DNA of 64,000 bases from Sulfitobacter albidus (lineage in GTDB: Bacteria; Pseudomonadota; Alphaproteobacteria; Rhodobacterales; Rhodobacteraceae), in contig NZ_CP073583.1 of NCBI RefSeq assembly GCF_018200035.1, forward strand, positions 23,587-87,586, in the 5' to 3' direction. Every line of letters begins with the position of its first letter. The stretch's first letter is position 1. This document shows positions 1 to 64,000 of the stretch, piece by piece. Made by a program: the position numbers and the translations under genes. The notes below the pieces were generated by a model. The model did no database searches. It saw only the letters and a list, made by a program, of their open reading frames with translations, and had not been told where the DNA came from.

Positions 1-322
1 CCAAGAGCTCGGGGTAGTTGCGCATCGCGATGGCGACACGGTCACCCGGACCGACGGTAAAACTGGTGGCAAGCACCTGCGCCATGCGCCGCACTTCCGC
101 GCAGAACTGCGCGTAGGTCCACCGCTCCCCTTCGTACAAAAGATAGGGCAGGGTGCCATCGGCATGCTGCGCGTGACCGGCAGCCATCAGGGCGGGGACG
201 TTTGGCGGAATGTTCTGAAAAGCGCGAAACGTGACGCCGTCGACATCCGTCGGAGCGACCGCAAACGTCGGGTTTGTCGCGACCACATGCGCCACGGCCT
301 CTTCAGGCGTCATGCCACTCAT
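1..322 (-). CDS. Acyl-CoA synthetase (AMP-dependent), N-terminal part, runs off the left edge
   Basis: Only the first ~107 codons are present. Read leftward from ATG at 322, the protein opens MSGMTPEEAV and continues with a segment typical of the N-terminal domain of class I adenylate-forming enzymes: RWTYAQF, then a helix, then GPGDRVAIAMRNYPE. This is the usual 'open acyl-binding, then GDRVAI' stretch of fatty-acid or short-chain acyl-CoA ligases. The family activates a carboxylic acid as acyl-AMP and transfers it to CoA. The P-loop-like AMP-binding signature and the C-terminal lid lie outside the window, so substrate class cannot be judged. It is divergent from the rhodanese gene, with about 290 bases between. 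Confidence 0.8.
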   Translation of the reverse strand, partial: MSGMTPEEAVAHVVATNPTFAVAPTDVDGVTFRAFQNIPPNVPALMAAGHAQHADGTLPYLLYEGERWTYAQFCAEVRRMAQVLATSFTVGPGDRVAIAMRNYPELL

Positions 323-613
323 GCGGCCGCCGCTGCGGCGATTGACCGGTGTTTCATGATGACCCTCCCAAGTCGTCGGGGCAGCGACACCGCTCTTCCG
401 GCGGGGCCACGACTCTCCTCGAAGGATAGCTTATGCGGAAAAATCCCGCGTGCCAATCCCGCAGAATGGAACCACGTTTCGCAATCTTGGCACGGTACGA
501 TTTCGCTTCTAATCCGTTTTATGTAATTATTATTCAGGTTCAAAACGCACAGTTGCATGATTCAAATATCTATGGACAGCTGCAGTATGGACCCCTGCAC
601 AGGAAACACACCC
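323..613. promoter_or_regulatory. Divergent intergenic region, acyl-CoA synthetase / rhodanese
   Basis: This 291-base stretch between two divergent start codons must hold both promoters. It becomes AT-richer towards the rhodanese gene (about 505-590). I could not identify a convincing BigR/SqrR-type operator or a clear -35/-10 pair. The small open frames crossing it have no recognisable content. Confidence 0.35.
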
Positions 614-1015
614 ATGCCACAGCTCACGACAACCGCCGCGCAGATGGTCGCCGCCGCCCGCGCGCGGATCGATGAGGTTGAGACCCCAGATCTGATTGCC
701 ATGCTCGACGATCCCGATGTCGTCATCGTCGATATCCGCGACATCCGCGAGCGTCAGCGCAGCGGCGCGATTCCGGGATCGATACACGCGCCGCGCGGGA
801 TGATCGAATTCTGGGTCGATCCGGACAGCCCGTATTTCAAGGACGTTTTTGCACAGGAAGACAAGAGATACGTCTTTCACTGCGCCTCCGGCTGGCGCTC
901 TGCGCTGACGGTGGCGACGCTTGCGGATATGGGGTTCAAGGCATCGCACCTGCGCGAGGGGTTCTCAAGCTGGGCAGACCAGGGCGGCCCTGTCGAGACG
1001 ATCGCAAAGAAATAG
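614..1015 (+). CDS. Rhodanese-like domain protein (sulfurtransferase)
   Basis: A single-domain rhodanese of 133 residues when started at ATG 614, which has AGGA 9 bases upstream; a longer in-frame start at 557 adds a low-complexity, Met/Cys-rich leader and is less likely. The sequence shows the family's secondary elements: VVIVDIRDIRERQRSGAIPGS near residues 36-56, and the active-site loop HCASGWRS with the persulfide-carrying cysteine at about residue 90. Rhodaneses transfer sulfane sulfur between thiols, cyanide or protein cysteines. The next gene, 57 bases downstream, is a persulfide-dioxygenase-like enzyme, a pairing commonly found in sulfide-detoxification loci. The joint role in persulfide turnover is inferred from this context. 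Confidence 0.88.
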   Translation: MPQLTTTAAQMVAAARARIDEVETPDLIAMLDDPDVVIVDIRDIRERQRSGAIPGSIHAPRGMIEFWVDPDSPYFKDVFAQEDKRYVFHCASGWRSALTVATLADMGFKASHLREGFSSWADQGGPVETIAKK

Positions 1016-1072
1016 CCCGCGTTGACGCAGGCGCGGCGCGATGGTCTGCTATGCTCAAGGAGGATCCGACCC

Positions 1073-1954
1073 ATGATGCCCCAACTTCACCTCGACCACC
1101 ATCCGGCAGTCACCTCGTTCTTTGACACGCAGTCAAATACGATCAGCTATGTGGTCAAGGATCCCGCGAGCAGCGCCTGTGCGGTCATCGATGCGGTGAT
1201 GAATTTCGACTACCCCGCCGGGCGGCTCAGCTTTTCCTGCGCGGATGAGATAATCGCGCATATCACCCGCGAAAAGCTGACGCTTGAATGGATCATCGAG
1301 ACCCACGTGCACGCCGATCACCTCTCGGGCGCGCCCTACATCCAGGAACGGCTGGGCGGCAAGATTGGCATCGGCGAGCATATCCAGACGGTGCAGGAAA
1401 CCTTTGGAAAGGTATTCAACGAGGGGACAGCCTTCCAGCGCGATGGCTCGCAGTTCGACGCGCTGTTCAGCGACGGCGACACCTATACCGTGGGCGGGAT
1501 GCCCTGTTTCGCGTTGCACACGCCGGGACACACACCCGCCTGCATGGTGCATGTAATGGGCGATGCGGCCTTTGCCGGTGATACGCTGTTTATGCCCGAC
1601 GGCGGCTCGGCGCGCGCCGATTTTCCGGGCGGGGACGCGGGGCAGCTCTACGATTCCATTCAGCGGGTTTTGAGCCTGCCCGACGACGTCCGCCTGTTTG
1701 TGTGCCATGACTACGGCCCCAATGGCCGTGCCATCGCGTGGGAGACGACTGTGGGCGAACAACGCGCGGCCAATATTCACGTCGGTCAAGGCGCCAGCCG
1801 CGAAGCGTTTGTAAAGATGCGAACCGAGCGAGACGCGCAGCTGTCCATGCCGGGCCTCATCATTCCCGCATTGCAGGTCAACATGCGCGCGGGCGAAGTG
1901 CCGCGTGACGCCGATGGCAACATGATGATCAAGGTGCCCGTCAACAAACTGTAG
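1073..1954 (+). CDS. Metallo-beta-lactamase-fold persulfide dioxygenase-like protein (ETHE1/Blh type)
   Basis: A 293-residue protein started at ATG 1073, with AAGGAGG at 1057-1063. The metal-binding residues of the MBL fold are visible in order: THVHADH (His78, His80, Asp82, His83), His153 in HTPGHTP, Asp170 in AGDTLF and His212 in CHDYGP. ETHE1-type enzymes use one mononuclear Fe(II) held by two His and one Asp to oxidise glutathione persulfide to sulfite. The long C-terminal extension ending MMIKVPVNKL is typical of the Blh/ETHE1-like branch associated with rhodaneses in alphaproteobacteria. Dioxygenase rather than hydrolase activity is inferred from overall likeness and the rhodanese neighbour; a glyoxalase II-like hydrolase is the main alternative. 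Confidence 0.82.
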   Translation: MMPQLHLDHHPAVTSFFDTQSNTISYVVKDPASSACAVIDAVMNFDYPAGRLSFSCADEIIAHITREKLTLEWIIETHVHADHLSGAPYIQERLGGKIGIGEHIQTVQETFGKVFNEGTAFQRDGSQFDALFSDGDTYTVGGMPCFALHTPGHTPACMVHVMGDAAFAGDTLFMPDGGSARADFPGGDAGQLYDSIQRVLSLPDDVRLFVCHDYGPNGRAIAWETTVGEQRAANIHVGQGASREAFVKMRTERDAQLSMPGLIIPALQVNMRAGEVPRDADGNMMIKVPVNKL

Positions 1955-1995
1955 CGCGGCACCGTTTCCGGCCCGCGCTACAGATTTTCTTTGTG

Positions 1996-2023
1996 AAAAG
2001 CCCGGAAACTCCGGGCCTTTGTC
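1996..2023. terminator. Bidirectional rho-independent-type terminator between convergent genes
   Basis: A hairpin with a perfect 7-bp stem (GCCCGGA at 2000-2006, loop AAC, TCCGGGC at 2010-2016) sits between the stop of the MBL-fold gene and the stop of katG. It is preceded by AAAA and followed by CTTTGTCTT, so it can act from either direction. Confidence 0.7.
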
Positions 2024-4294
<2,271 letters not shown>

Positions 4295-4301
4295 TCAGGT
4301 T

Positions 4302-5213
4302 ATGATGAACGTGACCCTGAAACAGCTGCGCTATTTCGATGCGCTCGCCCGGTTGGGCCATTTTGGCCGCGCGGCGGAGGCGTGTTCAATCTCGCAGCCC
4401 GCCCTGTCGGTGCAGATCAAGGAGCTTGAGGCGATGCTGGGCGCGCCGCTGGTGGAGCGCGCGGCACGCCAGATCCGGCTGACCACGCTGGGCCACGATG
4501 TGCTGACCCGCGCGCGCAGGATCCTCACCGATGTCGACGAGATGGCCGAGCTTGCCCGCTCTGCCGAGGGGCCGCTGAAAGGGGCGCTGCGCATCGGGAT
4601 CATTCCCACCGTCGCGCCCTATCTGCTGCCCGCCATCATTCAGGAGCTTGGCCGCCAATTGCCTGACCTTGACCTGATGCCGCGCGAATCGATCACCCAG
4701 TCGCTGATCAAGGATCTGCTGGACTCCCGGCTGGATTTTGTCGTCGCCGCCCTGCCGATCTCGGAGCCTGCGCTGCGGGAATTCGCCTTGTTCGACGAGG
4801 AGTTCGTGCTGGTGCGCAGCCACGCCGACGCGCATACCCCCGTGCCCAGCCCCGAATCCCTGCCGCAGATGAAGCTGCTGCTGCTCGAAGAGGGGCACTG
4901 CTTTCGCGATCAGGCACTGTCGTTTTGCGACATGCGCCCCTCGGATCCCAGTCTGGTGATGGAAGGCTCGTCGCTGTCGACGCTGGTACAGATGGTCAGC
5001 GCGGGCCTGGGCCTGACGCTGATCCCGGAAATGGCCGTCCCGCTTGAGACACGCAACGCCGATCTGTCGGTCGCGCGCTTCACGTCCTCACGGCCCAAGC
5101 GCACCATCGGCATGGTCTGGCGCCGCACCAGTCCGCTCAGCGCGCAATTGATGGAGATCGGCGCCATCGTGCGCCAGGTCGGTCAGGCGCAGGTGGCAAA
5201 GCTTCCGCGCTAG
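4302..5213 (+). CDS. oxyR: OxyR-type hydrogen peroxide-sensing LysR regulator
   Basis: A 303-residue LysR-family activator. Residues 5-64 form the winged helix-turn-helix (FGRAAEACSISQPALSVQIKE region) and the remainder is the substrate-like sensor domain. The decisive feature is the redox-switch segment EEGHCFRDQALSFC, with cysteines at 200 and 209. These positions match the Cys199/Cys208 disulfide pair of E. coli OxyR. The gene is divergent from katG, its expected main target. The start could be either of two tandem ATGs at 4302 and 4305. Confidence 0.95.
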   Translation: MMNVTLKQLRYFDALARLGHFGRAAEACSISQPALSVQIKELEAMLGAPLVERAARQIRLTTLGHDVLTRARRILTDVDEMAELARSAEGPLKGALRIGIIPTVAPYLLPAIIQELGRQLPDLDLMPRESITQSLIKDLLDSRLDFVVAALPISEPALREFALFDEEFVLVRSHADAHTPVPSPESLPQMKLLLLEEGHCFRDQALSFCDMRPSDPSLVMEGSSLSTLVQMVSAGLGLTLIPEMAVPLETRNADLSVARFTSSRPKRTIGMVWRRTSPLSAQLMEIGAIVRQVGQAQVAKLPR

Positions 5214-5250
5214 CACAGGCTCTCAGCCGAAGCCTCCAATTCACGCGGCT

Positions 5251-5925
5251 TCAGTCGAAGCCAACAAACCGCGCGACCTCATCCACCTCGCGGCGGCGCG
5301 AGACGACCGCGTTGGCGGAAAATTCCTCATCCGGCCAGCCGAGCGCCACACAGGTCATGATAACTTCATCCTCGGGGATCTTTGCGTGCTCGCGCACGAC
5401 CGGGCTTTGCATGATGCCCTGCCCGTTGATAACGGCGCCCAGCCCCCGCTCCCACGCCGCCAGCACAAGTCCGTAGGTCACGGCACCCAGATCGAAATGC
5501 GCGATGGTGCCACCCTCAAGGCTCTTGTCGAAGGTCACGACAATGCTGACGGGCGCATCGAATTGCCGGAAGCCGCGCATGACCCAATCCTGCCGCATCT
5601 CCTTGTCCTCGCGCGCAATGCCCATCGCGGCAAACAGCTGTTTGGCGATCTCGACTTGGCGATCACGGTGCGGCCCGGCATAGGCACCGTGATCAACGAT
5701 CTCGCGCACCGGCGGCACCCCTTCGAGCATGCGGGTGGAGTTCCCCTCCCGCACCCGCTCAAGCGGGGCGCCGGTCAGAACGTGGAAATGCCACGGCTGT
5801 GTGTTCATCGACGAAGGCGCGCGATTGGCCAGTGCGATGATCTCCTCGAGCAGCGCACGGTCGACCGGTTTGTCCCGGAACCCGCGGATGCTGCGGCGGG
5901 TCTGCATCGCCTCCGTCAGCTCCAT
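5251..5925 (-). CDS. Nitroreductase family FMN oxidoreductase
   Basis: 224 residues with the NfsB/FRase-like fold: RRSIRGFRDKPV near residues 10-21 contributes FMN phosphate contacts, and RAPSSMNTQPWHF at 35-47 is the classic S-x-x-N-x-QPW nitroreductase signature. A central GAVTYGLVLAAWERGLGA helix and the C-terminal ALGWPDE motif follow. Family members reduce nitroaromatics, quinones or enones with NAD(P)H; the physiological substrate here is unknown. It lies 9 bases downstream of the MipA/OmpV gene on the same strand, so the two are probably co-transcribed. It converges on oxyR. Confidence 0.9.
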   Translation of the reverse strand: MELTEAMQTRRSIRGFRDKPVDRALLEEIIALANRAPSSMNTQPWHFHVLTGAPLERVREGNSTRMLEGVPPVREIVDHGAYAGPHRDRQVEIAKQLFAAMGIAREDKEMRQDWVMRGFRQFDAPVSIVVTFDKSLEGGTIAHFDLGAVTYGLVLAAWERGLGAVINGQGIMQSPVVREHAKIPEDEVIMTCVALGWPDEEFSANAVVSRRREVDEVARFVGFD

Positions 5926-5934
5926 CGCCGGCGC

Positions 5935-6681
5935 CTAGAAGTTGAGGTTGAACACGCGGCTCAGCCCCACGCGGATCCGGAACTGATCGTCCGAGCCAAG
6001 CTGCGTCACCGGGCTGTCTCCGGCATCGCCGATCAGCTTTTCGTAGGAAACCGCGCCTTCGATCGCCCAGCGATCATCGAGATAGTACGCCCCCTGAACC
6101 TCGATGCCGGCCCCCAGCGCACCGCCGTCCGCGTCAAACGCGTTCAGCGACGATGTTGCCGCCTCCACGCCGCTGACACCGAAATAGGTATTGGCGTAAT
6201 CACTGTCGCCAAAATTCACCCGCGGTCCGGCGCTGATCACCCAACGCTCGGCGTCGCGGAAAATCACATCGGCGCCCAGCGTCCCGGTCACGCCCGAATG
6301 GCCGGTCACACCCTTGCGGACCTCACCAAACGCACGCCAGTTCGTTTGCTGGTATGTCAGACCAAGGCCAAGCTCCACCGCGGTGTCGATTTCATCGAGG
6401 GCTTCGATATCGCGACCGCCGATGACCTTGAACGCGCCCCGCACGCCAAACCCGTTTGCCGCAACACCCCGCACGCCGTTGCCCGCGCTGAAATTCCCCC
6501 ACCGCAGCGCACCGAAGGTAAAGCCAAGATCGGGAACCGCCTCGTAATCATCCGAGCCGGGATACTCCGGTGCCGCACCCACGCCGCCGCGCAGCGAGAA
6601 TTCGAATGATCGCTCCTGTGCCGCCACAGGCAGCGCCAACACCAGCGCCAGTCCCGTCGTCCCGATCAAACCAAACCGCAT
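5935..6681 (-). CDS. MipA/OmpV family outer-membrane protein
   Basis: 248 residues. The N-terminus MRFGLIGTTGLALVLALPVAAQ is a Sec signal peptide with an AxA cleavage site, which favours ATG 6681 over a longer in-frame start at 6732. The mature part starts with SFEFSLRGGVGAAPEYPGSDDY, the hallmark opening of MipA/OmpV proteins, and continues as alternating amphipathic beta strands with Gly/Asp turns. It ends in VFNLNF, an aromatic C-terminus recognised by the outer-membrane insertion machinery. MipA proteins have been described as scaffolds or envelope-stress porins; the function here is not deducible. It follows the TRAP operon by 102 bases on the same strand and precedes the nitroreductase. 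Confidence 0.88.
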   Translation of the reverse strand: MRFGLIGTTGLALVLALPVAAQERSFEFSLRGGVGAAPEYPGSDDYEAVPDLGFTFGALRWGNFSAGNGVRGVAANGFGVRGAFKVIGGRDIEALDEIDTAVELGLGLTYQQTNWRAFGEVRKGVTGHSGVTGTLGADVIFRDAERWVISAGPRVNFGDSDYANTYFGVSGVEAATSSLNAFDADGGALGAGIEVQGAYYLDDRWAIEGAVSYEKLIGDAGDSPVTQLGSDDQFRIRVGLSRVFNLNF

Positions 6682-6783
6682 TTTACGTACTCCAAACACA
6701 AAGCGGGAATCCCCCGCCGTTCGCACCACCATAAAGCAGGCTAAATCCTTCGTATACGGTGAATTTCATCCTTCACCGCTCCG

Positions 6784-8091
6784 TCATAGCCCGGGCAGCC
6801 ACAACGCGATCTGCGGAAAGACGATCAAGAGCGCCACCAGCAGCATCGAACAGGCCATATAGGGGATCGCCGCACCGTAGATCTCGCGCATGGTGGTATC
6901 CTTGGGGGCCACCCCTTTCATCACGAAGAGCAGCAGTCCGAACGGCGGCGTGGTAAAGCTGATCTCGAGCGCCAGCAGGATGATCAGCGCAAACCAGATC
7001 GGATCGAACCCCAGCGACAGCGCCAGCGGGAAGAAAATCGGCACTGTGAGCAACATCATCGAGATCTGCTCCATGAACATGCCCAACAGCAACAGCACCG
7101 CGAACATCACCAGCAGCATCGCAATCGGGTCCAGCTCGAACGAAGTGGCCCAGCGGATCAGACCCGACGATGCACCGGAGAACGCCAAAAGCTGGCTGAA
7201 CGTGGCCGAGCCGAAGACGATCAGATAGGCCATCAGCGTCACACGCAGGGCGCCGACGATGGATTTCTTCATCGCCTCCCAGCTCAGGCAGCGGAACACC
7301 ACCGCAAGGATCAGTACCCCCAGCGCGCCAAACGCCGCCGCCTCGGAAGGAGTGATCAAACCGCCCACCATGCCGATGACGATCAGAACCATGACCGACA
7401 GCATCGGCAGGATATCCTTGAACAGCAGCCCGAATTTCGCGCCCGTGCTCAAGGGCTCCACATCGTAGGCGGGCGCGGCGGAGGGATCAATCTTGGTCTG
7501 GATGTAAATCGTTGCGATGTAGAAACTCGCCAGGATCAACCCCGGAATGATCCCCGCAATTAGCAACGCGCCCACGTCGATGCGCGCCAATGTTGCCAGC
7601 AACACGGCCAACGCGGAGGGCGGGATGATGATCGCCAGCCCCCCGGTGCCCAGGATCGGACCGATGCTCATGTGTTTCTTGTACCCGCGCTGCGTCATCT
7701 CGGGCACCATCAGGCTGCCCAGCAGGGCGGTTGATCCCATGGACGATCCCGACAGCGTCGAAAACGCGGTGCCGCCCAACACGGTCACATAGCTCAGCCG
7801 CCCCGGCAGACGGCCCAACAGCTTGTCGATCGCGGTGAACATCCGCGCACCAAGCCCGGTATGGAAAAAGATCTCTCCCATCAGCAGGAACAGCGGGATC
7901 GGCACCAGCGCGAAATTCGTCAGACCGCCGAACCCGTTGTTCAGCATCAGGGTCACGCCCCGCGCGCCGCCCATGAAGAACCACGCGCCAATGATATTGG
8001 CCGCCAAGAACGCCAGCGCCACCGGCATCCCGATCGCCATCAAAACAAGGATAGAGCCGATCAGCAGGCCAAGCGCTTCGAACCATTCCAT
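6784..8091 (-). CDS. dctM: TRAP transporter large permease subunit (DctM family)
   Basis: 435 residues, extremely hydrophobic, with about 12 predicted membrane segments. Features typical of the DctM/TRAP-T large subunit include GGARGVTLMLNNGF, the PIPLFLLMGEIFFHTGL segment around residues 60-77, and SGSSMGSTALLGSLM with its small-residue helix kink. With the small subunit it forms the Na+-driven pore that receives substrate from the periplasmic binding protein. Its ATG overlaps the dctQ stop by one base (TAATG), so translation is coupled. It is the last gene of the run gntR-leuC-leuD-dctP-dctQ-dctM, all on the minus strand, which ties the transporter to the hydratase genes. Confidence 0.95.
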   Translation of the reverse strand: MEWFEALGLLIGSILVLMAIGMPVALAFLAANIIGAWFFMGGARGVTLMLNNGFGGLTNFALVPIPLFLLMGEIFFHTGLGARMFTAIDKLLGRLPGRLSYVTVLGGTAFSTLSGSSMGSTALLGSLMVPEMTQRGYKKHMSIGPILGTGGLAIIIPPSALAVLLATLARIDVGALLIAGIIPGLILASFYIATIYIQTKIDPSAAPAYDVEPLSTGAKFGLLFKDILPMLSVMVLIVIGMVGGLITPSEAAAFGALGVLILAVVFRCLSWEAMKKSIVGALRVTLMAYLIVFGSATFSQLLAFSGASSGLIRWATSFELDPIAMLLVMFAVLLLLGMFMEQISMMLLTVPIFFPLALSLGFDPIWFALIILLALEISFTTPPFGLLLFVMKGVAPKDTTMREIYGAAIPYMACSMLLVALLIVFPQIALWLPGL

Positions 8092-8612
8092 TACTCGTGA
8101 ATCCCCGCTTCGCCCGAATGCATCAGCTCTGCCCCAAAGACAAAGCGCGCAAACTCAATCGCCATCAGCCCGAAACTGATCGGGAAGGCGGCGGTCAGGA
8201 TCCACTTGGGGAAATAATAGGCGCGCACGTCCAGATCATTGCGCTCGATATTGGTGAGCATCAGCTCAAACCCCTTCCAGGCGAGCATCGCGCAGACCGC
8301 CACGCAGGTGATCGCCACGCCCCGGCTGACGATGCGCCGCGCCCCATCGGGCAGCGCGGCGGTTACCAGTTCGATATGCACATGGCCGCGTTCGCGCACC
8401 AACCACGGCGCGCCCAGCATCGTCATATACAGGATCGCGTATTCGCTTGAGGTGAACAGCCACGCAAACGGCTGCATCCCGAGGTTGCGCATCGTCACCG
8501 ATACCACGACCGAGATCATCAGCCAGACAAGCATCGCCCCCGCGATCCCCGCCATTGCGTATAAAACGCCGAGATAGAGCCTGTTTGCCGCCTGCATTCC
8601 GATCCCTCGCAT
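8091..8612 (-). CDS. dctQ: TRAP transporter small permease subunit (DctQ family)
   Basis: 173 residues with four hydrophobic segments, as expected for the small TRAP membrane subunit. The family signature MLGAPWLVRERGHVHIELV sits between the second and third segments (about residues 60-80). It partners the DctM protein and is needed for stability and coupling of the transporter. The start MRGIGMQAAN could also be at the inner Met6. It lies between dctP, with a hairpin in the 36-base gap, and dctM. Confidence 0.92.
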   Translation of the reverse strand: MRGIGMQAANRLYLGVLYAMAGIAGAMLVWLMISVVVSVTMRNLGMQPFAWLFTSSEYAILYMTMLGAPWLVRERGHVHIELVTAALPDGARRIVSRGVAITCVAVCAMLAWKGFELMLTNIERNDLDVRAYYFPKWILTAAFPISFGLMAIEFARFVFGAELMHSGEAGIHE

Positions 8613-8617
8613 GAAAT

Positions 8618-8641
8618 GCGCCGGAGGTTTCCCCCCGGCGC
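8618..8641 (-). terminator. Hairpin between dctP and dctQ
   Basis: An inverted repeat GCGCCGG / CCGGCGC (8618-8624 and 8635-8641), extended after one mismatch by two more G-C pairs, lies directly downstream of the dctP stop. There is no T tract, so it more likely stabilises or attenuates the mRNA. That would leave the binding protein in excess over the permease. Confidence 0.5.
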
Positions 8642-8648
8642 GATTGGC

Positions 8649-9647
8649 TTACTTGTCGTAGAAGAGCTCGATCAACTTGTCGTAGTTGTCAGCCCCCTGC
8701 GGCGCTTCCTCCATCAGACCTTTCATGCGGTCCCACGTCTTTTCGACAGCGGCGCCGAGGTAGGCATCGGCGGCCTCTCCCTCAAGCGTGACGACCTGCA
8801 TCCCGGCCTCTTCGAGTGCCGCAAAATCCTCGTCGCGCTTGGCGCCAAGGTTTTCAGCGGATTCAACCTCATGGGCGATGGCCACGTCCTGCACGATCTT
8901 GCGCGCCTCTTCCGACAGGCTGTCCCATTTTTCGAGGTTCACGATCACACCCAGATCGGTCGAGAAAAAGCACGGCTCGATCCGGTAGTTCAGAAACTCG
9001 TTCCACTTGAGGTCGATCAGGCCGATCTGTGTCCAGCCCGTCGCGTCCACCACGCCCCGCTCCAGCGCGGAGTAGACTTCGGTGGTGGGCAGGTCGATCA
9101 CCTGCGCGCCCAGATAGTCGGTAAAGAACGCGTTGTAGACCGCGTTGCCCCGCAGCTTCAGGCCGGAAACGTCGAGGTTGCCACCATCGTCCAGCGTCGG
9201 CTCGTCGCGGGTCCACAGGTTATAGCAGACACCGCTATCGAACCAGCCGAGGTATTTGACGCCCATCTTTTCCTGATGGATCTGGTCGATCAGCTCGATC
9301 CCGCCATTCTCGCGCGTCTCGCCAGCGGTCTTGTTCGACGTCACAAGCGCGTCCTTTTCGGGCAGCGCACCGGCGTAGAACGAACCCGGCGTATAGACCA
9401 TATCGACCACGCCGTTGCGCACCGCATCGGGTTGCTGGAACATGCCGATGGCCTCCGGCCCGCCGCGCACTTCGATCTGCACAACGCCTTCGCCCGCCGC
9501 ATTTACCTTGTCGACGAATTCGAGGAAGGATTTAGTGTAGATCAGGCTTTCGGGAAAAGCGTGCACCGCCGTGATCGTTTCCTGCGCGTAGGCCGTACCG
9601 GCAAGTGCTGTCGTGGCGAGGATCCCGCCGAAAATCGTGTGTTTCAT
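8649..9647 (-). CDS. dctP: TRAP transporter substrate-binding protein (DctP family)
   Basis: 332 residues. MKHTIFGGILATTALAGTAYA is a signal peptide ending in AYA. The mature protein shows the DctP fold: TITAVHAFPESLIYTKSF, then GGPEAIGMFQQPDAVRNGVVDMVYTPGSFY, and the hinge segment GLKLRGN. The arginine of that segment corresponds to the conserved TRAP residue that usually salt-bridges a ligand carboxylate. ALERGVVDATGWTQIG contributes the second lobe. A carboxylate-bearing ligand is therefore likely, but the compound is not identifiable. It lies 42 bases downstream of the leuD-like gene in the same operon, so the ligand probably enters the hydratase pathway. Confidence 0.93.
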   Translation of the reverse strand: MKHTIFGGILATTALAGTAYAQETITAVHAFPESLIYTKSFLEFVDKVNAAGEGVVQIEVRGGPEAIGMFQQPDAVRNGVVDMVYTPGSFYAGALPEKDALVTSNKTAGETRENGGIELIDQIHQEKMGVKYLGWFDSGVCYNLWTRDEPTLDDGGNLDVSGLKLRGNAVYNAFFTDYLGAQVIDLPTTEVYSALERGVVDATGWTQIGLIDLKWNEFLNYRIEPCFFSTDLGVIVNLEKWDSLSEEARKIVQDVAIAHEVESAENLGAKRDEDFAALEEAGMQVVTLEGEAADAYLGAAVEKTWDRMKGLMEEAPQGADNYDKLIELFYDK

Positions 9648-9689
9648 CTGGTCTTTCTCCCTGGTTTGGTGACGCTTTTGCGTCGGTCT

Positions 9690-10271
9690 TTAGGTTGCGG
9701 GCACTGCCCACGGATACGCCGCCACACGGGCGGCGGCAAACTCGGATATCTCGGCGTCGTGTTGCGCGGTCAGGTCAATATCGTCCCAGCCGTTCATCAG
9801 TTTTTCGCGCCAGACGGGATCAAGATCAAAGGCGACCTCCTGCCCCGCGATCACCGCCGTTCCGGCAGCAAGGTCAACACGGGCCTCGGCCCGCCCGCCC
9901 GCCAGCACGCTTTGTAGCTGCGCAATGGTCTCCGCATCGATCCGCGCGGGCAGCAGGCCGTTATTCACGGCATTGCTGGCAAAGATGTCGCCGAAGCTCG
10001 GCGCAAACACCGCGCGCACGCCAAAATCAACCAGCGCGTAGACCGCCGCCTCCCGGCTCGACCCGCTGCCAAAGTTGCGGCCCGCGACGATCACCTCGAC
10101 CGTACCGGCGTCCAGCGGATGCCCCTGCCCGCGCACATCATGCAGCAGGAAGTCCCCGTAGCCGTCCGCGCGCGGCTGCGACATGAACCGCGCCGGGATC
10201 AGCTGATCGGTGTCGATGTTGTCCTGCGCAAGTGCCACCGCCTGCCCCGTGATCTCATGCCAGCCGCTCAT
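9690..10271 (-). CDS. leuD: Aconitase-family hydratase small subunit (LeuD-like)
   Basis: 193 residues of the swivelling small subunit of 3-isopropylmalate dehydratase-type enzymes. [13 protein letters not shown] (about residues 17-29) and the substrate-gripping loop [13 protein letters not shown] (about 65-77) are both intact. The ATG overlaps the leuC-like stop (ATGA). The pair forms a heterodimeric [4Fe-4S] hydro-lyase acting on a 2-alkylmalate/maleate-type substrate. There is no leuA or leuB in the window; instead the gene is embedded between a GntR regulator and a TRAP transporter. A catabolic paralogue, as in citraconate or dimethylmaleate hydratases, is therefore more likely than leucine biosynthesis. 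The symbol reflects family, not proven role. Confidence 0.85.
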
Positions 10272-11658
10272 GCCCGCCCCTCCAACAAGGGGCGCACGTC
10301 GGTCAGATGCCCGGTGACGGCGGCGGCGGCGACCATGGCAGGGCTCATCAGATGGGTGCGCGCGCCGCGCCCCTGCCGCCCCTTGAAGTTCCGGTTGGTG
10401 GAGGAGGCACAGCGTTTGCCCGCTTCAACCAGATCGCCGTTCATGCCCACGCACATCGAACAGCCCGCATTCGCCCATTCCAGCCCCGCCTGCACGAATA
10501 TCTCTGCCAGCCCTTCGGCCTCGGCCTGTCGTTTCACTGCCGCAGAGCCGGGCGAGACGAGCCCCGGCACCCGCGCCTGCCTTCCGGCCAGCACCTTGGC
10601 CGCCATGCGCAGATCCTCGATGCGCCCGTTGGTGCAGCTGCCGATAAACACCTGATCCACGGCCACCTGCGACAATGGTGTGCCCGGTTCCAATCCCATG
10701 TATTCGAGCGCGCCGCGCGCGTGCTCCGCCTTGCCATCGGCCAGGGCTGACGGCTCTGGAACAGTCTCTGTAATGGGCAATGCCTCTTCAGGAGAGGTCC
10801 CCCACGTCACCGTCGGCGCAATCGCGGCGGCGTCGATCCGCAGCTCACGGTCGAATGACGCGTCCTCCTCCGAACGCAGTGACCGCCAGTCTGCGACCGC
10901 CGTGTCCCAGCTGTCGCCCTTCGGCGCAAACGGACGACCCTTGAGATAGTCAAACGTCACCTCGTCGGGCGCCACCATGCCGAGGCGCCCGCCCCTTCGA
11001 TGCTGAGGTTGCACAACGTCATGCGCCCTTCCATCGACAGCGCCCGAACGGCCTCACCCGCATATTCAATCGCGTGGCCCCGCGCGCCGTCGGCGCCCAG
11101 CCGCGCGATCCAGTGCAGCGCCATGTCCTTTGCCGTCACCCCCGGCGCGAGCGCAGCGTCAAAGGTGATCCGCATCGCCTTGGGCCGCTTTTGCCAGATC
11201 GTCTGCGTGGCGAGGATATGCGCCACCTCCGTCGCACCCACGCCAAAGGCAAGCGCCCCAAACGCGCCGTGGGTCGAGGTATGGCTGTCCCCGCAATTGA
11301 TCAGCAAACCGGGCAAGGTCAGACTCTGTTCCGGGCCAATTACATGCACGATCCCCTGTTCGGGATCCTTGAGGTCGAACAGACGTACACCGGTGGCGCG
11401 CGCATTTTCCTTCAGCGTGCGCATCATGCGGCGGATGTCGGCGGCGACCTCAACATCGCGCGTGGGCGCGTAGTGATCGACCACGCCAAACGTCAGATCG
11501 GGCCGGGCGACGGGCATTTCACGGCCTGCCAGCTTGGCGAAGGCGTGATGCGATCCCTCATGCACCAGATGCCGGTCCACCCACATCAACGAGGTCCCAT
11601 CCTCGCGGCGCAAAACCTCATGCGCATCCCACAGCTTATCCAGCAGGGTTTGGCTCAT
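10268..11658 (-). CDS. leuC: Aconitase-family hydratase large subunit (LeuC-like), one frameshift
   Basis: The large catalytic subunit, about 463 residues after repair. The upstream part (11658 down to about 10996) carries [15 protein letters not shown], the [17 protein letters not shown] segment and the first cluster-region cysteine context. The downstream part (about 10991 to 10268) resumes with [18 protein letters not shown] and includes [10 protein letters not shown] and GCSMCVGMN, which hold the three [4Fe-4S] ligand cysteines. The frames join at a C4 run on the plus strand (10992-10995). Adding one base restores [14 protein letters not shown] and a length divisible by three. The ATG overlaps the gntR stop (ATGA). 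All catalytic parts are present, so a sequencing under-call is more plausible than gene decay. Confidence 0.85.
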
Positions 11659-12470
11659 GCAGCGGCCTCCGGCACGGATGGCTTGATCACCGGCTCCCAG
11701 TGACGCCCCTCGCCCGCGCCGACCCGGCTCAGCGTCATCTCCAGCTTGAACATATCGGGGCGGTAGAGCGCGGAGAGGTATTCAACCCCCCTGCCCTGCG
11801 CGTCCCGCACCACCCGGTCCAGCGCCAACAGCGGCGCGCCGACGCTCAACCCCAGGTGCCCCGCCACATCCGGGGCGGCGAGCGTGGCGGTTACGCTTTG
11901 ATCCGCGCTTTCGACCTCAACGCCCGACCGTTCGAGCAGTCGGAAAAGCGGCGTCGTCGCCAGCTCTGCCTCGGTGTAGTTCTGCGCGATTTCTTCGGGC
12001 ACATAGGTCGTCAGATGCGAAAACGCACGATCCTCGATGAGCCGAAGGCGCACGGCGGTCTGCATGCGCGTGCCTGGCGCCACCCGCATGGCCTGCGCGA
12101 CACCGGCGGGCGGCGCGCCATAGCTGAACGACAAAAGCCGCGCCGTGGTATTGTCCCCCATCTGCGCGACCTGCGGCATCAATGTCGCAAAATCCGCGGC
12201 GACCCCGGGGATCGGGCCAGGGCGTTTGACCATCGTGCCTGCTCCCGCGCGCCGCTCCACCAGCCCTTCGCCCTCGAGCACATCAAGCGCGCGGCGCACG
12301 GTCACCCGGCTCACGTCAAGCGTCGCAGCAAGCCTTTGTTCACCCGGCAGCAGATCGCCCTCGGCGTGCACCCCCCGCGTGATATCGTCACGCAACTGCA
12401 AATAGACGCGCCGCGCCTTGCCTCCTTCCGGAAGCCCGCTAGTTGACCGATCAACGACATCACGTGTCAT
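11655..12470 (-). CDS. GntR-family (HutC/UTRA) transcriptional regulator
   Basis: About 271 residues from ATG 12470; a TTG two codons upstream (12476) has better ribosome-site spacing and could be the true start. Residues 20-85 form the winged helix-turn-helix with the GntR signature LPGEQRLAATLDVSRVTVRRALDVLEGEGLV. The remainder is a UTRA ligand-binding domain (RLRLIEDRAFSHLTTYVPEEIA region), which places it in the HutC subfamily. Such proteins usually repress adjacent catabolic genes until a pathway metabolite binds. It is the first gene of the leftward operon and faces the rightward operon across 145 bases, so it probably controls both and itself. Confidence 0.92.
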   Translation of the reverse strand: MTRDVVDRSTSGLPEGGKARRVYLQLRDDITRGVHAEGDLLPGEQRLAATLDVSRVTVRRALDVLEGEGLVERRAGAGTMVKRPGPIPGVAADFATLMPQVAQMGDNTTARLLSFSYGAPPAGVAQAMRVAPGTRMQTAVRLRLIEDRAFSHLTTYVPEEIAQNYTEAELATTPLFRLLERSGVEVESADQSVTATLAAPDVAGHLGLSVGAPLLALDRVVRDAQGRGVEYLSALYRPDMFKLEMTLSRVGAGEGRHWEPVIKPSVPEAAA

Positions 12471-12615
12471 GTACAATATGTCCTTCTTCTGATCTGGACG
12501 GTAGCGCAGAAAAACAAGATTGCAAGAAATCTATCTCTTTCCGAATACAAAATTGATCCTATGCTTATACGCTAAGCTGTACTATAGATAGTACCGGTTT
12601 GGAAAGGGAGATCCA
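12471..12615. promoter_or_regulatory. Divergent control region of the catabolic island
   Basis: This AT-rich 145-base region separates the two operons and must contain both promoters. It holds one perfect-armed inverted repeat, GTACTATAGATAGTAC at 12579-12594 (arms GTACTA and TAGTAC, spacer TAGA), placed 21 bases before the tautomerase start. That position suits repressor blocking of RNA polymerase, and the size suits a GntR/HutC dimer. TTGATC at 12553-12558 is a possible -35 element. AAGGGAG at 12604-12610 is the ribosome-binding site of the rightward operon. Confidence 0.55.
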
Positions 12616-13182
12616 ATGCCCGTGATCGAGCTACACGTTATCGACGGCTATACCGACGATGACAAATCCCGTCTTTGCGCGGTCCTCACCGACGCGGTGC
12701 GACTGGTTGTGCCTGCCCCACCCGATGCTGTCACCGTCCTGATCCACGAGGTCGCTGCGGCAGGATACATGCGCGGGCGTCAACACCGGACCCCTGCCCC
12801 GGCCCTGCCCGATCCGACTCAGGCCGTGCGCGCGTTTCTCGCCGCAATGGAGGCGCGCGAGATTGACCGCGCCCGCGAGATGCTCGGCGCGGGGTTTGTG
12901 ATGGAGTTCCCCGGCACCGGTCCGCTGCACCGCCTCGAAGACCTGATCGACTGGGCCAAGGATCGCTACCGATTCGTCACCAAAACCTACGAAGGATTTG
13001 ACGCGCTGCAATCGCAGGGCGACGCGGCCATCGTCTATTGCCGTGGCACATTGTCCGGCGAATGGCCCAACGGCACCGCCTTTGACGGCATCCGTTTCAT
13101 CGACCGGTTCGAGGTCACGGGCGGGCTGATCACCAAACAGGACGTCTGGAACGACATCGCAGAAATGAAGGATACCAAATGA
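12616..13182 (+). CDS. 4-oxalocrotonate tautomerase domain fused to a SnoaL-like (NTF2-fold) domain
   Basis: 188 residues in two domains. Residues 1-60 align without gaps to 4-OT: after removal of Met the N-terminal proline (PVIELHVIDG) is the catalytic base of the superfamily. The two substrate-binding arginines of 4-OT (Arg11, Arg39) are here Tyr and Thr, so the substrate or reaction must differ. Residues 68-185 resemble SnoaL/NTF2-like proteins: AVRAFLAAMEAREIDRAREML, a conserved EF-P-T-G stretch, and the strand pattern ending ITKQDVWNDIAEM. These folds catalyse isomerisation or hydration of small molecules. It starts the rightward operon and its stop overlaps the hyuB start (ATGA). I know of no characterised protein with this fusion. 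Confidence 0.82.
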   Translation: MPVIELHVIDGYTDDDKSRLCAVLTDAVRLVVPAPPDAVTVLIHEVAAAGYMRGRQHRTPAPALPDPTQAVRAFLAAMEAREIDRAREMLGAGFVMEFPGTGPLHRLEDLIDWAKDRYRFVTKTYEGFDALQSQGDAAIVYCRGTLSGEWPNGTAFDGIRFIDRFEVTGGLITKQDVWNDIAEMKDTK

Positions 13183-14874
13183 GCGCCGACATCGATCCCG
13201 TAACCCTCGCCGTCCTGGCGGGCCGCATGGAGCAGATCGCCGACGAGATGGACGCGACGCTTTTCCGTGCGGCGTTCAATCCGATCATCGCTGAAGCACA
13301 TGACGCCTCGCACGGGCTTTACCATGCGACGTCGGGCGATACGCTGGTGCAGGGCAAATCCGGTCTGCCGATCTTTGTCGGCGTGATGAGCTTTGCCGTA
13401 AAGGCGGTCATCGACAAGGCGGCGGAAAACGGCGATCTTGCCGATGGCGACGTCTATATCTTCAATGACGCGCATCTGGGCGGCACGCATCTAAGCGATA
13501 TGCGCCTTGTCAGACCCTACTTTCACGACGGAAAGCTGTTTTGCTACCTCGCGAGCGTCGGCCATTGGCACGACGTGGGCGGCGCGGTGCCCGGCAACTA
13601 CAACCCGGCGGCCACGGATGCCTTCCAAGAGGCGTTCGTGCTGCCCCCCGTGCGGCTGGTCAAAGGTGGCGAGACGCAGACCGACATCGTCGATATCCTG
13701 ATGCGCAACACCCGCCTGCCACAATCGGCCCAAGGCGATCTGAACGGCCAGCTTGGCGCGCTGGATCTGGGCGTCAAACGCATGGACGAGCTGCTCGCCG
13801 ACTACGGCGCCGACACCGTGCACGCGGGCCTCGACGCCCTGCAGGACCGCGCCGAAGCGCTGATGCGCGCCGAGCTGACGGATCTGCCCGATGGCCGCTG
13901 GGAGGCGGAGGATTTCCTCGACAACGACGGCATCACGGACGAGCCGCTGCCGATCCGTGTGGCCCTTGAGATCAAGGGCGACCGCATGACGCTGGATTTT
14001 GCGGGCACCGCGCCGCGCTGCGCGGGGCCGGTCAACATCGCCCTGCCCACCGCCGTCGCCACCGCCTATGTCGCGATCAAGCATATCTTTCCCGCGCTGC
14101 CCGCCAACGCGGGTGTGATGCGCCCGATTGACGTGAAAATCCCCGACGGCTCGCTGCTCTCGGCGCCCTTCCCCGCGCCCGTCGGCGGCTATACAGAGAC
14201 GATTTTGCGCATGATCGACGTGATCTTTGCCGCGGCATCGCATGCCGCCCCGAACGCGTCGTCGCAAACGCCTACGGCACGATCAACGCGCTCTCGATCT
14301 CGGGCACGCGCGAGAACGGCAGCCCCTGGGTCATGTTCAGCTTTTACGGCGGCGGCCACGGCGGATCGGTGGAAAGCGACGGGCTGAACCACGGGAACGC
14401 GCCGATTTCCACGGCCACGATCCCCCGATGGAGATTCTTGAGGCCGCCTATCCGGTGATGTTCAAACAATGGTCCCTGCGCCCCGACAGCGCGGGTGCAG
14501 GCAAGCATCGCGGCGGCATGGGCGCCACCTACGAGATCGAAGTGCTGGAAGGGAACGGCGCCAAGGCGTTCCTGTTCGGCGAGCGGGGACGCTACGCCCC
14601 CATGGGCGCACAGGGCGGTGGCGCGGGCGCGCTCAATGTCTTTTCGTATGAGCAATCTGATGGCTGGCACCACCCGCCCATGGCGTCGAAAATGGTGGGT
14701 ATCAGGCTCGAACAAGGGCAATCCGTGCGGCTCGACACCCCCGGCGGCGGCGGCTACGGCCCGGCGTCTGACCGCGCGCCCGAAGCGGTGGCACGGGACG
14801 TCGCCGCGGGATTTCTAAGCCCTGACAAGGCAGACGAGGACTACGGCCCGGCGTGGCAGGAGGCAGCACAATGA
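13179..14874 (+). CDS. hyuB: Hydantoinase/oxoprolinase family subunit B (HyuB), two frameshifts
   Basis: About 565 residues after repair. The N-terminal two-thirds read normally: DPVTLAVLAGRMEQIADEM, FNDAHLGGTHLSDMRLVRP and GDLNGQLGALDLGVKRM are typical Hydantoinase_B segments. At a C4 run (14248-14251) the frame shifts to one encoding ERVVANAYGTIN and FYGGGHGGS. At a C5 run (14422-14426) it shifts again to PPMEILEAAYPVMF, continuing to LDTPGGGGYGPASDR. Adding one C at each point restores a continuous family protein. With HyuA it would form an ATP-dependent hydrolase of a cyclic amide (hydantoin, 5-oxoproline, lactam) or a related carboxylase. It overlaps both neighbours by ATGA, indicating coupled translation. 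Confidence 0.88.
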
Positions 14875-16928
14875 GCAAGATGATCGGCGTCGACGTAGGC
14901 GGAACCTTCACGGATATCTTTGTGCTGGATGAGGCAAAGGGCGTGGCCGAAGTGGCCAAGGTGCCGACCTCCCGGCCCGACCAGTCGGCGGGGTTTCTGG
15001 CCGGGATAGGGTCGAAAGTGGACGATCTGTCGTCTGTGTCGGTCGTCGTGCACGGCACAACCGCTGGCACGAACGCGCTGTTGGAGCGTAAGGGTGCCCG
15101 CATCGGTGTCATCACCACCCAAGGGCTGCGCGACGTGCTGGAAATGCGCCGCCGCGACCGGCCCCGCACCTGGGGCCTGCGCGGGGATTTCACGCCCGTG
15201 GTCGACCGCGCGCTGCGGCTCGAAGTGTCTGAGCGGACGCTGGCCGATGGCAGCATCCGCACGCCCGTGGACATTGACGCCGTCACCACCGCCGCGCAGC
15301 AGCTCATTGACGATGGCTGTCTGGCCGTGGCGATCCTGTTTGCCAACGCCTACGCCAACCCCGAAAACGAGGCGAAGGCGGTGGAGGCCGTGCGCGCGAT
15401 GTGGCCCAATGAGCATGTCTCCTGCTCCTCGGAAATCCTGCCGGAAATCCGCGAATTCGAACGCTTTTCCACCACCGCGCTCAACGCCTATCTGCAACCC
15501 GAAGTATCCGGCTATCTGGGGCGTCTAGAGACTGCTTTGAAGGGCGATGGCTTTCAGGGCGAGTTCATGATCGTGCAGTCCAACGGCGGCGTGATGGATG
15601 TGGACACGGCGGCGAAACTGCCCGTGCGCACCGCGCTCAGCGGCCCGGCTGCCGGGGTGATCGCCGCGGGCTACATCGCGCAAGCGGCGGGTTTCCCCGA
15701 CATCATCACCGGCGACATGGGTGGCACCTCCTTCGACGTCTCCCTGATCGCGGACGGACACTCCATGCTGTCGCCGCAGACCTCGATTGATTTCGGCATG
15801 GTCGTACGCTCCCCGATGATCGAGATCACGACCATCGGCGCCGGCGGCGGCTCCATCGCCTGGGTCGACAAGGGTGGTCTGCTCAATATCGGACCGGAAA
15901 GCGCGGGCTCCACGCCCGGCCCCGTCGCCTACGGGCAGGGTAACACACGGCCCACGGTGACAGACGCGAACGTGGTTCTTGGCCGGATCGACCCGGAAAA
16001 CCCCATCGGCGGCAAGCTTGAGCGCCTCGACGTGGAGGCCGCCAAAGCCGCGATCCTCAAACACGTGGGCGATCCGCTGGGCCTAGACGCGCTCGCCGCC
16101 GCCGAAGCCATCCTGCGCGTCGCCAACAGCCGCATGGCCGGCGCGCTGCGCCTTGTTTCGATCGAGCGGGGGTTTGATCCCAAACGCTTTGCCTTCATGC
16201 CCTTCGGCGGCGGCGGCGCGCTGCATTCCGGCGCCATGCTGGCAGAGGTCGGGCTGGCCCGCGCCATCGTGCCCCGCTACCCCGGTGTGACCTCCGCCAT
16301 GGGCTGCGTCATCGCCGACATGCGGCAGGATTTTGTGCAGACGGTCAACGCCATGTTGGGCGGCCTCGACACCACCGCCCTGACCGAACATATGCAGCGC
16401 CACGTGGACAGCGGCCTTGCCACCCTCGACGCCGCCCGCACCACGTTCGAGGCACGCGAGACGGCCTTTACCCTCGATATGGCCTACGCGGGTCAGACCC
16501 ATACAGTCAGCGTCCCTCTACCCGTCACCGTGGACGCAGGCATCGTACAGGCCCCGACCGAGGAACAGATCGGCGCGGCCTTTGATACGACTTACCGCGA
16601 AACCTACGGGCGGCTTTTGCCAAATGGCGCACGCCGGGTGATCAACCTGCGCTCTGCCGTGACCGGCAAACGCCCACGCTTTGATCTGGCGACCCTCGCG
16701 CCCGAAGGTGGCTCCGTCGAAGGGGCGCTGAAAGGCACGCGGCAGGTGCACTTCGACGGCAGCTGGCATGAGACCCAGATCTACCGCAGGCTTGAGCTGC
16801 CCGTGGGCGCCGAAATCCCCGGCCCCGCGATCCTTGAGCAGCCAGACACAACCGTCCTGATCGAACCGGATCTTGTGGGCCGCATCGACAGCTACGGCAA
16901 CACCCTCATCGAGAGGAAAGCACCATGA
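14871..16928 (+). CDS. hyuA: Hydantoinase/oxoprolinase family subunit A (HyuA)
   Basis: 685 residues from ATG 14871, which overlaps the hyuB stop. The N-terminal Hydant_A_N domain opens with MIGVDVGGTFTDIFVLDE, an actin/hexokinase-type phosphate loop. VVHGTTAGTNALLERKGA and RRRDRPRTWGLRGDFTP follow. The central Hydantoinase_A domain has TGDMGGTSFDVSLI and TIGAGGGSIAWVD, the second phosphate and adenosine motifs. FMPFGGGGALHSGAML precedes the C-terminal domain. These are the motifs of the ATP-using subunit that phosphorylates a ring carbonyl before ring opening. The gene is intact. The substrate cannot be assigned from sequence; 5-oxoproline, hydantoins, lactams or cyclic imides are all possible. 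Confidence 0.93.
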   Translation: MSKMIGVDVGGTFTDIFVLDEAKGVAEVAKVPTSRPDQSAGFLAGIGSKVDDLSSVSVVVHGTTAGTNALLERKGARIGVITTQGLRDVLEMRRRDRPRTWGLRGDFTPVVDRALRLEVSERTLADGSIRTPVDIDAVTTAAQQLIDDGCLAVAILFANAYANPENEAKAVEAVRAMWPNEHVSCSSEILPEIREFERFSTTALNAYLQPEVSGYLGRLETALKGDGFQGEFMIVQSNGGVMDVDTAAKLPVRTALSGPAAGVIAAGYIAQAAGFPDIITGDMGGTSFDVSLIADGHSMLSPQTSIDFGMVVRSPMIEITTIGAGGGSIAWVDKGGLLNIGPESAGSTPGPVAYGQGNTRPTVTDANVVLGRIDPENPIGGKLERLDVEAAKAAILKHVGDPLGLDALAAAEAILRVANSRMAGALRLVSIERGFDPKRFAFMPFGGGGALHSGAMLAEVGLARAIVPRYPGVTSAMGCVIADMRQDFVQTVNAMLGGLDTTALTEHMQRHVDSGLATLDAARTTFEARETAFTLDMAYAGQTHTVSVPLPVTVDAGIVQAPTEEQIGAAFDTTYRETYGRLLPNGARRVINLRSAVTGKRPRFDLATLAPEGGSVEGALKGTRQVHFDGSWHETQIYRRLELPVGAEIPGPAILEQPDTTVLIEPDLVGRIDSYGNTLIERKAP

Positions 16929-17527
16929 CCCCCGACCGCACCGCCCTGCTGACGATTGATCTGCAAAACGATTTTCTGCACCCCGACGGCGCCTACGGCC
17001 GCGCGGGCCAGACGGCGGAGGCAATCACCGCCCTGCCCGACCGCATCGCGCCCGTGCGCGATGCGCTGGTGGCCGCCGGTGGCGTCTATATTTCGGCGCA
17101 GTTCACGTTGGTGCCGGGACGGGGCGGCGCGCCACTGATCGCCCCGCATCTGGCCAAGCTGCGCCCGTTTTTGACCAAGGGCGACTTTGCCCCCGGCGGG
17201 TTCGGTCACAGCCTCGTTGACCGCCTCGCCCCGGCCGATTTCACAGTGGAGAAAGTCGCCTATTCCGCCTTCTACCAGACCCGGCTCGAATACATCCTGC
17301 GCGCGATGGAGATCGATACGCTGATCGTCGGCGGCATCGTCACCAACGGCGGCGTCGCCTCGACCCTGCGCGACGCGCATCTGCGCAATATCCACACCTA
17401 CACGCTCACCGACGGATGTGCCGCGTTTGACATGTCGGTGCACGAGGCGACGCTCACATCGCTCGGCACCGTGACCGAAGCACTCACCTGCGGCGAGATG
17501 ATTGCCCGGATCGGAGAGGCATCATGA
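16925..17527 (+). CDS. Isochorismatase-fold hydrolase lacking the nucleophilic cysteine
   Basis: 200 residues of the isochorismatase/cysteine-hydrolase fold. The Asp of the triad is at residue 12 (LLTIDLQNDF) and the Lys at 110 (VEKVAYSAFY). The third member, a cysteine in T-N-x-C in amidases such as nicotinamidase or N-carbamoylsarcosine amidase, is Gly143 here (IVTNGGVAST). True isochorismatases also lack the cysteine, so the protein may hydrolyse an ether-type bond or act by another mechanism rather than as an amidase. The substitution is read directly from GGC codons at about 17350. The start overlaps the hyuA stop and the end overlaps the lyase start, both by ATGA. Confidence 0.87.
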   Translation: MTPDRTALLTIDLQNDFLHPDGAYGRAGQTAEAITALPDRIAPVRDALVAAGGVYISAQFTLVPGRGGAPLIAPHLAKLRPFLTKGDFAPGGFGHSLVDRLAPADFTVEKVAYSAFYQTRLEYILRAMEIDTLIVGGIVTNGGVASTLRDAHLRNIHTYTLTDGCAAFDMSVHEATLTSLGTVTEALTCGEMIARIGEAS

Positions 17528-18381
17528 GCCTGCGCACCCGCCTGCAAGACAGCGCAATCCTCACCGCCCCCGGCGTCTACGATGGGCTGACGGCCGCCAT
17601 TGCCACCGATGCCGGGTTCGAGGCGCTGTATCTGTCGGGCGCTGCCGTTGCCTATACGCGCCTTGGGCGGCCCGACATCGGGCTCAGCACCGCATCGGAA
17701 ATGGCCGATACCATGGCCCTGATCGCCGATCGCACCCCCCTGCCCGTCATCATGGATGCCGATACCGGATTTGGAAACGCGCTCAACGCCCGGCGCACGA
17801 TGCAAAACTATGAACGCGCGGGCGCTGCCGCCTTGCAGGTCGAGGATCAGACATATCCCAAACGTTGCGGGCATTTATCCGATAAGTCACTGATTTCATG
17901 CAATGAAATGGTCGGAAAGATCAAGGCCATGGTGGACGCGCGCCGCCACGACACCCTCGTGATCGCGCGCACCGATGCCATTGCCGTCGAAGGGTTCGAC
18001 GCCGCCGTTGACCGCGCGGGCGCCTATGTGAACGCGGGCGCCGATGTGCTGTTCATCGAAGCCCCCCGCGACCGCGATGAGCTCAGCCGCATCCCGCAGA
18101 CTTTCGGCACCCGCGTGCCTTTGCTCGCCAATATGGTCGAAGGGGGTGCGACCCCGATTTCCGAGACGTCCGATCTCGAAGCCCTCGGCTTCAGCATTGC
18201 TATCTTCCCGGGTGGGATCGTCCGCGCCTTGGCCAAGACCGCGCAGGACTATTACGCCAGCCTGCACGCCACCGGATCGAACCGCGCGTTCAAGGATCGG
18301 ATGCATGATTTCGACAGCCTGAACGATGTGATCGGCACCCGCGATATGCTCGCCCTCGGAGGTCGCTATGACGACGCCTGA
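17524..18381 (+). CDS. Isocitrate lyase/PEP mutase family lyase
   Basis: 285 residues of a TIM-barrel C-C lyase. APGVYDGLTAAIATDAGFEALYLSG (about 15-39) and the Mg-binding DADTGFGN (78-85) are typical of the PEPM/ICL superfamily. PKRCGH (112-117, Cys115) is the flexible-loop motif of the lyase branch (isocitrate, 2-methylisocitrate and dimethylmalate lyases), absent from phosphonate mutases. The likely reaction is retro-aldol cleavage of a 2- or 3-substituted malate into pyruvate or glyoxylate plus a carboxylate. Together with the LeuCD-like hydratase this recalls the dimethylmaleate-dimethylmalate-lyase steps of nicotinate fermentation. The exact substrate is inferred, not shown. It overlaps the FAD dehydrogenase by 14 bases. 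Confidence 0.88.
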   Translation: MSLRTRLQDSAILTAPGVYDGLTAAIATDAGFEALYLSGAAVAYTRLGRPDIGLSTASEMADTMALIADRTPLPVIMDADTGFGNALNARRTMQNYERAGAAALQVEDQTYPKRCGHLSDKSLISCNEMVGKIKAMVDARRHDTLVIARTDAIAVEGFDAAVDRAGAYVNAGADVLFIEAPRDRDELSRIPQTFGTRVPLLANMVEGGATPISETSDLEALGFSIAIFPGGIVRALAKTAQDYYASLHATGSNRAFKDRMHDFDSLNDVIGTRDMLALGGRYDDA

Positions 18382-19746
18382 GGTCGCAGCCCCCCTGCCC
18401 GCCTACGATCTGGAGGTCGAGACGCTGATCATCGGCGCCGGTGCCTGCGGCATGGTCGCGGCGCTGGCCGCCGCTGAGCGCGGTCAGGAGGTGTTGGTGA
18501 TCGAGGCCGATCCGGTACCCTCCGGCTCTACCGCGCTCAGCGCCGGGCTGATCCCAGCGGCCGGCACCCACTTTCAGCGTGAGGCCGGGATTGACGACAC
18601 CCCTGCCCTCTTTGCCGCGGACATTCAGGCAAAGGCCAAGGACGAAAACGATCCGGCCCTTGTCGATTCGCTTGCGACCCACGCGGGCGGGGTGATCGAG
18701 TGGTTGGCGCAGACCCACGGTCTGCCGTTTTCGGTTGTGCATGATTTTGACTATCCGGGACACAGCCGCCGACGTATGCATGGCCTGCCCTCCCGCGCGG
18801 GGCGCGAATTGGTCGATGCCCTGCGCGCGCGCGTCGAAGCATTGGAGATACCCCTGATCTGCGATCGCCGCGCAACCACCCTGCACGCGCAGGAAGACCG
18901 CGTCGATGGGGTAACCGTTACCCTGCCCGATGGAAGCCAAGAGACAATCCGCGCGGATCGTATAATCCTCGCCTGCAATGGCTTTGGCGGCAACCGCGCG
19001 CTGGTGGCCGATCACATGCCCGACATCGCGGATGCCGTGTGGTTTGGCCACGACGGCAATCGGGGCGAAGCGGTTCTGTGGGGCGATGCGCTGGGGGCGA
19101 AACAGCGCCACCTTGGTGCCTATCAGGGACACGGAAACGTGGCTCATCCTCACGGTATCCTGATCACCTGGGCCGTGATTGGCGAAGGCGGTTTTCAGGT
19201 CAACGCCGAGGGGCAACGTTTCTGGAACGAGGCACAGGGATATTCCGAGGCCGCGCGCAATGTGCTGGCTCAACCCGGTGGCATCGCCTGGAGCATTTTT
19301 GACGCCCGCATTGCCGAGGTCGCCCGCCAGTTTGAGGATTTCAAGGACGCCGAAGCGCAGGGGGCTATCCTGCGGGCCGATACACTGCATGACCTTTCGG
19401 AGGCCTGTGACCTGCCGCCGTCCGCTCTCGAAACGATCACGGATTCCCTGCCGGTGGAGGGTCCTGACGCCTTTGGTCGTCATTGGGCAAGCAAACCGCT
19501 GCGGGCATCGTTTCATGCGGTGAAAGTGACCGGCGCGCTGTTCCACACGCAGGGGGGCTTGAGATTGCGCCCGAGAGTGGGCGTGTCTTGCGGATGCAGG
19601 GCGGCGCCTTTGCGAACCTCTATGCCGCCGGGGGCGCCGCTTGCGGCGTATCGGGGAGCGGTGACAGCGGCTATCTCTCGGGCAACGGTTTGCTCGCGGC
19701 GGTGGTGTTGGGCTATCTGGCGGGCGGTCACGCGGTGGACAGGTGA
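18368..19746 (+). CDS. FAD-dependent dehydrogenase/fumarate reductase-type flavoprotein, one frameshift
   Basis: About 459 residues after repair. VETLIIGAGACGMVAALAAAERG near residue 18 is the dinucleotide-binding GxGxxG motif, followed by VIEAD for ribose binding. The middle section (GHSRRRMHGLPSRAGRELVDALRA) and ACNGFGGN match FAD_binding_2 proteins such as fumarate reductase, tricarballylate and 3-ketosteroid dehydrogenases. At a G6 run (19552-19557) the frame breaks; adding one G gives GGLEIAPESGRVL and the expected flavin-closing end GVSGSGDSGYLSGNGLLAAVVLG, with TGA at 19744-19746. It may introduce or remove a double bond in a succinate/fumarate-like intermediate (inference). It is the last gene of the rightward operon and converges on repC. 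Confidence 0.83.
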
Positions 19747-19752
19747 CACCCC

Positions 19753-19768
19753 GTTGACAGCTGTCAAC
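19753..19768. repeat. parS: parS partition site overlapping the repC stop codon
   Basis: The perfect 16-base palindrome GTTGACAGCTGTCAAC matches the RepABC centromere consensus GTTNNCNGCNGNNAAC. It occurs again at 20964-20979 inside the cassette. This copy includes the repC stop codon (19764-19766 on the minus strand). Confidence 0.88.
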
Positions 19769-20918
19769 TTGGCACCTTTCTGTCTGACAACAGCGCCATG
19801 ATCATCGGTCCGGGAGAGAATGCCCCGCGGGCTGCTTTGCGCGTCAGAGCACGCAAGTATCCGCCCGGGCTTTTGATCTCACTGACACGTTGAAGGATTG
19901 CGGTTACGGTTGTTGCTGCGCTCATTGCACCCATCACGCGCACGGCCTCTTCCCAAGCATCTTTGGTGATCCCCATCATGCCCCTCACATGGCTTGCGGC
20001 GGCGATCAGACCATGCCAATGGCGGATTTCATCCCGTGCGTAGGGCGCAATATCCGGGCAGGCATTGAGTATGAGGCGCAAGGGTAGTTTCGGTTGTACG
20101 ACCTTCTCGGGATCGTTCTGGGATTCTGGCTCTTTCAAATCAGATAGATCTTTATTTGAATTCAGGTGGTGCCGCTCATTTTGGCTGTCACTGGCGCTCG
20201 AAATTGGTGTTTCCAAGGCGGCACAGATCGTCTCTAAATCCTGTTGCAGAGCCCTTTTGATCCGGGTCAGGGGAGCGATGCAGAGCTTGCGGCGCATTTG
20301 TTTTTGCAGCCCGTCGAGGGAGGTTTGAATCGAGGACCAATCGCCGGGAACACCTTCGCTCCGGGCATAGTCGCACAGCTTGATCGCATCACGCCGCAGG
20401 ACGGTGATTTCCGCGCGGAGGTGGCGCAATTCTGCGGCAATTGCGCGTGCCGTTTCGGCGGCGGTGATGATGTCCTGAGCGTGCACAAGAAGTGGGCGCA
20501 GATCGAAGCCGTAGGCGTGGATCACATCACCCCCGATCCCGCGCGCTGCGTAGCGCTTTCCGTTCGGACTGTCGCGCCGTTGAATCAGTCCGGCGGTTGT
20601 GAGGGCCGCGAGGTGGCGGCGCAGTGTGCTCTCCGCCATGCCGTGGGCGCGGTCCGACAAAGTCCTGTTCGACGGAAAGACGATCAGGGAGTCGCCATCG
20701 GATAGCTCCGTTTTGGGGTGACACGACAGCAGCGCGTTCAGCACCACAAGATCCCGGTCAGATACTGCAAAATCCTTCCGCGCAGTGGTGAGGTCTCGCA
20801 GGAGGGACCATTTGTCGATCCCTGTGACGCTGGTTGGTTGTTGTGCGGCCATTGCACGGTGCATCAGGCCAGCCGTCACCGGCCGCTGCCCGAAGGGCGT
20901 CGTTGCATTTACGTCCAT
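19764..20918 (-). CDS. repC: RepC replication initiator of a RepABC replicon
   Basis: 384 residues. The N-terminal winged-helix DNA-binding part has KWSLLRDLTTARKDFAVSDRDLVVLNALLSCHP and the recognition stretch SNRTLSDRAHGMAESTLRRHL, which are characteristic of alphaproteobacterial RepC. A coiled, Arg-rich middle (ETARAIAAELRHLRAEITVLRRD) is followed by a polar linker rich in Ser/Asn/Glu (HHLNSNKDLSDLKEPESQND). The C-terminal domain includes RDEIRHWHGLIAAASHVRGMMGI. RepC is the limiting initiator and acts at an origin inside its own gene. No good ribosome-binding site precedes the ATG at 20918, which fits control by the antisense RNA and leader structure upstream. Confidence 0.95.
   Translation of the reverse strand: MDVNATTPFGQRPVTAGLMHRAMAAQQPTSVTGIDKWSLLRDLTTARKDFAVSDRDLVVLNALLSCHPKTELSDGDSLIVFPSNRTLSDRAHGMAESTLRRHLAALTTAGLIQRRDSPNGKRYAARGIGGDVIHAYGFDLRPLLVHAQDIITAAETARAIAAELRHLRAEITVLRRDAIKLCDYARSEGVPGDWSSIQTSLDGLQKQMRRKLCIAPLTRIKRALQQDLETICAALETPISSASDSQNERHHLNSNKDLSDLKEPESQNDPEKVVQPKLPLRLILNACPDIAPYARDEIRHWHGLIAAASHVRGMMGITKDAWEEAVRVMGAMSAATTVTAILQRVSEIKSPGGYLRALTRKAARGAFSPGPMIMALLSDRKVPS
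20125..20170. other. oriV: Candidate origin of replication (oriV) inside repC
   Basis: Within the otherwise GC-rich repC lies a markedly AT-rich segment (TTTCAAATCAGATAGATC and neighbouring bases) encoding the polar linker. In RepABC replicons the origin maps to such an AT-rich stretch in the middle of repC. Exact boundaries are a guess. Confidence 0.45.
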
Positions 20919-20963
20919 AGATTTTCACAAAGACAAGTTTTTTGGCCCGCAGGACATGCGGCT

Positions 20964-20979
20964 GTTGACAGCTGTCAAC
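20964..20979. repeat. parS: parS partition site in the repB-repC intergenic region
   Basis: The same 16-base palindrome as at the end of repC, GTTGACAGCTGTCAAC, here extended to 18 bases (TGTTGACAGCTGTCAACA, 20963-20980). Its first arm supplies the TTGACA -35 element of the antisense RNA promoter. Confidence 0.9.
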
Positions 20980-20997
20980 AAAGCGCCTTAGATTCAG

Positions 20998-21052
20998 AGT
21001 TGCTAGACACGAACCAAAGGCCTCTCGGGATCACTTTCCGGGGGGCTTTTTC
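20998..21052 (+). ncRNA. Antisense counter-transcribed RNA (incompatibility RNA) of the repABC cassette
   Basis: The repB-repC gap (176 bases) encodes, opposite to repC, a promoter-terminator unit. TTGACA (20965-20970) is followed 17-18 bases later by TTAGAT/TAGATT as -10. About 50 bases on comes a G/C-rich hairpin (21016-21048) and a TTTTTC tract. The stem pairs AAAG-CCTCTCGG with CCGGGGGGCTTT, using two G-T pairs and one bulged G. RepABC replicons are known to carry a ctRNA of roughly this size and position that represses repC by changing the leader structure. The transcript start is estimated. Confidence 0.75.
21016..21052 (+). terminator. Rho-independent terminator of the antisense RNA
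   Basis: A stem-loop (5' arm 21016-21028, 3' arm about 21037-21048) is followed by TTTTTC. On the opposite strand the same sequence can form in the repC leader, which is the expected control structure. Confidence 0.72.
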
Positions 21053-21094
21053 TTTATCGCTTGTCTGGTCGTGCCTCCTTGTTGCTGCTCTGGG

Positions 21095-22012
21095 TCATTC
21101 GCCGCGCTCGTTCTTCCAGCGTCGGTGAATTTCGGGCAGATGATCGATCAGCCATTGATCGAAACCTGCGGTATTCTTGGCATCCAGGCTCAGCGTGGTG
21201 CGCGTGCCGGTCTGCTTGATCTGCGCCAGTGGTGTGCCCTCCGCGTCTGCAACGGTTTGCGGTTTTGGCGGGGCAGGGCGGGGCGCCTTGAGCGCGGCCA
21301 TCACCGCGTTGAACCGTGCGTCCGAGCTGGCGCCCGTTGCGGCCTCCGTAAGATCGCGTTTGCCGATCCGCTCGGCCAGGGCCAGCCAACGGTCGCGCCC
21401 GATCCCTGGGGCCGATCCAATCGCCTCGATCAGCGCCAGCGGGACCTTGTCGGCGACGGCCAGCATTCGGCTGATCAGCGTCTTGTCCATCGACAGCGCG
21501 TCGCCCATGATCTTGCGGTCGTATCCCGCATCGCGCATCTGGCGCGCGAAATTCGCCTTTTCGATGAATGTCAGATCCTTGCGGGCGGTATTTTCCTGGC
21601 CCTGCGCCAGCACGAGCGCGCGGTCGTCCAGCACGCGCACCATCGCCTTGACCGGCAGGCGCAACGCCTTGAGGGCTGCCACCCGGCGACGGCCATAGAC
21701 GACCTCGTACCGTTCGGGATCGTTGGGATTGGGACGCAGCAGCACCGGCACTTGCTGGCCGTAGATCTCGATTGATTTCTTGAGCGCGTCGAGTTCCGGG
21801 TCAACCGGATCGAGCCGGTCCTTGAGCCCGGCACCATCGACCATGCTTGGATCAACTTCGACAATCGAGCGGCGTTTGAGATCTTCGATGGAGCGGCTCA
21901 CGGCGCCGATGGCGCCCTTGGAATAGCGCGGTTTTGCGGCGTCCACACGGGCAGGGGGCTCGGCCTTGGGAGTGTCGCTCATCAGCCCTTTCATCAGGTC
22001 CTTACGTGCCAT
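21095..22012 (-). CDS. repB: RepB, ParB-family partition protein of the RepABC replicon
   Basis: 305 residues. The ParB N-terminal nuclease-like (CTPase) domain shows ELDALKKSIEIYGQQVPVLLRP and YEVVYGRRRVAALKAL. The arginine-rich ENTARKDLTFIEKANFARQM follows, then a helix-turn-helix (DRKIMGDALSMDKTLISRML) that reads parS. The C-terminal part would dimerise. It overlaps the end of repA by 11 bases, so translation is coupled. Two matching parS sites lie at 19753 and 20964. Confidence 0.95.
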   Translation of the reverse strand: MARKDLMKGLMSDTPKAEPPARVDAAKPRYSKGAIGAVSRSIEDLKRRSIVEVDPSMVDGAGLKDRLDPVDPELDALKKSIEIYGQQVPVLLRPNPNDPERYEVVYGRRRVAALKALRLPVKAMVRVLDDRALVLAQGQENTARKDLTFIEKANFARQMRDAGYDRKIMGDALSMDKTLISRMLAVADKVPLALIEAIGSAPGIGRDRWLALAERIGKRDLTEAATGASSDARFNAVMAALKAPRPAPPKPQTVADAEGTPLAQIKQTGTRTTLSLDAKNTAGFDQWLIDHLPEIHRRWKNERGE

Positions 22013-23192
22013 TGCTGCGCCCCCATGCTGCCTGGATCAACCCTTCGATCTCGCCGTTCACGGCGTTCAGACTTTCCATCGCGCGCTCGTAGGTGGCGCG
22101 GGTGAATTGCCCTTTCTCGACCTCGTAGAGCGTTTGTTTGGTGATGCCCGCGTCCGAGATTGCGGTGGATTTCAGCACCGTGTGGTTCAGCACATGATCC
22201 CCGAACATGTTGCGCATGAAGCCCACCATCTGGTTTTGTGGCCCGTCACCCGGCTCGTATCTTGTCACGACATAGCGCAGCCAGTCGTAGGACATATCGC
22301 CCCCTGCGTCGGCCACGACGCCCAGCAGGTTCGACACCATCAGCAGGAACTGGCACATCGACATCACGTCGAGCATTTGCGGATGCACCGTCACCAGCAC
22401 CGCGGTGGCCGCCGAGAGGGCGGACATGGTCGAGTACCCAAGCGTCGGCGGGCAGTCGATCACGACGGCGTCATACTCGCCCTCGACACTGGCAAGCGCG
22501 TCACCGACGCGGGTGAAAAACAGCCCCTCCTCACGCTCCAGCAGGGCGCGGGGCGTGTCGTGTTCGAATTCCATCAGGTCGAGGTTGCCGGGGATGATGT
22601 CGAGATTGGTGAAATAGGTCTTCTGGATCACGTCCGACAGCGGCACCGGATCGTCGTAGCGGATCGCGTCGTAGAGCGTGCCGCCGTCGAGCAGGTCGAA
22701 CTCCGGCTGAAACCCGTGCAACGCCGACAGGCTGGCCTGCGGATCGAGGTCGATGGCCAACACCCGGTAACCATCCAGTGCCATTTTTTGCGCCAGATGC
22801 GCGGCGGTCGTGGTCTTGCCCGATCCACCCTTGAAGTTGATCACGGTGATGACCTGCAAATGATCCCCGTCGTGGCGGCCGGGCAGGTAGGTGCCGGGCT
22901 GTTTTGCGCCTTTTTCCAGCATGACCCGGAGGGACTGAATGTCGGCGGGCGAATAATAGCGCCGTCCGCCCGCGCGCACCTCGGGGGAGGGGCCGCGCCC
23001 GTCGAGGTGAAGTTTGCGCAGGTAGGCGTCTTTTACGCCCAGAAGGTCGGCGACCTCACCGGAGGTGAACTTGCGCAACACGCGCTTTGCGTCGGGCGGA
23101 AACAGCTGCGCGCGATGCGCCTGTAGACGCTCGGACAAAGTCCGGGCATGCTCGCCCACGAGAAAATCGATGCGGCTGCGCTGGCCATCCAT
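22002..23192 (-). CDS. repA: RepA, ParA-family partition ATPase of the RepABC replicon
   Basis: About 396 residues when started at ATG 23192 (MDGQRSRIDF), which has GAGG at suitable distance and gives the usual RepA length. An upstream ATG at 23243 would add 17 residues but has a badly placed ribosome site. The N-terminal winged helix (RKFTSGEVADLLGVKDAYLRKL) is the DNA-binding autorepressor part. The deviant Walker A INFKGGSGKTTTAAHLAQ, the switch region DLDPQASLSALHG and VVIDCPPTLG define a type Ia ParA ATPase. RepA with RepB moves plasmid copies apart and represses the repABC promoter. Confidence 0.95.
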   Translation of the reverse strand: MDGQRSRIDFLVGEHARTLSERLQAHRAQLFPPDAKRVLRKFTSGEVADLLGVKDAYLRKLHLDGRGPSPEVRAGGRRYYSPADIQSLRVMLEKGAKQPGTYLPGRHDGDHLQVITVINFKGGSGKTTTAAHLAQKMALDGYRVLAIDLDPQASLSALHGFQPEFDLLDGGTLYDAIRYDDPVPLSDVIQKTYFTNLDIIPGNLDLMEFEHDTPRALLEREEGLFFTRVGDALASVEGEYDAVVIDCPPTLGYSTMSALSAATAVLVTVHPQMLDVMSMCQFLLMVSNLLGVVADAGGDMSYDWLRYVVTRYEPGDGPQNQMVGFMRNMFGDHVLNHTVLKSTAISDAGITKQTLYEVEKGQFTRATYERAMESLNAVNGEIEGLIQAAWGRSNGT

Positions 23193-23522
23193 CCTGTCTG
23201 CCTCATTCGACGACCGTTTGTTACGGTCTTTTGCGTCATTCATGCCTCTTGGCGTATATAGATGGCCGGCAATCTCGATTCTGACAAGTGAATTGTGGAT
23301 ATCTTGTGCAGGCGAGTGTCGGTGGCACAATTCGCGCGCAGGTTTTGGGGTGTCGGAGGTGGTGTCGCCAAACGTAGACAATCCGCAACACCTTCGCCGC
23401 AAAGCGTGTGTATGGGACACAATCGCGTCAGTTCCCCCTATCCACTTCCGCAGGCGGTCTTCTATGGATGGTTGAAACGGCGGGTAAACCGCCTTTCGAA
23501 AATGTCCGGCAGGCGGTGGTGT
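23193..23522. promoter_or_regulatory. Divergent region between repA and the giant surface-protein gene
   Basis: This 330-base gap holds the repABC promoter (minus strand) and presumably that of the giant gene (plus strand). On the minus strand TATATA lies at 23255-23260 and TTGTCA at 23282-23287; their spacing (21 bases) is too long for a standard promoter, so the exact elements are unsure. No further parS copy was found here. A long open frame continues upstream of the giant gene's likely start, but its residues look non-coding. Confidence 0.4.
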
Positions 23523-26500
23523 ATGTTCTCAGGTGTAACTGGTGCGATTCGCGCCCTTGTGATTTTGACGCTGTCGCTTTTTGCGACGGTTACCCATGCC
23601 ACGCAATTCACGCGGTCGGTGCCGGGGACGGCATTGGCGTTGCCGGATGACTATCCCGAAGCGGGCGGCGTTGCGATTGTGCTCGTGGGCGTCAACGGCA
23701 ATGCCTATTTCCAGTTCTCCAATCCCGCCGGTGCGTTCCGCGGTTTCAACTTCAACGGTGATCCGGCGCGGTTCCGCGGCAACCCGTTCACCATCAACGA
23801 TCCCATCGGGCTCGATTGCGGGTTCTCGACCTGTACGACCTATTTCGGCGGCGCCATCGCGACCGCCTACATCCGGTTCTCGGCGTTTGACGGCGACACG
23901 CAAGTCGGCGGTTTTGACGAAGATGACATCAGCCTGCGCCTGAACGGGTTTGACGTTGGCAACTGGTCGGATGTCACGACCGAGATCACCGACAACTCCG
24001 GCCTCAACGGGTTCGGTCAGGTGCGGGGCTTTGGCAACCAGACGTTCAACACCGGCTGGTTCACCACCAGCAACGCAGCACTGCTGAGCAACATCCTGAC
24101 CACGGGGCAGACGACGACACAGGTCTTTGACCGCGATCCCAACGACAACTACTGGGATTTCCGGCGCGGCAACAATCTGGCGAACCAGGACATCGTGACC
24201 GTCGCACCCGGCTACACCATCGAGAAAAGTGCCGACGCCACGGCCTTTGCCACCGTGGGGGAGACGATCACCTACAGCTATGTGGTGACCAACATCGGGT
24301 CGGTTCCGATTCGCCAGCTTTCGGTGAGCGATGACAAGATCGGGGCGGTCAGCTGCAACAAGACCGTCATTCAGGATACCAACCCCGGCGGCACGGCGGA
24401 TTTCGCGACCTGTCAGGCGACCTATCAGATCACGCAGGAAGATTTCGACGCGGGCGAGGTGACAAACATCGCAAAGGCCATCGGCGTGCCGGATTTCGGC
24501 ACCCTTGGGGAGCTGACCGACACGCTGACGCTGACGGGCCCCGCCGCCACGCCAGTGCTGTTCGTAGACAAGACCAGCACCCTTTCGGCCTTTGGCAATG
24601 CGGGCACGTCCGTTCCCTACAGCTTTCTGATCCGCAATGACGGCGATGTGACGCTGAGCAATTTCACCGTCAGCGACAGCCTGATCCCGTCACTGGTCTG
24701 CGCGGTGCCGGACCTTGCACCGGGGGATGATTTCACATGCTCGGGCAATTACACCGTCCTGCAATCGGACGTGGATGCCTTTGCCAATAACGCCACCGAT
24801 CAACTGAGCAATACGGTCACGGTCAGCGCGGATACGCCGCGCGACGGGCGGATCACGCAGACCGATACGCTCGATCTGCCCGGCCCGGCAACGAACGTCG
24901 ATCTTGAGCTGACCAAGACCGCGGTCGAAACGACCTACGCCGCCGAGGGCGATCTGATCAACTACCAGATCGTGCTGCGCAACGCGGGCAACGTGACCTT
25001 CCCCGCCGCCCCCGCCGTCACCGATCCGCAGGCAGGCACGGTCAGCTGCCCCGCAGGCCCGATCGCGCCGGGCAATTCCGTGACCTGTACCGCCAGCTAC
25101 GCGGTCATGCAGGCTGACATCGACAGCGGCAGTTTCACCAATACGGCCAGCGCCACCGTCACCGTCGCGGGGCAAAGCGACACCGCAAGCGACAACGCGC
25201 TCGTGAACGCGACCCGCACGCCGGGTCTGAGCCTTGACAAGACGCTCGATCCCACCTCGCCCAGCCAATTTGACACCACGGGTGTCGGGCTGACCTATGA
25301 ATATCTGCTGACCAATACCGGCAACATCACGATTGAAAGCCTCTCGGTCTCGGACAACCGGGTGGGCGTGACCTGCGCCGTGACGACGCTGGCACCGGGG
25401 GAAAGCACAACCTGTACCTCCGCGACCTATTCGACGGGGCAGGGAGACGTGAACCGGGGGTTCATCCTCAACACCGCCACGGCAACGGGGACCGAGGCAG
25501 GCGGCGGTGGCGCCACCGTGACCTCCAACACCGATCAGGTCAGCGTGCCGGCCGTGCAACTGCCCGAGATCGAGCTGACCAAGACCGCACCGGTCGTGGC
25601 GGCGGCGGACTATAACGTGGGTGAGGTCGTCACCTATACTTTCGCGGTTCGCAACACCGGCAACGTGCGGATCGACACCAACATCGGCGTGACCGAAGTC
25701 ACCATCACCGATGACAAGATCGGCACATTCACCTGTTTCACCGGGGCACTGACCCGGGGCCAGACGCGCAGCTGTACCGAGACGTATGAGCTTACGTCCG
25801 ATGATATTGACGCGGGCGTTGTCATCAACACTGCGGTCGCCAGCGCGGGGCCGACGGATTCAGATCAAGTCACGGCGATCATCGCACCGGATTTCAACCC
25901 GTCGATCTCACTGGTCAAGTCGACAGGCACGGCGTCGGTGGATGCGACCACCGACAGCATTTCCTACAGTTTTGAGGTCGAGAATACCGGCGACGTTCGG
26001 ATCCTGTCGACGATCCAGATCAACGATCCGTTGCTGAGCGCCCCCGCGGTCTGCACGCAGCCCGTCAACTTTGATCCCGGCGATACCTTTACCTGCACGG
26101 GCACCCGCACCGGCATCACGCAAGCCGAACTGGACGCCGGTCAGGTGCTCAACGAGGCGACGGCGAGTTTTGACTTTACGCGCAACGGGGTGACCACGAC
26201 CGTGACGTCGGATGCGGACACGGCCACCGTGCCCGTTGTCGCCGCGCCGGATGCGGTGCTGAGCAAGACGGGGCCAACCACCTACAGTGCATTTGACGAG
26301 GCGCTGACGTACACCTTCCGCGTCACCAACCCCGGCAATGTCACCCTGCGCACGGCAACCGTGACCGATCCGCTGATCCCGACGCTGAACTGTACGCTGA
26401 CGGACATCGCGCCGGGCACCTTCCAAGAATGTACGGGCCAGTACCGCGTGACACAGGCCAACATGGACGATGAGACGTTCACCAATCTTGCGAGCCTTCT

Positions 26501-29500
26501 GGCCCAACCCGCGCAGGGCGCGCAGCAGACCGATACCGCCACGGCGAACTCAAATCTTGCCGCCGGAGCGGGGACCAAGATTGCGGCGATCACAAAATCC
26601 GCCGACCGCACAAGTTTTTCGACCGTGGGCGAGCAGGTGACATTCACCATGGCGGTTGAAAATACGGGCACGCAGACGCTGAGCAATCTGATGGTCACGG
26701 ATGTCCTGGACGCCGGGTTCAGCTGCACGATCCCGACCCTGGCGCCGGGCGTGATCGACCGGACCTGTTCGTTCCAGGTCACCGTTGACCAGGCGGATAT
26801 CGATCGCGGAACGATCGTGAATACCGCTACCGTCGATAGCCCCGAAATCTCCGCCGTCAGCGCCGGCGACAGTGTGACGGGCCCGACGCGCACGGCGTCG
26901 TTCGTGCTGGATAAATCCGCGCCCGCCGCCTTTACCGGGGCTGGGCAGACGGTGAATTTTGAATTCCTGGTGCGCAACACCGGCAACGTGACGCTGACCA
27001 ATGTCGTGGTGAGCGACGATTTCTTTGATCCCGCTTTCAGCTGCACGGTGCCCAGCCTTGCGCCCGGCGTCTCGGACCGCAGCTGTACCGCCAGCTACAT
27101 CACCGAACAGGGCGATGTGGATCGCGGGTCGATCACCAATACCGCGCGCGCGGATGCAACAGCGCCGGCCGGGGTCGCCGCCCCCGCAAGACAGACCGAT
27201 ACTGTTGTTGTGTCCGGCCCAGCGGCCCGGCCCGCCGTGACGATCACCAAGGCTGCCACGGACGGCGCCTTCACCTCTGCCACCGATAGCGAAGCCTACA
27301 CCTTTGTCGTGCGCAACACCGGTAATGTGACCCTGACCGGGTTGACGGTGGCCGATACCGATCTCGGCTTCAGCTGTGCACTCGCCGATCTGGCGCCGGG
27401 CGATACGGCGACGCGTTGCGCGGATGCCTCCCCGCTGGGCGCTGTCAAGAGCTTTGATCAGGCGGACGTCGATCTGGGCAGCTACACCAACGTGGCCACT
27501 GTCACGGGTCAATCCCTCGTCGGCGCCGCGCCGGTCAGTGACAGCGACAGTGTGACGGTCAACGGCCCCGCGCAGGTGCCCGCGCTTGAGATCGACAAGA
27601 ACACAAATTTTGTCGGGCAGATCTCGACGGTGGGGGAGACGCTTTCCTACACGTACCGGGTGACGAACCGGGGGAATGTGACCCTGACAAACCCGATTAC
27701 GGTGAGCGACGACCGTATCGCGACGGTGAATTGCCCCGCGCTTCCCGCATCGGGTCTGGCACCGGGTCTGTTCATCGACTGTAGTGCGCAGACCACCGTG
27801 ACGCTGCAAAACCTCGACGACGGGTTTGTCGAAAATACGGCAACGGCATCGGTCACGCAGACGGTGATCCCGCAGACACCCGGTGGCCCGACACAGGTCA
27901 CCGCGACGTCCGCCCCCGATACGGTTCGCATCGAGGCGGATCAGGCGCCCGCGCTGTCGATCCTCAAACGGGTGCAGGTCGGCTCGGCCGCAAGCTACGA
28001 CAGCGTCGGCGATACCGTGAGGTTTGAATACGTCGTCACGAACACCGGCAATGTGACGACAACGGCGCCGATCACGGTAAGTGATGACAAGATCCCCGGC
28101 ACGCTGACCTGCGGCACCGCCCCGATTGCGCCCGGCGCAAGCGTCACCTGTGCGCAGGATTACACGGCGGATCTGACCGCACTGAACGACGGGTCGGTGA
28201 CCAATATCGCCACTGCAAGCACGGTATTCGAAGGACAGCCCGTCGTATCGGGCCCCGACAGCGTGACGATCAACGCGGTGCAGCGCCCGGCGCTGTCTGT
28301 GGTCAAGACCTTCACCGGCACCGACCGGCCCGGCTTTTTTGATCTGGGCGATACGCTCAGCTATTCGATTGTCGTCACCAACACCGGTAATGTCAGCATC
28401 GACGGGCCGATCACACTGAACGACAGCCTGATCTCCTTTCCGGGGGGCTTTGCCTGTGACGCGTTGACCGGCAACGTGCTGGATCCGACGCAGACCTATA
28501 CCTGTACGGCCACCCACCGGGTCACGCAGAACGACCTTGATCTGGGGGCTGCGACCAACGTCGTGACCGCCACCGGCAGTTTTGACGGCACCCCGGTGCA
28601 GTCGCCGGCCGATGATGCGATCTATCCTGTTGACGCGCTTCCCGCGCTCTCGCTCGAAAAGGTGGCGCTGCCCGATCCTTCGATGCTGGGCATGGCCGGC
28701 GATATCGTCAACTACAGCTATACCGTGCGCAATACCGGCAACGTGGGTCTGGTGGGCGCGATCCTTATCGAGGATGACAGGATCGGCACGCGTGAGTGTA
28801 AACCGGCGGCCGGGGGCGCCACACCTGCGCTGACCACCTCACAGCCCGGAAATGTCATTACCTGTCAGTTCCCCTACACCCTGACACAGGCGGATGTGGA
28901 CAACGGATCCGTCACCAACAACGCCACCGCCCGCACCACCTATGCCGCCTCCGGCGCGAGCCCGACGCGGGTCGTCTCGCCCAATGCGGATGCGACCGTG
29001 ACGCTGGACGAAATGCCGGGGCTGACCGTCGTCAAGGAGATGATCACCGCCGTCGGTGCAGGTGCGCAGGCGGGTCAGGACCTGACCTACCGGATCACTG
29101 CGACGAACAGCGGCAACCAGACGCTGCGCGGTGTTGGCATCACCGATCCGCTGATTGCGGATCTAAGCTGTACCGTGACGCCCGGCGGCGCGGCGGCGCC
29201 CGCGAATGTGACCCTGCTGCCCGGCGCCGCGCTGGTGTGTACCGGCGAGTATACCGTGGGCCAGGACGATCTTGACCGTCAGACTCTGCTGAACACCGCA
29301 AACGCCAGTGCCACCGATCCGCAAGGCGCCACGGTGAGCGGCACCGACGGTGCAACGGTGCAGCTGGCCGCGCCCGTCGTCGACATGACCGTGACCAAGC
29401 GCACGCTGCGCGATACCGGGCCGGACAGCGATTTTGTCGTGGCGGGGCAGCAGATCACCTTTGCCGTCGCGGTCGAGAATACGGGCAATATCACGCTCTC

Positions 29501-32500
29501 CTCTGCGGTGGTGACGGACGCACGCAACGTGCTGCCCAGCAGCTGTACCGTGGGGCCGATCGCCCCCGGTGCGACGGATGACACCTGCCGGTTTACCTAT
29601 GTGGTGACGCAGGCGGATGTGGATGCGATCAATACGGCCGCGGGCGAAACCTTTGGCGGGTTCACGAATGTCGCCAGCGTGACGGCCACGCCAAATAATC
29701 CCGACCTTGTTCCGATCACCGAGACCGGGGAAGTCTTTGTGCGTGGACCGCTGCGCGAGACGGATTTCCTGCTGTCCAAGAGCGCCGACGCGCCCCAGAT
29801 CAATGTGCAGGGCCAGATCGTCACCTACACCTACCGCGTGGTGAACGCGGGCAATGTGACGCTGACCGAAGTGCCGCAGATCACCGATGACAAGATCGGT
29901 ACCTTTGCCTGCGGTCCGCTGCCCGCAGGGGGCCTTCCGCCCGAGCAGACGTTGAGCTGTCGGGCCACATATGAGGTGACGCAGCCGGATCTGGATGCGG
30001 GTGGCGTGACCAATATCGCAACGGTGACCAGCTCCGAAGTGGCGCCGAAGCCCGCGCATACCGCCAGCCTGACCATCAACGCCGGCGGCGACCCGGCGCT
30101 GAGCCTCGTGAAGACTCCATCGGCCACGTCCGGGCTGCGCGCGGGCGAGGATGTGACCTATACCTACACCGTCACGAACATCGGGAATTTCACCCTGTCG
30201 GATGTGACGATCGTTGACCGGCACCAGTCGGCGTCGGGCATTGCCTCGCTTACGTTCGACAGTGAAACGCTGACGCGCGACGTCAATACCGTGGGCACCT
30301 CGACAGACACGGCGGGCCCCGGTGTGTGGAGCACGCTTGCGCCGGGTGACGAGATCACCTTTACCGCACGCTACCGCGTGACGGTCGCGGATATTGATCA
30401 GCAGGTGACGCTGGCAAACCTAGCCACGGTAACGGCAACCCCGCCCGCCGGGCAGACCGCACCACGCGCACAGGACAACTCTGCCGTGACCGTCGCTCCA
30501 AAGGCGCCGGGACTGAGCGTGGTCAAGACGGCGGATACCAGCAATCTGATCGCCCCCGAGGCGGTTGGCCAGCAGGTGCCCTTTACCATCGTGGTAACGA
30601 ATACCGGCAATCAGACGCTGAGCGCGCCAAGCCTGACGGACACGCTGACCGATGCCGCCAACGGGGCGCTGACGCTGAACGCGGGGCCGACATTCGACAG
30701 CGGGGATGACAACGGCAATGGTGTTCTCGATACCGGTGAAAGCTGGACCTATCTGGCGCGCTATGACCTTACCCAGCAGGCGATTGACGCGGGCGGATTC
30801 ACCAACGCCGTTGACGTGCGTGCGACCGATCCGCAAGGCCAGCCCGTCAGTGGCAGCGATACCATCGTGCCTGTCGTGATCGACAATGCGCCGACGATCG
30901 GCGTTGTGAAAACCGCCGTGGTGGATGACGGCGGGGATGGCACGGCTGTCGAAAATGATACGGTGACCTATACCTACACGGTCTCTAACACGGGCAATGT
31001 GACAGTTCTGGACGTGCAGCTGGCCGAGACGGGATTTGGCGGCACCGGCACGGCGCCCACACCGGTACGTGCGGCGGGCGGGGTCGAGATTGGCGGAAGC
31101 GCAAGCCTGCCTGATCTGCCCGTGGGCAGCGGGCCCCTCACCTATACAGCCACCTACGCACTGACGCAGGCGGATATCGACGCGGGCAACCTCAGCAATC
31201 AGGCGACCGCGACCGGCGTCAGCCCGGCGGGTGTGGCGGCGCGGGATCTGTCGGACGACAACAGCCCGGCAACCGGTGCCGATGACGCGACGGTGACACC
31301 GCTTGGCGCCGTGCCGTCGATGCGCGTCGAAAAACGCGCCGATACCAGCGCGCTTTCCGCGATCCCGCAGGTTGGCGAGAGCATCACCTTTACCATCACC
31401 GTCGCCAACACGGGCAATGTGACGCTGACACAACCCACGCTTGCCGATCAGTTGACCACGGCGGATGGGGGCGCGCTGGCGCTGAACGACGGTCCGCGCC
31501 AGATTGCGGGGGACGCCAACGCCAACGGGCGCCTCGATGTCGGTGAAACGTTTGTCTACACCGCGCGCTACGACCTGCAACAGGCCGCCCTCGACAGCGA
31601 GGGCATTGCGAACACCGTGCGCGCCACGAGTGCTGCGCCGAACGGCGATCCCGTCAGTGACATCTCGGACGATGATGCGGGGGCGACGGATAGCAGCGGC
31701 GACGGCAATCCGGCGAACGATCCGACGCTTGTACCGCTGGCGGTCAATCCCGGCGTGGCGCTCGTGAAAACCGCGACGCTCGACGATGGTGGCGACGGGC
31801 GGGCAGATGCAGGGGACGAGATCACTTATGTCTTTACCGTCTCTAACACGGGCTCCCAGACCCTGTTTGATGTGACCTTGCAAGAGACCGCCTTTTCCGG
31901 GACCGGTGCGCCGGTGGTGCCCGTCTATCAGAACGGCGGCAGTTTTGTCGGCAACGAGGCTGCGGTGGATCTTCCGGCCGGTGGCGCGCCGGCGGTCTTT
32001 ACCGCCGTATACGCGCTGACGCAGGCGGATATCGACGCGGGCGGCGTGATCAATCAGGCAAGCGCAACCGTGACCGACCCCGATGGCGTGACGTTGAGCG
32101 ATCTGTCGGATCCGGCAAACCCGGCGAGTGACGGCCCGACGGCCCTGCCGACCCCCCGCGCGCCGGCGCTGCAAACGGTGAAACGCGCGGCGCCCGCATT
32201 GTCGTCACCGGTGCAAGTCGGTGACCGGATCGCCTACACCATCGACGTGCGCAATATCGGCAACGTCACCCTTGGCACGCCAACGCTTGTCGACACGCTC
32301 ACGGATGCGGCAGGCCAGCCGCTTACGCTGACCGAGGCGCCAATCTTTCAATCGGGGGACACCAATACAAACGACCGCCTCGATGTAGGCGAGACCTGGA
32401 CCTACACGGCCGCGTTCACGCTCACCCAGCCCGCGATCGATGCGGGTGGTGTGTCCAACACGGTAACAGCGCAGGCCGTAGATCCATCCGGCGCAAGTGT

Positions 32501-35500
32501 CAGTGATGTCTCGGACGACAGTGCGGATGCGCCGGCCGATCGCGATCCGACGACCACGGCCCTGCCGCGCACGCCGGCCATCGGTCTGGTCAAGGCGGCA
32601 AGCCTTGACACCGGGGCGGACGGTGTTGCGGGTCTGGGCGATACGGTGACCTATACCTACACCGTGACCAATCTGGGCAACGTCACCCTGCGCGACATCA
32701 CCGTGGATGAGACGACATTCAGCGGGACAGGGACGGCACCGGTGCCGTCCCTGCAAAGCGGGGGCGCGGATCTGGGCGGCGGCGCTGCGCTGGATTTGCC
32801 AGTGGGCACCACGCCGATGGTGTTCACGGCGACCTATACCCTCACGCAGGAAGATGTGGACGCGGGCGGGCTGAGCAACAGCGCGCTGGCCACCGGCACC
32901 GACCCGACCGGCACGCCCGTCACGGATGCCTCGGATGATGAGACAGCCGGGGCAGGGGCGGCCGACCCGACCGTTCTGGATCTGCCCGAAGCACCCTTGC
33001 TCGACGTGACCAAGACCGCCGACACCAGCGGCCTGCGCGATCCCGCGCAGGCGGGGGACGCGATTGCCTTCACCATCACGGTGGCGAACTCGGGCAATGT
33101 CACGCTTGATACCGTTGCGCTGGCGGATACGTTTACGCGCCGCGACGGCACGCCGCTGAGCCTCACACCGGTGCTGACGGGTGGCGACAATGGCGTCGCG
33201 GGTGATCTGGAGGTGGGCGAGACATGGACCTACCGCGCAAGCCACACGCTGACCCAGGCGGATATCGACGCGGGCGGCGTGCGCAATCAGGCGGTCGCGA
33301 CGGCGAACACACCCGGCGGGACCGCGGTCAGCGATACCTCCAACAATGGCGACGACACCGATGGCAATGACAGCGATGATCCGACAGTCATCAATATCGG
33401 TGGCGCGCCGGTCTTTACGATGAACAAGCGGATCGCGGCGGATGCGCCTGCGGTTATCGACACGCGCGGCCAATCGGTGCCGTTCGAGTTTGTGATCACC
33501 AATACCGGCACGGTGACCCTGACCGCGCCCATCACCGTCAGCGACGCATTGATCGATGCGCAGGGGCTGGGCGGCGTCAGCTGCCCCGCGCCACCGATTG
33601 CACCGGGCGCGCAGATCATCTGTACCGGCAGCTATGCGGTGCAGCAGGCTGATCTGGATCGCGGCTCGTTTGTGAATACTGCCACGGCGACCAGCACCCA
33701 GCCTGTCGTGCCGGAGAACCCCGGTGATCCCGATACGGTAACGATTGTCACCGATCCCAGCGCCGTGACCACGCCGCTGACGCAAAACCCTGCGAGCCAG
33801 TTGGCCAAGGGGCTCGCGCCCGGCTCTGCCGCGACATTCGCCGCCGTGGGGGACCAGATCACCTACCGCTTTACCGTGACGAACGTCGGCAACGTGACGC
33901 TGCCGGGTCCGATCACCGTGGATGATGACCGTATCGGCACGGGGCTTTCCTGTGTGGCCGGTCCGCTTGCCGTCGGGGAAGAGGCGTTTTGCGATCATGT
34001 CTGGACGGCGGCGCAGCCCGATCTGGACGCGGGCGAGGTGACCAACACCGCCACCGCCGAGACGTCGTTCGGGCAGGTCGCGGTATCCTCGCCGCCGGTC
34101 AGCTATACCGCGCCTGCGGTGCAGACCAAATCACTGGGCTTTGCCAAGGCGCTCGTCAGTGCGACGCCGGATCTGTTCGATGTCGGCACGCGGCTGGACT
34201 ATCGGTTTACCGTCACGAACACGGGCAATGTCACCGTCGACGGCCCGATTACCATCAGCGATACGCTGGCCGCCGACGCCAGCTGTCCGGCGCTGCCGGG
34301 CGGGACCCTTGCACCGGGGGCCGAGCTGATCTGTAGCGGCAGCTATGTTCTGCGTTCAGGGGATATCGCGCTGGGGGCCACGACCAATGTGGCGAGCGCC
34401 AGCGGCACGATTGATGGCGCGCCGATCCCCTCGAACAGTGATGATGCGATCTACCCGGTTGGCGCGACGCCCGCGCTGACGCTGAGCAAGGCGGCGGTGC
34501 CGGTGGATGTCACCTTTACCACTTTGGGCGAGATAATCACCTACAGCTACACGGTCACCAATTCCTCCAACGCGGGGCTGAGCGAGGATATCATCCTCAC
34601 CGACAACCGTCTCGATGCGCCGTTTGTCTGCTATGACGCGGCGGCGAACGGGGTGTTCAACGTAGGCCAGACGGTGACCTGTAGCGCGCAATACGCCGTG
34701 ACGCAGGCGGATCTGGACGCGGGCTTTGTCACGAACGAGGCGCTTGCAGGCACGACCTTTGCCCCCGGAACCCCCGACGAGATTGCCGTGCTGTCGCCCC
34801 CGGCGCGCGTGACCGTCGATGCGGTACCGGCCCCGGCGCTGACGGTGGCCAAGCAGATCGTGGATCCGCCCGCCGCCGCCTCTGCTGGAGACACGCTGAG
34901 CTATCGTCTGACGGCGACCAACACCGGCAACCAGACGCTGTCGGCGGTGTCGCTGGTCGATCCGCTGATCCCGGCGCTGGCCTGTACGGTCGATGCACAG
35001 CCCGCGCCCGCGAATACGGTTTTGGCGCCGGGGCAGGCGCTGGTATGCACCGGCACTTACACGGTCATGCTTGCCGACGTGAACGCGCAAGAGCTGTTCA
35101 ATACTGCTACCGCCACGGGCCAGTCCCCGCAGGGCGTCGAAGCCAGCGGCAGCGACAGCGTGCCTGCACCGATCGCGCCCGCCGACCCCGCGCTGAGTAT
35201 CGTGAAAACGCTGGAGCCCGTGCGCCCGGCGGGTGTTGCCGCCTACACGCAGGCGGGAGAGGTTCTGCAATTCCGCCTGACCGCGCGCAACGCGGGCAAT
35301 GTCACGCTCAACGGGATCATGCTGAGCGATGCGCGGGCCACGGTGCCGGCGAATTGCGACATCGGCACCCTCGATCCGGGGCAGGAGAATGGCAGCTGTC
35401 TGGTTTCCTACACGGTGACGCAGGCCGATGTGGACGCGGTTGGCGCGCGGGCCGGCGATAGCTTTGCCGGGTTCGTCAATGTGGCAACCGGGACGGCGAC

Positions 35501-38500
35501 CGCCGCCACGCCCGACGCGCCTCAGGTGCCGGGCCGGGCAGAGCTTTTCGTGCGCGGGCCAGAGCCTGCGCCCGCCTTTACCCTCGACAAGACCGCCGAT
35601 GTGGCGGAGATTTCGCGGGCGGGGGATGCCGTTGCCTATACCTATCTGGTGACCAACAGCGGCAACATCACCCTGCGTGCGCAGCCGGTTGTTACCGATG
35701 ACCGCATCGCCAATGTGACCTGCGCACCGATCCCGCAGGCGGGCCTGCTGCCGGGGCAAAGCCTGACCTGCACGGCGCCCTACACGGTGACGCAAGCCGA
35801 CATCGATGCAGGCGGCGTGACGAACATCGCCTCCGTCAGCTCGCCCGAGGTGCCCCTGCCTGCCACACCGGGGGCGGAGACCGACAGCGTGACGCTGCCG
35901 GCCACTGCCGCGCCCGCCTTGCTGATTGCCAAGACGGCAGATGCGACCGACGCGCTGGTTGCGGGGCAAACGATCACCTACACCTACCGCGTCACCAACG
36001 CAGGCAACGTGACGCTGAGCGAGGTTGCGGTGACGGATCAGCACACCTCGGCCAGCGGTACGGTTGCACTGACGCTTTCGGGCGACGCCCTCGACACCGA
36101 TGCGGCGCCTGCGGGCGACAGTAGCGATGCGACCGAGGACAACGCCGTCTGGAGCAGTCTTGCTCCCGGCGATACCGCGCGGTTTACCGCCACTTATCTG
36201 GTGACGCAGGGCGATGTGGATGCGCAGGACGCCATCGCAAACACCGCCAGCGTGACCGCCGACCTGCCCGACGGGCAGGGGGGCGTGACCGCCACCACCA
36301 CGGTTGAGGTGACACCCGCCGCGCCAACGCCCGCGTTGACCGTGCTCAAGACCGTGGATCTGGCCAATGTCTCTACCCCGCCGCAGGTGGGTGAGACGCT
36401 GCCCTACACCATCACGGTAGCAAACACCGGCAACCAGAGCCTGCGCAACGTGACACTTGCCGATACGCTGCGCCGTCTGGACAACACCGAAGTGCCGCTT
36501 GCCCAGGCGCCGGTGCGTGTTGCCGGAGATGGCGGCGTGGCCGATGTGCTCGACGTTGGGGAGACCTGGACCTACACCGCGCAACACGTGCTGACGCAGG
36601 ACGATGTGGATGCCGGCGGTGTCGCCAACAGCGCAATCGCACGCGGCCTGTCGCCGCAGAATATACCTGTCAGCGATCAATCCGACGACGGTGTGCCCGA
36701 TAATGGCGCAGACAATCCCACGATCACTGCCGTGCCTGCGGCGCCGCTGCTGGACGTGGTCAAGACCGTCAGCACCCCCGCCACTGCGGTAGGCGAAACG
36801 GTCGTCTTTGACATCGCGCTGCGCAATGCGGGCAACGTGACGCTGCGGGACGTGGGCATCCTGTCGGAAACGCTGGTGCGGGCCGACGGCACGCCGCTGG
36901 CGCTCAACGGGGCGCCGATCTTTGTCGGTGCGTCCGGGGGGTCTTCGGTCGGGGATCTGGAGCCGGGTGAGACGGCAACCTACCGCGCGTTCTATACGCT
37001 TGTGCAGGGCGATCTGGACGCCGGGGGCATCCGCAATTCCGCGCGCGCCATCGGTACACCTCCCATCGGCTCCCCGGTGACGGACGTGAGCGACAATGGC
37101 GACGACACGGATGGGAACGCCACCGATGATCCCACCGTCCAGAGCATTCCCGCCGCGCCCGCGCTGAGCCTGCTGAAAGCGGTATCGGACGAGACGCCCG
37201 CAACATTTGACGGCGTGGATCAGCGGATCGACTACGTGTTTACCGTCACGAACACGGGCAATGTCACCATTGCCGGGCCGATCAGCGTCACCGACGCGCT
37301 GTTGAGCGACGGGGTAAGCTGCCCCGCGCTGCCGGCAAACGGTTTGGCGCCGGAAGAAGCGCTCACCTGTACCGGGAGCTATCTGACGACGCAGGCGGAC
37401 GTTGATGCGGGCCGGATCGACAACACGGCGACCGCCAGCGCGAACGGCACGACCTCGCCGCCCGCGACGGCGACGATCCTTGCCCAGCAGACCCCGTCAC
37501 TGAGCCTGAGCAAAACGGCCGAGCCCGTCCCGGCTGCGGAATTCTTTACCGGGAAGGTCGTGCGCTACACCTACGTGACGACGAATACCGGCAACACCAC
37601 GATCACGGCACCGGTCACCGTGACCGACAACCTGATCCCGGCGGCGGGCATCACCTGCGATGCCTTCCCGGCAGCAGGGCTCGCCCCCGGTGAAACGACG
37701 ACCTGCCGGGCGGATTACACCGTAACGGCAACGGATGTGGATCTGGGCAGCGTCATCAACATCGCGACGGCGACCGATGGCACGACCATTTCGCCGCTGG
37801 CCTCGGCGTTGATTCCCGATGCGGGCGTTCCGGCCCTGTCGATCGTGAAATCCGTGGCCGCAGGCGCAAGCTTTGATGCGGCGGGCGACACGGTGCCGTT
37901 CAGCTTTGACGTTACCAACAGTGGCACACGGGCCTTTGCGGCGCCTGTCACCGTGACCGACACGCTCTTTGGCGCGGTTGCCTGTTTCACGCCCAGTGCC
38001 GCCGACCCGGATCTGCGGGCGGGCGAGACTGTTACCTGCGGGGGCACCTATACCGTGACCCAGGCCGATCTGGACCGTGGGTCGATTTTCAACGAGGCCT
38101 TTGCCCAGACGACATTCGGACCTGAGGCGGCGCCGGTGACCTCGCAGCCAAGCTCGGTCGAGGTGCGTGCATTGATCGCGCCAGCCCTGACGCTGGCCAA
38201 ACGCGCGGCGCCGCTCCCCGTCACGGGCGTGGGTCAGGCGCTGACCTATACGCTCACGGCAACCAACGCGGGCAACCAGACGCTGCGCAATGTGGTGATC
38301 CGCGATCCGATGCTGCGCGGATTCAGCTGCCAGCGCGACACGCTGGCGATTGCGCAGACGCTGGAATGCAGCGGCACCTACGCCGTGACCCAGGCCGACA
38401 TCGATGCTGGCAGTCTGACAAACAACGCCACCGTGGGTGCGATCACGCCACAGGGCGGGGCCATCGGCGATGCGGCCAGCCTCACCGTGGCGATGCCGGC

Positions 38501-41500
38501 GGCTGCCGCATCGCTTGAGTTGATCAAGACGGCGACCCCGACACCGTTTGGCGCGGCGGGCAGCACGCTTGGCTATCTGTTCGAGGTCCGCAACACCGGC
38601 AATGTAACGCTGCGCGATGTGGTGGTGACCGATGCGATGATCCCGGACTACAGCTGCACCATCGCGGCCCTTGCGCCCGGCGCCAGCGATCAAAGCTGTG
38701 CCGCCTCGATTGAGGTGACGCAGGCGTTGCTGGACGCGGGAGAGATCGTGAACACGGCACAGGTGCGCGGCAGCGGTCCGGGCAACGTGACCGCCACGGC
38801 GCGCGATACGCTGCGCACCCCCGGTCCGACCCGGCGCGGCGCGTTGGAGGCGACAAAGGTCGTGGGCGCCGCCGCCTCTGTGCCCGGCGCGCAGGTGCCA
38901 TTCACCTTGCGACTGGTCAATACCGGTAATGTCACGCTGCGCGACGTCACGGTGGTAGACGTGATGACAGACGCCACTGGCACGCCAATCACGCTTGACG
39001 CGCCTTTCGCGCTGCAGCCGGGTAGCGATGCGAATGGCAACGCGGCATTGGATGTGGACGAAATCTGGATCTACCGCGCGGTGCGGACGCTGACGCAATC
39101 GGACCTCAACGCAGGCGGTCTGCGCAATCAGGTCAGCGTGCGCGCGATTGATCCGACGGGTGCGCCGGTGACGGATCTGTCCGACAATGGCATCGACAGT
39201 GACGGCGATACCACTGGCGATGTGAGTGTCTTTAACGTGGCGACCGAGCCGGCGCTGGACGTGACCAAGACGGTTGTTTCTACCGCCACAAGCGTCGGGG
39301 AAAGCGTGACATTCGAAATCCGCGCGCTGAACATCGGCAATCAGGACGTGCGTGGGCTGAGCGTCGAGGACCGTATGACGCGGCTTGATGGCTCTTTGGT
39401 GCCTGTCACGGTCGACGCGCTGGCGGTCCCGGCCAGCCTTGCCCCCGGCGAGACGGCAATCTGGCGCATCGTGCACGTGTTGACGCAGGACGACGTCAAC
39501 GCGGGCGGCTTGCGCAATACTGCCCTTGTCAGCGGTACCTCTGCCGGCGGCGACACCGTGCGGGAGGTGTCGGATGATGGCATCGACGAGGATGGCAACC
39601 TGACCGATGATCCGACCGAAGTGACGATCCCCGTCACGCCGGCGCTAGAGGTCATCAAGGTGACGGATGAAATCGGGACCCTGCCCGGCGATCTGGCCAG
39701 CTTTACGATCACGGTGCGCAACGCGGGCAACATCTCGCTTCGCGACATCACGCTTGACGACACGATGACCAACCTTGCCGGAGAGGACAGCCGCAGCCTG
39801 CCCGTGACCTTCACGGGCAGCGATGGCACGCCGCCTTCGCCGCAGGGCATTTTGCAGCCCGGCGAGACCGCGACCTATACTGTCACGGCCGCCCTGACCC
39901 AGGCGGATATCGACAGTGGTGGTGTGCGCAACGTGGCGGTGGCGAACGGGGTTTCGCCACAGGGCGCGCTGATTGCCGATATCTCCGACGACGACGGTGG
40001 TGGCTTTGACGACCCGACCGTGGCGGCGATCACGGCGCTGCCGAGTTTCGAGATCACCAAGGTCAGTGGCGCGGCGGAGTTTGTCTTTCCCACGGTTGAG
40101 CGGCGCACGTTCACGATCACCGTGACCAATACGGGCAACATTACCCAGTCAGGTATTCAGGTGCGCGATGATCTGGTCGCGTTCCTGGCACCGGCCACAT
40201 TGCTCAGCGATGCTTTCCCGGTCACCACGACCGCGAGCGGTTTTGCCGACGGGGGCGCGAATGTCGCCTACGACGGTGTGACCGACACGGATCTGTTGAG
40301 CGGGGACGCCACGCTCGCCCCCGGCGCGGTCGGTACGGTGGAGATTACGGCCACCTACGCGGGCCAGCCCGGTGCGCCCAATACGGCGACGGTGACCTCG
40401 GCGCAGCTGAGCACCCCGACCGAAGGATTTGTCCCTGTCGTGACCCTTGATACCGACGGCGACGGCATCCCCGACAGGCTGGAATCGCCGACCGGCGACC
40501 GCGATGGCGACGGTGTGCCCGACCGCGTGGATTACGACCCAACGGGCGTGTTCTATTGCGAGGACGACGGCCGCGTTCTGACCGGCGGCACGATCAGCGT
40601 CTCGGGCAACGGCGCGACGCAAACGGGCGTGGGCACCAGCGGCCCGATCACCGTGGTGCGTGACGGGCGGCTTGGCCCTTATCAGTTCTTTGTCACACAG
40701 GCGGGCAGCTATACGCTGACGCTGACCTATCCCGACGGCACGGTGGCGTCGAGCACGCGGCTCACGCGCGGGACGCTGGATGCGACGGGCTTCCTGCCCT
40801 CCAATCCCGGCGTCATCGGCGCGGGACCGGTGGGCGAGACTGGTTTGCTGGGTGATTTCACGGCACAGGCCAATCCGTTCTACACCGCCTTTGCCTTTGC
40901 CCCCGGTGATCCGGTGCTGATCAACAACAATATCCCCGTGACGCAATGCGCGGGCCTGACCGAGGTTGTCGCGACCAAGACCGCGGATCGCAAAACGGCC
41001 GTGTTTGGCGAGACGGTGAATTTCACCCTGACCTTTGCCAATCAGACCGAGCTTTCCTACCCCGGCGCGCGCTTTGTCGATCTGCTGCCTGCGGGCATGG
41101 TCTATACCCCCGGCTCCGCCCGTCTGGACGGTGTCGCGGTCGAGCCTGAGGTGCAGGGGCGGCGTCTGGAATGGCGTGGCGATCTTGGGGCGAACCAGAC
41201 CCGCGTGCTGCGCCTTGCGGTGCGGATCACGCGCACGGGCGAGTTTGGTGAGCGCACCAACCGCGCGCAGGTCGAGGACCGGTTTGGCCGCCGTCTGTCG
41301 AACGTGGCCGAAGCGTCGGTGCGGGTGGACCCGGAACACGTGTTCGACTGCTCTGACGTGATCGGAAGGGTGTTCGATGACCGCAACGGCAACGGCTATC
41401 AGGATGGGCCGGGTACGCTGCCTGCGCCGATCATCGAGGACAGCTATATCGGGAACGGTAAATTCGGCAAACTCGACCGTGCGCCCAAGCGTGAGGACCA

Positions 41501-42014
41501 GTCAGAGCCGGGCCTGCCCGGTGTGCGTCTGGTCACCCCTGACGGTATCCTGATCACAACGGACGAATACGGGCGCTATTCGGTGCCCTGTGCGGCGCTG
41601 CCGCGCAACATCGGCTCGAACTTCATGCTCAAGCTCGACACGCGCACGCTGCCCACGGGTTACCGGGTGACAACCGAGAACCCGCGCGTCGTGCGCCTGA
41701 CCGCCGGTAAATTCGCCAAGCTGAACTTTGGCGCCCGGCTGGGCAAGGTTGTCGATGTGGATCTGACGGCGCGCGCCTTTGTGGCGGGCGGCACGGCGCC
41801 GAAACCGGGCCTGTCGGGTGCGGTGGACGGGCTGATCGGGCAGATTGCGCAGACGCCGTCGATCCTGAACTTGACGTATGTTCTGGACCCCGGCGAGGCG
41901 CCCCAGATTGCGCGCGAAAGACTGCGCGAGATGGAGCGGTTTATCCGCAAGCGGTGGCGTGGTCGCGGGACCTACAAGCTTGAGATCGACAAGACAGTGA
42001 CGCGGACGCGGTAG
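23523..42014 (+). CDS. Giant secreted DUF11/DUF7507-repeat surface protein (about 6,163 residues)
   Basis: One uninterrupted gene of 18.5 kb. The start at 23523 gives [19 protein letters not shown] and then FATVTHA, a signal peptide; ATG 23502 adds seven residues. A unique N-terminal domain (to about residue 230) precedes about 44 Ig-like repeats of roughly 105-150 residues. Each has the pattern 'L-x-K-T ... G-x-x-V-x-Y-x-Y-x-V-x-NTGNVTL ... L-x-PG ... VTQADIDAG ... NTATA'. Most short repeats carry one cysteine pair; longer ones lack it and have Asp-rich linkers. After the array come a TSP3-like calcium motif ([22 protein letters not shown], about 40450-40530), one more DUF11 repeat, an SdrD-B-like segment ([16 protein letters not shown]) and a basic tail. 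No LPXTG motif or RTX signal is seen. It is probably an adhesin or surface fibre; the following beta-barrel gene may anchor it. Confidence 0.85.
27585..30896 (+). repeat. Supra-repeat block A inside the giant gene (repeats 11-19)
   Basis: Nine consecutive protein repeats that correspond one to one, in order, with block B 5.83 kb downstream. Diagnostic shared variants include the DDAIYPV linker (repeat 13 and 28), the VTDARNV / LSDARAT type with a long insert (16 and 31), FVRGP linkers (16 and 31), SSEVAP / SSPEVPL (17 and 32) and VDRHQSASG / [10 protein letters not shown] (18 and 33). Confidence 0.8.
30897..33410 (+). repeat. Alternating two-repeat unit inside the giant gene (repeats 20-25)
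   Basis: Repeats 20, 22 and 24 share a D-x-GADG/DGGDG insert and an ET-x-F-x-GTG motif. Repeats 21, 23 and 25 share a TADT-like start and an acidic exit linker. The dimer unit repeats with periods of about 858 and 825 bases. Confidence 0.75.
33411..36747 (+). repeat. Supra-repeat block B inside the giant gene (repeats 26-34)
   Basis: Nine repeats that mirror block A in order. A shorter third version (repeats 35-41, about 36748-39250) matches repeats 25-34 with some units missing. Confidence 0.78.
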
Positions 42015-42026
42015 GGGATGATCGGT

Positions 42027-45000
42027 ATGTTTGGTAAAATCCACAAGACACGGGCATTTGCCCTCGTGACCGTCTCGACCCTTGCCATCGCCACGGCGAC
42101 GGCAGCGCAGGAGGACAGCGGGTTCAGCATCGCCATCGACGGTCAGACGGTGGCGGGCGATCCGCGCCTCTCCACGACCAAGGCCCGCGAGGACCGCAAG
42201 CTGGAGCGCGCCAAGCTGCGCGTGCAATTCGACGGGCTGGAGGTCCGGCCGCGCCTCGCGGCACTCATCACCAACGCGCGCAGCCCGCGCGCGGGCGAGA
42301 CGATGACCGTGCGCAGCGAGATGAACTATCCCGCTTACGTGACCCGGGGCGAGATCCGCATTACCGATGTGGCCGCCCGCGGCGGCGCGCGGGTCGTGGC
42401 CACAGCTCCCATCGCTGCCAATGGCGAGGCCTCCCTGCGCGTGCCCGAAGGCGAGACGCTGGTGATGACCTACCGCGTCTATGACAAGAACGGGCGTTTC
42501 GACGAAACCCGCCCTCTGCCGCTGACCCCGAGCGTGGATGCGCAGGGTGATTTTGCGGGCGAAGGGGCCGAGCTGGGCACCGATCTGGGAGGCATCCGCC
42601 GCATCCCCGTCTACGGCGGCGCGGTCACCGTGTCTGGCAGCGACGTGCGCCCCGGCGCCGTCATCGACACGCTGGGAGAACGGGTGCGCCCCGATCCGTC
42701 GGGGAATTTTGTGCTGCAACGTATCCTGCCCGCCGGCGACCGCGCCGTTGCGGTCAAGGTCACCGGCGCGGGCGAGAACACCTATATCGAGCGCGACATC
42801 TCGATCCCGCGCGCGGAATGGTTTTCGACGGCAATCGTCGATCTGACCTTCGGTCGGCGGTTCGATGACGCGGATGGCACTCTTGATCGGACCTACAGCT
42901 ACGGCCGCATTGCGGGCTATGCCAAGGGCAAGACGCAGTCGGGCTGGGTGCTGACAGGCTCCATCGACACGGGCGAGGATGATCTGTCGGATCTGCTGCG
43001 CGATCTTGATGAAAAGGATCCGCAGGATGTGCTGATCCGCCTGCAACGCGAGAATGCCTACCCCACCTACGGTGACGACAGCACCTTTGAAGAGGGCGCG
43101 CCGACGGACGGCAAATTCTTCCTGCGGGCGGAAAAAAACGGCAGCCACCTGATGTGGGGTAATTACACCGCCAGCGTCGGAGGCGGGTATTATCTGCGCA
43201 ATGAACGCACGCTTTACGGCGCGCAAGGCGTCTACCGCAGCCCGCAGACGACCTCGCGCGGGCAATCACGCGTCACGGTTGAAGCCTATGCGGCGAGCCC
43301 CGATCAGTTGCCCGGGCGCGACACGTTTCTTGGCACAGGCGGGTCGGTGTATTTCCTGCAACGTCAGGATGTCTCCGTCGATACCGAAACCGTCAGCGTC
43401 GAAATCCGCGACCGCGATACCGGCCGGGTGATCGAGACGCGCGGGTTGGTCGCCGGGCGCGATTACCGGATCAACTATCTGCAGGGTACCGTTGTCCTGA
43501 CCTCCCCTCTGAGCGGGACGGCAGCGGCGGGCACCGTCGTGACCGAACCGGGCGGTGCCTATGACGTTGTGCTGGTGGTCAACTATGAATTCACGCCGGT
43601 CGCGGGGGATGTCGACGGCTATAGCTACGGCGGGCGGGCCGAGGGTTGGGTGACCGATAACGTCCGTCTGGGGTATACCGGCGTGGTCGAGCAGACCGAT
43701 ATCGCGGACCAGACAGCGCAATCGGTGGACCTGTTGTGGGAGCTGAGCGAGCGCAGCTTTATCGCGCTGGAATACGCGCAGACCGAGGGGCCGGGATTTG
43801 GCTCCAGCTTCAGCGCCGATGGTGGTCTGATCATCGAAAACACCGCCAGTGCGGGTGTGCAGGACGGCACGGGCGAGGGCTATGCCGCGCGCCTACAACT
43901 GGATTTCGAGGATATCGGCCTGCAAACGCCCGGCACTTTCGCCGCCTACTACGAGACGCGCGATGCGGGCTTTTCAACGCTCGACTACCAGACCACCGCC
44001 GATGAGGAGCTGTGGGGCGTGTCGGTTGGCGTGGCCCCGACAGAGCAGCTTGCCTACCGCTTTTACTACGACAGTTTCGAGAACGCCGATGGCCGCGAAA
44101 AACGCGAGGGCGGGGCCGAGCTGAGCTATCTTCTGTCGCAGCGCGTGCGCCTTGATTTCGGGGTCGAGCATCTGACCCGCGAAGACCCCGCCGCCGCTGC
44201 CGAGGATACCGGCAGCCGCACCGACGCTGCGATCCGCGCGACCTTCACCGAGAGCGAGGATTTTGCCTGGTACGTCTTTGCGCAGACGACGCTCGACCGG
44301 TCGGGTGAGTTGGAAAAGAACGACCGTCTGGGTGCGGGGCTTGCCTACCGATTTGCCGAAGGGTGGACATTTGAGGGCGAAGTCTCTGACGGATCGCTGG
44401 GCGTCGCGGGCAAGGCGTTGGTGACCTATAATTCCGACGACTATAATTCCGTCTATCTGGGCTATCAGCTTGATCCCGGGCGCGAATTCTCGGGCGCGAC
44501 GCTGGTCGGGCGCGACCGGGGCAATACGTCGCCGGGGGTAAGCGTCGCCTGCGCGAGGATGTCGATGTCTACGCAGAGAATACCTATGATCTGTTTGGCA
44601 ACCACCGCGCGCTGACCAGCACCTACGGCGTGGAATACCGCACCACCGAGGCGCTGACCCTGCTGGGCGGGTTCGATTTCGGCAGCGTTGATGCGCCCGA
44701 TGGCGATCTGGATCGCAAGGCCCTGTCGTTCGGTGCCCGCTACCAGAACGAAGGCGGTCTGTCGTGGCGCGCGCGGGCCGAGTTCCGCCGGGATCGTGGC
44801 GAAAGCCTTGGCGCGGATCGCGATCAGGATGCGTTCCTGTTTGTCGGCAGTGGCCGCTATGACATTTCCGACGCGTCGCGGCTGGTCTTTTCCATTGACT
44901 ATGCGGACATCGACGCGGATGACACCTCCTTCGTGTCGGGTGAATATATCGACGCACAGATCGGCTATGCCTACCGGCCGATCCTCGATGACAAGCTGAA

Positions 45001-45454
45001 CCTGCTGTTCAAATACCGCTACCTCAAGGACACGGTCGGCCAAGAGATTGATGGCGGTGACGGGCGCGGACCGCGTCAGGTGAGCCATATCCTGTCGCTG
45101 GATGCCGACTATGACCTCAACCGTGCATGGACACTGGGCGCCAAAATCGGTGGCCGCTGGGGCCAGTCGGCGCCGGATGACACGATTGCACTGGCCGACA
45201 ATGACGCCTACCTCGGCGTGATCAACGCGCGCTATCACCTCACACACAAGTGGGATCTTCTGCTTGAGGGCCGCTACCTTGAGGCGAGCGATGCCGGCCT
45301 GTCAGAGGCGGGATTCGTCGGCGCGGCCTACCGGCATATCGGCAACAACGTAAAGCTGGGCGTAGGGTATAATACCGGTCGGTTCTCGGACGATCTGAGC
45401 GATCTGACCTACGATGATGAGGGCGTGTTCATCAACTTCATCGCCAAGTTCTGA
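42027..45454 (+). CDS. Outer-membrane beta-barrel protein, partner of the giant protein, one frameshift
   Basis: About 1,142 residues after repair. Start 42027 (MFGKIHKTRAFALVTVSTLAIATATAAQ, a signal peptide) has GGGG 9 bases upstream; ATG 42018 is possible. The first ~280 residues form Ig-like or carboxypeptidase-regulatory-like periplasmic domains. A segment with AYPTYGDDSTF and LMWGNYTASVGGGYYL (about 345-395) opens a long run of amphipathic strands with Gly/Asp turns, ending VFINFIAKF, a typical outer-membrane C-terminus. The frame breaks at a G5 run (44534-44538); one extra G joins it to KRRLREDVDVYAENTYDLF and the remaining barrel. The gene begins 12 bases after the giant gene and is probably co-transcribed. 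A role in exporting or anchoring the giant protein is inferred from this linkage. Confidence 0.8.
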
Positions 45455-45461
45455 GGAGCGG

Positions 45462-45893
45462 ATGCTGCCCGCCGTTCCCACTGAATTTACGCCAATCGCG
45501 TCCCTTGCCGGCGGGGTGCTGATCGGGCTGTCGGCCGTGATGGTCATGGCGCTTTTCGGGCGGATTGCGGGAATTGTCGGGATCACGACCGGAGCGGTCA
45601 CAGCGCCGGATCGCGGTTGGCGGATCGCGTTTGTGGCGGGATTGCTGACGGCGCCGGTCCTTTGGATACTCGCCACGGGCACCGCGCCGCAGCAAAGCGT
45701 TGGGACAAACCTCTTGGCGATGGGCGCGGCGGGTTTGCTGGTGGGAGTTGGCACTGCGTTAGGGTCGGGATGCACCTCTGGCCATGGGGTGTGCGGATTG
45801 GCACGGCTGTCGCCCCGATCGCTCGTGGCGGTCGTTACGTTCATGGGGTTCGCCGCGCTGACGGTTTTTGTGCTGCGGTACGGGGGGCTCTGA
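45462..45893 (+). CDS. YeeE/YedE family sulfur transporter, first half
   Basis: 143 residues with four hydrophobic helices. The C-terminal helix pair contains GTALGSGCTSGHGVCGLARLSPRS, the hallmark YeeE/YedE motif with the cysteines that shuttle thiosulfate-type sulfur in the characterised transporter. This is the first of two half-size genes that correspond to the two halves of full-length YeeE. The gene starts 7 bases after the outer-membrane protein gene with an overlapping AGGAG, so it may be transcribed with it. Its stop overlaps the second half-gene (TGATG). Confidence 0.9.
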   Translation: MLPAVPTEFTPIASLAGGVLIGLSAVMVMALFGRIAGIVGITTGAVTAPDRGWRIAFVAGLLTAPVLWILATGTAPQQSVGTNLLAMGAAGLLVGVGTALGSGCTSGHGVCGLARLSPRSLVAVVTFMGFAALTVFVLRYGGL

Positions 45894-46321
45894 TGCGATT
45901 ACTCATGGGATACCTCGCTGGGGTTCTCTTTGGGCTTGGCCTGATCCTGTCCGGGATGGCCGATCCGGCGAAAGTCCTCAATTTCCTCGATGTTTTTGGC
46001 GCCTGGGATCCAAGCCTTGCCTTTGTGATGGGCGGCGCCTCCGTCACCGCGTTCATCGGGTTTCGGCTTGCGCGACGTCGCGAACGGCCCGTGCTGATGC
46101 CCGCGTTTGATCTGCCTACGCGCGGCGATATTGATCCGCAGCTGCTGACGGGTGCCGCGATTTTTGGCGTGGGATGGGGCATCGGAGGCTTCTGTCCCGG
46201 CCCCGCGTGGACAGCCCTGCCGCTGGCCGCCCCCGGCACCGTGGTATTCGTGCCCGCAATGCTGATCGGGATCGTGCTGGGGCACCGTCTGAAAACGGTG
46301 CAAGGCGCTTTCCAGCGGTAG
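45893..46321 (+). CDS. YeeE/YedE family sulfur transporter, second half (DUF6691-type)
   Basis: 142 residues with four hydrophobic segments. MRLLMGYLAGVLFGLGLILSGMADPAKVLNFLD and GVGWGIGGFCPGPAW (Cys in the G-G-F-C-P-G-P loop) are typical of the second YeeE/YedE half. The start overlaps the first half by TGATG. The two proteins together would form one membrane unit that imports reduced sulfur. The rhodanese and persulfide dioxygenase at the left end of the window are possible functional partners on the same replicon, although far away. Confidence 0.9.
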   Translation: MRLLMGYLAGVLFGLGLILSGMADPAKVLNFLDVFGAWDPSLAFVMGGASVTAFIGFRLARRRERPVLMPAFDLPTRGDIDPQLLTGAAIFGVGWGIGGFCPGPAWTALPLAAPGTVVFVPAMLIGIVLGHRLKTVQGAFQR

Positions 46322-46395
46322 CCTGCCGCTTTTTGCACCTGTATTTTCGGGCCCGTGGGGGTAAGCAAACCGGACCCCATGCGAAAGAAACGGCG

Positions 46396-47100
46396 ATGAC
46401 GGACCTTTGGGCGGGCTTGATGAGCGCGCTGACCTTGCTGATCACCTTTGACGCGGAGCTGATCGAGATCACGCTGCGCTCTTTGCAGGTGACGCTGTCG
46501 GCGCTGGTCATTGCCTCGGCGCTCGCGCTCCCGCTGGCGGCGTGGCTGGCAGTGCGCCGGTTCCGGTGGCGCCGTGCGGTGATTGCGCTGCTCAACGCGC
46601 TGATGGGGCTGCCGCCGGTTGTCGTGGGGCTGGTGGTCTACGTGTTGCTGTCGCGCTCGGGGCCGTTCGGCGTGTTGGGGCTGCTTTTTACGCCCACGGC
46701 GATGGTGATCGCGCAGGTCATTATCATCGTGCCGCTCATCGCGTCGATTGCGCATCAAAGCCTGCGCGATCTGTGGACGGAATATCACGATCTGCTGATC
46801 TCTCTGAACGTGTCGCAGAGCCAGAAGATCCGCACGCTCCTGTGGGACGCGCGGCGCGCTTTGCTGACGGCTGCGCTCGCGGGATTTGGCCGTGCGATTG
46901 GTGAGGTTGGCGCGATCATGATCGTGGGCGGCAACATCGACAACGCTACGCGGGTGCTGACGACGGCCATCGCGCTGGAGACCGGCAAGGGCGATTTTGC
47001 GCTGGCGCTTGGCCTTGGGATCATCCTGATCGGGTTGGCGATTTCGGTGAACCTCGCGACTCACTGGCTGAGCCGGACAGAGAGGGGCGCGCGGTGGTAG
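46396..47100 (+). CDS. tupB: Tungstate-type ABC transporter permease (TupB)
   Basis: 234 residues, five to six membrane helices, with the inner-membrane ABC permease signature around GFGRAIGEVGAIMIVGGNI (EAA-like loop for the ATPase). MGLPPVVVGLVVYVLLSRSGPFGVLGLLFTPTAMVIAQ is the segment that characterises TupB/ModB-like oxyanion permeases. Start ATG 46396 has only a weak AAAGAAA site. The gene order permease-ATPase-binding protein and the TTTS-type binding protein downstream favour tungstate over molybdate. Tungstate would feed tungsto-enzymes such as formate dehydrogenase. Confidence 0.88.
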   Translation: MTDLWAGLMSALTLLITFDAELIEITLRSLQVTLSALVIASALALPLAAWLAVRRFRWRRAVIALLNALMGLPPVVVGLVVYVLLSRSGPFGVLGLLFTPTAMVIAQVIIIVPLIASIAHQSLRDLWTEYHDLLISLNVSQSQKIRTLLWDARRALLTAALAGFGRAIGEVGAIMIVGGNIDNATRVLTTAIALETGKGDFALALGLGIILIGLAISVNLATHWLSRTERGARW

Positions 47101-47801
47101 GTCTGTTTCCGATGACAGCAACCGGTGTCACGGTTCGCAAGCGCGGCAAGGCCCTGCTGGGACCACTCGATCTGACGATCGCCAAACCGCAGACGACAGT
47201 GGTGATGGGTCCCAACGGCTCGGGAAAGACGACGCTGCTGCGGGTGCTGCACGGCTTGGCACGGTTGGGCGAGGGCAGGATCGACTGGACCTGTGACGCC
47301 CGCACCGCGCGCGCGGCACAGGCTTTTGTGTTTCAACGGCCAATCCTGCTGCGGCGCTCCGTTCTGGAAAATCTCAGCTATCCCTTGCACATCATCGGCG
47401 ATCCTGAGGCCACGAGAAAAGCACGCGATTGGGCCGAACGGGTCGGGCTCGCACCGATGCTGGGGCGCAGTGCGCTGAGCCTGTCAGGGGGGGAGCAGCA
47501 GAAACTCGCCCTTGCGCGCGCTTTGATTACGGATCCCGCGCTGATATTTCTGGATGAGCCAACGGCCGCGCTGGACGGTCATGCCACCCGCGAGATCGAA
47601 GCGTTGCTGAGCGATGCGCGCGCGCGGGGCACCGCGTTGATGCTCGCGACCCATGATCTGGGGCAGGCGCGGCGGCTGGCCGATGAGGTTGTTTTTGTCC
47701 TGCACGGTCGTGCGCATGAGCACGCACCCGCGCCCGCGTTTTTCGCGCAGCCGGCGTCGCCAGAGGCGCGGGCATTTCTGAAAGGGGATATCGTCGCATG
47801 A
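47094..47801 (+). CDS. tupC: Tungstate-type ABC transporter ATP-binding protein (TupC)
   Basis: 235 residues. The start is GTG 47094, overlapping the permease stop and preceded by GAGGGG; ATG 47112 is an alternative. Walker A is GPNGSGKTT, the Q-loop is VFQRPILLRRSV, the ABC signature is LSLSGGEQQKLALARAL, Walker B is LIFLDEPTAALDG and the switch His is in LATHDLGQ. It has the compact length of oxyanion importer ATPases without the C-terminal TOBE domain found in ModC. It hydrolyses ATP to drive the TupB channel. Its stop overlaps the start of tupA. Confidence 0.92.
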   Translation: MVGLFPMTATGVTVRKRGKALLGPLDLTIAKPQTTVVMGPNGSGKTTLLRVLHGLARLGEGRIDWTCDARTARAAQAFVFQRPILLRRSVLENLSYPLHIIGDPEATRKARDWAERVGLAPMLGRSALSLSGGEQQKLALARALITDPALIFLDEPTAALDGHATREIEALLSDARARGTALMLATHDLGQARRLADEVVFVLHGRAHEHAPAPAFFAQPASPEARAFLKGDIVA

Positions 47802-48589
47802 AGGCTCTTACACTGGCGTTGACCCTTTTTCTGTCGAGCGCCGCGCACGCGCAGGAGGTGTTGCGCATGGCGGTGACGACATCGTTCAACAATTCCGGTC
47901 TGGCCGATGTATTGCTGCCGGAAATTGACAGCTCCCTCGGGATTGAGGTGCAGCTGCTGGTGGTCGGAACGGGGCAGGCACTCAGGCTTGGGCGGTCGGG
48001 GGACGTGGACGCGATCCTCGTGCATAGCCCCGCCGCCGAGGAGGCGTTTGTCGCCGAAGGGTTTGCCCCTTACCGGCGGCCGATCATGTACAATGATTTC
48101 GTTTTTGTCGGTCCGCTCGCCGATCCGGCGGGCGTGCGCGAGGCAGGGTCCGCCAGCGACGCGCTGCGCAGGATTGCAGGCAGCCCCTTTGTCAGCCGCG
48201 GCGATGACAGTGGCACCCATAAAAAGGAGCTGGCGCTGTGGCAAACTGCCGGCATCGCGCCCGAAGGCGCGTGGTACAAGGCGGTCGGCGCCGGAATGGG
48301 CGCCGCATTGAACACCGCATCGGGGCTGGGGGCCTACACGCTTTCGGATCGGGCGAGCTGGCTTAATTTCCAGCGAAAAGACGGCATGGCGCTGCTTTTT
48401 GCCGGGGATCCGGCGTTGTTCAATCAATACAGCTTCCTGCCCGGCAGTGCAGCGCGTCATCCGCATGTGAAACGCGCGCTTGCGCAGCGGCTTGAGGATT
48501 GGCTGACGGGACCGGATGCCGCCGCGCTGATCGATGGCTACCGGATCGCAGGGCAGCAGCTGTTTACCTTCAACGCCCGTCAGCTTTGA
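47798..48589 (+). CDS. tupA: Tungstate-binding periplasmic protein (TupA)
   Basis: 263 residues. MKALTLALTLFLSSAAHAQ is a signal peptide. The mature protein begins VLRMAVTTSFNNSGLAD, containing the TTS motif used by TupA-type proteins to bind the oxyanion. VVGTGQALRLGRSGDVDAILVHSPAAEEAFVAEG and SRGDDSGTHKKELALW are typical of the family; the latter supplies further Ser/Thr ligands. It overlaps the tupC end by ATGA and converges with the dppF stop by 20 bases. Tungstate is favoured; molybdate is the alternative. Confidence 0.92.
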   Translation: MKALTLALTLFLSSAAHAQEVLRMAVTTSFNNSGLADVLLPEIDSSLGIEVQLLVVGTGQALRLGRSGDVDAILVHSPAAEEAFVAEGFAPYRRPIMYNDFVFVGPLADPAGVREAGSASDALRRIAGSPFVSRGDDSGTHKKELALWQTAGIAPEGAWYKAVGAGMGAALNTASGLGAYTLSDRASWLNFQRKDGMALLFAGDPALFNQYSFLPGSAARHPHVKRALAQRLEDWLTGPDAAALIDGYRIAGQQLFTFNARQL

Positions 48590-49532
48590 TGCAGGCCACC
48601 CGGTGACCCGGTGACACTGAATCCAGCGGCGGCTGTGCGGCGCGGCAGGCGTCCGACACCAACGGGCAGCGGGAGGCAAAGCGACAACCGGGCGGCGGGT
48701 TCAGCGGATCGGGCGGATCGCCGGGGATCAGCATCCGCTCGACCTTGCGGGCGCGGTCAACGGACGGTACGGCGGACAGAAGCGCCTTTGTATAAGGATG
48801 TTGCGGGTTGTTGAACAGCGACAGGCGGTCGGCATATTCCACGATCTTACCCATGTACATGACCGCGATGTGATCGCTCATGTGCTGCACCACGCCGAGG
48901 TCGTGCGAGATGAACAGATAGGTCAGCCCAAGGTCGCGTTGCAGGCGGCGCAACAGGTTGAGGATCTGCGCCTGCACGGCCACGTCGAGGGCGCTGACGG
49001 CCTCATCACAGATGATCAGTTCGGGGTTGGTCGAGAGCGCGCGGGCGATGCCGATGCGCTGGCGCTGACCGCCCGAGAACTGGTGCGGAAACAGCTTCAT
49101 CTGCTCGGGGCGCAGGCCGACCTGTTCAAACAATTCCGCAACGCGGGCGGGGCGTTCCGAGGCGGGCAGGGTGCCGATGCTGTCCATCGGTTCGCGCACG
49201 ATGGCTTCGGCGCGCAGGCGCGGGTTGAGCGAGGAATAGGGATCCTGGAAAATTACCTGCACCTTGGCGCGCGCGCGGCGCAGCGCCTCGCCCTCAAGGC
49301 CCAGAAAATCCTCACCGGCCAGATCGACGCTCCCGCCAGAATTTGGCACCAGTCGTGCGACGCCAAGGGCCGCCGTGGTCTTGCCCGATCCACTTTCCCC
49401 GACGATGGCCAGCGTCTCCCCACGCTTTACCTCGAAGGAGACATCGTCCACGGCGTAAAGCCAGCTCGACCGCCCCCAGCGACGCTTGATCGGGAAGCGG
49501 ACGGATAGGTTTTTGACGTCCAGAAGGCTCAT
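48570..49532 (-). CDS. dppF: Dipeptide/oligopeptide ABC transporter ATP-binding protein (DppF/OppF type)
   Basis: 320 residues from ATG 49532 ([13 protein letters not shown]), which overlaps the preceding ATPase stop by ATGA. Walker A GESGSGKTT, Q-loop IFQDPYSSLNPR, signature FSGGQRQRIGIARAL, Walker B LIICDEAVSALD and the switch His in FISHDLG are all intact. The C-terminal oligo_HPY segment (HPYTKALLSAVP, GCRFASRCPL with its cysteines) is typical of the Opp/Dpp branch. It is the last gene of the operon SBP-B-C-D-F. Substrate is unknown, and this family also carries nickel, opines and glycosides. Confidence 0.92.
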   Translation of the reverse strand: MSLLDVKNLSVRFPIKRRWGRSSWLYAVDDVSFEVKRGETLAIVGESGSGKTTAALGVARLVPNSGGSVDLAGEDFLGLEGEALRRARAKVQVIFQDPYSSLNPRLRAEAIVREPMDSIGTLPASERPARVAELFEQVGLRPEQMKLFPHQFSGGQRQRIGIARALSTNPELIICDEAVSALDVAVQAQILNLLRRLQRDLGLTYLFISHDLGVVQHMSDHIAVMYMGKIVEYADRLSLFNNPQHPYTKALLSAVPSVDRARKVERMLIPGDPPDPLNPPPGCRFASRCPLVSDACRAAQPPLDSVSPGHRVACIKADGR

Positions 49533-50512
49533 ACCGCATCCGCCTTCCAGCATGCGCTGATCTGATCGCCGTAAGCGACTTCTGGCGGGCGCGCGCTGCG
49601 GCATTTGTCGTCGGCCAACGGACAGCGCGAGGCAAAGAGGCAGGCATCGACGACAAAACTGCCGAGCGACGGCACGATGCCGGGCACTTCGGTCAGGTCC
49701 GGGCGCTCTTCGGTGAGGTTGGCCAGCAGGTGCGGCACGCAGGAAATCAGACCTTTGGTATAGGGGTGGCGCGGGTGGTCGATCACGGGGGCGACCGGCC
49801 CCTCCTCGGCCTTGCGGCCGGCGTACATCACCACCATGCGGTCGGCCATTTCGGCCACGGCGCCCATGTCGTGGGTGATGAGGATGATGGCCGTTCCCGT
49901 CTCGCGCCCCAGATCGCGCAGCAGATCAAAGATCTGCGCCTGCACGGTGACGTCGAGCGCGGTCGTAGGCTCATCCGCGATCAGGATCTTGGGGGAGCAG
50001 GCCAGCGCAATCGCGATCATCACGCGCTGGCGCTGGCCGCCCGACATCTGGTGCGGGTAGTCGCCCACGCGCGCCTTGGCGTTGGGGATGCGCACGGCGT
50101 CCATCAGCTCGGTCGCGCGGGTCCAAGCATCACGCGGGCCCAACCCCTTGTGGCGGCGCAGCACTTCGGCGATCTGTTCGCCCACGGTATAGACGGGGTT
50201 GAGCGAGGTCATCGGCTCCTGAAAGATCATGGAGATTTCGTTGCCGCGGATGGCGCGCAACTCGGCATCCTTCATCTGCGCCATGTCGCGCCCGTCAAAG
50301 AGGATGCGCCCCGAGGCGATGCGGCCCACCCGCTCGGGCAACAGGCCCATGATTGCGAGCGCCGTCATGGATTTCCCGCAACCGGATTCGCCCACGAAGG
50401 AAAGGGTTTCGCCAGCGTTCAATTCAAGCGACAGATCGTCGATGACGGGGGCGGGGCCAGAGCGCAGGGCAAGCTCGATCCGCAGGTTTTCGATTTTCAA
50501 CAAGGGGCTCAT
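49529..50512 (-). CDS. dppD: Dipeptide/oligopeptide ABC transporter ATP-binding protein (DppD/OppD type)
   Basis: 327 residues. Walker A is [13 protein letters not shown]-loop [19 protein letters not shown], signature [15 protein letters not shown], Walker [15 protein letters not shown] and the switch His in LITHDMGAV. The C-terminal region has [15 protein letters not shown] and the Cys-containing [15 protein letters not shown], which contribute the iron-sulfur-type cluster motif seen in DppD proteins. It pairs with DppF as a heterodimeric ATPase. Its start overlaps the dppC stop by ATGA. Confidence 0.93.
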
Positions 50513-51411
50513 CGCTGCCTCAGCTTCGGGTTCAGCGCGTCGTTCAGCCCGTCACCCACGAGCGAAATGCACAGCACGGTGACAAAGATCGCGACACCCG
50601 GCACGGTGACGGTATAGCTGGCGTCGAGGATATATTCGCGGTTTGACCCGATGATCTGCCCCCAGCTGGCGACGTTCGGATCGGTGAGGCCGAGAAACGA
50701 CAGCCCCGCCTCGAACAGGATGGCGGAGCCGACCATGAGTGCGGCCTGCACGATGATCGGCGGCAACGCGTTGGGCAGGATCACGCCAAAGATCAGCTTG
50801 CCATTCTTCACCCCGCCCGCGCGGGCGGCGGTGACATATTCCAGCTCGCGGATGCGCATGAATTCGGCGCGGGTGATACGGGCGACGGCGGGCCAGCTGA
50901 CCAGTCCGATGGCGAGCGTGATCATCGGCAGCGACGCGCCGAACAGCGCCACGATCACCATCGAGAACAACAATGTGGGCAGTACCTGAAAGAACTCGGT
51001 CAGGCGCATCAGCACCTCTTCGACCCAGCCGCGATAGAACCCCGCCAGCGCGCCCACGGTGATGCCGATGGTGACGGTGACAAACGCCGCCGAGAGCCCG
51101 ATGGTCAGCGACACCTTGGCGCCGTGGATCAGCAGGGAGGTCAGATCCCGGCCAAGATAGTCGGTGCCCATCAGATACCCTTCCTCCCCCGGAGGGGTGA
51201 AGGGGATCCATACCATATCGAAGGGATCGCCGGGATAGACCATCGGGCCAAAAACCGCGACGGCCACGATGAACAGCAAGACGATGAGCCCAGCCACCGC
51301 CGCGTAGTTGCGGCGAAACATCTCGAAGGCTTCGGCAAAGGGGGAGCGCGCCTTGGGCGGCGTCTCCTCGACCGGCGCGGTAAAGGGCGCGTCTGGCGTT
51401 GGCGGGATCAT
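50509..51411 (-). CDS. dppC: Dipeptide/oligopeptide ABC transporter permease (DppC/OppC type)
   Basis: 300 residues with six membrane helices and a Pro-rich cytoplasmic N-terminus. The OppC_N-like opening SPFAEAFEMFRRNYAAVAGLIV and the TDYLGRDLTSLLIHG segment are characteristic; the latter is the GTD-x-x-GRD motif of DppC. The EAA loop lies in EYVTAARAGGVKNGKLIFGVILPNALP. It dimerises with DppB to form the channel. It overlaps both neighbours by ATGA. Confidence 0.94.
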   Translation of the reverse strand: MIPPTPDAPFTAPVEETPPKARSPFAEAFEMFRRNYAAVAGLIVLLFIVAVAVFGPMVYPGDPFDMVWIPFTPPGEEGYLMGTDYLGRDLTSLLIHGAKVSLTIGLSAAFVTVTIGITVGALAGFYRGWVEEVLMRLTEFFQVLPTLLFSMVIVALFGASLPMITLAIGLVSWPAVARITRAEFMRIRELEYVTAARAGGVKNGKLIFGVILPNALPPIIVQAALMVGSAILFEAGLSFLGLTDPNVASWGQIIGSNREYILDASYTVTVPGVAIFVTVLCISLVGDGLNDALNPKLRQR

Positions 51412-52385
51412 GCGCGCCCTCTCACACGTGGATCGATCCAGCGCAGCACCAGATCGGTCAGCAGATTGCCAACGATCACCACGAGGGCCGAGAAGAAAAG
51501 GATGCCGAGGATCGTCGGTGTATCGCGCGCGAGGATAGACGTCAGCGCAAGCTGCCCAAGGCCCGGCCAGCTGAACACCGTCTCCACCAGCACGGCACCC
51601 GAGATCACGGCAGAGAATTGCAGACCCGCCAGCGTGACGACCGGGGGCAGGGCGTTTTTCAACGCGTGCTTGAGCGTGACTTCGCGCGGGGTCAGACCCT
51701 TGGCCTTGGCCGTGCGCACATAATCGCTGCCCAGCACTTCGAGCATGGAGGCGCGGCTGAGCCGCGAGTAAAGCGCAAGGAAGATCGAGCCGAGCGTAAT
51801 CACCGGCAGAACCATGTGGTGTGCGATGTCGAGCGCTTCGACAAAAAAGCCGCCCTCGACCGTGACATCCGACATGCCCGCGACGGGGAACAGCGGGATT
51901 TTCAGCGAAAACGCGATCAGCAGCAGGATCCCTGTCCAGAATACGGGCGCGGCGTAACCGAACAGTGCGAAAAGCGTGACGAAATAATTGGTGATGCCGT
52001 TGGGATTGCGCGCCGAATAGACGCCCATCAGAACCCCGATCAACAGCGCCAGAAGCTGTGCTGTGACGACCAGCAGCAGGGTTGCGGGCAGGCGCTCGAA
52101 TATCAGCTCGGTCACGGGGGCGTTGTAGAAATACGAATACCCCAAATCAAAGCTGAGCACGCGGGTGATGTAGGCGCCCAGCTGCACCAGAAAGGGCTGA
52201 TCAAGCCCGTATTCAGCGCGAATCTGGGCCATCAGCTCGGCATCCGCGCCACCCATCGAGGCGGCAATCGTATCGGCCACATCGCCGGGGGCGAGGTTCA
52301 TCATGCTGAAATTCAGCACCAGAACGGCAACCAGCAATAGCGCGGCGTAGGCGAGCCGCTGGAGGAGGGTCATCACAAAGGGCAT
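51408..52385 (-). CDS. dppB: Dipeptide/oligopeptide ABC transporter permease (DppB/OppB type)
   Basis: 325 residues with six membrane helices. LLVAVLVLNFSMMNLAPGD is the N-terminal helix and LAPGD motif of DppB. EYGLDQPFLVQLGAYITRVLSFDLGYSY is the usual periplasmic linker. DYVRTAKAKGLTPREVTLKHALKNALPP is the EAA loop that docks with the ATPase. The end WIDPRVRGRA is family-typical. The start may be Met1 or Met5. A strong hairpin (52408-52433) separates it from the upstream binding-protein gene. Confidence 0.94.
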   Translation of the reverse strand: MPFVMTLLQRLAYAALLLVAVLVLNFSMMNLAPGDVADTIAASMGGADAELMAQIRAEYGLDQPFLVQLGAYITRVLSFDLGYSYFYNAPVTELIFERLPATLLLVVTAQLLALLIGVLMGVYSARNPNGITNYFVTLFALFGYAAPVFWTGILLLIAFSLKIPLFPVAGMSDVTVEGGFFVEALDIAHHMVLPVITLGSIFLALYSRLSRASMLEVLGSDYVRTAKAKGLTPREVTLKHALKNALPPVVTLAGLQFSAVISGAVLVETVFSWPGLGQLALTSILARDTPTILGILFFSALVVIVGNLLTDLVLRWIDPRVRGRA

Positions 52386-52407
52386 GGAAATCCGGGGATA
52401 AGAGGAT

Positions 52408-52433
52408 GGCCCGCCCCGGTGCCGGGGCGGGCC
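52408..52433 (-). terminator. Strong hairpin between the binding-protein gene and dppB
   Basis: A perfect inverted repeat: 10-bp arms GGCCCGCCCC (52408-52417) and GGGGCGGGCC (52424-52433), with the six loop bases GGTGCC themselves able to pair further. It lies 10 bases downstream of the stop of the solute-binding protein. Without a T tract it probably attenuates or protects the mRNA, raising binding protein over permease. Confidence 0.6.
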
Positions 52434-52443
52434 TGTGGAAAGA

Positions 52444-54024
52444 TCATTCTTCTTTCAGGTACACCAGATCGTAGGGCGACGAGGACGCCCAGATGCCCAG
52501 TGGGGCGTTGCCGACCTTGTTGGAATAGACCGTGTGGTAGGGCAGGGTGTTGGTCCAATAGACCGGCAGGTCTTCGGCCAGGATCTGCTGGAACTCCTTG
52601 TAGAGTGCTGCGCGCTTGTCGGGGTCGATCTCCTGACCCGCCTGATCCATCAGCTCATCCACCCGCGGGTTGGAATATTGCTGCGTGTTAGACCAGATCA
52701 CGCCGGGTTTGATGTTGTCCGACGAATAGGTGCGGTGCACCCCGATCACCGGATCACCCCAGTTGAACACCGTGTCCCACGTCATATCAAAATTGTGGTT
52801 CGAGATCTTCTGCGCCCAGGTCGGGAAATCGACAAAGCTGTTGACGGTGACGTCGATGCCGACCTTGCTGAGCGATGCTTTGGTGAACTCCGCCTGCGGC
52901 TTGGTCGTTGGGTTGCCGTGGTCGATGGTCAGGCTGAATCTTGTGCCGTCACTGCCGCGCTCGTACCCCGCCTCGTCCAGCAGGGCGTTCGCCTTGTCGA
53001 GGTCCAGCTCATAGGCGTTGACAGTGTCATCATAAAGCGGGGAGCCGGGGTGGATCCCTGTCTTGGCCTCCTGGCTCAGTCCCTGCATGATCGCCTTGAG
53101 GATGAACTCCTTGTCGATGGCGTAGGCGATGGCCTGACGCACCTTCACATCCGCCAGCGGCCCGTCGGATCCTGTGTTGAACGCCAGCCAGTTGATCGGA
53201 CCGATGGCGGCATAGCCTTCATCGGTGACGGTCAGGTTTTCGTTCTCCTTCATCCGCGCGATGTTGCGCACGGTGTTCTCGAAGGTCAGCATGTGCAGCT
53301 CGCCGTTCTCGGCACCAATCGCGCGGGAGCTTGCGTCCTTGATGATGCGGTAGACGATGCGGTCGAGGTACGGACGGCCCTCGATGAAGAAATCGTCAAA
53401 GCGCTCAAGCACGATGTTCTGATCGCGGGTGAATTCCACCAGTTTGAACGGGCCGGAACCGACGACATTCTCGCTGTTTTGCGGGTGGGTCTTGGGATCC
53501 TGACCGTCGCCGTAGACGTGCTCGGGGATAATGGGCATCAGCTGGCTCGACATGGCGAGCAGCAGCGCGGGGTGCGGTTGGCTGAGGTTCAGCACCGCGG
53601 TGTGTTCATCCGGCGTATCGACGGAGGTGACGACGCCGAACATCGTCTTGAACGGGTGGTTTTCCTGGATCGTCTTGACCGAAAACGCCACGTCGGAGGA
53701 TTTGATCGGCTCGCCGTCGTGGAACACCGCGTCCTCGACCAGCTTGAGCGTCATCGACAGGCCGTCGTCGGACCATTCCCAGGATTCCGCCAGATAGGGT
53801 TGCGGCGTCCAGTCCTCGTCATAGCGCAGCGGCGCGGCAAAAAGTTGTGCACCCGGCGCGCCGGTGGCGATGCCGGATTGAACGGCGGGGTTCAGGTGGC
53901 GCGGCGTTTGCGCCATGGCGTGGATCAGCGTGCCGCCGCGCACGGGCTCCTCGGCCTGCGCGCTGAAGGCGAATGCCGTGCCAAGCGCGGTGGCGAGCAT
54001 CAGCGACTTGAAGTGCTTTGTCAT
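52444..54024 (-). CDS. dppA: Extracellular solute-binding protein, family 5 (DppA/OppA type)
   Basis: 526 residues from ATG 54024, which is preceded by AGGGAG. MTKHFKSLMLATALGTAFAFSAQA is a signal peptide. The mature protein has the SBP_bac_5 pattern: GGTLIHAMAQTPRHLNPAVQ, then WTPQPYLAESWEWSDDGLSMTLKL, DVAFSVKTI, GSGPFKLVEF and VRQAIAYAIDKEFIL. It ends with DLPVYWTNTL and a domain-I strand. Ligand type is not deducible. The nearby amidohydrolase suggests the cargo may be an amide or peptide-like compound. It is the first gene of the Dpp operon. Confidence 0.94.
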   Translation of the reverse strand: MTKHFKSLMLATALGTAFAFSAQAEEPVRGGTLIHAMAQTPRHLNPAVQSGIATGAPGAQLFAAPLRYDEDWTPQPYLAESWEWSDDGLSMTLKLVEDAVFHDGEPIKSSDVAFSVKTIQENHPFKTMFGVVTSVDTPDEHTAVLNLSQPHPALLLAMSSQLMPIIPEHVYGDGQDPKTHPQNSENVVGSGPFKLVEFTRDQNIVLERFDDFFIEGRPYLDRIVYRIIKDASSRAIGAENGELHMLTFENTVRNIARMKENENLTVTDEGYAAIGPINWLAFNTGSDGPLADVKVRQAIAYAIDKEFILKAIMQGLSQEAKTGIHPGSPLYDDTVNAYELDLDKANALLDEAGYERGSDGTRFSLTIDHGNPTTKPQAEFTKASLSKVGIDVTVNSFVDFPTWAQKISNHNFDMTWDTVFNWGDPVIGVHRTYSSDNIKPGVIWSNTQQYSNPRVDELMDQAGQEIDPDKRAALYKEFQQILAEDLPVYWTNTLPYHTVYSNKVGNAPLGIWASSSPYDLVYLKEE

Positions 54025-54135
54025 GTTGTGACTCCCTGTTTTGATTATTGAGACAAAGGCTAGCCGCGCCCCTTCCCCACACAAAACAGTTTTTCTGCGC
54101 CGCATTACTTTATTCCTTGGGGGAAACGGCAGAGG

Positions 54136-54181
54136 CAAAATTTCGGGGAAATTTTGGGCACAGAGTTTCGGCGAAACTCTG
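54136..54181. repeat. Two tandem perfect hairpins sharing a TTTCGG-GAAA core
   Basis: CAAAATTTC-GGG-GAAATTTTG (54136-54156) and CAGAGTTTC-GGC-GAAACTCTG (54161-54181) each have 9-bp perfect stems and 3-base loops and are separated by 4 bases. They lie just past the stop of the LysR gene and upstream of the binding-protein gene. They could terminate the regulator transcript or be copies of a dispersed intergenic repeat. Confidence 0.65.
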
Positions 54182-54186
54182 GCGCG

Positions 54187-55116
54187 TTACGCCGGGCGCA
54201 CTGCCATGCGTTCAAAGTGTCCCGCATTGCGCAGGGCATTGCAGTGGGTCTGAAAGTCAACGACCGCGCGCGGCTGGCGTACACGGGACTGCGTGACGAC
54301 GCCAAACGCCCGGGCGGGCAGGATGTCAGATATCGGCACCGCGCGAAATCCACCGCGTCCGTCGATTGACGCCAGTGGCTGTGCATTCAGCACCGTAAAC
54401 CCAAGGTCTGCCGCCACCATCGTGCGCACCATTTCCAGCGAGGTAGAGGTATGCACGGTTTCCACCTCCAGCCCCGCCTTGCGGAAAAGATCGGGGTAAT
54501 AGGCACTGCTGCGCGGCAGGTTGAGGCGGATCATCGGACGCGCCGCGAGTTCCTTGAGCGTCACGCTGTGACGACCGGCAAGCGGGCTTTGTTCCGAGAC
54601 AAGCGCGAAATGCGGCAACTCTATCAAGGGTTGAAAGGTCTGGCCCTCGCGCATCACTTCCCGGTAGGAGAAGGCCAGATCGGCGCGGCCATCCTCCAGA
54701 TACTCGGTGACCGTATCCATGTTGCCCTCGACCATCTCGAAACGGATCCCGGGGTGGATGCGCTGAAACTCCGCGATGGCCTGCGGCAGGAAGGACGCGG
54801 CGGCGGCGGCGAAACAGGCGAGCCGGATGATGCCGGTGCTGGTGCCGCCAACGGCGCCCAGCTCGGTCTCGAACTCACGAAAGTTGCCGAGAAAATCAGA
54901 GATCAACGCCAGGCTTTGCTGACCTGCGGGCGTAATCATCAGCCCCTTTGCGGGCACGCGGGTGAACAGATCAAAGCCCAGCCCAGCCTCCATCGCGTCA
55001 ATCGCCGCAGTGATCGAGCTTTGCGAGATATTGAGATCCAGCGCCGCTGCGGCGATGGATCCGGTGCGTCCCGCCGCCTCGACATAGCGCAGCTGCTTGA
55101 TGGTCAGGTTGCTCAT
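54187..55116 (-). CDS. LysR-family transcriptional regulator
   Basis: 309 residues. The helix-turn-helix covers about residues 4-62 (LTIKQLRYVEAAGRTGSIAAAALDLNISQSSITAAID). The rest is the two-lobed effector domain, with GIIRLACFAAAAASFLPQAI and the hinge motif SLEMVRTMVAADLGFTVLNAQP. It lacks the OxyR cysteine pair. The gene is divergent from the amidohydrolase (104 bases between) and lies upstream of the Dpp transporter on the same strand. That arrangement suggests control of both by a substrate of the pathway. Confidence 0.92.
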   Translation of the reverse strand: MSNLTIKQLRYVEAAGRTGSIAAAALDLNISQSSITAAIDAMEAGLGFDLFTRVPAKGLMITPAGQQSLALISDFLGNFREFETELGAVGGTSTGIIRLACFAAAAASFLPQAIAEFQRIHPGIRFEMVEGNMDTVTEYLEDGRADLAFSYREVMREGQTFQPLIELPHFALVSEQSPLAGRHSVTLKELAARPMIRLNLPRSSAYYPDLFRKAGLEVETVHTSTSLEMVRTMVAADLGFTVLNAQPLASIDGRGGFRAVPISDILPARAFGVVTQSRVRQPRAVVDFQTHCNALRNAGHFERMAVRPA

Positions 55117-55220
55117 CCGCTTCCCCCAGACAATGTGGTTAGACTGCCAATTAATTCCAGTTTGTGTGGCAATGCAAATTCCATAGCCTGATCCGAAGCC
55201 CAGCCAGAAGGATCCCCGCG
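55117..55220. promoter_or_regulatory. LysR / amidohydrolase divergent promoter region
   Basis: A short AT-rich region containing a TGCCA ... TGGCA inverted pair (55155-55181) that could serve as a LysR binding site. AAGGA at 55208-55212 is the ribosome site of the amidohydrolase. The assignment is tentative. Confidence 0.35.
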
Positions 55221-56861
55221 ATGATCACCATCTATTCCGCCGCCAAGATCATCACGATGAACGCGATGCACCCGCATACCACCCATGTGGCCGTGCGCGA
55301 TGGGCGGATTCTTGGCACCGGCAGCCTTGAGGATCTGGCGGGGTGGGGGGACTACACGCTCGACGAGCGGTTTGCCGACAAGGTGCTGATGCCCGGCCTT
55401 GTCGAGGGGCACAGCCACCTGATGGAGGGATCGCTTTGGGCGTATACCTACGTCGGCTTTTTTGACCGGATGTCGCCCGAAGGCGAGATGAACGCGGGCT
55501 GCAAGGATCTGGAGGCCGTCATCGCGCGGCTGCAGGAGGTTGAGGCGACGCTCGCGGACCCCGATACACCGATGCCCGCGTGGTCGCTCGATCCGATCTA
55601 TTTCCCCGACGGTGTGCGGGTGACGCGGCACGACCTGGACCGGGTGTCCGCCACGCGGCCCATCGGGATCATGCACGCCTCGGGCCATATCATGAACGTC
55701 AATTCCAAGGCGCTGGAGCTGGCGGGGCTGTTGCGTCCGGGCGTCAATCACGACGGCGTGCCGCTGGGCGACGATGGCCTGCCGCTGGGTGAGCTGAAGG
55801 GGCCGGACGTGATGACCCCTGTCTCGCCGCACGTGGGCTTTGACCGCGATATGCTGGCCTGCGACGAGGCGGGGATGTGGAAATTCGGCAAGCTGTGCGT
55901 GCGCGCGGGCGTGACAACCGCCACCGATCTGGCGAACAAGCTGCCACCGGATGTGGTCGACATGATGGGTAAGGTCACAAGCGACGCAAAATACCCCGCG
56001 CGCATCGTCAGCCTGCGCTTCCACCACGGTGTCTCTCCCGAGGATCTGATCGCCCACGCCGAATCACTTGGCCCGCAAAGCACGGACCGCATGCGTCTGG
56101 GCAAGATCAAGGTGATCGTCGATGGCTCGATCCAGGGTTTTTCGGCGCGGCTGCGCGATCCGGGATACTATAACGGCGCGCCAAACGGGCTGTGGTACAT
56201 CTCGCCCGAGCATTTGAGTTACGTGCTGGAAAAGGGGCTCGAAAAGGGCATCCACATCCATACCCACACCAACGGCGATCAGGCGACGCAGCTGGTGATC
56301 GAGACGATGACGGAAGCGCTGAAAAAGCACCCCAGCCCCGATCACCGCTATACGCTGCAGCACTGCCAGCTGGCCGATACCGCGCAATTCGCCAAGATCG
56401 CCAAGCTGGGAATGTGCGTGAACCTCTTTGCCAATCACCACTTCTACTGGGGCGATCAGCACTATGCGCTGACCGTGGGGCCAGAGCGGGCCGAGCGGAT
56501 GAATGCCTGCGCCACCGCGCTGCGCCAGGGCGTGCGCATGACGATCCACTCGGATGCGCCGGTCACACCGTTGGGACCGTTTTTTACCGGGTGGTGTGCC
56601 GTCAACCGGCTGACGGCAACGGGCCGGACGCTTGGCGAAGCAGAAAAGATCGGCGTGCCGGAGGCGCTGCACGCGATCACACTGGGCGCCGCCTATACTC
56701 TGCACCTCGACCAAGAGGTCGGCAGCATTGAGGCGGGCAAGCGCGCTGATTTTGCCGTGCTCGAGGATGATCCCGAAACCATCGGCGGCGAAAACCTGCG
56801 CGATGTGCGCGTCTGGGGGACGGTGCAGGACGGGCGTATCTTCCCGGTTGCTGATCTGTGA
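55221..56861 (+). CDS. Amidohydrolase family 3 (YtcJ-like) metal-dependent hydrolase
   Basis: 546 residues from ATG 55221. The metal-binding VEGHSHL (His64, His66) follows the first strand set, with KVIVDGSIQGFSAR in the barrel centre. HIHTHTNGDQA and LQHCQLAD provide further histidines. IHSDAPVTPLGP supplies the catalytic Asp, and GSIEAGKRADFAVLEDDP is the C-terminal return to the small beta domain. This is the usual order in N-substituted amide or formamide hydrolases. Substrate is unknown. The stop codon overlaps the start of a COG0523 metallochaperone (GTGA), implying that metal delivery is made together with the enzyme. Confidence 0.9.
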   Translation: MITIYSAAKIITMNAMHPHTTHVAVRDGRILGTGSLEDLAGWGDYTLDERFADKVLMPGLVEGHSHLMEGSLWAYTYVGFFDRMSPEGEMNAGCKDLEAVIARLQEVEATLADPDTPMPAWSLDPIYFPDGVRVTRHDLDRVSATRPIGIMHASGHIMNVNSKALELAGLLRPGVNHDGVPLGDDGLPLGELKGPDVMTPVSPHVGFDRDMLACDEAGMWKFGKLCVRAGVTTATDLANKLPPDVVDMMGKVTSDAKYPARIVSLRFHHGVSPEDLIAHAESLGPQSTDRMRLGKIKVIVDGSIQGFSARLRDPGYYNGAPNGLWYISPEHLSYVLEKGLEKGIHIHTHTNGDQATQLVIETMTEALKKHPSPDHRYTLQHCQLADTAQFAKIAKLGMCVNLFANHHFYWGDQHYALTVGPERAERMNACATALRQGVRMTIHSDAPVTPLGPFFTGWCAVNRLTATGRTLGEAEKIGVPEALHAITLGAAYTLHLDQEVGSIEAGKRADFAVLEDDPETIGGENLRDVRVWGTVQDGRIFPVADL

Positions 56862-57703
56862 GCCTGCCGGTCACGATCCTGTCGGGCTATCTGGGGGCGG
56901 GCAAGACCACGCTCGTCAACGCCCTGTTGCGGCAGGCGGACGGGCGTCGCATCGCCGTGATGGTCAATGAATTCGGGGATCTGCCGATCGACGCCGATCT
57001 GATCGAGGCGGAAGGGGATGACCTGATCGCGCTTGCGGGGGGCTGTGTCTGTTGCAGCTACGGTGACGATCTGATGGCGGCGCTTGCGCGGATAGCGACA
57101 CTAGATCCCGCGCCGGATCATGTGGTGCTGGAGGCGAGCGGCGTCGCCCTTCCCGGTGCCATCGCGTCGAGCCTGACGCTGGTGCAGGGGATCAAACCTT
57201 CGGGCGTCGTGGTACTGGCCGACGCGCAGCAGATCGATGAACAGCTCGCCAATGAATATATCGGAGACACGGTCGTGCGGCAGCTGCGGGCTGCCGATCT
57301 GGTCGTCGTCAGCAAGGGGGATCTGGTCACCAGTCAGCGCGCCGCCGCCGTTGCTTCACTGGTGACGGAGCACGCCGGGCGTGCCATGCTGATACAGGCT
57401 GCACAAGGCGCGGTGCCGATTGAGCTGATCCTGTCGCCGAAAGCGCCGATGCCCGCCCGCAGCGATCAGGCACATGGGGATGCCACGGGGTTGACCCGCC
57501 GTACCGACCGCCCCGCCGGGCGCATCGACGCACGGGCCTATGCCCGCGACTTGGCCGAAAGAACCGAAGTTATCCGCGCGAAGGGCCACGTCGATACCGA
57601 CGCGGGCCTGTGCACGGTGCAGATCGTGGGTAGTCAATGGGCGGTCACGCCCGCGCCCTCCGGGGCGGACGTGGGCGTGGTCGTGATCACCCTCTCGCCC
57701 TAA
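56858..57703 (+). CDS. CobW/COG0523-family GTP-dependent metallochaperone
   Basis: 281 residues, starting with GTG 56858 inside the amidohydrolase stop. The P-loop is SGYLGAGKTTLVN, switch II includes VNEFGDLPIDADLI, and the metal-binding CxCC motif appears as GGCVCCS (Cys63, Cys65, Cys66). VVSKGDL is the guanine-specificity motif (S/T-K-x-D). The C-terminal domain is short compared with CobW. These proteins deliver Zn, Co or Fe to client enzymes using GTP; the obvious client here is the coupled amidohydrolase. It converges with the MaoC gene, overlapping by 4 bases. Confidence 0.9.
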   Translation: MSLPVTILSGYLGAGKTTLVNALLRQADGRRIAVMVNEFGDLPIDADLIEAEGDDLIALAGGCVCCSYGDDLMAALARIATLDPAPDHVVLEASGVALPGAIASSLTLVQGIKPSGVVVLADAQQIDEQLANEYIGDTVVRQLRAADLVVVSKGDLVTSQRAAAVASLVTEHAGRAMLIQAAQGAVPIELILSPKAPMPARSDQAHGDATGLTRRTDRPAGRIDARAYARDLAERTEVIRAKGHVDTDAGLCTVQIVGSQWAVTPAPSGADVGVVVITLSP

Positions 57704-58170
57704 TCCTCGAACACGGCAAGGCCCAGCCAATCGGCGATCAGGGCGGGCGTCTCTTCCCCCTCGATCTCGATGGTCAGGCGATTTTCGCGCAAGAGCTGCG
57801 TGGCGCTTTTGGCGCTGACGCGTTTGAGCGTGAAGCGCCCGCGCAGGCGCGAACCGGCGACCACGGGCTTGAGAAACCGCAGCTTGTTCATGCCGTAGTT
57901 GATGCCCATGGTCTGCCCCGGCAGCATCGCAAAGCAGTCGTAGGCAAAGCGGCTGGCGAGCGACAGCGTCAGGAACCCGTGCGCAATGGTCCCGCCAAAG
58001 GGGGTTTCGGCGGCGGCGCGGTCCGGGTCGATGTGAATCCATTGCTCGTCGTGGGTGACGGTGGCGAATTGGTCGATCATCGGCTGATCGACCAGAATCC
58101 AGTTCGACACGCCGACTTCGGTGTCGATCCTGGTTTGCGCGTCTTCCAGCGCGGCCTGCAGCGCGCTCAC
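57700..58170 (-). CDS. MaoC-like acyl-CoA dehydratase
   Basis: 156 residues with the single hot-dog fold of MaoC/NodN-like (R)-hydratases. The hydratase signature FATVTHDEQWIHIDPDRAA supplies the catalytic Asp and His. TPFGGTIAHGFLTLSLAS forms the substrate tunnel helix. Such proteins add water to enoyl-CoA to make (R)-3-hydroxyacyl-CoA. The start overlaps the stop of the upstream NADP-dependent oxidoreductase by ATGA, so both belong to one operon. This agrees with the acyl-CoA theme of the right end of the window. Confidence 0.9.
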   Translation of the reverse strand: MSALQAALEDAQTRIDTEVGVSNWILVDQPMIDQFATVTHDEQWIHIDPDRAAAETPFGGTIAHGFLTLSLASRFAYDCFAMLPGQTMGINYGMNKLRFLKPVVAGSRLRGRFTLKRVSAKSATQLLRENRLTIEIEGEETPALIADWLGLAVFED

Positions 58171-59172
58171 GACGGGTCCGCCGATACGCGCACCATGCGC
58201 TTGCCCTTGTTGTCACCGTTGAGCAATCCAATGAGCGCGGCGGGGGCGTTCTCCAACCCCTCGACGATATCCTCGGTCACTTTGATGTGGCCCGCGTCGA
58301 TCAGGCTTTGCAAGGCGCGGATCGCCTTGGCATCGGCGTCGCCCGCAAAATCGGTGACGATAAAGCCCTCCATGCGCAGACGTTTCACGACAATCGCGCC
58401 GGGCAGGTTGCGCGGGCCGGTGGGGGCGGTGGATTCGTACTGGCTGATCGCGCCACAGCAGACGACGCGCCCCCGCTCGTTCATCAGGTTCAGCGCGGTT
58501 TCGAGGATCTCGCCGCCGACGTTGTCGAAATACACGTCCACGCCATCGGGGCAGGCCGCGCGGATCGCCTTGAACAATCCCTCGGCGCGGTAGTCGATGC
58601 AGGCATCAAACCCGAATTGATCCATGACCCAGTCGCATTTCTCGGGCCGCCCGCGATGCCCACCACGCGGCACCCCAGCGCCTTGGCGATCTGGCCAACG
58701 TAGCCGCCAACGGAACCGGCGGCGGCAGAGACCAGCACCGTCTCGCCCGGTTGCGGCTGCCCGATGGACATCAGGCCGTGGTAGGCGGTTTTGCCCGCGA
58801 CGCCGTAGACGCTCATTAAATGGCTGAGCTTTGGGACGGGGGGCATTTTCTGCACCCGGTGGCCGGGGCCACGATGTAGTCGGACCATGTCGCCTCTGCC
58901 GCGACAATGTCACCGGGGGCGAGCTTTGGCGCATTGCTCTCGACCACTTCGCAGATGGCGTAGGTGGGCATCGCGTCGCCCTGTTTGACCGCCGCGCGGT
59001 AGGTGGCCCCCTGCAGCCACGAACGGTTGGCCGCATCGATGCTCATCAGGATGACGCGCAGCAGCACCTCCCCCGCGCCGGGGCTGGGCATGTCGGTTTC
59101 GGTCAACGTGAAGTTGTCGGGCTTTAGCTGGCCCTTGGGCAGCTCCGCGACGGTGATCTGGCGGTTTGTCAT
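58167..59172 (-). CDS. NADP-dependent medium-chain oxidoreductase (CurA/YncB-like), two frameshifts
   Basis: About 335 residues after repair. The N-terminal part (from 59172) has MTNRQITVAELPKGQL and DMPSPGAGEVLLRVILMSID, typical of the YncB/CurA/leukotriene-B4-dehydrogenase branch, which lacks zinc ligands. Breaks occur at a CCC run (58855-58857) and a GGG run (58644-58646) on the plus strand. Adding one base at each gives VQKMPPVPKLSHLMS, then the nucleotide motif VSAAAGSVGGYVGQIAKALGCRVVGIAGG, then PEKCDWVMDQFGFDA and VDVYFDNVGGEILE. These enzymes reduce alpha,beta-unsaturated carbonyls with NADPH. Both breaks look like under-called homopolymers. Confidence 0.85.
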
Positions 59173-59218
59173 TGGGGTATCCTTATGCGTAGGGTCTGTC
59201 GGAAAGAGGGAGAGTGAG

Positions 59219-59878
59219 ATGAGTGAAAAAGCCCGTCAGCACCGGTTCAGCCCGCCGCCCGGCGCCTGCGACATGCTGCTCATCCGGCACGGAGAGACGC
59301 AGGCGGCCGTGCGCGGCCAGAGCTTTGCCATGGTCGACGGGCAGGGCGACCCGGCGCTGCGCCCGGAGGGCGAGGCGCAGGCGCGGGAGGTGGCGGCGCA
59401 TCTGGGTGGCTGGCCCATCGCGGCCATCGTGGTGACGAAGATGCGGCGCACCCATCAGACGGCGGCCCCGCTGGCAGAGCGTCTGAATCTTGCGCCGACG
59501 GTTGATCCTGATTTGCACGAGGTGCATCTGGGGGACTGGGACGGCGGTGAATACCGCTTCCGCGCCGCCGAGAACGATCCCGCATTCCTGCGTGCCCGCG
59601 CCGAGGGCGAGTGGGGCCACATCCCCGGCGCCGAGACCACGGCGCAGTTGCAGACGCGCGTGCGGCGCGGGCTCATGCGCGTGGCGGGGGCGCATCCCGA
59701 CCGGCTGGTGGCGGTTGTGGTGCACGGCGGCGTCGTCGACGCGGCGATGTGCGTGGCCACCGGCGCACGGCCACTGTCCTTTGCCGGGGCGGCCAACGGG
59801 TCGATCAGCCGCCTGGTGATCGACGGCGAGCGGATGATCGCGCGGGGGTTCAACGATGTGGGGCATCTGGCAGGTTAG
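59219..59878 (+). CDS. Histidine phosphatase family protein
   Basis: 219 residues from ATG 59219, preceded by GAGGGAGAG. The catalytic RHG motif is LLIRHGETQ (Arg23, His24). MRRTHQTAAPLAERL gives the second arginine, HEVHLGDWDGGEYR is the acidic loop with the proton donor, and VVVHGGVVDAAM has the second histidine. This is the branch-1 phosphoglycerate-mutase-like fold. Members act on sugars, nucleotides or other phosphate esters; specificity is not visible. It is divergent from the oxidoreductase/MaoC operon. Confidence 0.9.
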   Translation: MSEKARQHRFSPPPGACDMLLIRHGETQAAVRGQSFAMVDGQGDPALRPEGEAQAREVAAHLGGWPIAAIVVTKMRRTHQTAAPLAERLNLAPTVDPDLHEVHLGDWDGGEYRFRAAENDPAFLRARAEGEWGHIPGAETTAQLQTRVRRGLMRVAGAHPDRLVAVVVHGGVVDAAMCVATGARPLSFAGAANGSISRLVIDGERMIARGFNDVGHLAG

Positions 59879-59901
59879 GCGGAGCATTTCAGGTCTGGTG
59901 C

Positions 59902-59920
59902 GCCCGGCGGCACGCCGGGC
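59902..59920. terminator. GC-rich hairpin between convergent phosphatase and quinone oxidoreductase genes
   Basis: A perfect 8-bp stem GCCCGGCG (59902-59909), loop GCA, CGCCGGGC (59913-59920). It is followed by a C-rich stretch with a second imperfect inverted pair (GCCCCCCATGGGCGGGGGC, about 59932-59950). It lies in the 118-base gap after both stops. It may act as a shared terminator or be a copy of a dispersed intergenic repeat. Confidence 0.5.
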
Positions 59921-59996
59921 AACCCCCGATCGCCCCCCATGGGCGGGGGCTTCACCCCCACCCCCGCTGCCGGGGACTGCCCTCAGTAGTGTAGGC

Positions 59997-60995
59997 TCAG
60001 CCCACATCCAGCACGACTTTGCCCAGCACCTTGCGGTCCTCCATCAGCTTCAGCGCCTCCGCCGCTTCCTCCAGCGGGAAGCGGGCGGAAATGCGCGGTT
60101 TGATCTGGCCGTCGGCGTACATGCGGAACAGATCGGCCATGTTCTCGGCATGCATGTCGGGCTCGCGCAGGGTATGCGCGCCCCAGAACACACCGACGAT
60201 CTGACAGCCCTTGAGCAGCGTCAGGTTCAGCGGGATCGACGGAATCCCCGCCGGGAAACCGACGACGAGGTATCGGCCTTTCCACGCCAGCGCGCGCACC
60301 GCAGGCTCAGCATAGGCGCCGCCGACCGCATCGTAGACGACATCGACGCCCTCGCCGCCCGCCAGTTCCTTGATCTGGGCGGAGAACGCTTTTTGCGCGG
60401 CGCGGTCGTCCATGTCGCGGGTGTAGATCAGCGTTTCATCCGCGCCCAGATCGCGGCAGAACTGCGCTTTTTCCTCCGAGCTGACGGCAGCGATGACGCG
60501 CGCGCCTGCGGCCTTTCCCAGCTCGATCGCGGCGGCGCCCACGCCGCCCGCCGCCCCAAGGATCAGCAGCGATTCGCCGGGCTGGATCTCGGCGCGGTTT
60601 TTCAGCGCGTGATGCGAGGTGCCGTAGGTCAGCACCAGACATGACGCTTCGTCATAAGGCATTGCGTCGGGGATCTTCATCACCCGCGCCGCCTCGACAT
60701 TGAGGTGCGTGGCAAAGCCGCCGAAACCCGTCATCGCCAGCACGCGGTCGCCGACCGACAGCCCCTCGACCCCCTCGCCGATAGCCGCGATTTCGCCCGC
60801 GATCTCACCGCCCGGCGCGAAGGGGCGCGGCGGCTTCATCTGGTACATGTCCTTGATAATCAGCGTATCGGGGAAGTTCAGCCCCGCCGCGTGCACCCGG
60901 ATCTGCACGTGCTTTTTCTTGGGTTCTGGCAGGTCGACCTCGGTCAGTTGCAGGCTGTCGGGTCCGCCGGGTTCGACGCTGAGCATGGCTTTCAT
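59997..60995 (-). CDS. NADPH:quinone oxidoreductase family protein
   Basis: 332 residues from ATG 60995, preceded by AAGGAGG. The GroES-like N-terminal domain has AGLNFPDTLIIKDMYQMKPPRPFAPGGEIAGEI. The Rossmann domain has LLILGAAGGVGAAAIELGKAAGARVIAAVSSEEK, the AAGGVG nucleotide motif of quinone/enoyl reductases. KGRYLVVGFPAGIPSIPLN and KVVLDVG close the protein. No zinc-binding cysteines are seen. It is divergent from the acyl-CoA dehydrogenase operon with 163 bases between. Confidence 0.92.
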   Translation of the reverse strand: MKAMLSVEPGGPDSLQLTEVDLPEPKKKHVQIRVHAAGLNFPDTLIIKDMYQMKPPRPFAPGGEIAGEIAAIGEGVEGLSVGDRVLAMTGFGGFATHLNVEAARVMKIPDAMPYDEASCLVLTYGTSHHALKNRAEIQPGESLLILGAAGGVGAAAIELGKAAGARVIAAVSSEEKAQFCRDLGADETLIYTRDMDDRAAQKAFSAQIKELAGGEGVDVVYDAVGGAYAEPAVRALAWKGRYLVVGFPAGIPSIPLNLTLLKGCQIVGVFWGAHTLREPDMHAENMADLFRMYADGQIKPRISARFPLEEAAEALKLMEDRKVLGKVVLDVG

Positions 60996-61158
60996 GGGAT
61001 CAATTCCTCCTTGAGTGGCGGCCATTGGGGCGAGACAACTGGCGCTTGTCAATCGAATTTCAGAATGACATTCTGCACAGCGGAATGGTCGCCCGCAATC
61101 GGGCGCACCTGCGCCGCGCCCGAAAGAGGCCGCGCATCCACACATGGGAGGATCATCG

Positions 61159-62325
61159 ATGGGTACTGGCCTGACACCGGAAGAATTCCGCGCCGAGCTG
61201 CGCGATTGGCTCGAGGCGAACTGCCCCGAAGAGATGCGCGACGGCGGCATGACCGAGGACGCGATCTGCTGGGGCGGGCGTAACTGGACGTTCTCCAGCG
61301 ACGCGCAGCGCCTCTGGCTGGAGCGCGCGGCGGCCAAGGGATACACCGTGCCGACGTGGCCGGTGGAATACGGCGGTGCGGGGCTGAGCCGGGACGAGGA
61401 AAAGATCTTTTCCGATGAGATGGCGCGCATCAACGCGCGCGTGCCGCTGCAAAGCTTTGGCATCTGGATGCTGGGGCCCGCCCTGTTGCACTTCGGCTCC
61501 CACGCGCAAAAGCTGGAATATCTGCCGCCCATCGCGCGCGGAGAGGTGCGCTGGTGTCAGGGGTATTCAGAGCCGAACGCAGGCTCCGATCTGGCGAACG
61601 TACAGACGCGCGGCGAGGACAAGGGCGATCATTGGCTGGTCAACGGGCAGAAGATCTGGACCTCCTACGCCGACAAGGCCGATCAGATCTTTGCGCTGGT
61701 GCGCACCGACCGCGAAGCGCCCAAGCACAAGGGGATTTCCTTCCTGCTGATCGACATGGACGATCCGGGCGTCGAGACGCGCCCGATCAAGATGATCTCT
61801 GGCATTTCGCCCTTTTGCGAGACGTTTTTCACCGACGTGCAGGTGCCCAAACACCGGATCGTGGGCGAGGAAAACCGCGGCTGGGACGTGGCGAAATATC
61901 TGCTGACCCACGAGCGGGAGATGATCTCGGGCGGGGCCGGTGGTCTGGCCGGGACGGGCCGTGCACTGGGGCGGTATTGTCGGAAACGATGGACGGGCTG
62001 GATGCGACGCTGCGCGCCGATGCGATGCGCTGCGAGATCGACAGTTTGGCGATTGGTCTGACGCTGGAGCGTTACAAGGATCAGGCCGAAGCCGGGCAGG
62101 GGCCGGTGATGCCTCGGCCATGCTGAAATACGCAGGCACCGAGCTGAACAAGCAACGCCACGAGCTGATGATGACCGCCGGAGGCTCCGACGCGCTGGAA
62201 TGGGACGGACCGCTGGGCAACCGCGCGGGCGACTGGCTGCGGACCAAGGCGAACTCGATCGAGGGGGTACGTCGGAAGTCATGCTGTCCATCATCTCGCG
62301 CCGCGTGCTGGGGCTGCCCGCATGA
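61159..62325 (+). CDS. Acyl-CoA dehydrogenase, three frameshifts
   Basis: About 389 residues after repair, from ATG 61159 with GGGAGG upstream. The N-terminal helical domain is clear (FRAELRDWLEANCPEEM; YTVPTWPVEYGGAGLSRDE). RWCQGYSEPNAGSDLANVQTRG is the FAD-contacting signature, and GISPFCETFFTDVQVPKHR is the middle beta domain. Breaks at GGGG (61968-61971), GG (62105-62106) and GGGGG (62263-62267), each repaired by one G, restore LSETMDGLDATLRADAM, GDASAMLKYAGTEL and the end SIEGGTSEVMLSIISRRVLGLPA. It oxidises an acyl-CoA to enoyl-CoA. Its stop overlaps the next dehydrogenase start by ATGA. Confidence 0.87.
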
Positions 62326-63436
62326 GCAAGCTGGTGATGAGTGAAGAGGAAACGATGCTCGCCGATATGGCGCGCGGGTTTCTGGACGGCGCCGCCCCCG
62401 TATCGAAATTCCGCAAGATGCGGGATGCGGGGGAGACCCATGACGCGAAGCTGTGGAAAGACATGGCCGAAATGGGTTGGGCTGGGGTGCTGGTGCCCGA
62501 AGAGGCCGGCGGCTCAGACATGGGGCACGCGGCGGCCAACGTGATCGCGCGGGAGCTGGGCAAGACGCTGGTGGTCTCGCCTATCTCTCGACCGCCGTGA
62601 TGGCGGCGACCGCGCTACGGCAGGTGAGTGACGCCCGCGCCACGGAGGCACTGCGCAAGATCGCCAGCGGCGACGTGACCTATGCGCTGGCGGTGGACGA
62701 GGGGATCAAGCACGATCCCGACGCCACGCAGATGCAGGCGACGGCCGACGGCAACGGTTTCCGCCTGACGGGGGCTAAGACTTTTGTCGTCGATGGGGCC
62801 CTGGCCGACCGGCTGCTGGTGCTGGCCAAAACGGACGCGGGCCTGACCCTCTTCGACATTCCCGCCGACCGCGATGGCATCACCCGCGTTGCAAGCAACA
62901 TGATCGACGCCCGCGATGCCGCGCGCATCGCGTTCGAGGATGTCGAGGCCACGGGCGACGATGTGTTGGGCACGGTCGACAACGCCATGGACGTTCTGCG
63001 CCCTGCGTTGCGCGCGGGGCAGGCGGCGCTGGCCGCCGAGATGACGGGCGTGGCCGCCGGGGCGTTCGACATGACCGTCGGCTACCTCAAAGAGCGTAAG
63101 CAATTCGGGATCGAGATCGGGCGCTTTCAGGCGCTGCAACACCGCGCCGCACATCTGTGGAGCGAGACGGAGATCACGGCGAGCGCCATTCTGAACGCGG
63201 GCCGGATGCTGGACGAGGACCCGGACAACGCCGAGATGGCTGTTTCGCTCGCCAAGGCGCGGGCGACGGATACGGTCACGCTGGCGGTGCAGGAAGGCGT
63301 GCAGATGCACGGCGGCATCGGCATGACCGACGCTTACGATATGGGTTTTTACATGAAACGCGCGCGGGTATCGGCGGAATGGCTGGGTGATTACAGCTAT
63401 CACGCCGAACGGGTCGCCGCGGCGAGGGGCTTTTGA
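62322..63436 (+). CDS. Second acyl-CoA dehydrogenase, one frameshift
   Basis: About 371 residues after repair. The N-terminal segment MSKLVMSEEETMLADMARGFL and GWAGVLVPEEAGGSDMG is the helical domain. A break at about 62580-62582 (CCT) is repaired by one base to give VVSPYLSTAVMAATALR. The rest includes VDGALADRLLVLAKTD, the C-terminal domain signature GYLKERKQFGIEIGRFQALQHRAAH and MHGGIGMTDAYDMGFYMKRAR. It is shorter than classic FadE but usual for the paired dehydrogenases of steroid and branched-acid degradation, where two paralogues form an alpha2beta2 enzyme. Tandem overlap with the first gene supports such pairing (inference). Confidence 0.86.
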
Positions 63437-64000
63437 TGGATCTAGGCACACTCTTTGGGCTTGAGGGCAAGACCGCCCTTGTCACCGGCGGGGCCACAGG
63501 CATCGGGCGCATGGCGTGCGAGGCACTGGTGCGCGCGGGCGCCACGGTCCTGATGGCGTCGCGCAAGGGCGAGGCTTGCGAGGCCGTCGCGGCAGAGCTG
63601 AACGCACTGGGGGCCTCGGGCAAGGCAATCGGCTTTGCCGGTGATGTCGGGTCCAGGGAGGGCGTCGATGCGCTGGTGGCCGCCGTGCACGAGCGGACCG
63701 AAACGCTCGACATCCTGATGAACAACGCGGGCGTCACCTGGGGTGCGCCTATGGGAGATTTTCCCTTCGAGGCGTGGGACAAGGTGTGCGCGTGAACGTC
63801 GCGGGGCCTTTGATCTGACGCAAAAGTTGCTGCCGATGCTGCGCGCGTCGGCACGGTCGATGACCCGGCGCGCGTCGTCAACGTAGGCTCGGTCATGGGG
63901 GAGCGGGAAATGGGCGATGGCGCCTACAGCTACTCCGCCTCAAAGGCCGCGATCATGCACCTGAGCAAGATCATGCGAAAGAGCTGGCGGAGAGGCGATC
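63436..64000 (+). CDS. Short-chain dehydrogenase/reductase, about four frameshifts, runs off the right edge
   Basis: It starts at ATG 63436, overlapping the dehydrogenase stop (TGATG). The first 119 codons are a standard classical SDR: KTALVTGGATGIGRMACEAL (TGxxxGxG cofactor loop), GDVGSREGVDALV, and ILMNNAGVTWGAP (NNAG). The frame then breaks near 63785-63788. The later pieces VNVAG, DLTQKLLPMLR, PARVVNVGSVMG and YSYSASKAAIMHLSK (catalytic Tyr and Lys of YxxxK) appear in changing frames, needing one added base near 63809-63811, 63857 and 63975. All key SDR elements are present, so the gene is probably intact in the organism. The C-terminus is outside the window. Confidence 0.82.

Follow-up and report, generated by a model that had tools for sequence, protein, structure and literature searches.

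The genes and their conservation

The window analysed here is a stretch of 64,000 nucleotides from Sulfitobacter albidus (contig NZ_CP073583.1). At positions 6784..19746 it carries twelve genes in two divergent operons, and Pfam and NCBIfam models bore out both the genes and their families where an earlier note, made from the sequence without database searches, had placed them.

6784..8091, minus strand: TRAP large permease DctM (PF06808, 1.5e-79; TIGR00786 above cut-off)
8091..8612, minus strand: TRAP small permease DctQ (PF04290, 8.4e-24)
8649..9647, minus strand: TRAP solute-binding protein DctP (PF03480, 2.2e-25)
9690..10271, minus strand: LeuD-like hydratase small subunit (PF00694, 3.4e-20; TIGR00171, 135.1 bits, cut-off 116.25)
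10268..11658, minus strand: LeuC-like hydratase large subunit, broken frame (PF00330, 2.9e-69 on the N-terminal piece)
11655..12476, minus strand: GntR/UTRA (HutC-like) regulator (PF07702, 1.8e-31; PF00392, 5.3e-19)
12579..12594, no strand: inverted repeat GTACTA-N4-TAGTAC within the divergent promoter region, a candidate operator
12616..13182, plus strand: tautomerase-SnoaL fusion protein (PF01361, 4.3e-08; PF12680, 2.1e-09)
13179..14874, plus strand: HyuB, frame broken twice (PF02538, 1.4e-117 on the N-terminal piece)
14871..16928, plus strand: HyuA, ATP-dependent hydantoinase/oxoprolinase subunit (PF01968, PF05378, PF19278); start at GTG 14853 or ATG 14871
16925..17527, plus strand: isochorismatase-fold protein, Gly at the catalytic-Cys position (PF00857, 1.6e-28)
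17524..18381, plus strand: methylisocitrate-lyase-like lyase with KRCGH (PF13714, 3.9e-42)
18368..19746, plus strand: fumarate-reductase-type FAD dehydrogenase, broken frame (PF00890, 2.1e-44)

The operons had been described as coupled by gene overlaps, and this holds for eight of the ten within-operon junctions (one of 1 nt, six of 4 nt, and 14 nt between the lyase and FAD genes) but not for DctQ-DctP and DctP-LeuD, which are 36 and 42 nt apart. The divergent gap between the GntR and tautomerase genes measures 139 nt. Of 98 homologous intergenic regions, 40 contain a repeat related to the candidate operator, TGTAT-N8-ATACA, while in each of 20 shuffles no repeat appeared in more than three regions; the exact form is absent from the window's own intergenic region. 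The nearest solved relatives of DctP are 4mnc and 4mni (3.4e-51 to 4mnc). A Liv-type ABC importer is found instead of TRAP in other lineages.

In 52 of 80 named loci all twelve genes recur with identical order and orientation, an arrangement far beyond chance. Co-occurrence in other genomes, put forward earlier as a check, was found, and it supports the view that the divergent operons and their GntR regulator form a single conserved catabolic unit. Distant genomes contain the same gene set rearranged, as do Azospirillum, Roseomonas, Neorhizobium and Paraburkholderia plasmids, and in Tistrella-type genomes the set is divided between two loci. Likewise supported is a fixed set made up of a HyuAB-family ring opener, a hydratase of the LeuCD family and a lyase of the ICL/PEPM family.

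Overlooked in the earlier account of the operons was that leuC, hyuB and the FAD gene lose their reading frames in the window, with four breaks in three genes: near 10993 in leuC, at a CCCC run; at about 14228-14249 and 14422-14443 in hyuB, at C runs; and at about 19552-19570 in the FAD gene, at a GGGGGG run (19552). We left the broken frames as read and altered no base. C/G runs of 4-6 lie at all four breaks, against a background in which 6-17% of 10-22 bp stretches contain a C/G run of at least 4. On this genome's chromosome, three of 41 genes (those aligning to a genus-mate at no less than 55% identity and 70% coverage, others being dropped) are also frame-broken, likewise on C/G runs, and in relatives, counting loci where both gene halves were found, the frames are open in 37/37 loci for leuC, 38/38 for hyuB and 34/34 for the FAD gene. 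Because of the C/G-run sites, the similar chromosomal breaks and the intact relatives, the four breaks are probably sequencing errors. Their density, higher than in the chromosomal sample, would suit an operon in decay, but every break coincides with a C/G run, as do the three on the chromosome, and the relatives are intact. Nor is LeuCD needed here for leucine synthesis: a separate full-length leuC (790.8 bits) lies on the chromosome at C1:3300698-3302089, which speaks against mere restoration of leucine biosynthesis by the window pair, an outcome earlier named as a refutation. A decaying operon, or a LeuCD serving only leucine synthesis, we consider highly improbable.

Predicted enzymes of ring opening, hydration and cleavage

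Among PDB entries, HyuA scored 448.8 bits against the N-methylhydantoinase 7hk5, 348 against 5-oxoprolinase and at most 315 against carboxylases, a ranking in line with a predicted imide substrate. Caprolactamase and N-methylhydantoinase are the named families closest to HyuAB, and the caprolactamase equivalog cut-offs were not reached.

The isochorismatase fold of the next protein had been recognized earlier, the loss of its catalytic Cys had not. We counted 149 orthologues sharing 45% identity or more, drawn from 153 loci that partly overlap; this position is Gly in 148 of them and Ala in one, and a Cys-type amidohydrolase of this fold, such as NicF or RutB, was rejected since the Cys is absent from all 149. 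The DLQND and EKV motifs are present in 131 and 143 of them, respectively. Maleamate amidohydrolases use a catalytic Cys, and the active site of isochorismatase (EntB/PhzD) is Asp-Lys-Gly; the Gly/Ala of the cluster protein presumably resembles that of EntB/PhzD-type isochorismatases, which hydrolyse a vinyl ether. By analogy, the protein might hydrolyse an enamine left when HyuAB opens the lactam of a larger tetrapyrrole-derived pyrrolinone (for example propionate-bearing BOX C or a dipyrrole), a reading with which Gly or Ala in 149/149 orthologues agrees. Such compounds occur beside hematinic acid (PMC7318184). The core set, however, has no obvious gene to oxidize or remove the extra carbons and the annotated Paraburkholderia core contains no redox gene, so that a pyrrolinone substrate appears quite unlikely.

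The lyase has prpB/methylisocitrate lyase as its nearest NCBIfam family, yet it is not filed as PrpB because its score against TIGR02317 (291.5 bits) misses the equivalog cut-off of 354.4; in the PDB it scores 199 bits against methylisocitrate lyase and 197 against phosphorylmutase. Across the 139 orthologues retained for being nearly full length and no less than 50% identical, the catalytic motif K[KR]CGH reads KRCGH in 133 and KKCGH in six. PrpB residues F186, L234 and P236, which we take to be the signature of a pyruvate-type pocket, align with F177, I227 (a conservative change) and P229 of the window lyase; the F pattern is matched in 134/139 orthologues and the I-P pattern in 137/139, its two printed misses also reading IFP. 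By annotation only, the genes of loci L239-L244 and L246 include no 2-methylcitrate synthase.

LeuCD was confirmed as the family of the hydratase, and GSCTN and GCSMC, motifs of the Fe-S ligands, can be read in the LeuC-like protein. LeuCD is not the sole hydratase of these clusters, as MmgE/PrpD proteins, unseen before, stand beside it or replace it in some lineages. With TIGR01343 a variant LeuC scores 433.7 bits, above the homoaconitate-hydratase-family cut-off of 385.7, and a variant LeuD clears the cut-off of TIGR02087, the LeuD/DmdB family. Leucine biosynthesis, hydantoinase and cysteine hydrolase are the annotations that cluster genes carry at present.

An AlphaFold2 model of the tautomerase-SnoaL protein has a mean pLDDT of 91.1. 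Of 108 rows aligned at their N-termini, 107 have a Pro directly after the start residue, at the tautomerase Pro1 position, and 107 have Tyr where 4-oxalocrotonate tautomerase has Arg11. The orthologue of the FAD dehydrogenase in locus L036 has fumarate reductase 1qo8 as its nearest relative. An Asp/Glu-racemase-family protein accompanies clusters of some lineages; the FAD gene, tautomerase-SnoaL and racemase are all missing from some clusters. Among annotated cluster neighbours, and by annotation only, there are no tetrapyrrole-degrading genes; a gene of the ferrochelatase family close to the L117 cluster looks incidental.

A glutaryl-CoA module in related clusters

Of the 79 named loci examined, 12 have a glutaryl-CoA dehydrogenase gene (gcdH) within the cluster; six of these 12 form one tight Marivita-type group. 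The gene also lies in Tistrella-type loci, and was not found in the stretch examined at each of the other 67. Among the 40 family loci, L059 and L060 contain it as well, the latter being the L097 record over again. In ten of the 12 a succinate-glutarate CoA-transferase-like gene follows, whose best NCBIfam family is succinate-glutarate CoA-transferase (NF052585, 533-546 bits; next family 295-300) and which we call "-like" because the equivalog cut-off of 750 is not reached; its nearest PDB entry, 4ed9, is labelled only CAIB/BAIF. The L186 dehydrogenase aligns with human GCDH (1sir, 622 bits) over both the GYRSAMSVQSS and NTYEGTHD segments, while that of L097 scores 704 bits against 4w9u (nearest, labelled only acyl-CoA dehydrogenase) and 591 against GCDH 3gnc. 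The former passes no NCBIfam cut-off (FadE 237/600; Desulfo-type glutaryl-CoA dehydrogenase 215.1/470, a model that presumably represents another branch). Taking first possible starts, the module frames run into the gene upstream in L097, L119 and L101. A second gcdH is located elsewhere in genomes G371, G425 and G553, and in a midpoint-rooted tree the copies fall into cluster, chromosomal and Tistrella-type groups that are separate from one another. In the present genome, candidates for both genes are chromosomal.

Because this module sits in the same operon in some relatives, glutarate is well supported as the predicted cleavage product. It leaves the methyl group unfixed, since cleavage of homoisocitrate to glyoxylate and glutarate fits too. 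A methyl-less (2-carboxyethyl)succinimide or -maleimide type, opened and hydrated to homoisocitrate, would accommodate the glutaryl-CoA module equally, along with the TIGR01343 score of the variant LeuC and the MOFRL/DUF4147 genes (presumably of glycerate-kinase type) that adjoin LeuD in L131 and L151; against it, the lyase and alternative hydratase are of methylcitrate-cycle type and we know of no abundant natural imide with this skeleton. We regard it as unlikely, if the best placed of the alternatives. A different imide, lactam or hydantoin, as first proposed in general terms, would make the glutarate genes incidental neighbours. HyuAB families are known to act on many cyclic amides, and gcdH was seen in so few loci, half of them close relatives, but the operon overlap, second copies and separate gcdH lineage would then be hard to explain, and this option is rather improbable. 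That HyuAB opens 2-piperidone or glutarimide, giving glutarate straight from the opened chain, would agree with caprolactamase as its nearest named family and with the module itself; as the twelve genes include no aminotransferase or semialdehyde dehydrogenase and the conserved hydratase and lyase would be left without a role, we give it very little credence.

Proposed pathway and comparison with known systems

Our current working hypothesis, which we hold at slightly less than even confidence, is that the cluster may encode complete uptake and degradation of a carboxylated cyclic imide, most likely hematinic acid and its dihydro form. Hematinic acid is 3-methyl-4-(2-carboxyethyl)maleimide, a monopyrrolic end product left by oxidation of chlorophyll and of bile pigments such as bilirubin, and it fits because the imide would have to yield glutarate and pyruvate. 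We infer the substrate and every reaction, ammonia release and the FAD and tautomerase steps most of all. After import by TRAP (or the Liv-type system), HyuAB would open the imide to the amic acid at the expense of ATP, which would be useful because disubstituted maleic derivatives re-close readily. The isochorismatase-fold protein may then aid ammonia release, a neighbouring carboxylate replacing the missing Cys nucleophile. A saturated (dihydro) substrate would be converted to the maleate by the FAD dehydrogenase, with tautomerase-SnoaL, and in some lineages the racemase-family protein, possibly adjusting double bond or stereochemistry. LeuCD or MmgE/PrpD would hydrate the resulting 2-methyl-homoaconitate-type acid to 2-methyl-homoisocitrate, which the PrpB-like lyase would cleave to pyruvate and glutarate. 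Finally, glutarate would pass to crotonyl-CoA through the CoA-transferase-like protein and glutaryl-CoA dehydrogenase, encoded inside the operon in some relatives and perhaps by the chromosomal candidates here. Import, HyuAB opening, hydration and cleavage had been foreseen as gene families in the earlier note, the glutarate product had not; dimethylmaleate or citraconate, its suggested assay substrates, should yield propionate or acetate instead.

More tentatively, we propose that hematinic acid mineralization is widespread in alpha- and betaproteobacteria, by an analogue of the methylcitrate end steps one carbon longer and with a Cys-less, substrate-assisted amidase of isochorismatase fold. 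Our literature search found no published description of this pathway. To our knowledge, the final consumption of chlorophyll pyrrole fragments is poorly known. With a named gene set and a chemically specific prediction, an imide taken up and pyruvate, glutarate and ammonia formed, the question can be tested in marine and soil bacteria that grow in culture, and genes now carrying the annotations listed above would, if the prediction is true, gain a function. Chlorophyll turnover is given as about 10^12 kg a year, and hematinic acid as a chlorophyll oxidation product from leaves, cited from lake sediments too (PMC7318184).

Several elements of the proposed pathway have counterparts in known systems. 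As at the end of the 2-methylcitrate cycle, a hydratase (MmgE/PrpD in some lineages) is paired with a PrpB-like lyase on a predicted methyl-branched tricarboxylate. In that cycle PrpD/AcnD hydration and PrpB cleavage give pyruvate and succinate, whereas the substrate predicted here is one CH2 longer, the product is glutarate, the steps are joined to imide opening and the lyase falls under the prpB cut-off. Nicotinate fermentation ends with dimethylmaleate hydratase (DmdAB) and dimethylmalate lyase, again a LeuCD-family hydratase followed by an ICL/PEPM-family lyase, and the variant LeuD shares the DmdB family; unlike that route, the twelve genes include no mutase or enamidase and the predicted product is glutarate, not propionate. 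By sequence family, HyuA and HyuB belong with N-methylhydantoinase, 5-oxoprolinase and caprolactamase among ATP-dependent cyclic amide hydrolases, but stay below the caprolactamase cut-offs and have a predicted imide substrate. NicF, the maleamate amidohydrolase of aerobic nicotinate degradation, resembles the cluster protein in fold and in the proposed amic acid substrate, and differs in the catalytic Cys, for which the latter has Gly/Ala. Part of the clusters, finally, hold the kind of CoA-transferase and glutaryl-CoA dehydrogenase pair known from glutarate and lysine degradation, although their gcdH lineage is distinct from the chromosomal copies and the transferase remains below its equivalog cut-off.

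Layout, surroundings and conservation of the cluster

The twelve genes at 6784-19746 of the window form two divergent operons separated by a 139-bp gap. The earlier note had nearly all of them joined by overlaps, and this holds for eight of the ten same-operon junctions, the other two having none. The contig that carries the cluster measures 87,586 bases, and since RepC and RepB genes adjoin the cluster, it probably sits on a repABC plasmid.

Gene order of the cluster and the adjoining replication genes (window coordinates)
Leftward operon, in order: GntR, LeuC, LeuD, DctP, DctQ, DctM
Rightward operon, in order: tautomerase-SnoaL fusion, HyuB, HyuA, isochorismatase-fold protein (IsoC), lyase, FAD dehydrogenase
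19764-22012, minus strand: RepC and RepB genes (family matches), directly right of the cluster
22002-23420: 472-codon open frame, next after RepC and RepB, which may encode RepA

Nitroreductase-family and MipA-family genes (5251-6732, minus strand) adjoin the cluster here and in a relative (L031). The window also holds a catalase-peroxidase-type gene (2024-4267, minus strand; PF00141 in two stretches) with an adjoining LysR-type regulator (4302-5213, plus strand), and, at 52444-56861, adjoining genes for a family-5 solute-binding protein, a LysR regulator and an amidohydrolase, perhaps another uptake-and-hydrolysis unit. A single open frame of 6239 codons (23295-42014, plus strand) looks like the gene of a very large, repetitive protein that is secreted or on the surface; DUF7507/DUF11 repeat domains match its first 1000 residues and its last 1099.

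The gene cluster is real and conserved. At E<=1e-10, 80 of 394 family genomes, among them the window's own, have a match to the fusion protein; many weaker matches are to the SnoaL part only. In 40 family loci found in this way, matches at E<=1e-8 within the same 20-kb (or shorter) stretch were obtained for HyuB (38), LeuC and the lyase (37 each), HyuA, IsoC and LeuD (36 each), the FAD dehydrogenase (35), GntR (34) and DctP (27). A second, partly overlapping set (L060/L097, L032/L093) came from an IsoC scan of named genomes and comprises the 80 best among 350 confirmed matches; of these, 79 have HyuA, 78 the lyase and 76 HyuB, and 52 keep the full twelve-gene order, so that the leftward and rightward operons, on whose joint conservation the earlier note had made its reading depend, are conserved together. 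At E<=1e-45, IsoC has matches in 26 of 385 class-level genomes and in 8 of 398 phylum-level genomes, both counts including the window's genome. Among 25 further class loci (L182-L206), 13 have the lyase, HyuB, HyuA and IsoC beside another type of LeuCD (423 and 168 aa in the distant locus L069), and two (L200, L205) have IsoC without HyuAB. Liv-type ABC genes replace the TRAP importer in several loci, and also on Azospirillum, Roseomonas, Neorhizobium and Paraburkholderia plasmids. At the thresholds applied, searches of the genus-mate G055 for the fusion protein, IsoC and the lyase gave no match. In another genome (G302; L050 / L207) the stretches fetched showed TRAP genes, GntR and a tautomerase-SnoaL match interrupted by a TGA, and the other cluster genes were unmatched there. 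Jannaschia sp. LMIT008 carries HyuB and HyuA as one 1269-codon frame (L132, 6189-9998), and a search of this locus for the lyase gave no match. Sulfitobacter sp. SK012 and Marivita hallyeonensis (L097) also carry the cluster.

The repeat TGTAT-N8-ATACA occurs in 40 of 98 intergenic regions between the GntR and tautomerase genes, against at most three for any repeat in each of 20 shuffles, a comparison that carries no probability, the regions being from related and partly repeated loci. The window has no exact copy; a related repeat, GTACTA-N4-TAGTAC, lies at 12579-12594. The presence of an inverted repeat in divergent promoter regions supports, at the level of sequence, a model in which one site would control both operons.

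Frame breaks in the window copy

The window copy has four frame splits, across leuC, hyuB and the FAD dehydrogenase gene, all located on C or G runs of 4-6 bases; the background frequency of C/G runs of at least 4 is 6-17% of 10-22 bp stretches. In the 40 fetched relatives, wherever both halves of a gene were found they lie in one open frame (leuC 37/37, hyuB 38/38, FAD 34/34). Three of 41 chromosomal genes of the same genome (L229-L231), sampled as alignable to a genus-mate at >=55% identity and 70% coverage, are likewise in more than one frame on C/G runs, and the assembly seems to contain homopolymer indel errors outside the window also. A pseudogene operon is unlikely, because the relatives are intact and the breaks fall on C/G runs as in the three chromosomal genes; sequencing error is the likely cause. 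One cluster gene may nevertheless carry real damage, since the cluster, with 4 breaks in 13 kb, is more densely hit than the sampled chromosomal genes, with 3 in about 43 kb of gene sequence.

The lyase, the glutaryl-CoA module and the proposed substrate

Lyases of the isocitrate lyase type cleave HOOC-C(OH)(R')-CH(R)-COOH to a 2-oxoacid and R-CH2-COOH. The best NCBIfam family for the cluster lyase is methylisocitrate lyase (291.5 bits, below the cut-off of 354.4), as it is in distant clusters. In PrpB, we take residues F186, L234 and P236 to distinguish pyruvate-forming from glyoxylate-forming enzymes; their aligned counterparts in the lyase are F177, I227 and P229, which nearly all of 139 orthologues retain. 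Against this reading counts the nearly equal closeness, among solved structures, of methylisocitrate lyase 1o5q (199 bits) and phosphorylmutase 4iqd (197 bits); the lyase of L069 is nearest in the PDB to 4iqd and the petal death protein.

In two Tistrella-type loci (L184, L186) the two genes between IsoC and LeuC encode an acyl-CoA dehydrogenase and a CoA-transferase, a pair also found on Tistrella mobilis plasmid pTM2. The L186 dehydrogenase scores 622 bits against human glutaryl-CoA dehydrogenase (GcdH), with two catalytic-region segments aligned. The best family for the transferase is succinate-glutarate CoA-transferase (537 bits, below the cut-off of 750; next family 295), and its nearest PDB entry is 4ed9 (CAIB/BAIF, a name without a function), ahead of a formyl-CoA transferase and of succinate-hydroxymethylglutarate CoA-transferase. 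The dehydrogenase is also present in 12 of 79 named loci (L092, L095-L101, L113, L114, L119, L137; L134, at <5 kb, left out, and L100 cut by a contig end) and in two of the 40 family loci (L059, L060); six of the 12 group tightly with Marivita. Directly after gcdH, the CoA-transferase occurs in L060 and in 10 of the 12 named loci, and is missing from L095, L100 and L059; in L183 it stands beside IsoC without the dehydrogenase. With first possible starts, the frames for FAD dehydrogenase (11464-12855), GcdH (12848-14062) and CoA-transferase (14062-15216) overlap in L097, as do those in L119, and the FAD and GcdH frames overlap in L101. CoA-transferase-family genes in L201 and L132, only 30-39% like the L186 copy, were not counted.

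At E<=1e-90, genomes G371, G425 and G553 have two gcdH copies and G376 and G638 one; the chromosome of the window's genome has one gcdH match and two CoA-transferase candidates. In a midpoint-rooted tree of 28 gcdH sequences, which include several duplicates from a single record, cluster copies from Rhodobacterales and one from Cohaesibacteraceae group apart from five chromosomal copies, and the Tistrella-type copies are placed elsewhere, outside the Rhodobacterales cluster group; this separation suggests that gcdH was recruited into the cluster at least twice.

We consider it probable that glutarate is a main product. If it is the second product of the lyase, R would be CH2CH2COOH, and a maleate with this group and R' = CH3 corresponds to hematinic acid with its ring opened. 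On the fit of these groups, we tentatively propose hematinic acid or its dihydro form as the natural substrate. Hematinic acid is a chlorophyll oxidation product in leaves, according to a paper that also cites its occurrence in lake sediments (PMC7318184).

The earlier note would have abandoned its reading had LeuCD served leucine biosynthesis, a role ruled out by a full leuC elsewhere in the genome. In Neorhizobium an MmgE/PrpD protein is at the usual LeuCD position and LeuCD is absent from the annotation of the stretch seen; Roseomonas too has MmgE/PrpD there, yet leuC is divergent from the regulator. Tistrella-type genomes have a first locus with HyuAB, IsoC, GcdH, CoA-transferase and LeuCD, and a second (L247) with genes for GntR, Liv ABC, MmgE/PrpD, lyase, tautomerase-DUF4440 (DUF4440 match below cut-off), FAD dehydrogenase and racemase.

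Other cluster proteins and comparison with a described pathway

At the catalytic-Cys position of IsoC, 148 of 149 orthologues (>=45% identity; drawn from 153 loci that overlap in part) have Gly and one has Ala, despite the public annotation as a cysteine hydrolase. Assistance by a neighbouring carboxylate is known chemistry for disubstituted maleamic acids, and such a group on the substrate would take the place of the missing Cys; a rival to carboxylate assistance is that IsoC acts by hydrolysis of enamine or vinyl-ether type. The fusion protein has Pro1 in 107/108 sequences and Tyr, also in 107/108, at the position that corresponds to Arg11 of 4-oxalocrotonate tautomerase; its model has a mean pLDDT of 91.1. 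A Pfam family tried for it, PF14552 (Tautomerase_2), proved unsuitable and had zero matches in the genome. The FAD dehydrogenase is fumarate-reductase-like, with tricarballylate dehydrogenase among the weaker matches, and the absence of its gene from the annotation of the Paraburkholderia cluster would fit a role limited to saturated substrates. The solved solute-binding protein nearest to DctP is 4mnc/4mni, with a ligand that we take to be benzoylformate; a search of open-licence literature found nothing on this ligand, and it was not used as evidence.

Asp/Glu-racemase-family genes are treated as optional cluster members. Genes of the Asp/Glu/hydantoin-racemase family turn up repeatedly within the cluster or next to it across several lineages (L136, 1879-2676; L151, 12814-13590; L243, 14066-15492; L247, 12070-12894), and an epimerase function for them is conjecture. 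Neighbours of the aminotransferase, 3-hydroxyacyl-CoA dehydrogenase and opine-dehydrogenase families (L093, L117, L151), which might have pointed to different chemistry, were matched in just 5-7 loci and set aside. The HyuAB-IsoC locus of L201 is flanked (2500-5932 and 13459-16231) by genes for two family-III CoA-transferases and for cyclase-family, MmgE/PrpD and arylmalonate-decarboxylase-family proteins, and may belong to a related pathway with a different substrate.

The earlier note did not recognise the gene set as a described pathway, and our search of open-licence papers likewise found no published description. The terms hydantoinase, isocitrate lyase, isochorismatase, tautomerase and isopropylmalate have zero occurrences in the main text of a paper on riboflavin catabolism (PMC12746152), which, to judge by its outline and abstract, describes a different pathway.
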